Shown one piece after another: positions 1 through 47,876 of a stretch of DNA of 47,876 nt. The notes beneath the pieces are model-generated. The model was not told the origin of the DNA. It made no database searches and saw nothing but the letters and a program-made list of their open reading frames with translations. Each line of letters starts with the position of its first letter. Positions within the stretch are counted from its first letter, which is position 1. Source of the stretch: Pseudomonadota bacterium (GTDB taxonomy: Bacteria > Pseudomonadota > Alphaproteobacteria > SP197); NCBI GenBank assembly GCA_027592745.1, contig JAQCLG010000009.1, positions 1-47,876 of the forward strand, in the 5' to 3' direction. A program made the position numbers and the translations under genes.

Positions 1-134
1 CAGCGCCCCGCCGGCGTGCCGCCATCGCCTTCCTTCTTGTCGGCGACGATGCCGCCGGCCCCAAGGACGCAGGCAAAGGTCCTGCCCTTGAAGCTGCAGT
101 GCCCGTCGGCCGTGACGACGAGATCGGCCGCCAT
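1..134 (-). CDS. L,D-transpeptidase (YkuD-type) family protein, N-terminal fragment cut by the window edge
   Basis: Reading the minus strand from the ATG at 134..132 gives 44 codons that stay open to the window edge. The visible part runs from MAADLVVTADGH through a phenylalanine- and cysteine-bearing strand to ADKKEGDGGTPAGR. That last segment resembles the D-K-x-E-G-D-G-x-T-P-x-G start of YkuD-like L,D-transpeptidases common in alphaproteobacteria; the family crosslinks peptidoglycan or anchors proteins to it. The catalytic HxxG-SxGC motif would lie outside the window, so activity cannot be judged. The start lies four bases after the stop of the LonB-like protease gene, so the two are probably co-transcribed, with this gene second. 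No signal peptide is visible, as is usual for this subfamily. The assignment rests on a short N-terminus. Confidence 0.7.
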   Translation of the reverse strand, partial: MAADLVVTADGHCSFKGRTFACVLGAGGIVADKKEGDGGTPAGR

Positions 135-138
135 GGCC

Positions 139-2550
139 TCAGCCTTCGCCGATCTGCTGGCGGCGGTTGTAGCCGCGCTCGGTCAGGGCCCGGTCGAAGG
201 CCTCAAGCTGGGCGACCGCACGTCCGAAGATGCTGCCCTCGGGATAACGCCCCTCGGCGTCGGGTTCGCCCGCCGGCAGGCCGGTCAGCAGTTCGAGCGC
301 CTCGGCGGCCGTCGTCACGCTCCAGACGTGGTACCTGCCGGCCGCCACGGCATCGACGATCTCCTGTTTCATCACCAGATGGCGTTCGTTGGCCGCGGGC
401 ACGATGGCGCCCTGTTCCCCCGTCAGCCCGGCTTCCTTGCAGACGCGGAAGTGGCCCTCGATCTTGTTGTGGGCGCCGCCGATCGCCTGGACCTGGCCGG
501 CCTGGTTGAGCGAGCCGGTCATGGCGATGTCCTGGCGGATCGGCACGTCGGCGAGCGAGGAAATGATGGCGCAGACCTCGGCGAGCGAGGCCGAATCGCC
601 TTCGACGCCGCCATAGGACTGCTCGAAGGTGAGTGAACAGGAAAAGGACAGGGGCAGGCGGCGCGAGAACAGGCCGTTGAGGTAACCCTCGACGATCATC
701 GTGCCTTTCTGCTGGATCGGCCCGCCCATGGCGACCCGCCGTTCGATGTTCACCACGCCGTAGGCGCCCGCGAAGGTGCGCGCGGTGATGCGGCTGGGCA
801 GGCCGAAGACGTGGTCGCCGGTGTCGAGCACGACCAGGCCGTTGACCTGGCCGATGACCGAACCGGTGGTGTCGATCATCACCGTGCCGTGGCGGATGTA
901 TTCCTGGCTGCGTTCCTCGGCCAGTCCGTTGCGCCGGCGCCGCTCGACGATCGCCTTCTCGACGCAGGCGCGCGTGATCGTCTTCTGGCCCGACAGTTCG
1001 CCGGCCTCGGTCAGCAGGTCCTCGATCAGCTCGAAGCGCGAGGAGAGCTTGTGGCGGTCGGCGGCCCAGCGCGAGGCATGCCCCAGCAGGTAGTCGATCG
1101 CATCGGCCTCGCAATGGCGGCCGAGCCTGATCGCGGTCTTCTGGATCAGGCGGGCAAACAGCGCGATGTCGGCGGGATCCGTCGGCACCGTCGCCTCGAT
1201 CTCGGCCTTGACCTTGAAATAGGTCCGGAAGTCGGGATCGGCATCGAGGAAGACGTGGTACCAGCGGGGCGAGCCGACCAGCACGACCTTGACGTCGAGC
1301 GGGATCGCCTTGGGCTTGGGCGTGCCGGTCAGGGGCACGCCGCCATAGCGGTGCAGTTCCTCGATGCGCAGCTCGCGGTCGCGCAGGGCGCCCTTCAGGA
1401 AGTGCCAGGACACCGGCTGGGCCGCCAGGGCATCGGCGCGCAGCACCAGGACGCCGCCATTGGCCCGGTGCAGGGCGCCGCCACGGATCATGGTGAAATC
1501 GGTATCGAGCGTGCCCGAGATCGGCCGGTACTCGATGGTGCCAAAGAGGTTCTCGTAGGTCGGATTGGGCTCGACCACAACATTGGGATGCTGCGTGTCG
1601 CCATTGTCGACCAGCAGGTTGACGCTGTAGCGCCGGGTCAGTTCGTTGGGCGTGTCAAGGGCCATTTCCGGACCCTGCTGCTGCTCCTGCTGCACCTGCT
1701 GCTGGAAGAGATGCAGGTTCTCCAGGATGTCGGTGCGCAGTTCGACCAGCCAGCGGGTCAGGCCCTGATGGCTGGCGTATTTCGTCTCCAGCTCGGAAAG
1801 CAGCGTGCCGGTGGTCTCGTCGGCGAGCTGGCGGTTGGCTTCGCGCACGCTGCGCATCAGTTCCAGTTCGGCGCGGCGCGCGGTGGCGCGCATCTCAGTC
1901 ATCGCCGGGGAGAGCGCCTCGATCGATTTCTCCAGCGCCTGGCGCCGGGCATCGGGCAGGGCCATCAGGTCTTCCTGGCTCAGCGGCTTGCCGTCCTCGC
2001 CAAGCACGACCAGCGAGAGGCCCTGGGGGCCCGACCAGACATCCAGGCCCTGGGCGCGGGCAAGCTGGCGCAGCTGGCCGTAGGAGGCATCGAGCTGGGT
2101 CTTGGTCTTCTCCTGCAGGCTGCGCACTTCCTCGTGGTAGGCGTCCGAGGTGAAGGCACGCCGCAGCGCATCGGTCAGCGCCGGCACCAGTTCGGCCATG
2201 TCGTCGCGGAAGGCGCGGCCCTTGCCCGCGGGCAGGCCGACCGGACGCGGCTTGTGCGGCCGGCGGAAGTTGTTGAGGTAGATCCAGTCCTGGGAGGGCG
2301 GCCTGCCCGCGACATGGTCGTCGAGAAAGCCGCGGGCGGCATCCATGCGGCCCGACCGGTCCTCACCCAGGACGAAGATGTTGTAGCCGATGTCGCGCAA
2401 CGGTAGGGCGAAGTCGAGCGCCTCGCGTGCGCGGGCATGCGAGGAGAGATCGAAGAGGCGGACGCCGTCGGCGCTTTCGGGCGCGGCATCGAAACTGCCG
2501 AGGAAGGAAGGTTTGCCGACGACGTCGGCGGCGAGCGGCTTGGCGGTCAT
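139..2550 (-). CDS. LonB-like ATP-dependent protease (AAA_32 plus S16 peptidase domain)
   Basis: This 803-residue protein belongs to the Lon-related proteases that have an N-terminal domain with a long coiled-coil-rich insertion and a C-terminal S16 serine protease domain. The catalytic dyad is clear: Ser653 in GDSASLAE and Lys696 in IGGAHNKIEG. They are 43 residues apart, the same spacing as Ser679/Lys722 of E. coli Lon. The N-terminal nucleotide-binding loop reads VLGEDRSGRMDA, which departs from GxxGxGKT as is common in this subfamily. The glutamine-rich stretch FQQQVQQEQQQ near residue 285 lies in the insertion. I chose ATG 2550 (MTAKPLAADVV); a TTG at 2562 would add four residues. It is followed four bases later by the L,D-transpeptidase gene and is cytoplasmic. 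The substrate is unknown; the family acts in protein quality control. Confidence 0.88.
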   Translation of the reverse strand: MTAKPLAADVVGKPSFLGSFDAAPESADGVRLFDLSSHARAREALDFALPLRDIGYNIFVLGEDRSGRMDAARGFLDDHVAGRPPSQDWIYLNNFRRPHKPRPVGLPAGKGRAFRDDMAELVPALTDALRRAFTSDAYHEEVRSLQEKTKTQLDASYGQLRQLARAQGLDVWSGPQGLSLVVLGEDGKPLSQEDLMALPDARRQALEKSIEALSPAMTEMRATARRAELELMRSVREANRQLADETTGTLLSELETKYASHQGLTRWLVELRTDILENLHLFQQQVQQEQQQGPEMALDTPNELTRRYSVNLLVDNGDTQHPNVVVEPNPTYENLFGTIEYRPISGTLDTDFTMIRGGALHRANGGVLVLRADALAAQPVSWHFLKGALRDRELRIEELHRYGGVPLTGTPKPKAIPLDVKVVLVGSPRWYHVFLDADPDFRTYFKVKAEIEATVPTDPADIALFARLIQKTAIRLGRHCEADAIDYLLGHASRWAADRHKLSSRFELIEDLLTEAGELSGQKTITRACVEKAIVERRRRNGLAEERSQEYIRHGTVMIDTTGSVIGQVNGLVVLDTGDHVFGLPSRITARTFAGAYGVVNIERRVAMGGPIQQKGTMIVEGYLNGLFSRRLPLSFSCSLTFEQSYGGVEGDSASLAEVCAIISSLADVPIRQDIAMTGSLNQAGQVQAIGGAHNKIEGHFRVCKEAGLTGEQGAIVPAANERHLVMKQEIVDAVAAGRYHVWSVTTAAEALELLTGLPAGEPDAEGRYPEGSIFGRAVAQLEAFDRALTERGYNRRQQIGEG

Positions 2551-2611
2551 GACTTCTCGCAACAGGGAAGCGACAGCCTAGAGCAAGTTCGCCATCAAAT
2601 GCAGCCGCTTC

Positions 2612-2641
2612 GGCGCGGGAGGGAGGGGCCCCGCCCGCGCC
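2612..2641 (-). terminator. GC-rich hairpin between the PRC-barrel remnant and the LonB-like gene
   Basis: GGCGCGGG at 2612-2619 is the perfect reverse complement of CCCGCGCC at 2634-2641, with a G/C-rich 14-base loop that can pair further. It lies just downstream of the PRC-barrel stop on the minus strand and about 60 bases before the protease start. There is no clear T-run, so it may be an intrinsic terminator of weak type or an mRNA-stabilising end. Confidence 0.35.
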
Positions 2642-2648
2642 GCCGGGC

Positions 2649-3023
2649 TCACATCCAGTAGGGCGTGGCGCGGTAGTAGTCGTGGACCTCGCGGCCCCAG
2701 GCCTGGTCGGCCCAGTCGACCCGCTCGTCGGCGGCCACGCGCGGCACCTTTTCCAGCGTCTCCTTGTCGAGATCGACGACATAACCGCTCTCGGCGGTGT
2801 CGTAGTCGAGCACCGACCAGGGCAGGGGATACAGGTCCGATCCGATGCCCAGGAAACCGCCGAAGGACATGACGGCATAGGCGACCTTGCCGCTCTTCTT
2901 GTCGATCATCACGGTCTTGACGCTGCCCAGCTTGTCGCCGCCGCGGTTGTAGACCGTGGTGCCCTAGACCTTGTCGGCCGAGATCAGGCTGCTGGTTTCG
3001 TCGTCGGCAATGTGGTTGGCCTT
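2649..3023 (-). pseudogene. PRC-barrel domain protein, apparently decayed (start codon lost, in-frame TAG)
   Basis: The minus strand encodes a typical small alphaproteobacterial PRC-barrel protein of about 124 residues: a short lead with ADDETSSLISADKV, then GTTVYNRGGDKLGSVK, VAYAVMSFGGFLGIG, and a C-terminus ending RATPYWM. Two defects interrupt it. First, the AAGGAG at 3036..3031 is followed seven bases later by AAG (3023..3021), where an ATG would begin the protein as M-A-N-H-I-A. Second, the codon after SADKV is TAG (2966..2964), where related proteins usually have Glu (GAG). A product starting at GTG 2912 would hold only 87 residues and lack the first strands of the barrel. I therefore call it a pseudogene, though two base errors in the assembly would give the same picture. 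The PRC domain usually acts as a small RNA- or protein-binding fold. Confidence 0.7.
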
Positions 3024-3062
3024 GCTTGAACTCCTTGTTGTTGTTCTTTTGGGTAGCCGGTC

Positions 3063-3085
3063 CTGCAGGCGGCCACCGCCTGCAG
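3063..3085. promoter_or_regulatory. Perfect 10-bp hairpin with a 3-base loop in the divergent intergenic region
   Basis: CTGCAGGCGG at 3063-3072 and CCGCCTGCAG at 3076-3085 are perfect reverse complements around CCA. It lies 40-60 bases upstream of the PRC-barrel Shine-Dalgarno on the minus strand, so it would sit in that gene's 5' leader, or end a transcript entering from either side. No T-run follows on either strand. Confidence 0.45.
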
Positions 3086-3183
3086 TGGAGTCAACACACC
3101 CGGGGCATCCGCGTTGCACCGGCCGGCTCCCTGGGGACAAAGAAGAAACATCCGGCCGCATGGAACCCACCCATCATCACGGT

Positions 3184-3204
3184 CGATCACAAACCGCGTG
3201 ATCG
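3184..3204. promoter_or_regulatory. Perfect 7-bp inverted repeat, candidate operator
   Basis: CGATCAC at 3184-3190 and GTGATCG at 3198-3204 flank seven bases. The centre-to-centre distance of 14 bases suits a dimeric DNA-binding protein. It lies about 90 bases upstream of the response regulator start and between it and the PRC-barrel remnant. Which regulator binds is unknown. Confidence 0.35.
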
Positions 3205-3215
3205 CCGGCAGGCGA

Positions 3216-3231
3216 CCTGCTGCAGAGCAGG
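3216..3231. promoter_or_regulatory. Palindrome CCTGCT-GCAG-AGCAGG upstream of the response regulator
   Basis: The arms 3216-3221 and 3226-3231 are perfect reverse complements, and the whole 16 bases is nearly symmetric. The stretch TATATAAG, the most AT-rich spot in the region and a plausible -10 zone, follows within 20 bases. The position suits an operator or autoregulatory site of the gene at 3293. Confidence 0.3.
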
Positions 3232-3292
3232 ATCGGCTTCCTATATAAGGGGGACATGCGGGCCGCGCCCCGCACCGCGCCGAGGGGGTACC

Positions 3293-3979
3293 ATGCCGGG
3301 CCGTTCCATCCTGATTGTCGACGACGACACGGCGCTGCGCCATTCCCTGGCCGAGCAGCTCCATCTGCATGAGGAGTTCGACGTCACCGAATGCGGTCTG
3401 GCGGGCGACGCCATCGCCAGGGCGCGCGAGGAACGCTACGACCTCGTGCTGCTCGACGTCGGCCTGCCCGACATGGACGGGCGCGAGGCCTGCCGCCTGA
3501 TGCGCCGGGCCGGCCTGAAGATGCCGATCATCATGCTGACCGCCGCCGACGGCGAGGCCGACACCATCCTGGGCCTGGAATCGGGCGCCAACGACTATGT
3601 CACCAAGCCGTTCCGCCTGGGCGTCCTGCTTGCCCGCGTGCGCGCCCAGTTGCGCCAGCACGAGCAGAGCGAGGACGCCGTCTTCAACATCGGGCCCTAC
3701 AGCTTCCGCCCCGCGGCCAAGCTGATGGTCCACGACGAGACGGGCAAGAAGGTGCGCCTGACCGAAAAGGAAGCCTCGATCCTCAAGTTTCTCTGCCGGG
3801 CGGGCAACAAGGCGGTCAGCCGCGAGGTCCTGCTCGACCAGGTCTGGGGCTACAACGCCGGCGTGGCGACCCATACCCTGGAAACCCACATCTACCGCCT
3901 GCGCCAGAAGATCGAGAGCGATCCGGGCGAGGCGAGCCTCCTGCTCACCGAACCCGGCGGCTACCGGCTGAACCCCTGA
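3293..3979 (+). CDS. OmpR-type response regulator
   Basis: The 228-residue protein has a receiver domain with acidic pocket D10-D11-D12, the phospho-acceptor Asp55 in LLDVGLPD and Lys105 in YVTKPF. A winged-helix output domain of Trans_reg_C type follows, with LTEKEASILKFL, a recognition helix around VATHTLETHIYRLRQKI, and the terminal wing hairpin LTEPGGYRLNP. I chose ATG 3293 because GAGGGGG stands just before it and the receiver begins at once (MPGRSILIVDDD); the upstream extension of the frame is low-complexity. No histidine kinase is adjacent, so it is an orphan regulator here. The palindromes upstream may be its own binding sites. The recognition helix is unusually rich in Thr and His. 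The target genes are unknown. Confidence 0.9.
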   Translation: MPGRSILIVDDDTALRHSLAEQLHLHEEFDVTECGLAGDAIARAREERYDLVLLDVGLPDMDGREACRLMRRAGLKMPIIMLTAADGEADTILGLESGANDYVTKPFRLGVLLARVRAQLRQHEQSEDAVFNIGPYSFRPAAKLMVHDETGKKVRLTEKEASILKFLCRAGNKAVSREVLLDQVWGYNAGVATHTLETHIYRLRQKIESDPGEASLLLTEPGGYRLNP

Positions 3980-3986
3980 ACGGCGT

Positions 3987-4862
3987 TCACAGGCCCAGCC
4001 TTGCGATCAGGCGTCGGGCTTCCCCGGCGTTCCAGGCGGCCTCCTGGGTTTCGCCGATGCGCCGGCAGATAACGATGCCGATCAGCGCGTTGTGCAGGCC
4101 GACCAGATCGAGCCGGCGGTCGTCGAGAGAGAAGCCCGCCGCAGATTCGTAGGCCGCACGTACCGGGGCCAGGACCTCGGGCAGCATTACCAGGTGGCAG
4201 AACTCCGCTTCGCGCCAGTCCTGCCGGGCCTCGGCCCAGTCGATCAGGCCGACCAGATCGCCCCGCTTGTCCACCAGGATGTTGGTGCTGTTGATGTCGC
4301 CGTGGTTGGCGACCGTGGCGCCCCCCTCGAGAGACGTCAGGCTTTCGGCTATGGCGGCGATGGCCCCGGGGCCGGCGATGTCGGCGACCCGGGGTGCCAG
4401 TTCTTCCAGCATCGCCAGGTCGACCCCGGCGCGGCTGTCGGCGAAACCCTCTGCCATGGCGCAGGCATGGAGAGCCGCCAGCGCCTCGCCCAGTTGCCCC
4501 GCCAGGCGGCCGGCCGGTGCGGCCGCCAGCGCAGCCAGGCTGTCGTCGTCCAGGGCATGGCCTGAAAGCCGGGTCATGCGCAGGAACGCCCGGCAACCGG
4601 TTGCGGCCTCGTCCAGCCAGCCGGCATCGACCAGGCGCGGCACGGCAAAGGGCAGGTCCAGGCCTTCCAGGGCGCGCAGGGTGGCACGTTCGTTGTCCCA
4701 GAGCTCCTCGGCCTCGCCTAGGCCACCCCCCTGGCGCAGCAGTTTGATCACCGTACCGTCGCCGGCGTCATGGACCTGGCCCCAGACACCTTCGCCCAGC
4801 AGCACCACGTCGGCGGGATCGATACCGGGTGCGGCCAGCGCGAGGGACTTCGCCAGGTTCAT
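3987..4862 (-). CDS. Aminoglycoside phosphotransferase (APH)-fold kinase family protein
   Basis: This 291-residue protein has the phosphotransferase fold. An N-lobe with GEGVWGQVHDAGDGTVIK (conserved Lys at residue 40) precedes the catalytic loop NHGDINSTNIL: Asp189 is the likely base and Asn194 a metal ligand. LIDWAEA follows, with Asp208 as the second metal ligand. The usual His after HGD-hydrophobic is Asn here, which is common among non-antibiotic members. Such proteins phosphorylate small alcohols, sugars or choline-like compounds as often as aminoglycosides, so I do not call resistance. Its ATG overlaps the stop of the MFS gene by ATGA, so it is the third gene of a pyrE-MFS-kinase operon. 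A transporter-plus-kinase pair suggests uptake and trapping of a small substrate. The stop lies eight bases from the stop of the convergent response regulator. Confidence 0.75.
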   Translation of the reverse strand: MNLAKSLALAAPGIDPADVVLLGEGVWGQVHDAGDGTVIKLLRQGGGLGEAEELWDNERATLRALEGLDLPFAVPRLVDAGWLDEAATGCRAFLRMTRLSGHALDDDSLAALAAAPAGRLAGQLGEALAALHACAMAEGFADSRAGVDLAMLEELAPRVADIAGPGAIAAIAESLTSLEGGATVANHGDINSTNILVDKRGDLVGLIDWAEARQDWREAEFCHLVMLPEVLAPVRAAYESAAGFSLDDRRLDLVGLHNALIGIVICRRIGETQEAAWNAGEARRLIARLGL

Positions 4863-6034
4863 CGCCGCTGCGCCAGATGGGCCATGAGACCGCCGCCCAG
4901 CGCGGCGACCAGGGTGATGGCGCCGAAGACCGGCCCCATCAGCTCCCAGCCGCCCATGCCGATGATCCAGCCCGCCGCCGGCGGTGCCCCAAGGATGCCG
5001 AGGTTGCGCCCCGCCATCAGCGGTGCAAAGGCCGCCGGACTGACCCGCTGCGCCCCCAGCACCCGCGGCGGCAGGGCAAAGAGCAGGGTGGGCGTGACGC
5101 CGCATGCCAGGCCGAAGAAGGCGATCGCGACGAGACCGGGACCAGGGGGCAGGGCATCGGCAAAGAGCCACACCGGCACCTGGGAGAGGGTGGCGGCAAC
5201 GAACAAGCCGCCGTAGCGGACATGGCGCGCGAGCCAGCCGGTGAGCAGGCAGCTGATCGCCACACCCATGACCGGCACGAGGTTGAGCACGGCCGCGTTT
5301 TCGGGCGCGACGCCGCGGTCGACGAAATGGTCGGGCAGCCAGGTCATGAAGGCGATGTACTGGCCCGACCAGAGCCCGAAGGTGACCGCTCCGACCCAGA
5401 GTGCGGCGCGCTCGCGCCGGCTCCAGCGGGCCGCTCCGCCCGAGGCGATGGCGCTCATGGCCTCACGCACGCTGTCGCGGCGCACGACCAGCCAGAAGGC
5501 AAGTAGGGCAACGAGAGCCAGGGAGAGCCACCACAGCGCCTGCCAGCCGGCATCGGCGAGGGTGAAGCGGGCGGCGACCAGAGCTGTGATCTGGCCGACC
5601 GGCACCCAGACCGCCGCGACGCCGGCAACGAAGGAATGATGGCGTTCGGCGGCGCTGCGAATCGAGATCACCGGACCGGCAATGCCCAGGACGGCATAAC
5701 CGACGCCTTCGACACCGCGGGCGACCAGAACCAGGGCGCCGCTGTTGGGCCACAGCAGCGTCGCCAGGTTGCCCGCGACGAAACAGCCCAGAGCCGCCGC
5801 CAGGGTCGTCCAGGGGCGGCGCGCGAGCAGGCCGCCGGCCAGCAGGGAAAACACCAGGGCGGCGACGGCATAGACCGACATCATCGCCCCGGCCAGGACG
5901 CGGCCGTAGCCGTATTCGGCGATCAGCAGCGGCAGGGCCGGCGCCAGCTTGAGCATCTGGAAGGCGGCCAGGGAGGCGACCGCAAGCCCCAGGCCGACAC
6001 CGGCCCAGTCCGTCCGGCTGCGCGGGGCGTCCAC
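4859..6034 (-). CDS. Major facilitator superfamily transporter
   Basis: About 391 residues form 12 predicted hydrophobic segments in two halves with a central basic loop (VVRRDSVREAMS and RWSRRERAA). This suits an MFS carrier of the CynX/NarK-like size class. The loop between helices 2 and 3 reads LLARRPWTTLAAALGCF, a weak version of the MFS G-x-x-x-D-R-x-G-R-R motif without the Asp. I chose GTG 6034, five bases after the pyrE stop, since there is no ATG nearby and the hydrophobic N-helix (VGLGLAVASLAAF) begins soon after. No good Shine-Dalgarno stands before it, so translational coupling to pyrE is likely. The downstream kinase-fold gene overlaps it by four bases. The substrate is unknown. 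Confidence 0.8.
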   Translation of the reverse strand: MDAPRSRTDWAGVGLGLAVASLAAFQMLKLAPALPLLIAEYGYGRVLAGAMMSVYAVAALVFSLLAGGLLARRPWTTLAAALGCFVAGNLATLLWPNSGALVLVARGVEGVGYAVLGIAGPVISIRSAAERHHSFVAGVAAVWVPVGQITALVAARFTLADAGWQALWWLSLALVALLAFWLVVRRDSVREAMSAIASGGAARWSRRERAALWVGAVTFGLWSGQYIAFMTWLPDHFVDRGVAPENAAVLNLVPVMGVAISCLLTGWLARHVRYGGLFVAATLSQVPVWLFADALPPGPGLVAIAFFGLACGVTPTLLFALPPRVLGAQRVSPAAFAPLMAGRNLGILGAPPAAGWIIGMGGWELMGPVFGAITLVAALGGGLMAHLAQRR

Positions 6035-6039
6035 CCGGT

Positions 6040-6594
6040 TCAGGCGGCGGTGATGTCGGAGAGGGTCACCAGCGCCTCGAAGGGGATCCCCTCGGCCTTG
6101 TAGAGATCGGCGCCGCCCTGCTGGCGGTCGACCACCGTGATGACCTTGGCGACGCTGCAGCCCTCGGCACGGACCGCCTCGACCGCGGCCATGGTCGAAC
6201 GGCCGCTGGTCATGGTGTCCTCGATCAGAACGACCCTGTCGCCGGCCTCGAGCTGGCCCTCGATCTGGCGTTGGGTGCCCCGCGTCTTGGCCTTGTCGCG
6301 CACGTAGAAGCCGCGCAGGGGGGCGCCTTTCTCCTGGCTGCGCAGCACGACGCAAGCGACCGGCGGAATCGCCGCGGTCGCCATGCCGCCGACTGCGACG
6401 GCGCCGGCCGTACGGCAGCGCTCGAACAGCAGCTCGGCGATCACGTCGGCACCCTCGGGATGCATGGTGACGCGCCGCAGGTCGATGTAGACGCTGGCGC
6501 GCGCACCCGAGGCGAGTTCGAAGTCACCGCCCTCGATCAGGGCGTGTTCGCGGATCAGGGCAAGCAGGCGGTCGGTGCTGGCGTGTTCGGACAT
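6040..6594 (-). CDS. pyrE: Orotate phosphoribosyltransferase
   Basis: The 184-residue protein catalyses orotate plus PRPP to orotidine 5'-phosphate, step five of pyrimidine synthesis, in the cytoplasm. The PRPP-binding signature VVLIEDTMTSGRST occupies residues 121-134. FELASGARASVYIDLRRV near residue 25 is the family's N-terminal substrate region, and GFYVRDKAKTRGTQRQIEG is the flexible catalytic loop, here with Lys101 and Lys103. The length is close to bacterial PyrE (about 185-215). ATG 6594 has GGGAG seven bases upstream. It leads an operon with the MFS and kinase-fold genes and is divergent from the metallo-beta-lactamase-fold gene, with 164 bases between them. Confidence 0.92.
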   Translation of the reverse strand: MSEHASTDRLLALIREHALIEGGDFELASGARASVYIDLRRVTMHPEGADVIAELLFERCRTAGAVAVGGMATAAIPPVACVVLRSQEKGAPLRGFYVRDKAKTRGTQRQIEGQLEAGDRVVLIEDTMTSGRSTMAAVEAVRAEGCSVAKVITVVDRQQGGADLYKAEGIPFEALVTLSDITAA

Positions 6595-6758
6595 GGCGTT
6601 CTCCCTATCGATCCTCCGGAGGCGCCGATCACGGGATCGTGAACGAGGCCGGCCTGGGGATGGCTTGCAGCGCGGGCCCCGGTATAACCTCGCCCCATGG
6701 TCGTGGGCGAGCGGCAATCGCGCAGGTCCATGCACACCCATGGGGCCAGGGAGGATTC

Positions 6759-7589
6759 TTGGGCCAGGACGCCGACTTCTCGCTGCGCTTCTGGGGCGTT
6801 CGCGGCAGCATCGCCTGCCCCGGACCCGCAACCGTGCGTTACGGTGGCAACACCTCCTGCCTGGAGGTGCGCTGCGGCGCGTATCTGCTGATCCTCGACG
6901 CCGGGACCGGGCTGCGCGGCCTCGACCAGGCGCTGGGCGGAGCAGCGGTCGACGCCGACCTGCTGATGACCCACACCCACCTCGACCATGTCTGCGGCTG
7001 GCCCTTCTTCAGCGCCCTGACCCGACCCGAGACGCGCCTGACCGCCTGGTCGGGCCATCTCAAGGCGCCCCACACCCTTGAAAGCGTGCTCGACCGCTTC
7101 CTGCGCGATCCCGTGACGCCGGTCCGGCGTGAAACCCTGAAGGCGACGATCGCCTGGAAGAACTTCACCATGGGCGACACCCTGGAGCCGCGCCCTGGCG
7201 TCACCGTGCGCACCGCACCGCTCAACCATCCCAACGGTGCCACCGGCTACCGCATCGAATTCGGCGGGCGCTCGATCTGCTACGTCACCGACACCGAACA
7301 TGTGCCGGACGAGCCCGACCGCAACGTGCTCGAGTTGATCGCCGGCGCCGACATCGTCGTCTATGACGCGACCTACACCGATGCGGAGTTCCCGAAATTC
7401 GTCACCTGGGGCCATTCGACCTGGCAGGAGGGCGTGCGCCTGTGCGATGCGGCAGGCGTCGGGACCTATGTCGTGTTCCACCACGACCCCTCCCATGACG
7501 ACACCACCATGGACGCGATCGTGGCCGAGCTCGAGGCCATGCGGCCGGGTTCCCTGGTCGCCCGCGAAGGCATGGTGCTGACCCCCTGA
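6759..7589 (+). CDS. MBL-fold metallohydrolase
   Basis: About 276 residues of the metallo-beta-lactamase fold, in the group that begins FWGVRGSIACPGP and has VRYGGNTSCLEV. Metal ligands are visible: His72, His74, Asp76 and His77 in THTHLDH, a later His in LNHPNGATGYRIE, Asp in CYVTDTEH, and His in VFHHDPSHDD. The product is probably a phosphodiesterase or RNase Z/PhnP-like hydrolase of unknown substrate. This subfamily is often annotated near regulatory genes. I chose TTG 6759, because AGGGAGG at 6748-6754 stands four bases before it and the conserved part starts within six residues; no ATG is as well placed. The next gene, a methyltransferase, follows after 41 bases on the same strand, so a short operon is possible. 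Confidence 0.8.
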   Translation: MGQDADFSLRFWGVRGSIACPGPATVRYGGNTSCLEVRCGAYLLILDAGTGLRGLDQALGGAAVDADLLMTHTHLDHVCGWPFFSALTRPETRLTAWSGHLKAPHTLESVLDRFLRDPVTPVRRETLKATIAWKNFTMGDTLEPRPGVTVRTAPLNHPNGATGYRIEFGGRSICYVTDTEHVPDEPDRNVLELIAGADIVVYDATYTDAEFPKFVTWGHSTWQEGVRLCDAAGVGTYVVFHHDPSHDDTTMDAIVAELEAMRPGSLVAREGMVLTP

Positions 7590-7630
7590 AGACCCCTCGC
7601 CCCGTTCGTCCGGGGGTGCCATAAGGCGCC

Positions 7631-8488
7631 ATGACCGTTTCGATCTCCTCCCGCCTGCGCCGTTTCGCGCTGGGCCTGCGCACCGTTTCGGGCACCGCCC
7701 GGCGCGGCTGGTTCATTCCGTACCGCTACGCGGCCGCGTTGCCCGATGCCGCCGCACGGCCGCCCTATGGCGCGGTCGAGGCGATCTTCGAGGCGGCGCT
7801 GCCGGCCTTCCGGGCGACCCTGGCGCGCGTCGAAGATGTCGCGGGCGATCTCGCCGCGATCGGTCCGGACGATCCCGCGCCGGGGCCTCGCTGGCATCAG
7901 GACTGGTTTCCCCGGCTCGATGCCGCCGTGGCCTACGCCATGGTGCGTGCGGCCGCCCCGGCGCGCATCGTCGAGGTCGGCTCGGGCCATTCGACCCGCT
8001 TCATGGCCCGCGCGGTCGCCGACGGCGGCCTCGCCACGGCGATCATCGCGATCGACCCGGCACCGCGCGCCGCGATCGACGGTCTGCCCATCGCGATCCA
8101 CCGCACCCCGCTGCACGAGGCCGACCCGGCGGTGTTCAACGCTCTGGAAGCCGGCGACATCCTGTTCATCGATTCCAGCCACATCCTGATGCCCGGCAGC
8201 GATGTCGACGACCTGCTCAATCGCGTGCTGCCCAGCCTGCCGCCGGGCGTGCTGGTCCACATCCACGACATCCTGCTGCCCGATCCCTATCCGGCCGCAT
8301 GGACCTGGCGCGGCTACAACGAACAGCAGGGGGTGGCGCCGCTGCTGACCTGCGGCGCCTGGCAGCCGCTGTTCTCGAGCCACCACGTGACGAGCCGCCA
8401 TGGCAACCTGCTCGCTTCGGGCATCGTTGCCGCCCTGCCCATCCTGCAGGGCGCCCGCGAGACCAGCCTCTGGCTCGTGCGCCGCTGA
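7631..8488 (+). CDS. Class I SAM-dependent methyltransferase (Methyltransf_24-like)
   Basis: The 285-residue protein has a Rossmann methyltransferase core: the SAM-binding motif IVEVGSGHSTRFMARA at residues 113-128, an acidic end of strand 2 in IIAIDPAPR, and ILFIDSSHILMPGSDVDDLL as motif III with a DSSH signature typical of Methyltransf_24. VHIHDILLPDPYP follows. The DSSH/HDI pattern is seen in sugar- and polysaccharide-associated methyltransferases, but the acceptor here is unknown. An N-terminal basic, moderately hydrophobic segment (residues 8-38) may sit at the membrane surface. It lies 41 bases after the MBL-fold gene and 91 bases before the first codon of the cyclase reading frame. Confidence 0.82.
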   Translation: MTVSISSRLRRFALGLRTVSGTARRGWFIPYRYAAALPDAAARPPYGAVEAIFEAALPAFRATLARVEDVAGDLAAIGPDDPAPGPRWHQDWFPRLDAAVAYAMVRAAAPARIVEVGSGHSTRFMARAVADGGLATAIIAIDPAPRAAIDGLPIAIHRTPLHEADPAVFNALEAGDILFIDSSHILMPGSDVDDLLNRVLPSLPPGVLVHIHDILLPDPYPAAWTWRGYNEQQGVAPLLTCGAWQPLFSSHHVTSRHGNLLASGIVAALPILQGARETSLWLVRR

Positions 8489-8579
8489 GACCCTGCCGCC
8501 TCACGCCCTGGACACGGGGAGATGACTGCATGTGGAGCGATCCCGGCGTAGGATGTCGCCGTTCCGTCACGGATCCGCC

Positions 8580-8657
8580 ATGCCCGTCTTCCTGCGCCGC
8601 CTGATCGCCCTTGTCTTCGGTCCGCCGGTCAGCGGTCGCCTGCCCGAGCGTGTGTAG
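8580..8657 (+). pseudogene. N-terminal 25 codons of the nucleotide cyclase, separated from the rest by an in-frame TAG
   Basis: ATG 8580 opens a frame reading MPVFLRRLIALVFGPP and then LPERV before TAG at 8655-8657. The same frame continues without another stop as AQIARDQADSEILIGWVQ into the membrane part of the cyclase that begins at residue 1 of the downstream ORF. The LPERV...SEILIGW segment is, as far as I recall, the conserved start of this cyclase family, so the TAG interrupts an otherwise intact gene rather than lying between two genes. Confidence 0.6.
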
Positions 8658-8705
8658 GCCCAGATCGCGCGCGACCAGGCCGACAGCGAGATCCTGATCG
8701 GCTGG

Positions 8706-9935
8706 GTGCAGATCGCCGGCATCGTCTTCTTTGCCGTGCTCTACGGCCTGGCGCGCAAGACCTTTCCGGCCGATGCCACGCTGGAACCGGTGCCCTGGGC
8801 GCTTGCCTTCTACTTCACCTTCACCGTCGTGCGCCTGGTGCTCGCCCACCTGCGCCGCCTGCCCCAGTGGATGGTGATCGTCTCGATCTTCGTCGATATC
8901 GCCGTGCTGATCGTCACCATCTGGTCCTTCCACATCCAGTACATGCAGCCGCCGGGCTTTTCCCTGAAAGGTCCGACCATGCTCTACCTGTTCGGCCTGA
9001 TCGCCCTGCGCGCCCTGCGCTTCGATCCGCGCTACGTCGCCCTGGCCGGCGGGGCTGCGGTGCTGGGCTGGGGCGCGCTCGTGGTCTATGCCGTCGCCGT
9101 GGCACCTGCGACCAGCGCCGTCACCGGCGACTACGTGCGTTACCTCACCTCGCCCGACGTGCTGATCGGTGGCGAGGTCGACAAGATCCTCACCCTGGTG
9201 ATGGTGACCCTGGTCCTGACCATCGCCCTGGCCCGCGCCCGGAAGCAGCTCATCCGTTCGGTCTCCGAGAGCCAGGCCGCGGCCGAACTCAGCCGGTTCT
9301 TCTCGCCCGAGATCGCGCGCCAGATCACCGCCAGCGACCACATGGTCAAACCGGGAGAAGGCATCCAGCGCGACATCGCCATCCTGTTCGTCGACCTGCG
9401 CGGCTTCACCGCGCTGTCCCACCGCATCGGCCCCAACGAGACCGTGAGCCTGCTGTCGAACTACCAGGCGATCGTCGTGCCGGCGGTGCAGAAACACGGC
9501 GGTGCCATCGACAAGTTTCTCGGCGACGGCGTCATGGCGACCTTCGGCGCCGCCTCACCCAGCACGACCTATGCCCGCGATGCGCTCGCCGCCGCCCTAG
9601 AGATCGACGCCGACCTTCAGGCATGGAACGCGCGCCGCGCCAGCCGCGGCAGCCGCGCCATGGCATGGGGCATGGGGCTGGCGACCGGGCCGGTCGTCTT
9701 CGGCGCCGTGGGCGATGCCAGCCACCTCGAGTACACGGTGATCGGCGAGGCGGTGAACCTCGCCGCCAAGCTGGAGAAACACTGCAAGTCCTGCGGCGCG
9801 CGCCTCTGCGCCACCGCCCAGGCCCTGGCGCTGGCCCGCGAGCAGGGCCTGACCAGCTGCGACCTTCCCGTGACCACCGGTGCCGGCGTCGAGGGCGTCA
9901 CCCAGCCGCTCGACGTCTGCACACTGCGGGGCTGA
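8706..9935 (+). CDS. Membrane-anchored class III adenylate/guanylate cyclase (frame interrupted upstream by TAG)
   Basis: From GTG 8706 there are 409 residues with about five or six hydrophobic segments in the first 180, a short linker, and a class III cyclase catalytic domain. Metal-binding Asp230 lies in ILFVDLRGFTALS and Asp274 in DKFLGDGVMATFG. The substrate and transition-state elements TGPVVFGAVGD and YTVIGEAVNLAAKLE follow. The product would be cAMP or cGMP; specificity is not certain by eye. No Shine-Dalgarno precedes GTG 8706, and the natural start is almost certainly ATG 8580, 42 codons upstream in the same frame, with TAG as codon 26. Expression would therefore need readthrough, reinitiation, or a corrected sequence. 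A cyclic-nucleotide-binding protein is encoded at 28694, so the window holds both a possible producer and a possible receiver of cNMP. Confidence 0.75.
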   Translation: MQIAGIVFFAVLYGLARKTFPADATLEPVPWALAFYFTFTVVRLVLAHLRRLPQWMVIVSIFVDIAVLIVTIWSFHIQYMQPPGFSLKGPTMLYLFGLIALRALRFDPRYVALAGGAAVLGWGALVVYAVAVAPATSAVTGDYVRYLTSPDVLIGGEVDKILTLVMVTLVLTIALARARKQLIRSVSESQAAAELSRFFSPEIARQITASDHMVKPGEGIQRDIAILFVDLRGFTALSHRIGPNETVSLLSNYQAIVVPAVQKHGGAIDKFLGDGVMATFGAASPSTTYARDALAAALEIDADLQAWNARRASRGSRAMAWGMGLATGPVVFGAVGDASHLEYTVIGEAVNLAAKLEKHCKSCGARLCATAQALALAREQGLTSCDLPVTTGAGVEGVTQPLDVCTLRG

Positions 9936-10019
9936 AGCCACGCCTGCCTCGCGTGGGGCCGCGCGGCTTGCGATCGTCGGCCGCGTCGACCAAGCTGAAC
10001 GAAACGTTGCAGGGCCGCC

Positions 10020-10259
10020 ATGGAAACCGCCGCATCCACTGTGATCGCCCTGGTCCTTGCGCTGGCCGGTGCAGGCATGATCTGGAAGCTGCATGCCGTC
10101 CCGGCCCTGCTGGGTATCGGCCTGGTGATGGTCGCCGTCGGCCTGTGCGGCGCGGTCGCGGCGGTTGCGGGTGTCGCCCCGGGTGTGATCCTGGCCGGTG
10201 CCGGTTCGGTTGCCGTCGCCTTGGGTCTGCTCTGGATCCTGGGGCGAACGGGCGGCTGA
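10020..10259 (+). CDS. Small two-helix-type membrane protein, unknown
   Basis: Seventy-nine residues, nearly all hydrophobic. A first segment is around residues 6-22 (VIALVLALAGAGMIW) and a second long stretch spans about 27-75, rich in Gly, Ala and Val, which could form two more helices. I do not recognise a family. ATG 10020 follows AGGGCCGCC, a weak ribosome site. It begins a run of small membrane protein genes on the same strand; the next follows after 12 bases. Codon use matches the neighbours (G or C in nearly all third positions), which supports a real gene, but the high GC also favours chance open frames. Confidence 0.5.
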   Translation: METAASTVIALVLALAGAGMIWKLHAVPALLGIGLVMVAVGLCGAVAAVAGVAPGVILAGAGSVAVALGLLWILGRTGG

Positions 10260-10271
10260 GAGGGCCAGGCC

Positions 10272-10538
10272 ATGGATTTCTGGTTCTGGCTTGCGGCCGG
10301 TTTCATCGCCGTGGTGTTCGTCCTTTGCACCGTCTCGGCCCACCGCGAGGGAGGGTGGCGCGCCCTGGCCGGCGCCGTCTGCGGCGACCTCGCGCCCGTC
10401 CTGCTGCTTGCGACGCTGGTCGGCGTGATCCTGGTCCTCCTCCTCGTTACAGGCGGAAACGATGGCTGGCTGCTGGTACTGGGCCTGCCTCTCGTGGTCG
10501 GCGCCCTCGGCTTCATCGCCTGGCGCTTCCGCCACTGA
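10272..10538 (+). CDS. Small membrane protein, unknown
   Basis: Eighty-eight residues with a hydrophobic N-terminal segment (residues 3-21), a short polar stretch with SAHREGGWRAL, and two hydrophobic segments (about 38-61 and 65-82), ending in the basic FRH. This suggests three membrane helices. The start ATG 10272 follows AGAGGGCCAGG, a fair ribosome site. It is placed 12 bases after the preceding small membrane gene, so the two are probably co-transcribed. No family is recognised. Confidence 0.5.
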   Translation: MDFWFWLAAGFIAVVFVLCTVSAHREGGWRALAGAVCGDLAPVLLLATLVGVILVLLLVTGGNDGWLLVLGLPLVVGALGFIAWRFRH

Positions 10539-10608
10539 GCCTGCTCGCTCGCGTCGCGCGCGCCAGCGTGGCAGCATCGCGGGTGTGCCCATAGCCTGGG
10601 CACCGATC

Positions 10609-10896
10609 ATGAACACCGCGCTCGTCCTTGCCCTGGCCGTACTGTTCACCGTGCTTATCGGCGGCACTCTGGTCGCGGGTCGCGGCAGCCTTCGCCGTGG
10701 CATGGGCCACGTCGCAGAGGGCCTGGAGAAAGCCTTGAGCGAACTGCTGCTCTACGCCGTCCTGTTCGGGGCCGCTCTCCTTGTTGCCGTCCTGGCCGAC
10801 GGCGACGCCTGGACCTTCGTGGCCATGGCTATGGCAGGCGCATGCCTCCTTGCGCTGGTCATCATCCTTGTCGTCCGGCACCGCAGACAGAACTGA
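10609..10896 (+). CDS. Small membrane protein, unknown
   Basis: Ninety-five residues. There is an N-terminal hydrophobic helix (residues 3-22), an amphipathic middle with GRGSLRRGMGHVAEGLEKALSE, and two hydrophobic segments (about 48-62 and 67-88) before the basic tail RHRRQN. The architecture of helix, amphipathic loop, two helices parallels the preceding 88-residue protein, so the two may be distant paralogues, although I see no strong sequence identity. ATG 10609 was chosen because the hydrophobic segment begins immediately. No family is recognised. Confidence 0.45.
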   Translation: MNTALVLALAVLFTVLIGGTLVAGRGSLRRGMGHVAEGLEKALSELLLYAVLFGAALLVAVLADGDAWTFVAMAMAGACLLALVIILVVRHRRQN

Positions 10897-10995
10897 ACCC
10901 GACCGGTTCCCGGCTCTTTGCGCCTGCGGCACCCGGCCGGGATGACGGCGGTGGGAAGGGCGCGCTACCGTGGTGCCAACCAAGGGGAGGACGGC

Positions 10996-11814
10996 ATGCG
11001 GCTGAAGGACAAGGTGGCGATCGTGACGGGCGGCAATTCGGGAATCGGGCGAGGCATCGTGCAACGCTTCTCGGCCGAGGGGGCGCAGGTCGCCATCGTC
11101 GCGCGCAATGCCGAGAAGGGCGCCAGAGTCGTCGCCGAGGTCGAGCAGGCGGGCGGCAAGGCACGGTTCTACCCCTGCGAACTTTCCCAGGAAGATGCCG
11201 TGGAGGCGACCATCGCCGCCGTGGTCACCGATCACGGCAGGCTCGACATCGTCGCCCAGAACGCCAGCGTCGGCGGCCGCTGGGTCGAGGTCGACCCCGC
11301 CGACAAACCCGGGACCCGGTGGGCCAGGATGCGCGGCCCCGACCTCGACGGCCCCTACTACGTCTGCGCCCACGCCCTGCCGCACCTGGCCAAGACCCGA
11401 GGCAGCATCGTCATCACGACCTCCACGGCGGCATGGCACGGCAACTGGGGCACCTACTGCATCGCCAAGGCCGGCTGCGAGGCCATGGTCATGGCCTTTG
11501 CCTGCGAGGGCGCGCCCATGGGCGTGCGGGTCAACGGCGTTTCGCCGGGCTGGATCGCCATCGAACGCGATGCCGAGGCCTCGCCCACGGGCGACGACAA
11601 GGGCGGCTGGGCCATGCCGCCCTCGGCGCTGGGCCGCGTCGGCCAGCCCAGCGAGATCGCTGGGGCGGTGGCGTTCCTGGTCAGCGAGGACGCCAGCTTC
11701 GTCACCGGTCAGACCCTGATCGTCGACGGCGGTCTGGTGATCCTCGACTACCCCTCCATGCCGATGCTGGGCGGCATCCAGGCCAAGCTCTATTCCCAAC
11801 CCGTGAAGCCGTGA
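10996..11814 (+). CDS. Short-chain dehydrogenase/reductase (SDR, classical type)
   Basis: The 272-residue protein is a classical SDR. The NAD(P)-binding TGGNSGIG is at residues 11-18, QNAS (residues 88-91) stands in place of the usual NNAG, Ser143 lies in TTSTAAW, and Tyr154 with Lys158 form YCIAK. The C-terminus carries NGVSPGWI and the family's GQTLIVDGGL. Catalytic residues are complete, so it should be an active oxidoreductase, but the substrate cannot be told. QNAS instead of NNAG is an uncommon variant next to the active site. The start is ATG 10996, with GGGGAGG ten bases upstream. It is the only soluble enzyme within a series of small membrane protein genes, and the next gene begins 19 bases after its stop. 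Confidence 0.9.
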   Translation: MRLKDKVAIVTGGNSGIGRGIVQRFSAEGAQVAIVARNAEKGARVVAEVEQAGGKARFYPCELSQEDAVEATIAAVVTDHGRLDIVAQNASVGGRWVEVDPADKPGTRWARMRGPDLDGPYYVCAHALPHLAKTRGSIVITTSTAAWHGNWGTYCIAKAGCEAMVMAFACEGAPMGVRVNGVSPGWIAIERDAEASPTGDDKGGWAMPPSALGRVGQPSEIAGAVAFLVSEDASFVTGQTLIVDGGLVILDYPSMPMLGGIQAKLYSQPVKP

Positions 11815-11833
11815 GCAGGGCGGCGTCAAGGCC

Positions 11834-12622
11834 ATGAACGAGGCCGACGCCGTCTTCGTCGCACGCCTGGCCGGCACCTGGTTCTTCGCCCTGCTGGGCT
11901 GGCGCCTGCTGCACGCAGGCATGGTGAGACTATCACAGCCGGCCGTCCGGCCCGGCGCGGCGCCGGCAGGCATGGTCGTGGAGCGCAGCCATGCCGGAAC
12001 ACAGCCACCCCTGGGCACCCCCGCCATGATCCTGGGTGCGGCAATCCTTGCGCCCTGCATCCTGGTCATGCTGCGTGTGCCCGCCCGCATCGCCGCAAGC
12101 GGCGCCCCTCTGGCCACGCTGATGGTGTCCGCCATCACGCTGCTGGCGATCACCATCACGCTGGGCCCGGCCAGCCGCCTGGTGCGCCGCAAGGCGCGCG
12201 CCGAAGGCTCCGTCGCGCTGGGCGTCGGCAACATGACCATCGCCGGTCTCGTCCTGGGATTGTCCGGCTGGTGGCTGGCACTGCGCTGGGATTGGAGCCG
12301 CAATCTTCTGGCAAGGGTGCCCGGCGATCTTGCCGCTGTGACGCTCAGCAGGAGCGAAACCACCGCCTGCCTCCTCGGCCTGGCCTGCCTGCTCGCAGGT
12401 CTCGGCCTCCAGATGCGCGATCGCCGCCGCGCCCGTGCCGGGTTCGCCTCGGGCTACGACGGCGTGCACCCGGTCGCCATCTGGGGCCTGATGCTGGTCC
12501 TGGCCGGAACCGTGCTGGTGCTCGCAGGACTGGGCGGCGCGCTCACCGCGTCGTGGCAGGCGGTGACGCTGGGCCTGCTGGTCCTCGTCTCGTTCGTCGC
12601 CACCCTGCGCGGTATCATATAG
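11834..12622 (+). CDS. Multi-pass membrane protein, unknown
   Basis: This 262-residue protein has about seven hydrophobic segments (around residues 12-30, 64-80, 93-115, 135-155, 178-194, 217-236, 240-258) joined by short arginine-rich loops such as RLVRRKARAEGS and RDRRRARAG. I do not recognise the family and see no transporter signature. It starts 19 bases after the SDR gene and ends in TAG. The same frame stays open after the TAG for 64 more codons into the small ORF at 12677, which is probably chance. Base composition matches the surrounding genes. Confidence 0.6.
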   Translation: MNEADAVFVARLAGTWFFALLGWRLLHAGMVRLSQPAVRPGAAPAGMVVERSHAGTQPPLGTPAMILGAAILAPCILVMLRVPARIAASGAPLATLMVSAITLLAITITLGPASRLVRRKARAEGSVALGVGNMTIAGLVLGLSGWWLALRWDWSRNLLARVPGDLAAVTLSRSETTACLLGLACLLAGLGLQMRDRRRARAGFASGYDGVHPVAIWGLMLVLAGTVLVLAGLGGALTASWQAVTLGLLVLVSFVATLRGII

Positions 12623-12676
12623 GGAACCCGGCAGCACTGCCAAGGCGAACTAGTCTGCGCAACCTCGCGTCGTTCC

Positions 12677-12817
12677 ATGCCGTTTCCCGTTCTCCGCAAC
12701 GCCAGCCGGGAGAACGTCGTGGCATTTGCCGCAGGCATGGTGGTCGCCGGTCTCATCGCAGCCGTCGGCCTGATCCAGATGATCCTCGCCCTGCGCCAGG
12801 GCGACCGCGTTCTCTGA
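12677..12817 (+). CDS. Possible single-helix small membrane protein
   Basis: ATG 12677 opens 46 codons to TGA 12815. A basic, polar head (LRNASRENVV) precedes one hydrophobic helix of about 22 residues (residues 15-39) and a short charged tail (RQGDRVL). It lies between two larger membrane protein genes and has no clear Shine-Dalgarno. The helix-plus-tail form suits a small membrane peptide, but so short a frame in GC-rich DNA can arise by chance. No family is recognised. Confidence 0.3.
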   Translation: MPFPVLRNASRENVVAFAAGMVVAGLIAAVGLIQMILALRQGDRVL

Positions 12818-12861
12818 ACTTGGGCCATGGACAAGCGCCGCACGAACCGCACAATGGCGCC

Positions 12862-13167
12862 ATGGGCAATCTTTCCGGCGGAAACCTGCATGTCTTCCTG
12901 ATCGCGCTCGCCATGGTGGCGGGCAGCGCCTGGGTGCTGTTCTTCCGTGCCCGCGTGCCGGTGCCCGCCGGCCTGCCGGGCTTCTTCCGCGCCATCCTGG
13001 AGATGACCAACACCTGGCTCGCGCTGTTCGGCGCCTGGGCCGGATGTTTCTTCATGCCCATCGGCGCCATGCTGGTGCTTGGCGTGCTGGCCGGCGGCAT
13101 GGCCTTCTGGCACTGGCCGGTCGCCCTGATGATGTTTGCCGTGCTCGCGGTGTGGAAAAACCGCTGA
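12862..13167 (+). CDS. Small membrane protein, unknown
   Basis: The 101-residue protein starts at ATG 12862. It has hydrophobic segments around residues 9-28, 47-62, 65-80 and 82-97, a short Arg/Pro-rich loop (RARVPVPAGLPG), and the tail VWKNR. Three to four membrane helices are likely. It has no recognised family. It is the last of the plus-strand run; its stop is only four bases from the stop of the convergent ABC permease gene. Confidence 0.5.
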   Translation: MGNLSGGNLHVFLIALAMVAGSAWVLFFRARVPVPAGLPGFFRAILEMTNTWLALFGAWAGCFFMPIGAMLVLGVLAGGMAFWHWPVALMMFAVLAVWKNR

Positions 13168-13171
13168 GTCC

Positions 13172-14341
13172 CTACTTGTAGGGATCCGCCGCGTCGCGCA
13201 GACCGTCGCCCAGGAAGTTGAAGGCCAGCACGACAACAATCACGGGCACGACCGGCAGCATCAGCCAGGGGTAGAGCGCGACGACGTTGATGTTCTGGGC
13301 CTCGTTGAGCAGCACGCCCCAACTGGTGATCGGCGGGCGCAGGCCCAGGCCGAGGAATGACAACGCCGTCTCTCTTAGCAGCAACGAGGGGATCGAAAGC
13401 GTCGCCGAGGCGATCAGGTGGCTGGTGAAGCTGGGCAGCAGGTGGCGGAAGATAACCCGTTTCGGCTTGGCCCCCATGAGCACGGCTGCGGTCGCAAAGT
13501 CCTCCTCGCGCAGGGAAAGCAGCTTGGAGCGCACGGCGCGGGCCAGGCCCGTCCAGTCGAACAACCCCAGGATGATGGTGATGCCGAAATAGACCAGGAT
13601 CGGGCTCCAGGTCACCGGCAGGGCGGCCGAGAGTGCCATCCACAGCGGCAGTTCGGGGAAGCTGCGGATGATCTCGATCAGGCGCTGCACGACCGAATCG
13701 ACCCAGCCGCCGTAATAGCCCGAGAGACCGCCCAGCACGATGCCGAGGAAGAAGCTGATGGCGATGCCGATCAGGCCGACGGTGAGCGAGATGCGCGCGC
13801 CGTAGAGGATGCGCGAGAGCATGTCGCGGCCCAGCCGGTCGGTCCCCAGCAGGAACATCTCGCCGCCCTCTGCCGGACACGCGAGATGGAAGTCCATGGG
13901 GATGACGCCCCAGAACTCGTAGGAGTCGCCCGAGCAGAAGAAGCGGATCGGCTGCACGTTCTCCCGGTTGGAGGTGTAGACCCGCTGTAGGTTCTCCATG
14001 TCGAGGTGGTAGTCGAAGCCATAGACGAAGGGCCCGACGAACTCTCCCTCGTGGAACAGGTGAATCGCCTGGGGCGGGGCGTAGAGGTGGTCGACGTGGC
14101 GGCTGTGCAGGTTGTAGGGCGCCAGGATCTCGCTGATCAGGATCGAGAAGAAGGTCAGCGCCAGCAGGACGCCGGAGAACACCGCAAGCTTGTGGCGGCG
14201 GAACTTCCACCACATCAGGCGCCACTGGCTGGCGAGATAGAAGCGTTCCTGGGCGGGTGTCAGAACCTCGACCGAAAGCGGATCCCATGGTTCGTCGTTG
14301 ACGTAGCGCGGGATGGCGGGAGCCTTGCTCGTGTCGCTCAT
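13172..14341 (-). CDS. Peptide-type ABC transporter permease (OppC/YejE-like)
   Basis: The 389-residue inner-membrane permease has a cytoplasmic lead of about 45 residues and TM1 (HKLAVFSGVLLALTFFSILI). A large periplasmic insert of roughly 100 residues follows, rich in aromatic and acidic residues (YAPPQAIHLFHEGEF, FFCSGDSYEFWG). Then comes FLLGTDRLGRDMLSRILYGARISL, the OppC signature, and five more helices. The EAA loop, which docks the ATPase, reads EDFATAAVLMGAKPKRVIFRHLLP. The insert is the mark of a subgroup of alphaproteobacterial peptide importers. Its ATG overlaps the preceding permease stop (ATGA). It is the last gene of the long minus-strand chain and ends in TAG after DAADPYK. Confidence 0.9.
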   Translation of the reverse strand: MSDTSKAPAIPRYVNDEPWDPLSVEVLTPAQERFYLASQWRLMWWKFRRHKLAVFSGVLLALTFFSILISEILAPYNLHSRHVDHLYAPPQAIHLFHEGEFVGPFVYGFDYHLDMENLQRVYTSNRENVQPIRFFCSGDSYEFWGVIPMDFHLACPAEGGEMFLLGTDRLGRDMLSRILYGARISLTVGLIGIAISFFLGIVLGGLSGYYGGWVDSVVQRLIEIIRSFPELPLWMALSAALPVTWSPILVYFGITIILGLFDWTGLARAVRSKLLSLREEDFATAAVLMGAKPKRVIFRHLLPSFTSHLIASATLSIPSLLLRETALSFLGLGLRPPITSWGVLLNEAQNINVVALYPWLMLPVVPVIVVVLAFNFLGDGLRDAADPYK

Positions 14342-15336
14342 TTCGCGGCTCCCCCGGCGAGGCGGATGCGGGGATCGAGCACGGCCAGCAGCAGATCGGA
14401 GATCAGCACGCCGATCACCGTGAGCAGGGCCAGGCACATCAGGAAGGAGCCGGCCAGATACATGTCCTGGGTCTGCAGCGCGCGCAGCAGGATCGGGCCG
14501 GTGGTCGGCAGGGACAGCACGACCGAGACGATCACCGCCCCGGAGATGACCTGGGGCAGCAGGTTGCCGATGTCGGCGATGAACGGGTTGAGCGCCATGC
14601 GCAGCGGGTACTTCAGCAGCGCCCTGCTGGGCGAGAGACCCTTGGCCCGGGCGGTGACGACATACTGCTTCTGGAGTTCATCCAGCAGGTTGGCGCGCAG
14701 CCGCCGGATCAGGCCCGCGGTGCCCGAGGTGCCGATGACGATGACCGGGATCCACAGGTGCTCGAAGACCGAGACGACCTTGCCCCAGGTCCAGGGCTGG
14801 TCGACGTACTGGGGGTCCATCAGGCCGCCGATCGAGGTGCCGAACCAGACGTTGGCGAGGAACAGCAGCAGCAGGGCGAGCAGGAAGTTGGGCGTCGCCA
14901 GGCCCAGGAAACCGATGAAGGTCAGCCCGTGGTCGCCCCAGGAATACTGGTGCGTGGCCGAATAGACGCCGATCGGGAAGGCCACCGCCCAGGTGAAGAG
15001 GATGGTGACGCCCGAGACGATGATGGTGAGCAGCAGGCTCTCGCCGATGATCTCGTTGACCGGCTTGTTGTATTCGAACGACAGGCCGAGATCGCCCTGC
15101 ATCAGGTCGGTGACCCAGACGATGTATTGCTGCCACATCGGCTTGTCGAGGCCGAACTCCTGGCGGTAGATCTCGACCTGCTCGTTGCACGAGCTTTCGC
15201 CCTGGGCCTCGCACTCGGCGATCATGGTCGAGAGGAAATCGCCCGGCGGAAGCTGGATGATGATGAAGGTGATCAGGCTGATGCCGATCAGCGTGGGCAC
15301 CATGATGAGGATGCGCTGCACGACGTAGCTGATCAT
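14338..15336 (-). CDS. Peptide-type ABC transporter permease (OppB/YejB-like)
   Basis: The 332-residue permease has TM1 MISYVVQRILIMVPTLIG, a periplasmic loop with Cys residues at QGESSCNEQ and CEAQ, five further helices, and the EAA loop VTARAKGLSPSRALLKYPLR before the last helices. The length and the QMWQQY-type region match OppB-like proteins. The first periplasmic loop carries two Cys residues (ECEAQGESSC), which might form a disulfide; that is inference. The gene lies 43 bases after the substrate-binding protein and overlaps the next permease. With 13172 it forms the heterodimeric membrane channel. Confidence 0.9.
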   Translation of the reverse strand: MISYVVQRILIMVPTLIGISLITFIIIQLPPGDFLSTMIAECEAQGESSCNEQVEIYRQEFGLDKPMWQQYIVWVTDLMQGDLGLSFEYNKPVNEIIGESLLLTIIVSGVTILFTWAVAFPIGVYSATHQYSWGDHGLTFIGFLGLATPNFLLALLLLFLANVWFGTSIGGLMDPQYVDQPWTWGKVVSVFEHLWIPVIVIGTSGTAGLIRRLRANLLDELQKQYVVTARAKGLSPSRALLKYPLRMALNPFIADIGNLLPQVISGAVIVSVVLSLPTTGPILLRALQTQDMYLAGSFLMCLALLTVIGVLISDLLLAVLDPRIRLAGGAAK

Positions 15337-15379
15337 CGCCGCGTTCCCCCCTGCCCGTTGCGATGCACCCCTTGCATGG

Positions 15380-17296
15380 TCACTGGTCCCTGCCGTCGTC
15401 GCCGTCGACGTAGAAGAAGGTATCGGGCTGGTACATGCCGAACTGGCTGCCCGGATCCCAGTTGAAGATGGCTTCCTCGGGCACGTTCATCATGCGGTCG
15501 GAAACCACGACCGGCTGGAGCGTGCCGGCCACGATGCCGATGGAATACACGCCGTCGGCCCAGAGTCCCAGGATCTCGTTCCAGATCGCGCGCCGCTGCG
15601 TCATGTCGCGCGCGTGCCGCCATGCCTCGTAGAGCGCCATCAGGCGAGCCGGTTCCTCCATGTCGACGGGTTCGCCCGATGCCCCGCCGGTCTCGTTGTA
15701 CTGGCCCCAGGCCGGCCACTGCAGACCCTGCTGGCTGGTCGGCGCGAACTCGGCCGGGCTCATGTCGGCGGTCGGGATGCCGTTCTCTAGGCCGAACCAG
15801 ATCGCCATGACGGTCTGGCCGGCGAAGATGCGGTTGCGCAGAACATCGCGCTGCAGCGGCTTGGAAAAGACCTTGATGCCGATCTCGCCCCAGGAATCGT
15901 GGATCAGCTCAAGGATGTCGGTCTCCTCGGGATCCTCGCCCGCGGTCTCGACGATGATCTCGAGCATCCGCCCGTCGGGCATCAGCCGGTAGCCGGCGTC
16001 GTTGCGCTCCGTCAGGCCCATGGCATCGAGCAGGGCGTTGGCCTGGTCGATGTCGTACTGCGCCCAGGCCTCGCGGAAGGCCGGTTCGTAGAGCGGCGAG
16101 GCCGGCATCACGGTGTTCTGCCCCTCGATGCCCAGGCCGTAATAGATCACCTGGTTGATCTCGTGGCGGTTGATCGCCAGCGACAGGGCGCGGCGGAACC
16201 GCACGTCGCGCAGCAGCTCGCGCCAGCCCGGATCGGCGACCGACATGTTGGGATAAAGCGCGAGCTGGCTGCCGCGTGCCGTCTGCCAGAGGCGCACGCG
16301 GTAGTCGTTGTGGTCCTCGCCTTCCTTGAGGAAGGTATAGTCGGAAAAGGCTAGGCCGCGCGCCTGCAGGTCGGATTCCCCGGCCCAGGTCTTCAGCGGG
16401 ATCAGCTTGGCATCGACGACGTCCATGACGACGCGGTCGATGTAGGGAAGCTGCCGGCCCTCTGCATCGACCTTGTAGTAGTAGGGATTGCGCTCGCCGA
16501 CGAAGCGCTGGGACGGGGCGGCATTGGTGATGCGCCAGGGCTGCAGCGTCGGCAGGTCGGGGTTGTCGAACTTGTAGAGGTTGTCGAGATCGTTGTGCAG
16601 GGCTGCCCAGCCCGAAAGGCTGCGCTCGGCGGCCAGACGCGCCAGCTCATCGGGATCGCCGTAGTCGGCGTGGTAGGGCTTGAGAAAGTGCGAGGGGCGG
16701 TAGATGAAGAGCGGCGCGGCCGCGGCCATGGCCGGCAGGAAGTCCGGATTGGGCCCCTCCCAGGTGTAGCGCACGGTCGTCGCGTCGATCACCTCGAAGA
16801 CCGGCAGCTTGCCGTCGACCAGCAGGATGCTTGGTGGCCCGGCGGGCGAGAGTTCGGTGTTGAGCGCGACATCCTCCCACCAGTAGCGGAAGTCCTCGAT
16901 GGTGAAGGGCGCACCGTCCGACCACTTGTGGCCCGGCCGCAGGTGCAAGGTGAAGATGCGGCCGTCCTCGACCTCGAAGGATTCCAGGATGTCGGGCGCC
17001 AGATCCAGGTCCTCGTCGTAGCCGACCAGGCGGGCGTAGCCGAAGACGACCAGAAGGCGGGTGTCCTTGGCGCGGTTGATCAGCATGCGCCAGTCGCCGC
17101 CATAGACGCCCAGCGCCCGCCCGTCATCGACCACCAGGGGGTGGTCGGGCAGGCGCTGCGCCAGCGGCGGCAGTTCGCCTTCCGCAATCTCCTCGGCCCA
17201 GTACGGAACGTCCTCGGCGACCTGTGCGACGGCCGGAGCGACCGCAGCCGGAACCGCCACGAGCAGGGCCAGGACAAGAAAAACGCGGCGCATCAT
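15380..17296 (-). CDS. ABC transporter substrate-binding protein, peptide/SBP_bac_5 family
   Basis: The 638-residue periplasmic protein starts with a signal peptide: basic MMRR, a hydrophobic core FLVLALLVAVPAAVAPA, and a probable cleavage after AVA-Q. SBP_bac_5 features follow: GGDWRMLI near residue 65, FTLHLRPGHKWSDGAPFTIEDF, a NPYYYKVD element, and RRALSLAINRHEINQVIYYG with the conserved Arg/Asn/His pattern. The length is at the long end of the family (YejA is about 600). The many aromatic residues and acidic patches suit peptide binding, but ligands of such proteins range widely. The ATG overlaps the ATPase stop (ATGA). It is encoded third in the transporter part of the operon, after the fused ATPase. 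Confidence 0.9.
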   Translation of the reverse strand: MMRRVFLVLALLVAVPAAVAPAVAQVAEDVPYWAEEIAEGELPPLAQRLPDHPLVVDDGRALGVYGGDWRMLINRAKDTRLLVVFGYARLVGYDEDLDLAPDILESFEVEDGRIFTLHLRPGHKWSDGAPFTIEDFRYWWEDVALNTELSPAGPPSILLVDGKLPVFEVIDATTVRYTWEGPNPDFLPAMAAAAPLFIYRPSHFLKPYHADYGDPDELARLAAERSLSGWAALHNDLDNLYKFDNPDLPTLQPWRITNAAPSQRFVGERNPYYYKVDAEGRQLPYIDRVVMDVVDAKLIPLKTWAGESDLQARGLAFSDYTFLKEGEDHNDYRVRLWQTARGSQLALYPNMSVADPGWRELLRDVRFRRALSLAINRHEINQVIYYGLGIEGQNTVMPASPLYEPAFREAWAQYDIDQANALLDAMGLTERNDAGYRLMPDGRMLEIIVETAGEDPEETDILELIHDSWGEIGIKVFSKPLQRDVLRNRIFAGQTVMAIWFGLENGIPTADMSPAEFAPTSQQGLQWPAWGQYNETGGASGEPVDMEEPARLMALYEAWRHARDMTQRRAIWNEILGLWADGVYSIGIVAGTLQPVVVSDRMMNVPEEAIFNWDPGSQFGMYQPDTFFYVDGDDGRDQ

Positions 17297-19185
17297 GCCG
17301 CCTCCCCCGTGGGCACGCCGCTGGCGCGCACCATGTGGCCGTTGCCAATGTCGACCATGCGCAGGCCCGCTCCCTCGCGCACCGTGAAGGGTTCGGGCCA
17401 GGCGTCCGGCTGGGAAGCGCGCCCGGCCATCAGCGCGGTCAGGTCGAGGCGCCGGTCGGGATTGGGTTCGGGCACCGCGGCGAGCAGCGCGCGGGTATAG
17501 GGATGGGTCGGGTTGGCAAAGAGGTCGGCGCGCTGCGCCGTCTCGACCAGACGGCCCGAGCACATCACCGCAATGCGGTCGGCCATGTAGTCGACCACCG
17601 CCAGGTTGTGCGAGATGAACAGGTAGGTCAGCCCCAGCTCGGCCTGCAGGTCCTTCAACAGGTTGAGGATCTGGGCCTGGATCGAGACGTCGAGCGCCGA
17701 GACCGGCTCGTCGCAGATCAGCAGTTCGGGTTCCAGCGCCAGGGCGCGGGCGATGCCGATGCGCTGGCGCTGTCCGCCCGAGAAGCTGTGGGGGTAGCGG
17801 CGCAGGTGGCGGGCATCCAGCCCGACCAGCGCCATCAGCTTCATCACCCGGTCGGCGCGTTCGGCCTGGGTGCCGACGTTATGGATCAGCAGCGGCTCGG
17901 AGATGATGTCGTAGACCGTCATACGCGGGTTCAGCGAACCGAAGGGGTCCTGGAAAATGAACTGCACCTTGCGCCGGTAATCGAACAGCCTGTCGCCCTC
18001 GAGCGCGGCGATGTCGACCGCGTTGCCGCGATCGTTGAAGACGATGCGCCCGGAATCGGGCGTCAGCGCCTTCATGATCATCTTGCTGGTGGTCGTCTTG
18101 CCGCAGCCCGATTCGCCGACCAGCCCGAGACACTCGCCGCGGCGCACCTCGAAACTGACGTCGTCGACCGCGAGATGGCGCACGGTGCCGCGCGTCATGA
18201 AGCCGCCCTTGCGCACGTCGAACCCCTTGCTCAACCCCTCGACGGAGAGCAGCGGCCCGGTGGCGCTCTCGGGCCAGGGCACGCGGGTGCCCATGGAACT
18301 GCCCGGCTCGTGCTTGATCTCGCGCAGCGGCACCAGGCGCTCGCCGGGTTTCATGTCGAAGCGCGGCACCGCGGCGAGCAGGCCCTTGAGATAGGGGTGC
18401 CGGGGATCGCCGAAGATGTCCTTCAGCCCGCCCTGTTCCATGATGCGGCCGTGGTACATGACCACGACCTCCTCGGCGACGTTGGCAACGACCCCGAGAT
18501 CGTGGGTGATCATAAGCACCGCCATGCCCAGTTCGTCCTGCAGGTCGGCGATCAGCTTGAGGATCTGTGCCTGGATCGTGACATCGAGCGCGGTCGTGGG
18601 TTCGTCGGCGATCAGCAGAGAAGGGCGGCAGACCAGCGCCATGGCGATCATGGCGCGCTGGCGCAGGCCGCCCGAAAGCTCGAAGGGATAGCTGCGGAAG
18701 GCCTTGGCCGGATCGGGAAAGCCGACCAGGCGCAGCATCTCGATGGTGAGCTCGCGTCCCTCGGGCCTGCTGCAGTTCCTGTGCAGGAACAGCGCCTCGC
18801 TGACCTGATCGCCCACGGTGTGGAGCGGCGAGAGCGAGGTCATGGGTTCCTGGAAGATGATCGAGACGGTGCCGCCGCGGATGGCGCGCATCTTCGGCCC
18901 GTCGGCGGGCAGGGCGGCGATATCGACCGGTGCGGCATCGGGCCGGGAGGGATCGTGGAGCAGGATCTGGCCGCCGGTGATCCGCGCGCTCTGGGGCAGG
19001 ATGCGCATGATCGTCTGGCTGATCACGGTCTTGCCCGAACCGGACTCGCCCACCAGGGCCAGGGTCCGCCCCGGGCGAATCGCAAAGGAGACCCCCTTGA
19101 CCGCCTGGACCGTGCCGTCGCCGACCCGGAAGTCGACCTTGAGGTCGCGGATGTCGATCAGGGGGGTCACGGCCGGGGCGTTCAC
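17293..19185 (-). CDS. Fused dual ABC transporter ATPase (DppD-DppF/YejF-like)
   Basis: The 630-residue protein contains two complete ABC ATPase domains, as in YejF. The first has Walker A GESGSGKT (residues 46-53), signature [10 protein letters not shown] and Walker [13 protein letters not shown]. The second has GESGCGKTT, signature [16 protein letters not shown] and [12 protein letters not shown]. Each half ends with the oligopeptide-type C-terminal extension ([30 protein letters not shown]), so both catalytic sites look active. It drives the importer made with 15380, 14338 and 13172. The start is GTG 19185, overlapping the upstream small membrane gene's TGA by GTGA. This links the transporter genes to the glycosyltransferase chain rather than to a promoter of their own. 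Confidence 0.93.
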
Positions 19186-19694
19186 AGGTGATCGTCCGGC
19201 AGGCTGCCGGGAGAGACCGCAAAACCCATGGCGTCGAGGTTGGCCCGCGTCACCTCCGAAAGCGCCAGGTCGTTGGCGCGGGTGGCGTGGAGCGCTGCGG
19301 CCACGACGGCGTCGAAGCCGTCGAGCGACGAATCAAAGGACATGCTGGTACCGCCTCCCCGCAACTTCAGTTCCATCCAGCCCTTGGCCTTGGTGCGTCC
19401 CGTCGAGAAGTACGCCAGCTTCATGACGGCAAGATCGCGCCATGCCAGGGACCGCGGCCATGGACCGTGGATTTGCAATCCCTGTACCGACAGGGTGACG
19501 CCCGAGCGATGCCGAAGGAAGGTGCGCGCCCCGAACGCCAGAAACACCGCCCCCACGGCCCCAAGGATGTAGACCATGATGGAGCCGCCCTGAACGACAA
19601 GCAGGGGCGCCAGGCAGAGAAACGCGCCGACGCCCGCGCGCAGGTAGTCGGCGACCAGGGTCTTTGTCTCGTATCGATAGGGCGTTGTGTCCAT
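19182..19694 (-). CDS. Two-helix membrane protein with a cytoplasmic C-terminal domain, unknown
   Basis: The 170-residue protein has a polar lead, two adjacent hydrophobic helices (about residues 18-35 and 38-58), then a beta-rich soluble part with GVTLSVQGLQIHGPWPRSLAWRDL, which resembles a PH-like fold of small bacterial membrane proteins. A helical end follows with two alanine-rich stretches. I do not recognise a named family. It begins five bases after the deacetylase-like gene and overlaps the ATPase start by GTGA, so it bridges the two parts of the operon. A role in either glycan processing or transporter function is possible. Confidence 0.6.
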   Translation of the reverse strand: MDTTPYRYETKTLVADYLRAGVGAFLCLAPLLVVQGGSIMVYILGAVGAVFLAFGARTFLRHRSGVTLSVQGLQIHGPWPRSLAWRDLAVMKLAYFSTGRTKAKGWMELKLRGGGTSMSFDSSLDGFDAVVAAALHATRANDLALSEVTRANLDAMGFAVSPGSLPDDHL

Positions 19695-19699
19695 GCGGG

Positions 19700-20464
19700 T
19701 CAGGCGTCCGGTGCGAAGACGGCGGCGGCATCCTGCCAGCATCCGGCCGGATGATCCCGTGTCGCCGTCACAAATCGGGCGACAAAGCCGTCGCAGGCCG
19801 CATCATGGACCCTGTGATGGGTCATCAGCCCCGTCGGCTCGGCACCATCGGCCATGCCGGTGCGACGGCGGGCCAGATGATCGCAGGCTGCGGCCAGTGC
19901 CACACCCTCGCCGGCAAAGCCGCCGCCGCCTTTCCAGGCGACGATGTCGATGTGCACGTTGGCGATGGCCAGACCGTCCTCCCGCGCATGGCGACGCGGC
20001 CCCAGGATCGACAGGCCGGAAAAGCCGCGCGCGGCAAGGTCACGGGCGACGCGGGCATCGATACGATTCCAAGGCGGTACCATGACCCCATGGAAGCCCG
20101 ACCCGAAGGCATGGGCAAGCAGGGAATGTCCCTTGCTGAGACAGTCCGCGAGATCGCCCGTGCCCCCGTCGTCGACGAGTTCGCACTTGCGCCGCTCCGG
20201 CCCCGCCCGGTTGGCGTGGGCATAGCCGTGCTGGAGCACGCTGGCCCCGGGATCGGCGCGTAGAAGGGCTGCGCTGGTTTCCTCCAGCCAGGCCGGCACG
20301 ACCGCCAGGGCCAGGGGCACGCCGAGACCGCGCCGCAGGTCGAGCAGGCCGGGAAGCCTGCCGTCGTCGGGCCCCGCGTCGTCGTCGCGCCACCAGAAGG
20401 TCGCTGTGCGGCCGGCCTCGCCCCAGAGGTCGAGTTCGCGCTGCAGGTCGCCCCAGTCAGCCAT
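19700..20464 (-). CDS. Polysaccharide-deacetylase-like (NodB-homology-type fold) protein
   Basis: The 254-residue protein contains WWRDDDAG (Asp27-29), LQHGYAHAN with His79 and His83, and VPPWNRI around residue 128. These are in the order of the metal-binding and catalytic motifs of carbohydrate esterase family 4 (an Asp pair, HxxxH, and an R/P-x-P-W-type motif). It lacks a signal peptide, so it probably acts on a cytoplasmic, perhaps lipid- or nucleotide-linked, glycan rather than on an extracellular polymer. Its ATG overlaps the preceding glycosyltransferase stop by eight bases. I infer that it trims an N-acetyl group from the product of the adjacent glycosyltransferases. The variant motifs leave room for a non-catalytic role. 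Confidence 0.7.
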   Translation of the reverse strand: MADWGDLQRELDLWGEAGRTATFWWRDDDAGPDDGRLPGLLDLRRGLGVPLALAVVPAWLEETSAALLRADPGASVLQHGYAHANRAGPERRKCELVDDGGTGDLADCLSKGHSLLAHAFGSGFHGVMVPPWNRIDARVARDLAARGFSGLSILGPRRHAREDGLAIANVHIDIVAWKGGGGFAGEGVALAAACDHLARRRTGMADGAEPTGLMTHHRVHDAACDGFVARFVTATRDHPAGCWQDAAAVFAPDA

Positions 20465-21596
20465 GGGCGGCCCACCCGGCAAGCAGGCGCGCGCTGGTCG
20501 GCGCGCCCGAGAGATCGATCGTGGCCGCAGGAGGAGGCGGCAGTTCGAGCGCGCGGTCGACCGCAGCCGCCAGGGCTGCCGGATCGAGACGGTCCTCGGT
20601 GAGGACCACGGCAAGGCCGTGTTCGGCCATGATCTGCGCCCTCTCGCCCTGTTCCGTCTCACCCTCGGCGCCATAGGGCACCAGCACGGCACGGGCACCG
20701 GCCACGAACAGGTCGGTCGCGGTGTTGTAGCCAGCCTGGGAAACCGAGACGGCGCAATTGGCAAGCAGGAAGGCGAAATCAGCGCGGTTGGGCTCGATCG
20801 CCAGGCCCGGCGCTTGGTCGATCCCCTCGGCAAGACCGGCCTCGCCGAGCAGCAGGCGCCAGGTCCGCCCTGCGGTCAGGCGCGAGAGCGGTCGGGCCGC
20901 CGCCGCGGCCTGCAGCAGGTTGCGCCCGACTAGGCCCCCGCCGACCGAGACGATGACCTCGTCGCGGCCGGCTGCATCCGCCGCCCGAAGAGCCTTGCGG
21001 GTATCGGCGACGTAGCCGGTGTGGATCACCCGCTCGCCCAGCAGGGCGGCGGCCGGAAAGCTGACATCCAGGCGCACCAGGGCGGGATCGCCATGGACCA
21101 GAACGGCATCGTAACGCTGCTGGGCGGTCTCGATCATGGTCGCGATGCGGTCGGGCCGGGATTCGCGCTGCAGGATGTCGCGCACGGAGGCCACGACGAG
21201 CGGCGGGCGTCCCAGGCGGCCGGCCGCATCGAGCAGTGCGAGAACCTCGGCGCGCAGGCTGCGGCGGCCGAACGGGAAGGTTTCGGTGACGACCACGGCG
21301 GGTGCCTCTTCGGCCACGAGGGCTTCGAGCATGGCGCGCCGTCGCGCCATCAGCGCATCGTCGGCCGGGCGACCCTCGCCATCGACCATGGCGCGGAACC
21401 CGGCATCGGCGGCGCGCAACGGCGGCAACTGCACGAGCCGGGCCTCGCCGAGGTCGAGATTGGAGAGCGGCAGGCCACCGCTTGCCACGACGCAACGCAC
21501 TCCCAGGGCCGCGGTGGCATGCGCGATCGCGGCGGTACGGCGCAGGTGGCCGCTGCCCAGCAGGTGCTGAACCCAGAAGAGCACGCCGCCGCTCAC
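20457..21596 (-). CDS. MurG-like (GT28-type) glycosyltransferase, copy 2
   Basis: A 379-residue GT-B protein. The N-terminal motif QHLLGSGHLRRTAAIAHA (residues 10-27) is a GxGH loop of the MurG/UGT kind. The C-terminal half has VSVGGGLVGRNL and SQAGYNTATDLFVAGARAVLVPYG, the usual donor-binding region. GEGETEQGERAQIM-type residues follow. It is the second of two related proteins in the operon; the other begins with SHDSFGLGHLRR. GTG 21596 overlaps the phosphatase stop by GTGA. The donor and acceptor are unknown. The absence of predicted membrane helices suggests a soluble or membrane-surface enzyme. Confidence 0.8.
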   Translation of the reverse strand: MSGGVLFWVQHLLGSGHLRRTAAIAHATAALGVRCVVASGGLPLSNLDLGEARLVQLPPLRAADAGFRAMVDGEGRPADDALMARRRAMLEALVAEEAPAVVVTETFPFGRRSLRAEVLALLDAAGRLGRPPLVVASVRDILQRESRPDRIATMIETAQQRYDAVLVHGDPALVRLDVSFPAAALLGERVIHTGYVADTRKALRAADAAGRDEVIVSVGGGLVGRNLLQAAAAARPLSRLTAGRTWRLLLGEAGLAEGIDQAPGLAIEPNRADFAFLLANCAVSVSQAGYNTATDLFVAGARAVLVPYGAEGETEQGERAQIMAEHGLAVVLTEDRLDPAALAAAVDRALELPPPPAATIDLSGAPTSARLLAGWAAHG

Positions 21597-22186
21597 AGGG
21601 CATGCTCCAGGGGCACGAGGGCGGGATCGGCCAGACGCACGCCCGAGGCATCGACCTCCAGCAGCAGCATGCTCTCGCGCATCAGGCGCAGCGGTGGCTT
21701 GCCCAGCATGGTCCAGCCGCAGGCAAGAACCAGGGCGGCGCGCTGGACGCCGCGATGGGTCAGCGCCACCACGGGGCCGCCCTCGGCGGAGATCTCGGCG
21801 AGCCAGGCTCCAAGACGTGCTGCAACCTCGCGCGGGCTCTCCCCGCCCTCGGGCCGGAAATCAAGGCCGGCCGCCTCGTTGGCGTCCATCGCCGTGCCCA
21901 GTTCCGCGCGCAGCCCAGCAAGGCTGCGCCCCGACCAGGCGCCCCAGTCCATCTCGATCAGGCGCGGTTCGAGGACGACCGAACCAAGGCCCATGGCGCC
22001 GGCAGTTTCGCGCGTGCGCCGCAGGGGGCTGGCGAACACCCGCCAGGAGGCAAGCCCAGCCGGCAGGCGCCAGCGCGCCGCCAGCGCCCGGCCGGCGGCG
22101 GACAACGGACGGTCGGCACGGCCCTGTATCAGTCCTGCCTCGTTCCAGTCGCTGGGCGCATGGCGCATCAGGGCCACCGCAGTCAC
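21593..22186 (-). CDS. Histidine phosphatase family protein (phosphoglycerate-mutase-like)
   Basis: This 197-residue protein begins VALMRHAPSDWNEAG, the histidine phosphatase RHG-type motif with His9 and Arg8. QGRADRPLSAAGR follows, then FASPLRRTRETA with a conserved Arg, a Glu in LIEMDWGAWSG, and the second catalytic His in VVALTHRGV. The active-site set is complete. The start is GTG 22186, overlapping the upstream GT4 stop by GTGA. In this setting the likely substrate is a sugar phosphate or a glycan or lipid phosphate intermediate, but alpha-ribazole phosphatase-like or PGM activity cannot be excluded. The stop overlaps the start of the second MurG-like gene. Confidence 0.85.
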   Translation of the reverse strand: MTAVALMRHAPSDWNEAGLIQGRADRPLSAAGRALAARWRLPAGLASWRVFASPLRRTRETAGAMGLGSVVLEPRLIEMDWGAWSGRSLAGLRAELGTAMDANEAAGLDFRPEGGESPREVAARLGAWLAEISAEGGPVVALTHRGVQRAALVLACGWTMLGKPPLRLMRESMLLLEVDASGVRLADPALVPLEHAL

Positions 22187-23304
22187 GGCGCCCTCCGGCG
22201 ACAGGCCTCGGCGATGGCGCGGCCCAGCGCCTGTTCGGCCGCCGGGATGCCATGGTGCATGCGGACATGTTCGGCCGCGGCGGCGCCCATGGCGGCGCGT
22301 CGGCGCGGATCGGCAAGCAGGGTCACGGCAGCCTCGGCAAAGGCCGCCGCATCGCCCTCGGGTGCGAGCAGGCCGGTCTTTCCGTGAACGACGATCTCGG
22401 GCACGCCGCGGGCGCGCCCCGCGACGACCGGCAGTCCGGCGGCCTGGGCCGAGAGCAGGGCCATGCCGTAGGCCTCGTTGACCGCAGGCCACAGGAACAG
22501 GTCGCAGGCGCCGAGCAGGCCGGGCAGGCTGCGCGGCGCGACACGCCCGACCATGTGGGCACGACCGCCCAGGAGTCCGGCGACCGCGCTCCGGCAGGGA
22601 CCGTCGCCGACGACGACCAACTCGAACTCCCCGCCCATTTCCGGCAGGGCCTGCGCCAGGACGCGGTAGGAGGCAAGCTTGTCGCCCGGGCGCATCATCG
22701 CCACGACCACGGCCCAGGGCCGCTGCGGATCAAGGCCCCACTGCGCCGCCAGCCGGCGGCGCTGGCCGGCGCGGCGCACCCGTTCGTGTGGTCCGGTGTC
22801 GAGGAAGGGCGCCAGGGGCACGATCCGTTCGGCGGGTATGCCCGCGGCAATCAGGCCGTCGGCATCTTCCGAGGTCACCGGCAGCAGCGCGTCGGCGCGG
22901 GCCAGCGCCGCCAGCGAGAGGGCAAATCCCGCCGCCCAGGGCCCGCGCCGCTGCCTGGGCGCTACCGAGGGTTCGGCCACGACATAGGGCAGGCCCAGCG
23001 CCCCGGCGACCCGCGGGCCCAGGTGGTCGGGAGCCTTGTGATAGAGGTGATAGGTGAACCACAGGTCGGGCGGCGCGTGCCTCCATGCCTCGGCTAGGTG
23101 CTGCGCCTGGGCGATCGCGCGGCGGGCGAGCTCATGCTGGCGCTTGCCATCGCCCGTGCCATCGTAGCAGCGCAGGCTTGATGCCAGTGTCACCGTATGG
23201 CCCATGCCGGCCAGGGTCGCCATCAGCAGGCGCGCCATGGCACGGTCGCCCGAGGGCACGCGGTGGCCGGGCGGTTTCATCGGGGCGTAGAAGGCGATCC
23301 TCAT
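22183..23304 (-). CDS. GT4 family glycosyltransferase (first of the two GT4 in coordinate order)
   Basis: The 373-residue protein starts MRIAFYAPMKPPGHRVPSGD and has the GT4 order: a GT-B N-domain with the acceptor loop, then WAVVVAMMRPGDKLASYRVL, ELVVVGDGPCRSAV and NEAYGMALLSAQAAGLPVVAG. The last is the donor-binding E-x7-E-type segment (E in NEAYG; the second Glu is replaced by Ser-Ala-Gln). Then comes GVPEIVVHGKTGLLAPEGD. The donor is a nucleotide sugar, type unknown. ATG 23304 overlaps the preceding GT4 gene's stop (ATGA). The change at the second position of the EX7E motif is worth noting, although the second Glu is not always needed. Confidence 0.87.
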   Translation of the reverse strand: MRIAFYAPMKPPGHRVPSGDRAMARLLMATLAGMGHTVTLASSLRCYDGTGDGKRQHELARRAIAQAQHLAEAWRHAPPDLWFTYHLYHKAPDHLGPRVAGALGLPYVVAEPSVAPRQRRGPWAAGFALSLAALARADALLPVTSEDADGLIAAGIPAERIVPLAPFLDTGPHERVRRAGQRRRLAAQWGLDPQRPWAVVVAMMRPGDKLASYRVLAQALPEMGGEFELVVVGDGPCRSAVAGLLGGRAHMVGRVAPRSLPGLLGACDLFLWPAVNEAYGMALLSAQAAGLPVVAGRARGVPEIVVHGKTGLLAPEGDAAAFAEAAVTLLADPRRRAAMGAAAAEHVRMHHGIPAAEQALGRAIAEACRRRAP

Positions 23305-24530
23305 GACCGCCCCCCAAGACCGAAGCGCGCCGACAGGTCGTCGATCCCGCCGTCCATGGCAAAGGCGCTGCGCACGCGCGCTTCGCCGGCCGCACCCATT
23401 GCCGCCCGGCGCCCCGGGTCGCGGATCAGGGCCTCCAGCGCCTCCGCCAGGGCGGGAGGATCGCCCGGCGCCACGAGCAGGCCGTTGACCCCGTGCGCGA
23501 TCAGTTCGGGCACGGCCGAGACGCGGGTTGCCACGGCCGCAAGGCCCTGGCTCTGGGCTTCCATCAGCACGTTGGGCAGGCCGTCGCGGTCGCCGTCGCC
23601 GGCGATGCGCGGGGCAAGGCAGAAGAGATCGGCGCTGCGGTAGGCCTCCAGCACCTCCTCCTGGGGCCGGGCGCCCAGCCAGGAGATGCGCGCGGCCAGG
23701 CCCGCCTGGGCGGCCTGTCGCTGCAGTGCCTCCTTCAGCGGGCCACCGCCGATGTGGACGAGGCGCCACGACAGGTGGGCGGGCAGCAGGGCGAGCGCGG
23801 CGACGAGATCGTCCAGCCCCTTCTTTTCCACCGCACGACCGACTGCGACCAGGATGACGGGGTCCCCGGGGGCACTGCCGTCGCGCGGCGGCCGTTCGGG
23901 CGCGGCGGGCCAGCGCGCCAGGTCGAGCCCGTGATAGACCAGCCCGACACGGCCCGGCGGGGCCAGGCGCGCCAGATGATCGCGGTTGGCCGCGGTGCAG
24001 GTCACCAGCCATCGGCAATCGGCGAGTTTCTCGGCAAGCTCCCAGTCGGGGGAGGTGTAGATGTCCTTAGCGTGGGCCGAACCGCTCCAGGGCAGGCCGG
24101 TCATCAAAGCGGCATAACGCGCGACCGAGGCCGGGGTGTGCAGGAAATGGGCATGGAGCCAGGCGACCCGCGGCGCCACCTCGGCCGCCAGGACGCAGGC
24201 CTGGCCGAAGCGGCGGATGCGGTTGGCACTGCGGTCGCGCGCCAGATCGGCCCGCCATGTCCGCCACGCCGCATCGTAGCCCGGCAGCCTTCGCGCCTTG
24301 CGCCATGCCGCCAGCACGCGCATGGGCTCGCGGTGGAGATATTCGGGCAGATAGGTCACCCGGGCGGCGATCTCGCGATGCACAGGATGGGTCCTGGTAT
24401 CGGTGGGATGGCGCAGCGAGACGATCTCGATCGCCAGTCCGCGCCGCTCCAGTGCGGCGATCTCCTGGGCGATGAAGCTCTCGGAAAGGCGCGGGTAACC
24501 CTTGAGGATGAAGGCGACCGGCGGCGTCAA
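23301..24530 (-). CDS. GT4 family glycosyltransferase (colanic-acid-type, KGYPRLSESF start)
   Basis: The 409-residue GT-B enzyme starts with FILKGYPRLSESFIAQEI, the hallmark of GT4 proteins in exopolysaccharide loci. It has VAWLHAHFLHTPASVARYAA, then HGLDLARW, LVAVGRAVEKKGLDDLVAAL, and GLPNVLMEAQSQGLAAVATRVSAVPELI with the conserved Glu. The EX7E motif is GDRDGLPNVLMEA (E before AQSQG). The start is TTG at 24530..24528, which overlaps the previous gene's TGA as TTGA. It is the only codon that fits the coupled chain, and the conserved start follows within 10 residues. The acceptor and donor are unknown. The chain position suggests it acts after the first MurG-like protein on the same glycan. 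Confidence 0.88.
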   Translation of the reverse strand: MTPPVAFILKGYPRLSESFIAQEIAALERRGLAIEIVSLRHPTDTRTHPVHREIAARVTYLPEYLHREPMRVLAAWRKARRLPGYDAAWRTWRADLARDRSANRIRRFGQACVLAAEVAPRVAWLHAHFLHTPASVARYAALMTGLPWSGSAHAKDIYTSPDWELAEKLADCRWLVTCTAANRDHLARLAPPGRVGLVYHGLDLARWPAAPERPPRDGSAPGDPVILVAVGRAVEKKGLDDLVAALALLPAHLSWRLVHIGGGPLKEALQRQAAQAGLAARISWLGARPQEEVLEAYRSADLFCLAPRIAGDGDRDGLPNVLMEAQSQGLAAVATRVSAVPELIAHGVNGLLVAPGDPPALAEALEALIRDPGRRAAMGAAGEARVRSAFAMDGGIDDLSARFGLGGRS

Positions 24531-25795
24531 CGTGCCGTCGAACGCTTGTCCCCGGCAGCCACGGTCAGCCGGCCCTGGCGCACGGCATGGGGCGTGCCGG
24601 CTTCCTCGCGGCCCTCGGCGAGATGCATCTGGACCAGCCGGTTGACGTTTTCCAGGCCGTCGAGCAGGCCGGGCACGACGACCTGGCTGGGACGGCGCTG
24701 CTGGGTGAGCTGGCGGATGGCCGTCGCCATGGCCTCGGGCACGGAGGCCTTGTCCTCGGTCAGCATGGAAATCAGTCCCAGTTCCTGGGCGCGACTGGCG
24801 CGGATGAGCTGCTCGCGGCGGGGGATCTGGCGCGGCACGATCAGCGCCGGCTTGTTGAAGGAGAGGATCTCGCAGAACGTGTTGTAGCCGCCCATCGTCA
24901 CGACGCCGGCGGCCGCCGCCATCAGCGCCTCCATGTGGGCATCGAAGGTGATGGCCGAGACGTTGCCCAGGCGTTCGACGCGCTCCTGGAACTCGGCCTT
25001 GGCCTCGGGCTGCATGAAGGGCCCGAACACGATCAACGCCGGGATTTTGGGCGCCATGGGCGATTCGTAGGCATTGAGCACCCAGTCGACGAGCGCCTCG
25101 CCGTCGCCGCCGCCGCCTGTGGTGACCAGGACGAAGGGTTTGGTGATGCCGTCGGGCAGCGGTGCGGCCGGCGGCATCTGGGGCACGCTGCGCTCCAGGT
25201 AGCCGGTATAGACCATCTTGCGTCGCACCGACTGGGGCACGTCGATCTCCGCCAGGGGATCGTAGACCTGGGGCAGGCCGTAGACCCAGATCTCGTCGTA
25301 GAGGTCGCGCAGCGCCGGCACCACCTTCTTGCGCCGCCATTCCGGCTTGAGCAGGACGGGATCGTCCATGACGTCGCGCAGGCCGAGGATGATCCTGGTG
25401 CCGCGGGCCTTCAGCATCTCGATCGTCTCGCGCACCTCGCCGCGCAGCCCAAGCGGCTCCTTGTCGACCAGGAAGATGTCGGGATCGAAGATGTCGGCGG
25501 TGTGCTGGATGATCGAGGCCCGCATCGCCATCGTCTGGTCGGTGTCGAGCAGCAGGTTGAGCGAGGTGTACTCGCCGTTGCGCAGCTTGATGACGCCGGG
25601 CACACGTACGAAGTCGACCCGCGCGCGGAAATCGAAGCTGCCGATGATCGGCGAACCCGAAAGGATCAGCACGGTCAGGTTGTCGACGGCGCCGACCATG
25701 GCATGCGCGATCGCACGACAGCGCCGGAGATGTCCCAGGCCGAAACTGTCGTGGCTGTAGATCAGCACACGCGGTCGCTGTGTGACCGTGGCCAT
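24527..25795 (-). CDS. MurG-like (GT28-type) glycosyltransferase, copy 1; first gene of the operon
   Basis: The 422-residue GT-B protein starts MATVTQRPRVLIYSHDSFGLGHLRRCRA-type, with the glycine-rich GLGHLRR loop at residues 19-25. VDKEPLGLRGEV and a D-rich segment follow; the C-domain has VLVTTGGGGDGEALVDWVL and MGGYNTFCEILSFNKPALIVP, then EQLIRASRAQELG. The nearest well-known relative by pattern is MurG, although this group is not known to work on peptidoglycan. It is the first gene of the minus-strand chain; GGGAG stands before ATG 25795. It is divergent from the ABC exporter-like gene, with 148 bases between them, so shared regulation is likely. Confidence 0.82.
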   Translation of the reverse strand: MATVTQRPRVLIYSHDSFGLGHLRRCRAIAHAMVGAVDNLTVLILSGSPIIGSFDFRARVDFVRVPGVIKLRNGEYTSLNLLLDTDQTMAMRASIIQHTADIFDPDIFLVDKEPLGLRGEVRETIEMLKARGTRIILGLRDVMDDPVLLKPEWRRKKVVPALRDLYDEIWVYGLPQVYDPLAEIDVPQSVRRKMVYTGYLERSVPQMPPAAPLPDGITKPFVLVTTGGGGDGEALVDWVLNAYESPMAPKIPALIVFGPFMQPEAKAEFQERVERLGNVSAITFDAHMEALMAAAAGVVTMGGYNTFCEILSFNKPALIVPRQIPRREQLIRASRAQELGLISMLTEDKASVPEAMATAIRQLTQQRRPSQVVVPGLLDGLENVNRLVQMHLAEGREEAGTPHAVRQGRLTVAAGDKRSTAR

Positions 25796-25858
25796 CCAGG
25801 CTCCCTTTCCCCCAACGGGTGGCGAACTATGCCACAGGGCCCCCGAGGACAAAAGGCG

Positions 25859-25905
25859 GCTGCGGCGGTGATTCGTTCACGGATTCCGCAGCGATGGCCT
25901 AGACT
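25859..25905 (+). promoter_or_regulatory. Divergent intergenic region: inverted repeat and weak promoter-like match before the ABC gene
   Basis: GCTGCGG (25859-25865) and CCGCAGC (25886-25892) are perfect arms around 20 bases. TTCACG at 25876 and TAGACT at 25900 have an 18-base spacing and resemble -35 and -10 elements for the plus-strand ABC gene. The match is only partial. The divergent start sites would lie on either side of this repeat. Confidence 0.25.
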
Positions 25906-25943
25906 GCCGCCCGTTCGGGGTTCCGGGGGTACGGTCGTTCGGC

Positions 25944-28670
25944 ATGGAACGGACCATTTACGATTTTGTTTTCAAGTTTTCGAAGCGGGAGCAGATCTTC
26001 ATCCTGCTCTTCACCGTGTTCTCTTTGCCGTTCTACTACGTCTCCCTCGACATCCCGAAACTGATCGTCAACAACGTGTTGAACGAGATCGCGCCCGAAC
26101 TGAGCGCGACGACGGAGACAAGCGGCCTCGACGCCACCGTGGAGACCATCGCGCTCGACCTGGCACCGCGGCCCTTCGTGTTGATGGGCTACGAGATCAT
26201 CGACATGCACCGGCTGTGGCTGCTGGCGGTCTACAGCGGCCTCTTCCTGCTGCTGGTCCTGATCAACGGCGGCTTCAAGTACTACATCAACGTCTACAAG
26301 GGCCGCCTGGGCGAACGCATGCTGCGGCGCCTGCGCTACCAGCTCTACAGCCGCATCCTGCGTTTTCCCTTGCCCCATTTCCGGAGGGTCAGCGCCGGCG
26401 AACTGATCCCGATGATCACCCAGGAAGTCGAACCCCTGGGCGGCTTCATCGGCGATGCGCTGGCCCTGCCGATGTACCAGGGCGGACTGCTGATCACCGC
26501 GCTGATCTTCATCTTCATGCAGGACTTCTGGATGGGCCTGGCCTCGATCTCGCTCTACCCCATCCAGGGCTGGATCATTCCCAAGCTGCAGCGGCGCGTG
26601 AACCTGCTGGGCAAGGCCCGCGTGCGCGAGGTGCGCAAGCTTTCGGAGCGGATCGCCGAGACCGCCCACTCGGCCGAGGAGATGCATGCCAACGGCATGG
26701 CGCGCTGGGAACTGGCGGAATTCAGCCAGCGCATGGGGCGGATCTTCGAGATCCGCTTCGACATCTACAACAAGAAGTTCTTCATCAAGTTCCTCAACAG
26801 CATCCTCGCGCAGATGACGCCGTTCTTCTTCTATGCAATCGGCGGCTACTTCGTGATCACCGGCGACCTCTCCCTTGGCGGCCTGGTCGCCGTGCTGGCT
26901 GCCTACAAGGATCTGCCGCCGCCCTGGAAGGAACTGCTCAACCACTACCAGATCCAGGCCGACGCCGGGATCAAGTACGACCAGGTCGTCGCCCAGTTCG
27001 CCACCCCGGGCATGCGCGAGGAGGAGATCGTCTTCGGCGATGGCAACCCGCCCAGGCTCGAAGGCAACCTCGCTGCCGTGAACCTGAAGTACGAGGAGGA
27101 CGGCGATCTCCTGATCGAGAACCTGTCGGCCGAGATTCCCCTCGACATTCATGTCGCCATCGTCGGCGACGCCGTCAGCGGCAAGGGCCACCTTGCCCTG
27201 CTCCTGGCACGCCTGCTCGACACCAGCGGCGGCACCCTGCGCTTTGGATCGAACGATGCCGCCCAGCTGGACGAGGCGGCCACGGGTCGCACGATCGGCT
27301 ACGTCGGGGCGACTTCGCACCTTTTCTCGGCCCCTCTGGTCGACAATCTGCTCTACGGCATCCGCCAGAAGCCGCAGGCCCCGCGCGAGGCGCACGACCC
27401 CGCGCGTCGCCAGGCGCTGGAGCGGTATCTCGACGAGTCCGGCAAGACCGGCAACAGTATTGACGACCCCGATGCCGACTGGGTCGACATGGCGAGCCTG
27501 GGCATCGCGGATCGCGAGGCCCTGATCGAGGCGGTGCGGCATGCCCTGGTCGTTGCCGACATGGAAAACGACGTCTATCTGCTCGGCCTGCGCGGCACGC
27601 TCGACCCCGAGGCCCGGCCCGAGGCCGCACGGCGCCTGCTGGAGGCGCGCCACATGCTGCAGGAGCGCCTGGGCGAAAAGGCCTACAGCGGACTGGTCGA
27701 ATCCTTCGACCGCAGCGCCTACAACCTCAACGCCACGGTCGGCGAGAACCTGCTGTTCGGCACGCCGGTGGGCGATGCCTTCGATCTCGAGAGGCTGCCC
27801 CAGAACGCCTATGTCATGGAGACCCTGACCAGGGCCGGGCTGGTCGACGACCTGCTCGCCATGGGCCACGAGGTCGCCCAGACGATGATCGAGCTGTTCG
27901 CCGGCCTGCCACCCGATCACGAATACTTCGCCCAGTTCTCCTTCATCAGTCTGGACGACCTGCCCGACTACCAGGCGATCCTGCGCAAGGTCGAGCGCGA
28001 CGGCCTCGACAAGCTCGACGAGACCGACCGCATGATGCTGCTGTCGCTGCCCTTCAAGCTGTCGCCCGTGCGCCACCGCCTGGGCCTGATCGACGAGGCC
28101 TTCCAGAACCGCATCCTGGAAGCCCGCAGCGCCTTCGCCGAGAACCTGCCCGCCGACCTGCGGGCCTCGGTCGAGTTCTTCGATGTCGATCGCTACAATG
28201 CCGCCTCCTCGCTGCAGGACAACATCCTGTTCGGCAAGCTGGTCTATGGCCGCGCCCAGGCGCAGTCCAAGGTCGGCGAGTTGATGTCGCAGGTCGTCGA
28301 GGCGTTGCACCTGCGATCGACCGTGGTCGAGGTCGGGCTCGATTTCGAGGTCGGCATCGGCGGTGCCCGCCTGTCGCCGGCCCAGCGCCAGAAGGCCTCG
28401 ATCGCCCGCGCCGTGCTCAAGCGCCCGGCCATCCTCATACTCTCCGAGGCGACAGCTTCGCTGGACGGCGCCGCGCAGAGCAACATATTGAAGAACGTGC
28501 GCGAGGAATTCCGCGGCCGCCCGCTGATCTGGGCCATGCATCGCCCAAGCCAGGCACGCGGCTTCGATCATGTCCTGGTGATGGCTTCCGGCCGCCTCGT
28601 CGATCGCGGCGGCTATGACGAACTGGTCGAAAAGAGCTCGCTCCTGAGCGAGTTGATCGCGGCAGAATAA
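25944..28670 (+). CDS. ABC exporter-like protein with a degenerate, expanded nucleotide-binding region
   Basis: The 908-residue protein has an N-terminal exporter-type membrane domain with about six hydrophobic segments in residues 12-325 (for example FILLFTVFSLPFYYVSL and FLNSILAQMTPFFFYAIGGYF). A nucleotide-binding region of some 540 residues follows; a normal one is about 240. Its Walker A is GDAVSGKG (408-415), with Gly where Ser or Thr is needed. The signature is LSPAQ (810-814) instead of LSGGQ, and Walker B is ILILSEATASLD (830-841), with Ser for the Asp but Glu835 kept. The H-loop His866 is present. Between Walker A and signature are three copies of an N-[LI]-L-[FY]-G element: 467-472, 601-606, 759-764. 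The ATG is 25944. It heads a likely operon with the cNMP-binding protein (24 bases later). I infer export of the glycan made by the divergent operon. Confidence 0.8.
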   Translation: MERTIYDFVFKFSKREQIFILLFTVFSLPFYYVSLDIPKLIVNNVLNEIAPELSATTETSGLDATVETIALDLAPRPFVLMGYEIIDMHRLWLLAVYSGLFLLLVLINGGFKYYINVYKGRLGERMLRRLRYQLYSRILRFPLPHFRRVSAGELIPMITQEVEPLGGFIGDALALPMYQGGLLITALIFIFMQDFWMGLASISLYPIQGWIIPKLQRRVNLLGKARVREVRKLSERIAETAHSAEEMHANGMARWELAEFSQRMGRIFEIRFDIYNKKFFIKFLNSILAQMTPFFFYAIGGYFVITGDLSLGGLVAVLAAYKDLPPPWKELLNHYQIQADAGIKYDQVVAQFATPGMREEEIVFGDGNPPRLEGNLAAVNLKYEEDGDLLIENLSAEIPLDIHVAIVGDAVSGKGHLALLLARLLDTSGGTLRFGSNDAAQLDEAATGRTIGYVGATSHLFSAPLVDNLLYGIRQKPQAPREAHDPARRQALERYLDESGKTGNSIDDPDADWVDMASLGIADREALIEAVRHALVVADMENDVYLLGLRGTLDPEARPEAARRLLEARHMLQERLGEKAYSGLVESFDRSAYNLNATVGENLLFGTPVGDAFDLERLPQNAYVMETLTRAGLVDDLLAMGHEVAQTMIELFAGLPPDHEYFAQFSFISLDDLPDYQAILRKVERDGLDKLDETDRMMLLSLPFKLSPVRHRLGLIDEAFQNRILEARSAFAENLPADLRASVEFFDVDRYNAASSLQDNILFGKLVYGRAQAQSKVGELMSQVVEALHLRSTVVEVGLDFEVGIGGARLSPAQRQKASIARAVLKRPAILILSEATASLDGAAQSNILKNVREEFRGRPLIWAMHRPSQARGFDHVLVMASGRLVDRGGYDELVEKSSLLSELIAAE

Positions 28671-28693
28671 GCCGCAACCATGGAGTACCCGCG

Positions 28694-29173
28694 ATGAGCC
28701 TGCAGCAGGATGTCGATCTTCTCCGCAACATCCCGCTCTTTGCCAAGATCGAGCCCAGCAAGCTGAAGCTGCTCGCCTTCACGGCGCAGCGTCTGAGCTT
28801 CGGCGAGGGCGACGTGGTCTGCGAGCAGGGCGACGAGGGCGATTCGGCCTACATCATCATCGAGGGCGAGGCCGACGTGATCGTGGCAACCACGGGTGGC
28901 CCGGTCACCGTGGCAACCCTGAAGAAGAACGATTTCCTGGGCGAGACCGCGATCCTCTGCGACGTGCCGCGCACCGCCACGGTGCTGGCCCGCACCGACC
29001 TGGAGACACTGATGATCTCCAAGGATCTCTTCTTCCAGCTGGTTTCTCAGTTTCCCTCGATGTCGATCGAGATCATGCGCGAACTGGCCCGTCGCGTGGA
29101 GCGTACCACCGCGCAGTTGCGCGAGGCGGTTTCCCATGGCGGGGGCCCGGCAGTCACGCCGCGCGGCCCATGA
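28694..29173 (+). CDS. Cyclic nucleotide-binding domain protein
   Basis: This is a single cNMP-binding domain of 159 residues without a DNA-binding helix-turn-helix or kinase part. FAKIEPSKLKLLAFTAQRLSF is the N-terminal helix region. The phosphate-binding cassette FLGETAILCDVPRTATVLA (about 82-99) has the key Glu84 and Arg93 of a competent site. The C-terminal helices are amphipathic and long (EIMRELARRVERTTAQLREAV). The stop overlaps the start of the methyltransferase gene by four bases (ATGA), and the Shine-Dalgarno GGAG precedes ATG 28694. The placement 23 bases after the ABC gene suggests it senses cAMP or cGMP and signals to that transporter, as a subunit or peripheral regulator. A class III cyclase lies in the same window at 8706. 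Confidence 0.88.
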   Translation: MSLQQDVDLLRNIPLFAKIEPSKLKLLAFTAQRLSFGEGDVVCEQGDEGDSAYIIIEGEADVIVATTGGPVTVATLKKNDFLGETAILCDVPRTATVLARTDLETLMISKDLFFQLVSQFPSMSIEIMRELARRVERTTAQLREAVSHGGGPAVTPRGP

Positions 29174-29655
29174 GCCGTCTCGACAGCGTCATCCGGCGCC
29201 TGACCGCCCAGCGCGCCTGCCTGGGCCTTGCCGCGAGCCTGATCGAGGGCCTGGACGGCCATGTCCTGGAACTGGGCTTGGGCAACGGCCGCACCTTCGA
29301 CCACCTGCGCGAGATCCTGCCCGGCCGCGAGATCTTCTGCTTCGACCGTCAGGTCGCGGCCCATCCCGACTGCATCCCCGATCCCGACCACCTGTTCCTC
29401 GGCGAACTGGAGGCGACCCTGCCGCAAGCCGTGGCCCGGCTCGGTGCCCGGGCGGCCCTGGTGCATGTCGACATCGGCAGCGGCGACGAGGCCGCCAGCC
29501 GGCGCCTGGGCGCCTGGCTGGCCGGCCGCCTTCCGTCGCTGCTCGCGCCCGGCGCCGTGTTGATCTCCGACCAGCCGCTGCCGCAGCCGGACTGGCGCAC
29601 CCTCGAGCTGCCCGAGGGTGTCAGGCAGGGGCGCTATTTCCTTTACCGCGCCTGA
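29170..29655 (+). CDS. Small class I SAM-dependent methyltransferase
   Basis: The 161-residue protein has VLELGLGNGRTFDHLRE at residues 36-52, the SAM-binding motif I. REIFCFDRQVAAHPDC and VHVDIGSGDEAAS follow as the later Rossmann strands, and the end ISDQPLPQPDWRTLELP contains the motif IV region. It is short compared with most methyltransferases (200 or more residues) and has no added acceptor domain, so it may work with a partner or on a small molecule. ATG 29170 overlaps the cNMP-binding gene's TGA. The target is unknown; modification of the exported glycan or its carrier is an inference from location. Confidence 0.8.
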   Translation: MSRLDSVIRRLTAQRACLGLAASLIEGLDGHVLELGLGNGRTFDHLREILPGREIFCFDRQVAAHPDCIPDPDHLFLGELEATLPQAVARLGARAALVHVDIGSGDEAASRRLGAWLAGRLPSLLAPGAVLISDQPLPQPDWRTLELPEGVRQGRYFLYRA

Positions 29656-29683
29656 GGCGGAGCGTTTCAGGCAGGGCTTTTCG

Positions 29684-30097
29684 ATGCCCTCGGCTGCGTC
29701 CATCATGACTACGGGAATCGGGAAAGACGCAGCCATGGTGGAGGACGATCCGGAGGATGCGATCGACCGTGAAGCGCTGAGGGCGCTCGAGGCGGTGCTG
29801 GGCGAGGAGCGCATGGCCGGCTTCGTGGGCGAGTACATCGTGGCGGCCGGCACGCTGCACGACGATCTCCGGAGGGCCTGGGCGGTGCGCGACTGGGACG
29901 CCGCCTGCCGACCGGCGCACAATCTTGTCTCCAATGCCGGCAACTTCGGGGCCCACCGCGTCGCGGCCGTGGCCGACCGGGCGCAGAAGGCCCTGCGCCT
30001 GCACGATGCCCAGGCCGTGGAAGAAGCCCTGGCGCCGCTCGAGGATGCCACGGCGACGGCCTCGGCGGAGCTGCGCCGCCTCTATCCCCGGGCCTGA
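29684..30097 (+). CDS. Hpt-domain (histidine phosphotransfer) protein
   Basis: The protein of about 137 residues is mostly alpha-helical and contains AHNLVSNAGNFGAHRVA, the Hpt signature; His79 is the likely phosphorylated residue. In many Hpt proteins the pattern is AHxLKGxAxxxGA; here Lys-Gly after it are Val-Ser, so the fit is partial. An EVLGEER-type helix lies before and REALRALEAVLG behind the start. Start choice is uncertain: ATG 29684, 29705 or 29735. I chose 29684 because CAGGGC stands before it. It follows the methyltransferase after 28 bases on the same strand, so it may belong to the exporter operon and link it to a phosphorelay. No kinase is near. Confidence 0.65.
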   Translation: MPSAASIMTTGIGKDAAMVEDDPEDAIDREALRALEAVLGEERMAGFVGEYIVAAGTLHDDLRRAWAVRDWDAACRPAHNLVSNAGNFGAHRVAAVADRAQKALRLHDAQAVEEALAPLEDATATASAELRRLYPRA

Positions 30098-30125
30098 GCC
30101 AGGCGCCGCGAAGAGGGGATCGGCC

Positions 30126-31073
30126 CTAACGTGCCGCCAGCCGGCGGTCGATGGCGTCCCACAGGGTCGCCTCCAGCTTGACCCCGTCGAAGCGGTTGAT
30201 CTCCTGGATGCCGGTCGGCGAGGTGACGTTGATCTCGGTGAGGAAACCGCCGATGACGTCGATGCCGACCAGGAGCATGCCGCGGCGGGCCAGCTCCGGC
30301 CCGATCGTGTCGCAGATCTCGCGTTCGCGCTGGGTCAGGGTCGAGGCCACCGGCCGGCCGCCGACATGCATGTTCGAGCGTGATTCGCCGGCCGCGGGGA
30401 TGCGGTTGATCGCCCCCACGGGCTCGCCGTCGATCAGGATGATACGCTTGTCGCCCTCGCGCACCGCGGGCACGTATTTCTGCACGATCACCGGCTCGCG
30501 GAACATCTGGGTGAACATCTCCAGCAGCGCGCCCAGGTTCTCGTCGCCCGGCGTGATGTGGAAGACGCCGGCGCCTCCATTGCCGTAGAGCGGCTTGACG
30601 ATGATGTCCTGGTGCTCCTCGCGGAAGTCGCGGATCGCCTGGGCAGAGGACGCGATCAGCGTCGGCGGCATGACACCCTCGAACTGGGTGACGAAGATCT
30701 TCTCGGGCGCGTTGCGCACCTCCGCGGGATCGTTCACCACCAGCGTCGCGGGGTGAATCTTCTCGAGCAGGTGGGTCGCCGTGATGTAGGCCATGTCGAA
30801 GGGCGGGTCCTGACGCATCAGGACGACATCCATCTCCTGCAGGTCCATCAGAGCGGGATTGCCCAGGGTGACGTGGTCACCCTTCTTGCGTCGCAGGAAC
30901 ATCGGGCGGGTGTAGGCCAGCACCCTGCCCTCGCGGAAGATCAGGTCGCGTGTCGTGTAGAAATAGACCGCGTGGCCGCGCTCCTGAGCTTCCAGCGCCA
31001 TGACGAAGGTGGTGTCGGCATCGATGTCGATGCCCTGCACCGGGTCCATCTGGACCGCGACGGATAACGCCAT
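30126..31073 (-). CDS. gshB: Glutathione synthetase
   Basis: The 315-residue cytoplasmic enzyme joins gamma-glutamylcysteine and glycine with ATP. The N-terminal domain starts [22 protein letters not shown], a family mark with DPxxxIxxxxDTTF. The ATP-grasp core has [14 protein letters not shown], and [11 protein letters not shown] and RSNMHVGG follow. The terminal [23 protein letters not shown] carries the Asn/Glu metal ligands. ATG 31073 has GAGGGG seven bases upstream. The length matches the family. It ends in TAG after RRLAAR. The neighbours are a BON-domain lipoprotein upstream (85 bases) and the convergent Hpt gene. The gshB-BON-yraN order is common in alphaproteobacteria. Confidence 0.95.
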
Positions 31074-31157
31074 GCGGCAATCCCCTCAGACGAAAGGCGG
31101 CCGGTGCCGGACATGCAGGGCCGCAACGGCGCCCTGCTTAGCACGGCAGCGAAAGGC

Positions 31158-31748
31158 TCAGCCAGCGCTCCCCTTCACGCGGATATGGCTGACCACCTGC
31201 TTGACCCCGGAGATCGTGCGGGCATGGTCGATGACGCGGTCGAGTTCCGCCTGGTTCTGGGCGATACCGGTGAGATAGACGATCTGGCCGACCGTATCGA
31301 CGTTGAAGTTGATCGCCTGGATCTTGCCGTCGAACAGCAGGTCGGCGCGCAGCTCGTTGGAGATGCGCACGTCGGTCATGTAGCTGCCGATGCCGCCCTT
31401 GTCGGTCACCTGGATCTCGTTGATGACCTCCTTGACGCCCTCGGCCTGCCAGGCGAGCCGCACCGCTTCCATCCGGTCCTGGGGATCGACGACCTTGCCG
31501 GTGAGCAGGACGCGACCTTCGGTGACGTCGATCGAGACGTCCTGGAACAGCCTCTCGTCGTAGGAAAAGAGGCTCTCGCTGACGGCAATCTTGATCGTGG
31601 CGTCGTCGACCTGGGTGCCGACCGTGCGCTCCTCGGCGACAGCGATGCCGCCGGTCGCGGCGGCGCCGACGAACAGGCCGACGCAGCCGGTGGAGCCCAG
31701 GCCGATGGCGCACAGGGCAAGGATCGTGACGAGGCGCGGGAGCGTCAT
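31158..31748 (-). CDS. BON-domain lipoprotein (DolP-like)
   Basis: The 196-residue protein has an N-terminal signal with a hydrophobic core and a possible lipobox cysteine at Cys22 (STGC; the preceding residues are not the usual L-A/S-G/A, so lipidation is likely but not certain). Two BON domains follow: residues about 50-115 (FQDVSIDVTEGRVLLTGKVVDPQ) and 120-190 (NFNVDTVGQIVYLTGIAQNQAELDRVI). Each is a beta-alpha-beta fold that binds phospholipid. This two-BON form is typical of outer-membrane DolP/YraP, which supports envelope integrity. It is placed upstream of gshB on the same strand and downstream of yraN. Confidence 0.88.
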   Translation of the reverse strand: MTLPRLVTILALCAIGLGSTGCVGLFVGAAATGGIAVAEERTVGTQVDDATIKIAVSESLFSYDERLFQDVSIDVTEGRVLLTGKVVDPQDRMEAVRLAWQAEGVKEVINEIQVTDKGGIGSYMTDVRISNELRADLLFDGKIQAINFNVDTVGQIVYLTGIAQNQAELDRVIDHARTISGVKQVVSHIRVKGSAG

Positions 31749-31844
31749 CGCGGGGTATCCCCTTGTTGCTGGTCGCTGCGAGTATAGGTTCGAGACCGGC
31801 ATTGGCACATCACAAGCCGGCATTTTTGCGGCACAAGGCCGGTT

Positions 31845-32210
31845 TCAGGGCCGCCAGACGTCGCGGTGATGGCGCGGCAGGCGACCTGAGACGACCTCGA
31901 TCAGATCAAAACGCCGCTCGCACCCGCCAAGTTGCCGATGGCGCGCAACATGGCCGTCGAGTGCCGCCGCGATGCGCTGCCACTGACGCGGCGCGACCAG
32001 TTCGCTCTCGCCCTTGCGCCGCGCCTTGACCTCGCAGGCGACCAGCAGGCGCCCCCGCCGGGCCAGGATGTCGATCTCGCCGCCCGGGCCGCGCACCCGC
32101 CGGGCGAGGATGCGGAAGCCCTGGCAGATCAGCAGCAGCGCCGCCAGGGTTTCGGCCCTGCGGCCGTAACGTTCGGCATCGCGCCGCCGGGGATCGGCAG
32201 GACGCGCCAT
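31845..32210 (-). CDS. yraN: YraN family protein (UPF0102, putative endonuclease-like fold)
   Basis: A 121-residue protein with an endonuclease-like core: an N-terminal helix with RRDAERYGRRAETLAALLL, then GPGGEIDILARRGRLLVACEVKAR. This is the E-x-D and E-V-K pattern of the family's PD-(D/E)XK-like site (Glu45, Asp47, Glu59, Lys61 approximately). YraN is a widespread small protein of unknown cellular role. ATG 32210 was chosen for the family start ARPADPRRRDAERYG. It lies three bases downstream of the stop of the small membrane gene. In many alphaproteobacteria rsmI precedes it; here the small membrane gene lies in that place. Confidence 0.92.
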   Translation of the reverse strand: MARPADPRRRDAERYGRRAETLAALLLICQGFRILARRVRGPGGEIDILARRGRLLVACEVKARRKGESELVAPRQWQRIAAALDGHVARHRQLGGCERRFDLIEVVSGRLPRHHRDVWRP

Positions 32211-32213
32211 GCG

Positions 32214-32411
32214 TTAGGCCAGCATGTGGAGCAACCAGACCAGCACGATGGCGGCCGCACCGGCAAAAGCCAGGACGAGGGCTAGGGCAATCGCGCCGCG
32301 CCGGCCGGCCGAAGGCATCGGGCGGGCCGGGCGGCTGCCCAGCGCGCCCGCGACGATCACCGCCAGAACGATCATGCCGCCCAGCGCCAGGGTGGTCATC
32401 CAGATGTCCAT
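32214..32411 (-). CDS. Small two-helix membrane protein, unknown
   Basis: Sixty-five residues. An N-terminal hydrophobic segment (residues 5-24), a basic, proline-rich loop (GSRPARPMPSAGRRG), and a second hydrophobic segment (residues 40-61). No family is recognised. It ends in TAA three bases before the yraN ATG, so the two are probably co-transcribed. It lies between yraN and the divergent LpoA-like gene, where rsmI is usually placed in related genomes. Confidence 0.55.
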   Translation of the reverse strand: MDIWMTTLALGGMIVLAVIVAGALGSRPARPMPSAGRRGAIALALVLAFAGAAAIVLVWLLHMLA

Positions 32412-32494
32412 GACTGGAAGGCTCCCGTCTTCTCATTTCCGCCCGGTTCGCCAAAGATGATAACAGAGGTGCCGGCCTTACGGAGACAGCAGCG

Positions 32495-33886
32495 ATGACC
32501 CATCGAGCAAGCAACAGGATTCCCGCGACCGCGGCATGGCTTGCGCCCCTCCTGGTGTCTGCGCTGATGCTGGCCGGCTGCGCCTCCAAGGAGCGCGATT
32601 TCGAGGCCGCGCCCGTGCCGGAGGCAACCGTCGAACCCGAGGCGCTGGCCGAACCCGCCTTCACCGAATCGCCCGAAATCGATAGCGCGCCGCTGTCGGG
32701 CACCGCCGCGGCCAACTACGGCCAGGCCGCGCCGCTTACCCGGCGCATCGCCCTGGTGCTGCCGCTCACCGGACAATACGGCGGAGTCGGTTCCGACCTG
32801 CTCGATGCCGCGACCCTGGCGCTCTTCGACATCGGCGGGGAGCGCATGGAACTGGTGGTTGCCGATACCCAGGGCACGCCCGAGGGTGCGGCGGCCGCCG
32901 TGCGCCAGGTGCTGGCCGGTGAACCCGACCTGATCGTGGGACCGCTCTTCGCCCAGGAAGTGAGTGCGGCGGCACCGGTCGCAGAACAGGCTGCCATTCC
33001 CATGATCGCGCTGTCTTCCGACCTCACCGTCGCCGAACCCGGCGTCTATCTGCTCGGCATCGCCCCCGAGCAGCAGATCGACCGGGTGGTGGCCCATGCC
33101 GCCCAGCAGGGTTTCCTGCGCTTTGCCGTGCTTGCACCCCAGAGCGCCTTCGGCCGGCGCATGGCCGGCGCCATGGAGCAGGCGGTGGCGCAGAGCGGCG
33201 GCCAGGTGGTGCAACGCGCCTTCTACAATCCCGACGGCCTGGGCATCGAGGAGACGGTGCGCGAACTCACCCGCTACAAGGCGCGCCAGGCCGATCTGGA
33301 AGCCCAGATCGCCGAACTGCGCCTGCGCGGCGACGAGGTCTCGCTGGCCGCGATCGCCAGGCTGGAGGAGATGGAACAGGCCGGCACGGTCTCCTTCGAT
33401 GCCCTGCTCATCCCCGAATCGGGCTCGCTGCTGCGCGAACTGGCTGCCTGGCTCGGCTACTACGACGTCAATCCGACCCAGGTCCGCCTGATGGGTCTGG
33501 CCAACTGGAACGATCCCGGCCTGTTGCGCGAACCCCTGCTGCGCGGCGCCTGGTACGCCATGCCGCCCCAGGACCGGGCCGCCTGGTTCGACAGCCGCTT
33601 CGAAGCTGCCTACGGCAGCACGCCGCCCGCGGTGGCGGCCCTAGCCTATGACGCCATGGCCCTGGCGGCCGGCCTCGCGCGCGCCGGCAACGGCGGCGAT
33701 TTCAGCCAGGCCGTCGTGACCGACTGGCGCGGGTTCTCGGGCATCGAGGGCCTGTTCCGCTTCAACAGCGACGGCACCCCCGAACGTGGCCTGGTCGTGA
33801 TGGAGATCCAGCCCAGCGGCGCGGTCGTCGCCGACCCTGCGCCAACCTCCTTCCGCCCGGCGGCGGTGTCGATGCTGACCAACTAG
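32495..33886 (+). CDS. LpoA-like lipoprotein (Peripla_BP_6 family penicillin-binding protein activator)
   Basis: The 463-residue protein begins with a basic head and hydrophobic core and the lipobox LMLAGC (Cys29), so it should be a lipoprotein. A linker rich in Glu, Pro and Ala follows (residues 35-75). Then comes a periplasmic-binding-protein fold with RIALVLPLTGQYGGVGSDLLDAATLALFD, VADTQGTPEGAAAA and IVGPLFAQEV, and the second lobe has VRLMGLANWNDPGL and FRFNSDGTPERGLVVME. A helical, Glu/Arg-rich insert (about 255-305) interrupts the fold. Outer-membrane LpoA stimulates PBP1a in gammaproteobacteria; the alphaproteobacterial members' role is less certain. The gene is divergent from yraN and convergent with hemW. 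TAG ends it. Confidence 0.88.
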   Translation: MTHRASNRIPATAAWLAPLLVSALMLAGCASKERDFEAAPVPEATVEPEALAEPAFTESPEIDSAPLSGTAAANYGQAAPLTRRIALVLPLTGQYGGVGSDLLDAATLALFDIGGERMELVVADTQGTPEGAAAAVRQVLAGEPDLIVGPLFAQEVSAAAPVAEQAAIPMIALSSDLTVAEPGVYLLGIAPEQQIDRVVAHAAQQGFLRFAVLAPQSAFGRRMAGAMEQAVAQSGGQVVQRAFYNPDGLGIEETVRELTRYKARQADLEAQIAELRLRGDEVSLAAIARLEEMEQAGTVSFDALLIPESGSLLRELAAWLGYYDVNPTQVRLMGLANWNDPGLLREPLLRGAWYAMPPQDRAAWFDSRFEAAYGSTPPAVAALAYDAMALAAGLARAGNGGDFSQAVVTDWRGFSGIEGLFRFNSDGTPERGLVVMEIQPSGAVVADPAPTSFRPAAVSMLTN

Positions 33887-33932
33887 AACAGGATCGTTTC
33901 GGATTGACCCCGTCCGACGCGTGATTCTTGTT
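33887..33932. repeat. Imperfect inverted repeat between the convergent LpoA-like and hemW genes
   Basis: AACAGGATC (33887-33895) and GATTCTTGTT (33923-33932) pair with one bulge and a G:U pair. Inside, CGGA (33900-33903) pairs with TCCG (33913-33916). The stem lies between two gene ends and could act as a two-way terminator or be a copy of an intergenic repeat family. I see no second copy in this window. Confidence 0.3.
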
Positions 33933-33958
33933 ATGCTTCGTCTTGTTGGAGCCGCTTG

Positions 33959-35125
33959 TCAGAGCAGGCGCGCCAGCACGCCATTGAGCACCTGAAGCCC
34001 GGCGGCGGTGGCCCGCAGGCCCGTCGCATCGCGCACCAGCAGGCCGCCCGCGACAAGCGGCGCAAGGCGCGCTGGCGGCACGATGGCATCGAGCGGCTGC
34101 CCGGTGGCACGTTGCACATCGGCTTCGCTCAGGCCGGAGGTCAGGCGCAGGCCCATCATCAGCACTTCGATCACGCGATCCTCGCCGCTCACGGTCTCGG
34201 TCTGCGCCGTGCCGTGGCCCTGGGTCTCGACGCCGGCGAGCCAGGTCTCGGGCGCCCTTTCCTGGCGCCGTGCGATGCTGGTGCCGCCCGGCTCGTTGAG
34301 CCGGCCGTGGGCGCCCGGGCCGACGCCGACCCACTCGCCCGACCGCCAGTAGACGATGTTGTGACGGCTCTCCTGCCCCGGCCGGGCATGGTTGGAAACC
34401 TCGTAGGCCGGCAGGCCCGCGGCCTGGGTCATCACCTGGGTCGCCTCGTACATGGCAGCCTGATCGTCCTCGACCGGCAGCACCAGCTCGCCCCGGCGGT
34501 GCAGCGTGTGGAAGGCGGTGCCGGGTTCGATGGTGAGCTGGTAGAGCGAGAGGTGGTCGGTGCCGAAGGCGAGCACGCGGGCGAGTTCGGCCTCCCATGC
34601 CGCCGGACTCTGGCCGGGGCGCGCATAGATCAGATCGAAGGACATGCGCGGAAAGTGCCGGCGCGCGAGGGCGATGGCGGCCAGCGCCTCGGCTCTGTCG
34701 TGGCGCCGGCCCAGCGCCTTGAGCGCGGCATCGTCGAGCGCCTGGACGCCCAGCGAGACGCGTCCCACCCCGGCGGCGCGATAACCCGCGAAACGGCCCG
34801 CTTCGACGCTGCCGGGATTGGCCTCCAGCGTCACCTCGACGCCGTCCGCGACCGGCCAGGCCGCGGCGATGGCGTCAAGCGCGGCGCCAACCGTCGCCGG
34901 ATTCATCAGCGATGGCGTGCCGCCGCCGAAGAAGATGCTGGTGACGGTGCGGCCGGGGGCCAGGCCTGCCATGTGTCCGATCTCGGCGACCAGGCCGGCG
35001 CGCCAGCGCGGCTCGTCGATCGCCTCGCGGACATGGCTGTTGAAGTCGCAATAAGGGCATTTCGACTGGCAGAACGGCCAGTGGACATAAACCCCGAAAC
35101 CGGGGCCGGCGCTGGTCGTGTTCAT
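33959..35125 (-). CDS. hemW: Radical SAM protein HemW (coproporphyrinogen dehydrogenase-like; heme chaperone)
   Basis: The 388-residue protein has FGVYVHWPFCQSKCPYCDFNSH near the start. Cys19, Cys23 and Cys26 form CxxxCxxC for the 4Fe-4S cluster and SAM. IFFGGGTPSLM near residue 65 is the SAM-binding GGTP motif. GRVSLGVQALDDAALKALGRRHDRAEA follows, and RHNIVYWRSGEWVGVGPGAHG is the HemW-specific C-terminal part. HemW is a heme-binding chaperone rather than a true coproporphyrinogen oxidase; distinction from HemN rests on length and the C-terminal form. ATG 35125 was chosen. It is the last gene of the rph-rdgB-hemW operon, 51 bases after rdgB. Confidence 0.95.
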   Translation of the reverse strand: MNTTSAGPGFGVYVHWPFCQSKCPYCDFNSHVREAIDEPRWRAGLVAEIGHMAGLAPGRTVTSIFFGGGTPSLMNPATVGAALDAIAAAWPVADGVEVTLEANPGSVEAGRFAGYRAAGVGRVSLGVQALDDAALKALGRRHDRAEALAAIALARRHFPRMSFDLIYARPGQSPAAWEAELARVLAFGTDHLSLYQLTIEPGTAFHTLHRRGELVLPVEDDQAAMYEATQVMTQAAGLPAYEVSNHARPGQESRHNIVYWRSGEWVGVGPGAHGRLNEPGGTSIARRQERAPETWLAGVETQGHGTAQTETVSGEDRVIEVLMMGLRLTSGLSEADVQRATGQPLDAIVPPARLAPLVAGGLLVRDATGLRATAAGLQVLNGVLARLL

Positions 35126-35176
35126 GGCGATGCGGTCATGGCGCAGTTCGAAGACGATCCGGTTCGCACGCCCCGT

Positions 35177-35782
35177 TCAATGGAAATCCGCCGCACCCAG
35201 CAGGCGTGCGAAGGCACGGGCGCGGTGGTTGTGCGCCTTCTTCTCGGCAGGGGCCATCTCGCCGAAGGTCCGGCTCCCGCCATCGGGCACGAAGATCGGG
35301 TCGTAGCCGAAGCCGTTGCCACCGCGCGGGGGAAACTCCAGATGCCCGTCGACGCAGCCCTCGAAGACCCGTTCGCTGCCATCGGGCCAGGCCAGGGCCA
35401 GAACGCAGTGAAAGCTGGCGCGCCGGTCGGGATCGTCGCCCAGCGCCTCCTCGACCTTCTTCATCGCCAGCCTGAAATCCCGCTCCGGTCCGGCCCAGCG
35501 GGCCGAGTGGATGCCGGGTTTGCCGCCCAGTGCGGCGACCGACAGCCCCGAATCGTCCGACAGCGCGGGCAGGCCGCTGCCCCGTGCGGCGGCATGGGCC
35601 TTGAGCAGGGCGTTGGCGACATAGGTGTCGCCGGTCTCCTCCGGTTCGGGCAGGCCGAGCGTGCCGGCGCCGACCACCGCAACGCCCAGCGGGGCCATCA
35701 GCTCCTCGAGTTCGACCAGCTTGCCGGCGTTGTGGCTCGCCAGCACCAGGCGCGGCGGCAGCACGAGCAGATCGGCGCTCAC
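35177..35782 (-). CDS. rdgB: RdgB/HAM1 family XTP/dITP diphosphatase (non-canonical purine NTP pyrophosphatase)
   Basis: The 201-residue enzyme removes dITP, dXTP and XTP from the nucleotide pool. Typical motifs are [18 protein letters not shown] near the start (the S-x-N-x-G-K loop), [23 protein letters not shown] in the middle, [13 protein letters not shown], and the end [23 protein letters not shown]. It starts with GTG 35782, which overlaps the rph TGA by GTGA, so translation is coupled to rph. Length and motifs match the family. The cytoplasmic protein usually acts as a dimer. Confidence 0.94.
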
Positions 35783-36498
35783 AGCCCGAGCGCGGCCTTC
35801 TGGTGCCCGACCAGCTCGGCGATGCCCTGGCCCGCCAGTTCCATCAGGCGATCGAGCGCGGCGCGGTCGAAGGTGGCGCCCTCCGCCGTGGCCTGGACCT
35901 CGACGATCAGGCCCTTGCCGGTCATGACGAAGTTGGCATCGGCGTGCGCCTTGGAATCCTCGGCATAGTCGAGGTCGAGCACGGGCACGCCTTCGTGGAT
36001 GCCGCAGGAGACCGCCGCGACATGGTCGGTCAGCGGCAACGCCTTGAGATCGCCGGCCGCAACCAGGCGGGCGAGTGCGGCATGGAGGGCGACATAACTG
36101 CCTGTGATCGCGGCGGTACGGGTGCCGCCGTCGGCCTGGATGACATCGCAATCGACACGGATCTGGCGCTCGCCCAAGGCGACCAGGTCAGTGACGGCGC
36201 GCAGGCTGCGCCCGATCAGGCGCTGGATCTCCTGGGTGCGGCCCGACTGCTTGCCTCGCGCGGCCTCGCGGTCGGTGCGGGTGTTGGTCGAGCGCGGCAG
36301 CATGCCGTATTCGGCCGTGACCCAGCCACGGCCCTCGCCGCGCAGCCAGGGCGGCACGCGCTCCTCGATCGAGGCGGTGCACAGCACGTGGGTGTCCCCG
36401 AAGCGGGCCATGCAGGAACCCTCGGCATGTTTGGAGAAGCCGGGTTCGAGGCGGATCGTGCGCAGCGCGTCGGCGGCGCGGCCTGAGGGGCGGTTCAT
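35779..36498 (-). CDS. rph: Ribonuclease PH
   Basis: The 239-residue phosphorolytic exoribonuclease trims tRNA 3' ends; it forms a hexameric ring. Sequence marks are [69 protein letters not shown] (an Arg-rich RNA-binding and catalytic stretch), [17 protein letters not shown], and [21 protein letters not shown], with the metal-ligand Asp residues. All the expected elements are present and in order. ATG 36498. It heads the rph-rdgB-hemW operon and is divergent from hrcA, with 207 bases between them. Confidence 0.96.
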
Positions 36499-36605
36499 GG
36501 TGGTTCTCTTCTGTCGCGGTGCGTCGGGTTCGAGTGGCGCGGAACCTAGAGCGGAATGGCCGGGGAGGGAACCGTGCGCCCTCGGCCATGCGCCACCGCC
36601 GCCCG

Positions 36606-36634
36606 TTGACCTTGGCCGGGCCACCCCCTACATC
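36606..36634 (+). promoter_or_regulatory. Sigma-70-like promoter candidate for hrcA-grpE
   Basis: TTGACC at 36606-36611 and TACATC at 36629-36634 are 17 bases apart, with partial matches to -35 and -10 consensus. They lie about 70 bases upstream of hrcA. No CIRCE-type inverted repeat (TTAGCACTC and its complement) is seen between rph and hrcA, so HrcA does not appear to autoregulate here. Confidence 0.4.
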
Positions 36635-36705
36635 ACGGGTACCGGCTGCGACAGCAGAGCGCCCCGGTTGCTGCACGCAACGGCGCCGGAACGGGCCAGA
36701 ACACC

Positions 36706-37743
36706 ATGATCCAGGAGCTCAACGACCGCTCGCGCGAGATTTTCCGCATCCTCGTCGACGAATACGTCGCGACCGGGGAGCCGGTCGGCTCGCGCACGAT
36801 CTCGCGCCGTCTGCAGGGACCGCTCTCGGCCGCCTCGGTGCGCAATGTCATGGCCGATCTGGCCGAACTGGGCCTGCTTTCCTCGCCGCACGCCTCGGCC
36901 GGGCGGATTCCAACCGAGCCGGGCCTGCGCCTGTTCGTCGAATCGCTGCTCCAGGTCGGCGACCTCTCGCGCGAGGAGCGCGAGGCCATCGAAGGCGCCT
37001 GCGAGGGTGCCGGGCGAACCTACGAGGAAGTCCTGGGTGCGGCCTCTGCCCTGCTTTCGGGACTTTCCCAGCATGCCGGCGTGGTCGTTGCCCCAAAGCA
37101 GGAGGCGCCCTTCAAGCATGTCGAGTTCGTCTCCCTGGCGCCCGACCGCGCCCTGGTCATCGTCGTGCTGGAATCGGGCGCGGTCGAGAACCGCGTCATC
37201 GACCTGCCGCCGGGCATCACGCCGGCGATGCTGACGCGGGCGGGCAACTACCTTTCCGCCCGCCTGGCCGGGCGCACCCTCGACCAGGCCCAGGGCGAGG
37301 TGAACCTGGAACTGACGCGCCACGAAGCCGAACTCGACGAGCTTTCCCAGCGGGTCGTCGAGGCCGGGCTGGCGACCTGGTCGGGCGACGGCGAGGGGCC
37401 GGCGACGCTGATCGTGCGCGGCCAGGCCAACCTGCTCAACGACGTGCGCGCCCTTTCCGACATCGAGCGCATCCGCGACCTGTTCGAGAAGCTCGACCAG
37501 AACCGCCACATGATGCGCCTGCTGCAGCTCACCCACGACGCGCCGGGCGTCTCGATCTTCATCGGCGCCGACAACTCCATTTTCCAGCTTTCGGGTTGCT
37601 CGACCATCGTCGCCCCGGTATCGGATCAGGGCGGACGATTCGTCGGCGCCCTGGGCGTGATCGGGCCGACGCGCATGAACTATGCCCGCATCATTCCCAT
37701 GGTCGACTACACCTCCAAGGTGGTCAGCCGCCTGCTTGGATAG
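36706..37743 (+). CDS. hrcA: Heat-inducible transcription repressor HrcA
   Basis: The 345-residue repressor binds CIRCE elements, classically before groES-groEL. The N-terminal winged-helix part reads LNDRSREIFRILVDEYVATGEPVGSRTISRRL, and ASVRNVMADLAELGLLSSPHASAGRIPTE follows as the second helix-turn-helix part with the family motif. The C-terminal GAF-like domain ends with VIGPTRMNYARIIPMVDYTSKVVSRLL, which is nearly invariant in the family. Length matches. It starts at ATG 36706 and ends in TAG. grpE follows after about 90 bases; hrcA-grpE is a common pair. The binding partner would be the GroEL chaperone, whose genes are not in this window. Confidence 0.96.
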   Translation: MIQELNDRSREIFRILVDEYVATGEPVGSRTISRRLQGPLSAASVRNVMADLAELGLLSSPHASAGRIPTEPGLRLFVESLLQVGDLSREEREAIEGACEGAGRTYEEVLGAASALLSGLSQHAGVVVAPKQEAPFKHVEFVSLAPDRALVIVVLESGAVENRVIDLPPGITPAMLTRAGNYLSARLAGRTLDQAQGEVNLELTRHEAELDELSQRVVEAGLATWSGDGEGPATLIVRGQANLLNDVRALSDIERIRDLFEKLDQNRHMMRLLQLTHDAPGVSIFIGADNSIFQLSGCSTIVAPVSDQGGRFVGALGVIGPTRMNYARIIPMVDYTSKVVSRLLG

Positions 37744-37835
37744 AACACAGGGTTCGAACGCTGGGATCGCGGGCCCCGCGACCCCATGTGTGAGGCCGAA
37801 CCCACGACACCACGACCGTTGCGTTGCGAGAAACC

Positions 37836-38456
37836 ATGATGAACGAACAGGACAAGCCCGAGCGGGACGACGAGAACACCCGCCGCCGCCACGAGGCCGC
37901 CAACGACGAGGCCCGCGACCCCGCGAGCGAAGCCACGCTGGACGCGCTGGCCGAGGCGCTGGGTGCGGGAGCCGCCGACAGCCCGCGCATCGCCGAACTG
38001 GAAGGCCAGGTCGACGACCTGACCGACCGCCTGCTGCGCGCCGCGGCCGAGACCGAGAACGTGCGCCGGCGCGCCGAGAAGGAGCGCGACGACCTGCGCA
38101 AGTTTGCCGTGCAGAAGTTCGCCGAGGACATGCTGGCCGTGGCCGACAACCTGAAGCGAGCGCTCGACGCGATTCCCGCCGAGGGTCACGACGATCCGGC
38201 CGTGAAGGCCCTGGTGGAGGGCGTCGAGCTGACCGGGCGCGAACTGGCTGGCGCCATGGAACGCCACGGCATCCGCCCGATCGCGGCGGCCGACCAGCGC
38301 TTCGATCCCAACGTGCACCAGGCGGTGTTCGAGGTCGAAAGCGCCGATGCCGGCCCCGGCACCGTCGTCCAGGTCCTGCGCGACGGCTACACCATCCACG
38401 ACCGCCTGCTGCGCGCCGCCATGGTCGGCGTCGCCAAGGCACCCGCCGCGGGCTGA
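37836..38456 (+). CDS. grpE: Nucleotide exchange factor GrpE
   Basis: The 206-residue protein releases ADP from DnaK. A charged, disordered lead (about 45 residues, rich in Glu, Asp, Arg) precedes a long coiled coil with IAELEGQVDDLTDRLLRAAAETENVRRRAEKERDDLRKFAVQKFAEDML-type heptads (residues 48-95). Then come VADNLKRALDAIP and the beta domain with FDPNVHQAVFEVESADAGPGTVVQVLRDGYTIHDRLLRAAMVGVAK. All parts are in order. The start is ATG 37836 (MMNEQDKPERDD) or the next ATG. It follows hrcA by 92 bases and is followed by two strong hairpins. Confidence 0.95.
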   Translation: MMNEQDKPERDDENTRRRHEAANDEARDPASEATLDALAEALGAGAADSPRIAELEGQVDDLTDRLLRAAAETENVRRRAEKERDDLRKFAVQKFAEDMLAVADNLKRALDAIPAEGHDDPAVKALVEGVELTGRELAGAMERHGIRPIAAADQRFDPNVHQAVFEVESADAGPGTVVQVLRDGYTIHDRLLRAAMVGVAKAPAAG

Positions 38457-38501
38457 CGCTGCAACCCGAGGCCGCCGGAAAACACCATCCTCACAACGGA
38501 A

Positions 38502-38535
38502 GAAGCCGCCATGCGGGGGGATGCGCGGCGGCTTC
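38502..38535 (+). terminator. Hairpin 1 downstream of grpE
   Basis: GAAGCCGCC (38502-38510) and GGCGGCTTC (38527-38535) are perfect 9-base arms around a 16-base loop. It lies 46 bases after grpE and 50 bases before the end of the convergent PRC-barrel gene. There is no T-run, so it may be a GC-type terminator or a processing signal for both transcripts. Confidence 0.5.
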
Positions 38536-38540
38536 CGGGG

Positions 38541-38569
38541 GGACGTCCGGTACGGGCGGCCGGACGTCC
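38541..38569. terminator. Hairpin 2 downstream of grpE (perfect 10-bp stem)
   Basis: GGACGTCCGG (38541-38550) and CCGGACGTCC (38560-38569) are perfect arms around nine bases. Each arm also holds the palindrome GGACGTCC, so the arms are direct repeats of an inner palindrome. It is only five bases beyond hairpin 1. Together the two could stop transcription from either side. Confidence 0.5.
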
Positions 38570-38585
38570 GGGGGAGCGGGTCGAA

Positions 38586-39269
38586 TCAGATGTTGGTGTC
38601 GAAGTAGGCCTGGTTGCTCTCGACCCACGTCGGATCGTTGAGCGAGGACATGTCGTCGCGCTCGAAGCGGGGAGCGGCCTCGAAGGCGTCCTCGGAAATG
38701 TCGAGCACCAGGACGTCGCGGCTCTCGGTCAGACGCAGCGAGGAGAGCGGCACGGCGACCTGTTCCTCGCCGATGCCGAGGAAGCCGCCATAGGCGACGA
38801 TGGCATAGGACGTGCCGGCATCGCTGGTGGCGACGACGACGTCATCGACCTCGCCCAGGTCCTCGTTCTCCATGTTGCGGATGTCACGCCCGATCAGCTC
38901 GTCGGCGCGCAGCACCCCTTGCAGCTCGGCGACGCTCACCGCAGCAGTCAGGGTTTCCCTGCGGCTCTCGGCGTCCACCGCATCGGCCGCGTTCTGGGCC
39001 TCCTCGTGGCGCTCGTTGGCAATCGTCTCCATGGCATCGACGACATCCTCGCAGGCGTCGTCCTGGCCGTTGCGCTCCAGGATCAGCGCGGCCGAGCGCA
39101 GGTCGCGGAGGTCGCGCTGGGTGTTGGCGTCCAGGCTGGCGCGCACCTCGGGCTGGTTGCGCAGCCAGGCGTCGTTCTCCTGAAGGTCGGTCGCGCAATC
39201 GGCGGCCACGGCGGGCAGCGCCAGGAACATCGTGGTGGAGGCAGCCAGTGCAGCAGTGCGGAACTTCAG
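38586..39269 (-). CDS. Secreted PRC-barrel domain protein, apparent CTG start
   Basis: The protein of about 227 residues starts, I think, at CTG 39269..39267, with GGGAG six bases upstream. It opens as M-K-F-R-T-A-A-L-A and has a proper signal peptide ending AVAA-D. The first in-frame ATG (39230) would lose the basic N-terminus and most of the signal. A Cys-containing helical part follows (CATDLQENDAWLRNQPEVR through GQDDACEDV; the two Cys may pair). A PRC-barrel region ends it: GVLRADELIGRDIRN, AIVAYGGFLGIGEEQVAVPLSSLR. The part is exported to the periplasm. CTG starts are rare in bacteria, so a sequence change from ATG is also possible. The neighbour upstream, separated by 72 bases, is a histidine kinase's end. 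Confidence 0.7.
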   Translation of the reverse strand: MKFRTAALAASTTMFLALPAVAADCATDLQENDAWLRNQPEVRASLDANTQRDLRDLRSAALILERNGQDDACEDVVDAMETIANERHEEAQNAADAVDAESRRETLTAAVSVAELQGVLRADELIGRDIRNMENEDLGEVDDVVVATSDAGTSYAIVAYGGFLGIGEEQVAVPLSSLRLTESRDVLVLDISEDAFEAAPRFERDDMSSLNDPTWVESNQAYFDTNI

Positions 39270-39341
39270 CGCAGTCTCCCGGTCCTGTTGTTCGGTTGCG
39301 CCCCTTGACGGACGCTCCCCTCTTCAACAACGAACCGGGCC

Positions 39342-40739
39342 CTACGTTCCCGCCTGCCCCGATTGCGGCCCGCCGGGCAGGCTGGCGCGCGCCATCAGGC
39401 CGCCGTCATCGCGTGCGTCCAGCACGACATCGCCGCCATGTGCACGCAGGATCGAACGTGCCACGCCCAGACCCAGGCCGGTGCCGCCGGTGGCACGGTT
39501 GCGCGAAGGATCGCCGCGCATAAAGGGGCGAAACATCGCCTCGCGCTCGGCTTGCGGAATGCCAGGACCGCGGTCGGCCACGACGATCGCGATACCCTCC
39601 CGGGTCGCCTCGAGCGCCACGTCGGCGCGGCCGCCATAGCGGATAGCGTTGTCGGCCAGGTTGGCGAGGGCGCGGCGCAGGGCGACCGGGCGGCACTGGA
39701 CGACCAGCCGCTCAGGCCCGTCGTAGGCCACTGCCTTGCCGGCATCGGTCAGGTCGTCGACCAGGCTCTTGACCAGGGCGGCGAGGTCGACCTTCTGGCG
39801 CGGCTCGCGGGAGGCCTCGCCGCGCGCGGCATCGAGTGATTCGCGCAGCATGACCTCCATGTCCGAAAGGTCCTCCAGCGCCTTGCCCCGCTGCACGGGA
39901 TCCTCGATCTCCTCGGCGCGCAGGCGCAGGCGGGTAATGACCGTGCGCAGGTCGTGGGAGAGGGCCGCAAGCATCACGGAGCGATCGTTGACCATGCCGC
40001 GCAGGCGTTCCTGCATGGTGTTGAAGGCCGCGGCCGCCTTGCGCATCTCGCGCGAGCCTGTCTCCGGCAGGGGCGGGGCATCGAGATCTCTCGAGAGCCG
40101 TTCGGCGGCACCGCCCAGAGTGCGCAGGGGCCGCGTCATGCGCGCGGCAACGATCATGGCGACCGCAACGATGGCGATGACGACCAGCGCCAGGGCGACG
40201 ATCGCGAAGGTACCCGGCGGCGTCGCCAGCGGCCGGGCTGGCGCGGCCGCCACCACCCAGCCGCCGCCGTCGAGCGGCAGGGCCACGATCAGCGTGTAGA
40301 AGCCGCGGTGCCAGTCCCGCGGATCGAGCGCATGGGGGCTTTCGCCCGGCTCGAAGGGCGGTGGCTGGCCCGGCGCGGCACGTACGAAGACCCCATCCAG
40401 CCCGACCGGCACGGCTGCCAGAGCAGCCTGCTCAATCGCCGCGCCATGGGGCCAGCGGGCACCGCCGGGACGGGGCGGGCGCGGTGCCAGCCAGACGCGG
40501 AAACCGCGGTCGTGGAAACGCGCCAGCACCGCCTCGCGGTTGTCGGGTTCGGCGGCATCGAGTGCGCCCGCCATGGCAACCGCACGGTCCATCACCGAAC
40601 GGGCAAAGGATTCCTGGGCGGCAACCTCGCGGTCGCGCGAACTGACAATGCCGCCGACGCCGACCACGGCGATGATCGCGGCCGCGACCAGCAGGACGAC
40701 GCCCGCGGTGTTGCCCCAGCCGTGACGGGCGAGCTTCAT
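39342..40739 (-). CDS. Sensor histidine kinase, EnvZ-like
   Basis: The 465-residue inner-membrane kinase has TM1 (residues 12-32), a periplasmic sensor of about 130 residues, TM2 (around 180-205, AIVALALVVIAIVAVAMIVAA), and a HAMP-type linker (RMTRPLRTLGGAAERLSRDL). His262 is the phosphorylated residue in ALSHDLRTVITRLRLRAEE. The ATPase domain has NLADNAIRYGG (N box), VADRGPGIP (G1) and GTGLGLGVA (G2). The usual Pro after HDLRT is Val. The periplasmic part is rich in Pro and Ala and has no obvious ligand motif. ATG 40739 overlaps the response regulator's TGA by ATGA, so this is the second gene of a kinase-regulator operon. Confidence 0.92.
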   Translation of the reverse strand: MKLARHGWGNTAGVVLLVAAAIIAVVGVGGIVSSRDREVAAQESFARSVMDRAVAMAGALDAAEPDNREAVLARFHDRGFRVWLAPRPPRPGGARWPHGAAIEQAALAAVPVGLDGVFVRAAPGQPPPFEPGESPHALDPRDWHRGFYTLIVALPLDGGGWVVAAAPARPLATPPGTFAIVALALVVIAIVAVAMIVAARMTRPLRTLGGAAERLSRDLDAPPLPETGSREMRKAAAAFNTMQERLRGMVNDRSVMLAALSHDLRTVITRLRLRAEEIEDPVQRGKALEDLSDMEVMLRESLDAARGEASREPRQKVDLAALVKSLVDDLTDAGKAVAYDGPERLVVQCRPVALRRALANLADNAIRYGGRADVALEATREGIAIVVADRGPGIPQAEREAMFRPFMRGDPSRNRATGGTGLGLGVARSILRAHGGDVVLDARDDGGLMARASLPGGPQSGQAGT

Positions 40740-41452
40740 CGCCGCGTCACCTCCGGGGTGAACTGGTAGCCGCCGCCCCGCACGGTCTTGATCAGGCGCG
40801 GCTCGCCCGGATCGGCCTCGATCTTGCGCCGCAGCCGCGAGAGCTGGACATCGATGCTGCGGTCGAAGGGCTGGGCCGTGCGTCCCTTGGCGAAGGTGAG
40901 CAACTGGTCCCGGTCGAGCACGCGTCGCGGGTGCTCGAGGAAGGCGACAAGCAGGTCGAATTCGCCGGCGGTGAGGCTGACCATGGCGCCTTCGGGGTCG
41001 AGCAGCTCGCGCCGCGCGACATCCAGGCTCCACCCGGCAAAGGCGAAGGTGGTGCCAGCTTCCTCCCCGGCCACGGCCTGGCCGGAGGCGCGGCGCAGCA
41101 CGGCACGGAGGCGCGCCAGCAGTTCGCGGGGATTGAAGGGTTTGGTGACGTAGTCGTCGGCGCCCAGTTCCAGGCCGACGATGCGGTCGGTGTCCTCGGC
41201 CAGAGCAGTCAGCATGATCACCGGCACGGTCGAGATCTGGCGCAGCTTGCGGCAGATCTCGAAACCGCCCTCGCCCGGCAGCATCAGATCCAGAACCACG
41301 AGGTCGACGCTTTCGTCGCGCACGGCGCGCAGGGCACGCTCGCCATCCGGCGCCGTCAGCGCCGCCAGGCCGTGCTTGTCGAGGAAGCGGGCCAGCAGGT
41401 CACGGATCTCGGGGTCGTCATCGACGACGAGGATGGTGGGCGTGGTGCTCAT
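40736..41452 (-). CDS. OmpR-type response regulator, partner of the adjacent kinase
   Basis: The 238-residue protein has a receiver domain with VVDDDPEIRDLLARFL, phospho-acceptor Asp55 in VVLDLMLPGEGG, and Lys in YVTKPFNPRELLARL. Its winged-helix DNA-binding domain has LTAGEFDLLVAFLEHPRRVLDRDQLL, DRSIDVQLSRLRRKIEADPGEPRLIKTVRGGGYQF. This form is close to OmpR in length. The signal and target of the pair are unknown; envelope stress or osmotic control would be usual. The 200 bases upstream lead to the divergent gene at 41653. They hold no clear palindrome, and the run CCCGCCCCCGCCCGGCGC there is GC-rich. Confidence 0.94.
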   Translation of the reverse strand: MSTTPTILVVDDDPEIRDLLARFLDKHGLAALTAPDGERALRAVRDESVDLVVLDLMLPGEGGFEICRKLRQISTVPVIMLTALAEDTDRIVGLELGADDYVTKPFNPRELLARLRAVLRRASGQAVAGEEAGTTFAFAGWSLDVARRELLDPEGAMVSLTAGEFDLLVAFLEHPRRVLDRDQLLTFAKGRTAQPFDRSIDVQLSRLRRKIEADPGEPRLIKTVRGGGYQFTPEVTRR

Positions 41453-41652
41453 GCTCCTGACATAGAGGCTGGCGCGGGCAGGCGGGACAAGAATCGGGTA
41501 ACGGCGCGTAACAGCCCCGCCCCCGCCCGGCGCACCGTTACAAACGGTTACCAAACGATGCCCATGGTGCAACGCAGGAGACACCGGCCCCGCCCACATT
41601 CCTCGCAACGCCGCAGACAACGCCCCGGCCAGCAGACGAGGAGACCGATGCC

Positions 41653-42192
41653 ATGACGATCGCCCGCACGTTCATCCGGGGCAGCACCCTTGCCCTGGGC
41701 CTGACGCTGGCCGCAACCGGCGCCCTTGCCGGCGGCAACCACACCGCTGCGGGGTCCGTCGGCGCCGTGTGCCAGGCCTGCCAGCCCCACAACGACGTGC
41801 GGCCCGACCAGCATCGCAGGGCCAAAGCCGAGCACCGCCCCGGCATGGTCCGGGCCGTCGCCCAGCCGCCCCGCATGGCGCCGGTCCCCCAGCCTGTCCA
41901 GCCCCACCAGCAGATCCCCCGGCCCATCGTGTGCCAGCCAGGCTCCCCCGGCCAGGCACACCCGCGCCCCCGGGCAACGCAGCTCGCCCGCCGCCGGCAT
42001 CATCGCCGCGGCGGGCGATTGTGTTCCGGGACGGCCGGCAAAGGCGGCGCCGTCAGGCGGTTACCGCGCCGTCGATCTCCTCATCGCTCACGATGTCGGT
42101 GCCGAAGGAGAAGGTGCCCTCCTGCGCCATCTCGGTGGCGAGCGCGCCAAGCCGGCCATAGACGGAGCGGAACAGCTTGCCCCCGGTGCTGA
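41653..42192 (+). CDS. Possible secreted proline/glutamine/histidine-rich protein
   Basis: ATG 41653 opens a frame with a good signal peptide (RTFIRGSTLALGLTLAATGALAGG, cleavage likely near residue 27) and then VGAVCQACQPHNDVRPDQH with a CxxC. Pro-, Gln- and Arg-rich sequence follows, ending in a very Arg-rich tail. The last 140 bases run antisense into the PEP mutase-family gene, so the C-terminus (about residues 130-179) is doubtful. The real protein may be shorter, frame-shifted or absent. GAGGAGACCGATGCC precedes the start; a ribosome site is present. No family is recognised. Confidence 0.35.
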   Translation: MTIARTFIRGSTLALGLTLAATGALAGGNHTAAGSVGAVCQACQPHNDVRPDQHRRAKAEHRPGMVRAVAQPPRMAPVPQPVQPHQQIPRPIVCQPGSPGQAHPRPRATQLARRRHHRRGGRLCSGTAGKGGAVRRLPRRRSPHRSRCRCRRRRCPPAPSRWRARQAGHRRSGTACPRC

Positions 42193-42883
42193 TGCGCGCC
42201 ACGCCGAGCGCGGCCAGCCGCGCCACGCTTGTGGTGCGCCATTGCTCGACCACGACATTGAGCGGCCCCCCGGTTTCGCCCACCAAGCGGCGCACCGTCT
42301 CGTCGTCCGTCGGACCCGGCGCGTAGAAGCAGTCGGCCCCGGCCTCCCGGTAGCGCTGCAGCCGCCGGATCGCCTCGCCCAGCGGATCGTCGTGGCCGTA
42401 CAGGAAACATTCGGCCCGGGCGGTCAGCGTGAAGGCGATGCCGGAGGCATCGGCCGCCGCCCTTGCGCCCGCGATCCGTTCGGAGGCCAGCCCGATGTCG
42501 TAGTAGGGCCGCTGCCGGTCGCCGGTGAAATCCTCGATGCCAGCGCCCGCGAAACCTTCCGCGATCGCCAACCGGATGCAGGCGGCGACCTCCTCGGGCG
42601 CATCGCCGTAGCCGTTCTCCAGGTCGCCGTTGACCGGCAGGTCGACCGCGCGCGCGATGGCCCCGTGGCGCGCCAGGGTGACGTCCCGCGGCGCGGCACC
42701 CGGGCCGTCGGGCAGGCCGTGGGCCCAGTTGATGCCCGCACTGGTGGTCGCGATGGCAGGAAAGCCGCGGGCGGCAAGCAGGCGGGCGCTGGCGACGTCC
42801 CAGGCATTGGGCATGACGAAGGGTTTGCCCGCAGCATGCAGGTCGCGGAAACGGCGGGCCTTCTCGGCAAGCCGGGTTGTCAT
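42053..42883 (-). CDS. Isocitrate lyase/PEP mutase family enzyme
   Basis: The 276-residue enzyme has the PEP mutase/ICL superfamily barrel. MPNAWDVASARLLAARGFPAIATTSAG, then VNGDLENGYGDAPEEVAA, AGAGIEDFTGDRQ and DCFYAPGPTDDETVRRL, are the family's Mg-binding and loop segments. The ICL/PrpB catalytic KKCGH-type loop is missing, so it is not an isocitrate lyase. It may act on oxaloacetate or a phosphonate-type substrate, or be a C-C lyase of unknown substrate. ATG 42883 has GGGGAGG upstream. It is divergent from dnaK with 233 bases between; TCTGT-CCGA-ACAGA at 42901-42914 in front of it could be an operator. Confidence 0.85.
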   Translation of the reverse strand: MTTRLAEKARRFRDLHAAGKPFVMPNAWDVASARLLAARGFPAIATTSAGINWAHGLPDGPGAAPRDVTLARHGAIARAVDLPVNGDLENGYGDAPEEVAACIRLAIAEGFAGAGIEDFTGDRQRPYYDIGLASERIAGARAAADASGIAFTLTARAECFLYGHDDPLGEAIRRLQRYREAGADCFYAPGPTDDETVRRLVGETGGPLNVVVEQWRTTSVARLAALGVARISTGGKLFRSVYGRLGALATEMAQEGTFSFGTDIVSDEEIDGAVTA

Positions 42884-42927
42884 GGCCCCTCCCCTTGTTG
42901 TCTGTCCGAACAGAACATGAATGGAAG

Positions 42928-42996
42928 GGGCGGCAAAGCCCCCTCCAGTGGCCCCTAAGGGACTCCAAAGGCACGGCTTTTGGCGCTTTGCCGCCC
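42928..42996. repeat. Perfect 11-bp inverted repeat upstream of dnaK
   Basis: GGGCGGCAAAG (42928-42938) and CTTTGCCGCCC (42986-42996) are perfect reverse complements 47 bases apart. The right arm ends at the first base of the sigma-32 -35 element. The structure may be an upstream operator of dnaK, a terminator-like stem for reads from either side, or a chance repeat. Confidence 0.4.
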
Positions 42997-43023
42997 TTGC
43001 ACGACCGTGACGAGGCCCTATAT
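42996..43023 (+). promoter_or_regulatory. Sigma-32 (RpoH)-type promoter for dnaK
   Basis: CTTGC at 42996-43000 and CCCTATAT at 43016-43023 fit the alphaproteobacterial heat-shock consensus (CTTG, 17-18 bases, CYTATnT). The gap is 17 bases between CTTG and CCTATAT. The start codon of dnaK is 93 bases downstream, leaving a leader of about 85 bases. Confidence 0.7.
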
Positions 43024-43116
43024 CACTGACAACCTCTGTGGACTTAATCGGGGATCCAGCCGCGGGCGCCGCCAAGCGGGCCCCTTTGGATCCGCCAGCA
43101 AGGAGCCGGAAGCATC

Positions 43117-45039
<1,923 letters not shown>

Positions 45040-45059
45040 TCCCGGTCGATCTGGAACCC

Positions 45060-45100
45060 GGACGCGGGTTGCGACGGTTTCGCCGACGCAGCCCGCGTCC
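45060..45100 (+). terminator. Strong hairpin between dnaK and dnaJ
   Basis: GGACGCGGGTTGCG (45060-45073) pairs with CGCAGCCCGCGTCC (45087-45100) as a 14-base stem with one G:U pair; the loop has 13 bases. It begins 21 bases after the dnaK stop. The sequence TGCTTTGATG follows. It may be a leaky terminator that makes dnaJ less abundant than dnaK, or an mRNA-end stabiliser after processing. Confidence 0.6.
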
Positions 45101-45129
45101 TGCTTTGATGACGATGTGGGCGGAGTAGC

Positions 45130-46278
45130 ATGGCCAAGCGGGATTTCTACGACGTGCTGGGCGTGCAGCGCGGCGCCGATGCCGCCGAGATCAAATCGGC
45201 CTACCGCAAGCTGGCGATGAAGTTCCACCCGGACCGCAATCCGGGCGATGCCGAGGCCGAGGGACGCTTCAAGGAAGCCAACGAGGCCTACGAGATCCTC
45301 AAGGACGCCGACAAGCGGGCCGCCTATGACCAGTTCGGTCACGCGGCCTTCGACGGCGGCATGGGCGCTGCGCGCGGCAATCCCGGCGATTTCGCCTCCA
45401 GCTTCGCCGATGTCTTCGACGACCTGTTCGGCGACTTCATGGGCGGCGGCGGACGCCGCCGGGGCGGCGGGCGCGGCAGTTCCGGCCAGCGCGGCGCCGA
45501 CCTGCGCTACAACATGGAAATCACCCTGGAGGAAGCCTACCAGGGCAAGCAGACCAAGATTCGCGTGCCTTCGGCCGTGGCCTGCGAGAGCTGCAACGGC
45601 AGCGGCGCCGAGGATCCCAGCGCCACCAAGGCCTGCGCCACCTGCGGCGGCCACGGCAAGGTGCGCGCCCAGCAGGGCTTCTTCTCGATCGAACGCGCCT
45701 GCCCGACCTGCGGCGGCATGGGCCAGGTCATCGCCGATCCCTGCAAGGTCTGTTCGGGTTCGGGCCGCGTACAGAAGGACAAGAGCCTCAACGTCACGAT
45801 TCCCCAGGGTGTCGACGACGGCATGCGCATCCGCCTGACGGGCGAAGGCGAGGCCGGGCTGCGCGGCGGCGCCGCAGGCGATCTCTATCTCTTCCTTTCG
45901 ATCAAGCCGCACCAGATCTTCCAGCGCGACGGCACGACAATCTTCTGCCCGGTACCGATTCCGCTGACCACCGCGGCGCTGGGCGGCACCATCGAGGTGC
46001 CCACCATCGACGGCAAGCGCGCCAAGGTCGCAGTGCCCACGGGGACCCAGAGCGGGCGCCAGTTCCGCCTGCGCGGCAAGGGCATGACCACGGTGCGCGG
46101 CGCCGGCCGCGGCGACATGCTGATCGAGACCGTGGTCGAGACTCCGGTCAACCTGACGGCCAGGCAGAAGGAACTGCTGAAGGAATTCGAGAAAGCCGGT
46201 GGCAGTTCCACGACCAATCCCGAAACCGACGGCTTCTTTGCCAAGGTCAAGGAGCTTTGGCAGGACCTGACCGAGTAG
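45130..46278 (+). CDS. dnaJ: Chaperone protein DnaJ (Hsp40)
   Basis: The 382-residue co-chaperone stimulates DnaK ATPase and presents substrates. It has a J domain with HPD at residues 33-35 ([10 protein letters not shown]), a Gly-rich region with [17 protein letters not shown], and four zinc-binding CxxCxGxG repeats: [24 protein letters not shown] and [10 protein letters not shown]-terminal substrate-binding domain with LTLPIP-type sequences ([23 protein letters not shown]) follows. All are complete. GGAG precedes ATG 45130. It ends in TAG. It is co-oriented with dnaK, with the hairpin between them. Confidence 0.97.
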
Positions 46279-46404
46279 CCGCCGCCCAGCCCGACGGGCA
46301 ACGGCGCGCCCGGACATGCGTTTCCCTGTCATGGCCCCGCCGTGTTTTCGCCATGCCGGCGATGCAGGCTGCCACCCTACAGCCCATCTCCACGGGAGAC
46401 CTCC

Positions 46405-47214
46405 ATGCGCAAACTTCTTCTGGCCGGTGCCGCCGTGGTCGCCCTGACTGCCGGCGCCAGCGCCGAGAATCAGGTGATCCTCGAGCCAATCATCGCTGCC
46501 TGTGCCGACGGCCTGACCGTGGCCGATCACAACCGCGACGGCTGGGTCACACGCGAGGAGGCGGAAATGGCCTTTCCGGCCCATTTCGAGCTGCTCGACG
46601 GCGATGCCGATGGCACCGTCACGATGGCCGAGTTCATGAGTTGCCGGGCCGGCTCGGGCATCCGTACCACGACCAAGCTGAGCGGCACGCTGCGCGCCAG
46701 CCACCCCGTCTTTGCCGCCGACCTTAACGGCGACCGCCAGATCGATGCCGCGGAGTGGACCGCCAAGGCCCAGGAACTCTACGCCGGCGCTCCAAAGAGC
46801 GCGGGCATGATCAACAACACCACCTTCGACGGTGCGATGGACGGCTTTGCCCTGCTCGCAGTCCAGGCCGACAGCAACGGCGACGACATGGTCGGCACGG
46901 TCGAGGCCGGCAACGCCATCACCCAGGGCTTCACCCTGGCCGATGCCAACCGCAACGGCACCGTGAGCTTCGCTGAATTCGCCACACGCGATGTGGCCCC
47001 CGACGTCACCGACACCACCGCCGATACCGCCGCGCTCTCCGCGCGCCTGTCGGAGGTCTGGCGCAAGATGGACAGCGACGGCAGCGGCGGCGTGACCTTC
47101 GAGGAATTCCATGCCGCGGGCAGCGCCCGCTTCGAGCGGACCGCAGCCGAGGCCGGCTCGGACCCCGATGTCGCTGTGCCCGTCTCCGCGCTGCAGGCAG
47201 CGCCGGTACAGTAG
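46405..47214 (+). CDS. Secreted protein with six EF-hand-type loops
   Basis: The 269-residue protein has a signal peptide (MRKLLLAGAAVVALTAGASA, probable cleavage near residue 20). Six EF-hand loops start at Asp41 (DHNRDGWVTREE), Asp65 (DGDADGTVTMAE), Asp106 (DLNGDRQIDAAE), Asp156 (DSNGDDMVGTVE), Asp180 (DANRNGTVSFAE) and Asp223 (DSDGSGGVTFEE). Loops 1-3, 5 and 6 have the usual D-x-D/N-x-D/N-G spacing and a terminal Glu; loop 4 lacks the Gly in the usual place (DDM). The protein probably binds calcium in the periplasm. It is placed between dnaJ and dapB, has GGGAG before ATG 46405, and ends in TAG. Function is unknown. Confidence 0.85.
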   Translation: MRKLLLAGAAVVALTAGASAENQVILEPIIAACADGLTVADHNRDGWVTREEAEMAFPAHFELLDGDADGTVTMAEFMSCRAGSGIRTTTKLSGTLRASHPVFAADLNGDRQIDAAEWTAKAQELYAGAPKSAGMINNTTFDGAMDGFALLAVQADSNGDDMVGTVEAGNAITQGFTLADANRNGTVSFAEFATRDVAPDVTDTTADTAALSARLSEVWRKMDSDGSGGVTFEEFHAAGSARFERTAAEAGSDPDVAVPVSALQAAPVQ

Positions 47215-47283
47215 GACGACGACGGCGGCAGGCCACAGCCCGCCGGGATTCCCTTCCGCCGGGTTCTGGCCTATGCAGGCGCC

Positions 47284-47876
47284 ATGACGACACGCATCGG
47301 CATCGCCGGATGCGGCGGGCGCGTCGGGCGCCTGCTCATCCGCACCATCCACGAAACGCCCGGCGCGTCGGTTGCCGCCGGGAGCGTACGTCCCGAGGAC
47401 GACGCAGTCGGGCGCGATCTGGGCGAACTGGCCGGCATCGCGGCGATCGGTGTCGTCGCCACCGGTTCCGCGCAGGCCCTGTTCGAAGCCAGCGACGTGG
47501 TGATCGACTTCACCACGCCGCAGGCCACACTCGAACACGCCGCCATCGCGCGCGCGACCGGCACGGCCATGGTGATCGGCACCACCGGCATCGAAGCAGC
47601 AGGTCGGGCGGAACTGGAAGAGGCCGCCGGCAGCACCGCCATCGTCCTTGCCGCCAACATGAGCCTGGGCATCAATCTGCTGCTGGGCATCACGCGCAGG
47701 ATTGCCGCAGCGCTGGACGAGGACTTCGACATCGAGATCGTCGAGATGCACCACCGCCACAAGGTCGATGCTCCCTCGGGCACCGCACTCGCCCTGGCCC
47801 GGGCCGCCGCGGACGGCCGCGGGGTGGCGCTGGAGGAGGCAGCCGATCGCGGCCGCGACGGTGTCACCGGCCCGCG
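47284..47876 (+). CDS. dapB: 4-hydroxy-tetrahydrodipicolinate reductase, 5' part (cut by window edge)
   Basis: The first 197 codons are visible. DapB makes tetrahydrodipicolinate in the lysine and diaminopimelate pathway, with NAD(P)H. The nucleotide-binding site is TRIGIAGCGGRVGRLL; the usual Met of GRMG is Val15-16 region here (GRVG). DVVIDFTTPQATLEHAA, VIGTTG, and NMSLGINLL are the other family segments. The catalytic MHHRHKVDAPSGTAL lies at residues 155-169, with His159 and Lys160 as expected. The C-terminus, about 70 residues more, lies outside. ATG 47284 was chosen. dnaK-dnaJ-dapB is a known order in alphaproteobacteria; an EF-hand gene is inserted here. Confidence 0.93.
   Translation, partial: MTTRIGIAGCGGRVGRLLIRTIHETPGASVAAGSVRPEDDAVGRDLGELAGIAAIGVVATGSAQALFEASDVVIDFTTPQATLEHAAIARATGTAMVIGTTGIEAAGRAELEEAAGSTAIVLAANMSLGINLLLGITRRIAAALDEDFDIEIVEMHHRHKVDAPSGTALALARAAADGRGVALEEAADRGRDGVTGP

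Follow-up and report, generated by a model that had tools for sequence, protein, structure and literature searches.

A family of alphaproteobacterial ABC exporters with decayed ATPase motifs, a triplicated Q-loop element and a linked cyclic-nucleotide-binding domain

We analysed a 47,876-nucleotide stretch of an alphaproteobacterial contig (JAQCLG010000009.1; hereafter the window), which encodes a 908-residue ABC exporter that has lost catalytic residues of its ATPase. The loss extends across the exporter's family, whose members keep three copies of a Q-loop/first-helix element in the nucleotide-binding domain (NBD) and nearly always stand beside, or are fused to, a cyclic-nucleotide-binding (cNMP) domain. 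In our preferred reading, to which we give a probability of about 0.5, the protein exports or flips a glycan or glycolipid under cAMP gating, probably without hydrolysing ATP, and its NBD serves as a regulatory platform.

Domain layout and predicted structure

Re-reading of the open reading frame confirmed the coordinates, frame and residues of the initial annotation. The protein has the layout of a type IV ABC exporter (MsbA/ABCB-like), in which a six-helix transmembrane domain (TMD; PF00664, 5.8e-17) is followed by an NBD (PF00005, 9.6e-12, matched in two pieces), both Pfam matches lying above their cut-offs. A conserved insert of about 290 residues is located inside the NBD, between the Q-loop and the signature. 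The features of the exporter are listed below.

25944..28670, plus strand: ABC exporter with degenerate NBD, 908 residues (ORF translation, Pfam, structure prediction); TMD, residues 1-350; NBD N-terminal part, 375-475; insert, 476-767; NBD C-terminal part, 768-908
27165..27188, plus strand: degenerate Walker A, GDAVSGKG, residues 408-415 (ORF translation, alignment of 81 close members)
27288..27359, plus strand: repeat copy 1, degenerate Q-loop strand and DNLLYG, residues 449-472, DNLLYG at 467-472 (profile comparison)
27627..27761, plus strand: repeat copy 2, helix and VESFD..YN..ENLLFG, residues 562-606, ENLLFG at 601-606 (profile comparison, BLASTP)
28107..28235, plus strand: repeat copy 3, helix and VEFFD..YN..QDNILFG, residues about 722-764, DNILFG at 759-764 (profile comparison, BLASTP)
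28371..28385, plus strand: degenerate signature, LSPAQ, residues 810-814 (ORF translation, alignment of 81 close members)
28431..28451, plus strand: degenerate Walker B, ILILSEA, residues 830-836 (ORF translation, alignment of 81 close members)

Two long open frames overlap the exporter gene, at 25899-28571 (minus strand, 890 residues) and 24587-27463 (plus strand, 958 residues). The 958-residue frame had no Pfam match, and both are likely by-products of the 69% G+C content.

The AlphaFold2 monomer of the whole exporter had a pLDDT of 85.5 and a pTM of 0.80, with block values mostly above 90 in the NBD and insert and weak parts in the TMD. Foldseek matched exporters along the whole chain, the PDB matches including MsbA, P-glycoprotein and PCAT1. 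Modelled alone, the insert reached a pLDDT of 88.9. The isolated insert matched no PDB fold at E <= 0.001, which disfavours its origin as an imported known domain.

Loss of catalytic residues across the family

None of the three nucleotide-site consensus motifs is intact in the window protein, as the initial annotation had recognised. Walker A departs from GxxxxGK[ST] by carrying Gly at position 415 after Lys414, Walker B departs from hhhhDE by an Asp to Ser change at 834, and the signature reads LSPAQ rather than LSGGQ. The H-loop His866 and the Walker B Glu835 are retained. The spacing from Walker A to the signature is stretched to 397 residues (K414 to S811), close to the earlier estimate of about 395.

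The same decay was seen in the 108 aligned family members. The Walker A Ser/Thr occurs in 8 of them, the Walker B Asp in 17 and the signature Ser..Gly in 6, and the A-loop aromatic is usually replaced by Leu. When seven canonical catalytic features were scored over the 108, the maximum was five and seven members scored none. Two members, L084 and L116, have intact Walker A and Walker B motifs, and their signature is broken. In the distant members L098-L103 the whole P-loop and signature are gone. The usual motifs in the 81 close members are a Walker A with KD or KE at its end, a Walker B with Asn or Ser before Glu, and the signature LSxAQRQ; the P-loop Lys is retained in 60, the Walker B Glu (Glu835) in 67 and the H-loop His in 48.

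Homologues with normal Walker residues would have pointed to errors in the window sequence, and no member with a complete motif set was found among the 108. Sequencing error and a pseudogene can both be discarded, because the losses are family-wide, at least 327 loci encode relatives, and the gene is under purifying selection. The dN/dS value against L009, an 87%-identical relative, was 0.18 for the exporter and 0.225 inside the insert. The decay of catalytic residues throughout the family, with the repeats kept, supports the suggestion in the initial annotation that the transporter is possibly non-hydrolysing.

An Asp or Glu at the Walker A position (column 415) is paired with Asn or Ser at the Walker B position (column 834) in 61 of the 81 close members, and a swapped Mg2+ ligand position is possible. 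The family might thus be a working ATPase of an unorthodox kind, in which the acidic residue at the Walker A Thr position and the Asn/Ser at the Walker B Asp position rearrange the Mg2+ ligands, Glu, Lys and His still act, and ATP drives an export that the cNMP protein does no more than tune. The pairing and the frequent retention of Glu835, Lys and His agree with such an enzyme. However, the Walker A position is Gly in the window member itself, the signature is altered in nearly all members, and distant members without any motif still keep the TMD, the insert and the cNMP link. We consider this explanation unlikely.

Triplication of the Q-loop element

All three elements noted earlier, DNLLYG at 467, ENLLFG at 601 and DNILFG at 759, were found in the window exporter. 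Non-overlapping segments of the family profile were compared by hhalign, with 100 column shuffles as the null. Copies 2 and 3 aligned with a score of 75.9 (E 6e-13, 78 columns), against a shuffle maximum of 19.2, and they share 39% identity over 46 residues within the window protein (BLASTP) as well as a predicted secondary structure of strand, loop, short helix and strand. Copy 1 scored 29.9 against copy 2 (shuffle maximum 19.6) and 33.4 against copy 3, where one shuffle reached 34.5, so that the latter pair alone is borderline. All three segments aligned to the same Q-loop/NI(L/A)FG columns of ordinary exporters, scoring 59, 31 and 30 (shuffle maxima near 19-21), in a profile of seven sequences, six of them from the window's own genome; two control segments did not score above their shuffles against it. 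Chance resemblance can thus be rejected for copies 2 and 3 and, with less force, for copy 1. The relatedness of the three segments, to one another and to ordinary exporters, supports the internal duplication of an NBD subdomain that the initial annotation had proposed. The N(L/I)(L/F)(F/Y)G elements are real repeats, of which copies 2 and 3 are clearly homologous.

The repeat Asn is kept in 107, 108 and 108 of the 108 members for copies 1, 2 and 3, respectively. This near invariance implies that selection holds the repeats while the catalytic residues drift.

Family distribution and NBD-free relatives

The relatives at the 327 or more loci came from a scan of genome contigs. The best 80 of them are full-length and 47-87% identical, and they belong to Alphaproteobacteria, save for a small number of metagenome bins with other labels. 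A profile built from the insert only had matches in 131 of 385 genomes of the class; among 398 genomes drawn across the phylum it gave 31 matches, every one in the same class. The family also occurs on plasmids or chromids of Rhizobium, Sinorhizobium, Azospirillum and roseobacters. The TMD is the best-conserved large part (mean 0.665), and both TMD and insert persist in distant members that have lost all catalytic motifs. In two genomes (L099-L103) the fused form occurs as two or three paralogues per genome, with NBDs that have decayed completely.

Proteins of 412-434 residues that share the TMD (about 35-37% identity) but have no NBD are encoded on roseobacter plasmids, within copper-handling clusters. 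The genes (L121:9773-11077, L122:7773-9077 and L123:7761-8999) adjoin plastocyanin/azurin genes, with cytochrome c genes also present in L121 and L122. In a TMD tree these proteins group with the exporter family (88/92 support); the outgroup branches of that tree are long, so that the precise positions of L002 and L108 in it are uncertain. The window's own genome encodes a further TMD-only relative (L002:1537-2568, G000:C89) of 343 residues, 30% identical to the window exporter's TMD.

Linkage to cyclic-nucleotide-binding and cyclase genes

Two genes of the window suggest a connection of the exporter to cyclic nucleotides.

28694..29173, plus strand: stand-alone cNMP protein, 159 residues, with a PKA-like phosphate-binding cassette, GE..ILCDVPRTATV
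8706..9935, plus strand: membrane-anchored class III nucleotide cyclase, relatives of which flank the cluster elsewhere

No DNA-binding domain was found in the 159-residue protein, and its single domain makes a role as a transcription factor unlikely. A cNMP domain adjoins the exporter in 106 of 123 loci and is fused to it in 15, so that 121 loci have it and only L108 and L110 lack it; these counts are slightly inflated, as some loci are the same record twice. The PKA-like cassette is conserved across 108 cNMP sequences, and exporter and cassette-bearing domain thus recur as a linked or fused pair. One family member (L073:6001-9552) is fused to a cNMP domain plus a terminal GGDEF domain, and a link to c-di-GMP is possible. 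Several other genomes have a full-length relative of the cyclase (48-70% identity) at the flank of the cluster, and in further ones a more distant cyclase adjoins the exporter; a cyclase does not stand beside every cluster within the stretches examined. Regulation of the transporter, as the initial annotation had suggested, is supported by the conserved adjacency or fusion of the cNMP domain.

The glycosyltransferase and importer cluster

The exporter belongs to a cluster of about 20 kb that comprises the cyclase, an Opp-type importer, four glycosyltransferases, a phosphatase, the exporter, the cNMP gene and often a methyltransferase. Its remaining genes in the window are as follows.

29170..29655, plus strand: Methyltransf_17 (PF12692) methyltransferase, the usual third gene (Pfam, neighbourhood)
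24527..25852, minus strand: GT28-like glycosyltransferase, divergent from the exporter (domain match, neighbourhood)
23301..24530, minus strand: GT4-type glycosyltransferase, start approximate, mechanical ORF to 25340 (domain match, neighbourhood)
22183..23300, minus strand: second GT4-type glycosyltransferase, start approximate, mechanical ORF to 24018 (neighbourhood)
21593..22190, minus strand: histidine phosphatase superfamily protein, start approximate (neighbourhood)
20457..21596, minus strand: second GT28-like glycosyltransferase (neighbourhood)
19182..19742, minus strand: cluster-conserved 186-residue protein without a Pfam match (neighbourhood)
17293..19185, minus strand: Opp/Dpp-type double ATPase of the linked importer (neighbourhood)
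15380..17563, minus strand: SBP_bac_5 substrate-binding protein of the linked importer, start approximate (neighbourhood)
14338..15336, minus strand: OppB-like importer permease (neighbourhood)
13172..14437, minus strand: OppC-like importer permease (neighbourhood)

In 80 genome loci the order of divergent GT4 and GT28 genes, exporter, cNMP protein and, usually, Methyltransf_17 is largely kept. Most of 20 larger stretches from other genomes contain the same cluster, in the order OppC, OppB, substrate-binding protein, double ATPase, 186-residue protein, GT28, histidine phosphatase, GT4, GT4, GT28, exporter and cNMP. Sinorhizobium meliloti pSymB and R. leguminosarum have equivalent gene sets, rearranged. 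On pSymB a polysaccharide lyase gene (L120:102-1070) adjoins the cyclase in the cluster, a hint of a polysaccharide cargo.

The protein might be no transporter at all, and instead act as a receptor or scaffold in the membrane, reporting cAMP or organising the glycosyltransferases. Its fusions to cNMP domains and, in L073, to GGDEF would suit such a role, as would the NBD-free relatives in copper-handling clusters and the lost motor residues. However, the TMD keeps its match to the exporter family PF00664 and is the best-conserved large part, and linkage to glycosyltransferases is expected of a flippase. This interpretation seems improbable to us. Still more doubtful is a heterodimer of the TM287/288 or TAP kind, in which the protein would be the degenerate half and the catalytic half would come from a gene at another place in the genome. 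Asymmetric exporters with a single decayed site are well known, and the window's genome does encode other exporter halves elsewhere, but a second half lies nearby in only 1 of 123 loci, which removes a partner encoded next door, and the decay of the signature along with the Walker motifs would leave no composite site complete.

Proposed mechanism

The coupling helices of the TMD sit, in working exporters, in a groove formed by the Q-loop together with the adjoining helix of the helical subdomain. A coupling piece that is tripled and kept beside a decayed ATPase site fits a module that contacts the TMD and is driven by something other than hydrolysis. The cNMP domain is the most constant companion of the exporter, and a cyclase is often nearby; on these grounds we propose a cAMP-gated flippase or channel for the glycosyltransferase product. 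The protein would form a homodimer with the shape of an ABC exporter, its NBD would have ceased to be an ATP-hydrolysing motor, and the three Q-loop/first-helix copies would probably build an enlarged NBD-TMD contact. The dedicated cNMP protein, adjacent or fused and fed by the linked adenylate cyclase, would bind the NBD platform and open or close the transmembrane path. The cargo would most likely be a product of the divergently transcribed glycosyltransferases, either a glycan or a glycolipid, and the Opp-type importer may recover or sense a fragment of it.

The NBD-free relatives, the linkage to glycosyltransferases and importer and the near absence of a nearby second half (1 of 123 loci) favour this gated reading. 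Against it, many close members keep the P-loop Lys, Walker B Glu and H-loop His, so that nucleotide binding or slow hydrolysis may persist, and L084 and L116 have intact Walker A and B motifs. Uphill transport, moreover, is beyond the reach of a non-hydrolysing exporter. A broader idea, offered tentatively, is that an exporter family of the whole class has traded ATP hydrolysis for cyclic-nucleotide gating, with the triplicated coupling element as the base of an NBD turned into a cAMP-controlled switch, so that the former pump now acts as a gated path (flippase or channel) for an envelope glycan, and that related lineages have dispensed with the NBD.

Comparison with known systems

The window family shares PF00664, PF00005 and the TMD-NBD order with MsbA-type (type IV) homodimeric exporters, and MsbA was the best NCBIfam match of the exporter (2.7e-52, far below its cut-off). 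It differs from them in the lost Walker A Ser/Thr, Walker B Asp and signature, the repeat-bearing insert of about 290 residues between Q-loop and signature, and the near-constant cNMP partner. TM287/288, TmrAB, TAP and CFTR, the last a gated channel with an ABC fold, likewise have degenerate catalytic residues in an exporter fold. In contrast to these, the window family lacks a linked partner half at 122 of 123 loci, and it combines decay of both Walker motifs and the signature in one chain with an NBD insert. SUR1/SUR2 are also ABC proteins with an exporter fold that serves regulation and not pumping; their NBDs bind and sense Mg-nucleotides, whereas in the window family the nucleotide sites decay and a separate cNMP domain is linked.

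The NHLM bacteriocin exporters with cNMP proteins (TIGR03796/03797/03896) offer a further parallel. The window exporter matches TIGR03796 (4e-51) and the cNMP protein matches TIGR03896 (1e-11), a "bacteriocin-type transport-associated protein". However, all these matches fall below the curated cut-offs (174 bits against 853 for the exporter), and the window family stands in a glycosyltransferase context, theirs among bacteriocin genes.

In S. meliloti, SMb20813 has been named a homologue of msbA (PMC10945364). At a guess from gene numbering and position, it may be the pSymB orthologue at 841,723-844,372. Published work describes S. meliloti MsbA2 as an ABC exporter of polysaccharide, encoded in a pSymB region that has glycosyltransferase genes of its own upstream. 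The open-access literature searched on the exporter family, cNMP-linked ABC exporters and the S. meliloti locus tags held no functional description, an absence that is no proof of novelty.

Significance

A conserved ATPase is the defining feature of ABC transporters. The decayed ATPase of this family, its nearly unchanged tripled element and the putative cAMP-sensing and sugar genes alongside suggest that the transporter is not powered but switched. If a large family, class-wide and under selection, loses the ATPase and retains the TMD together with an enlarged coupling element, it would reveal how a pump turns into a gated device, which has otherwise been studied mostly in CFTR and SUR. The linkage of exporter and cNMP protein points to a direct, non-transcriptional output of cyclic nucleotides on envelope glycans in Alphaproteobacteria, which would extend to the genetically tractable symbiont S. 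meliloti.
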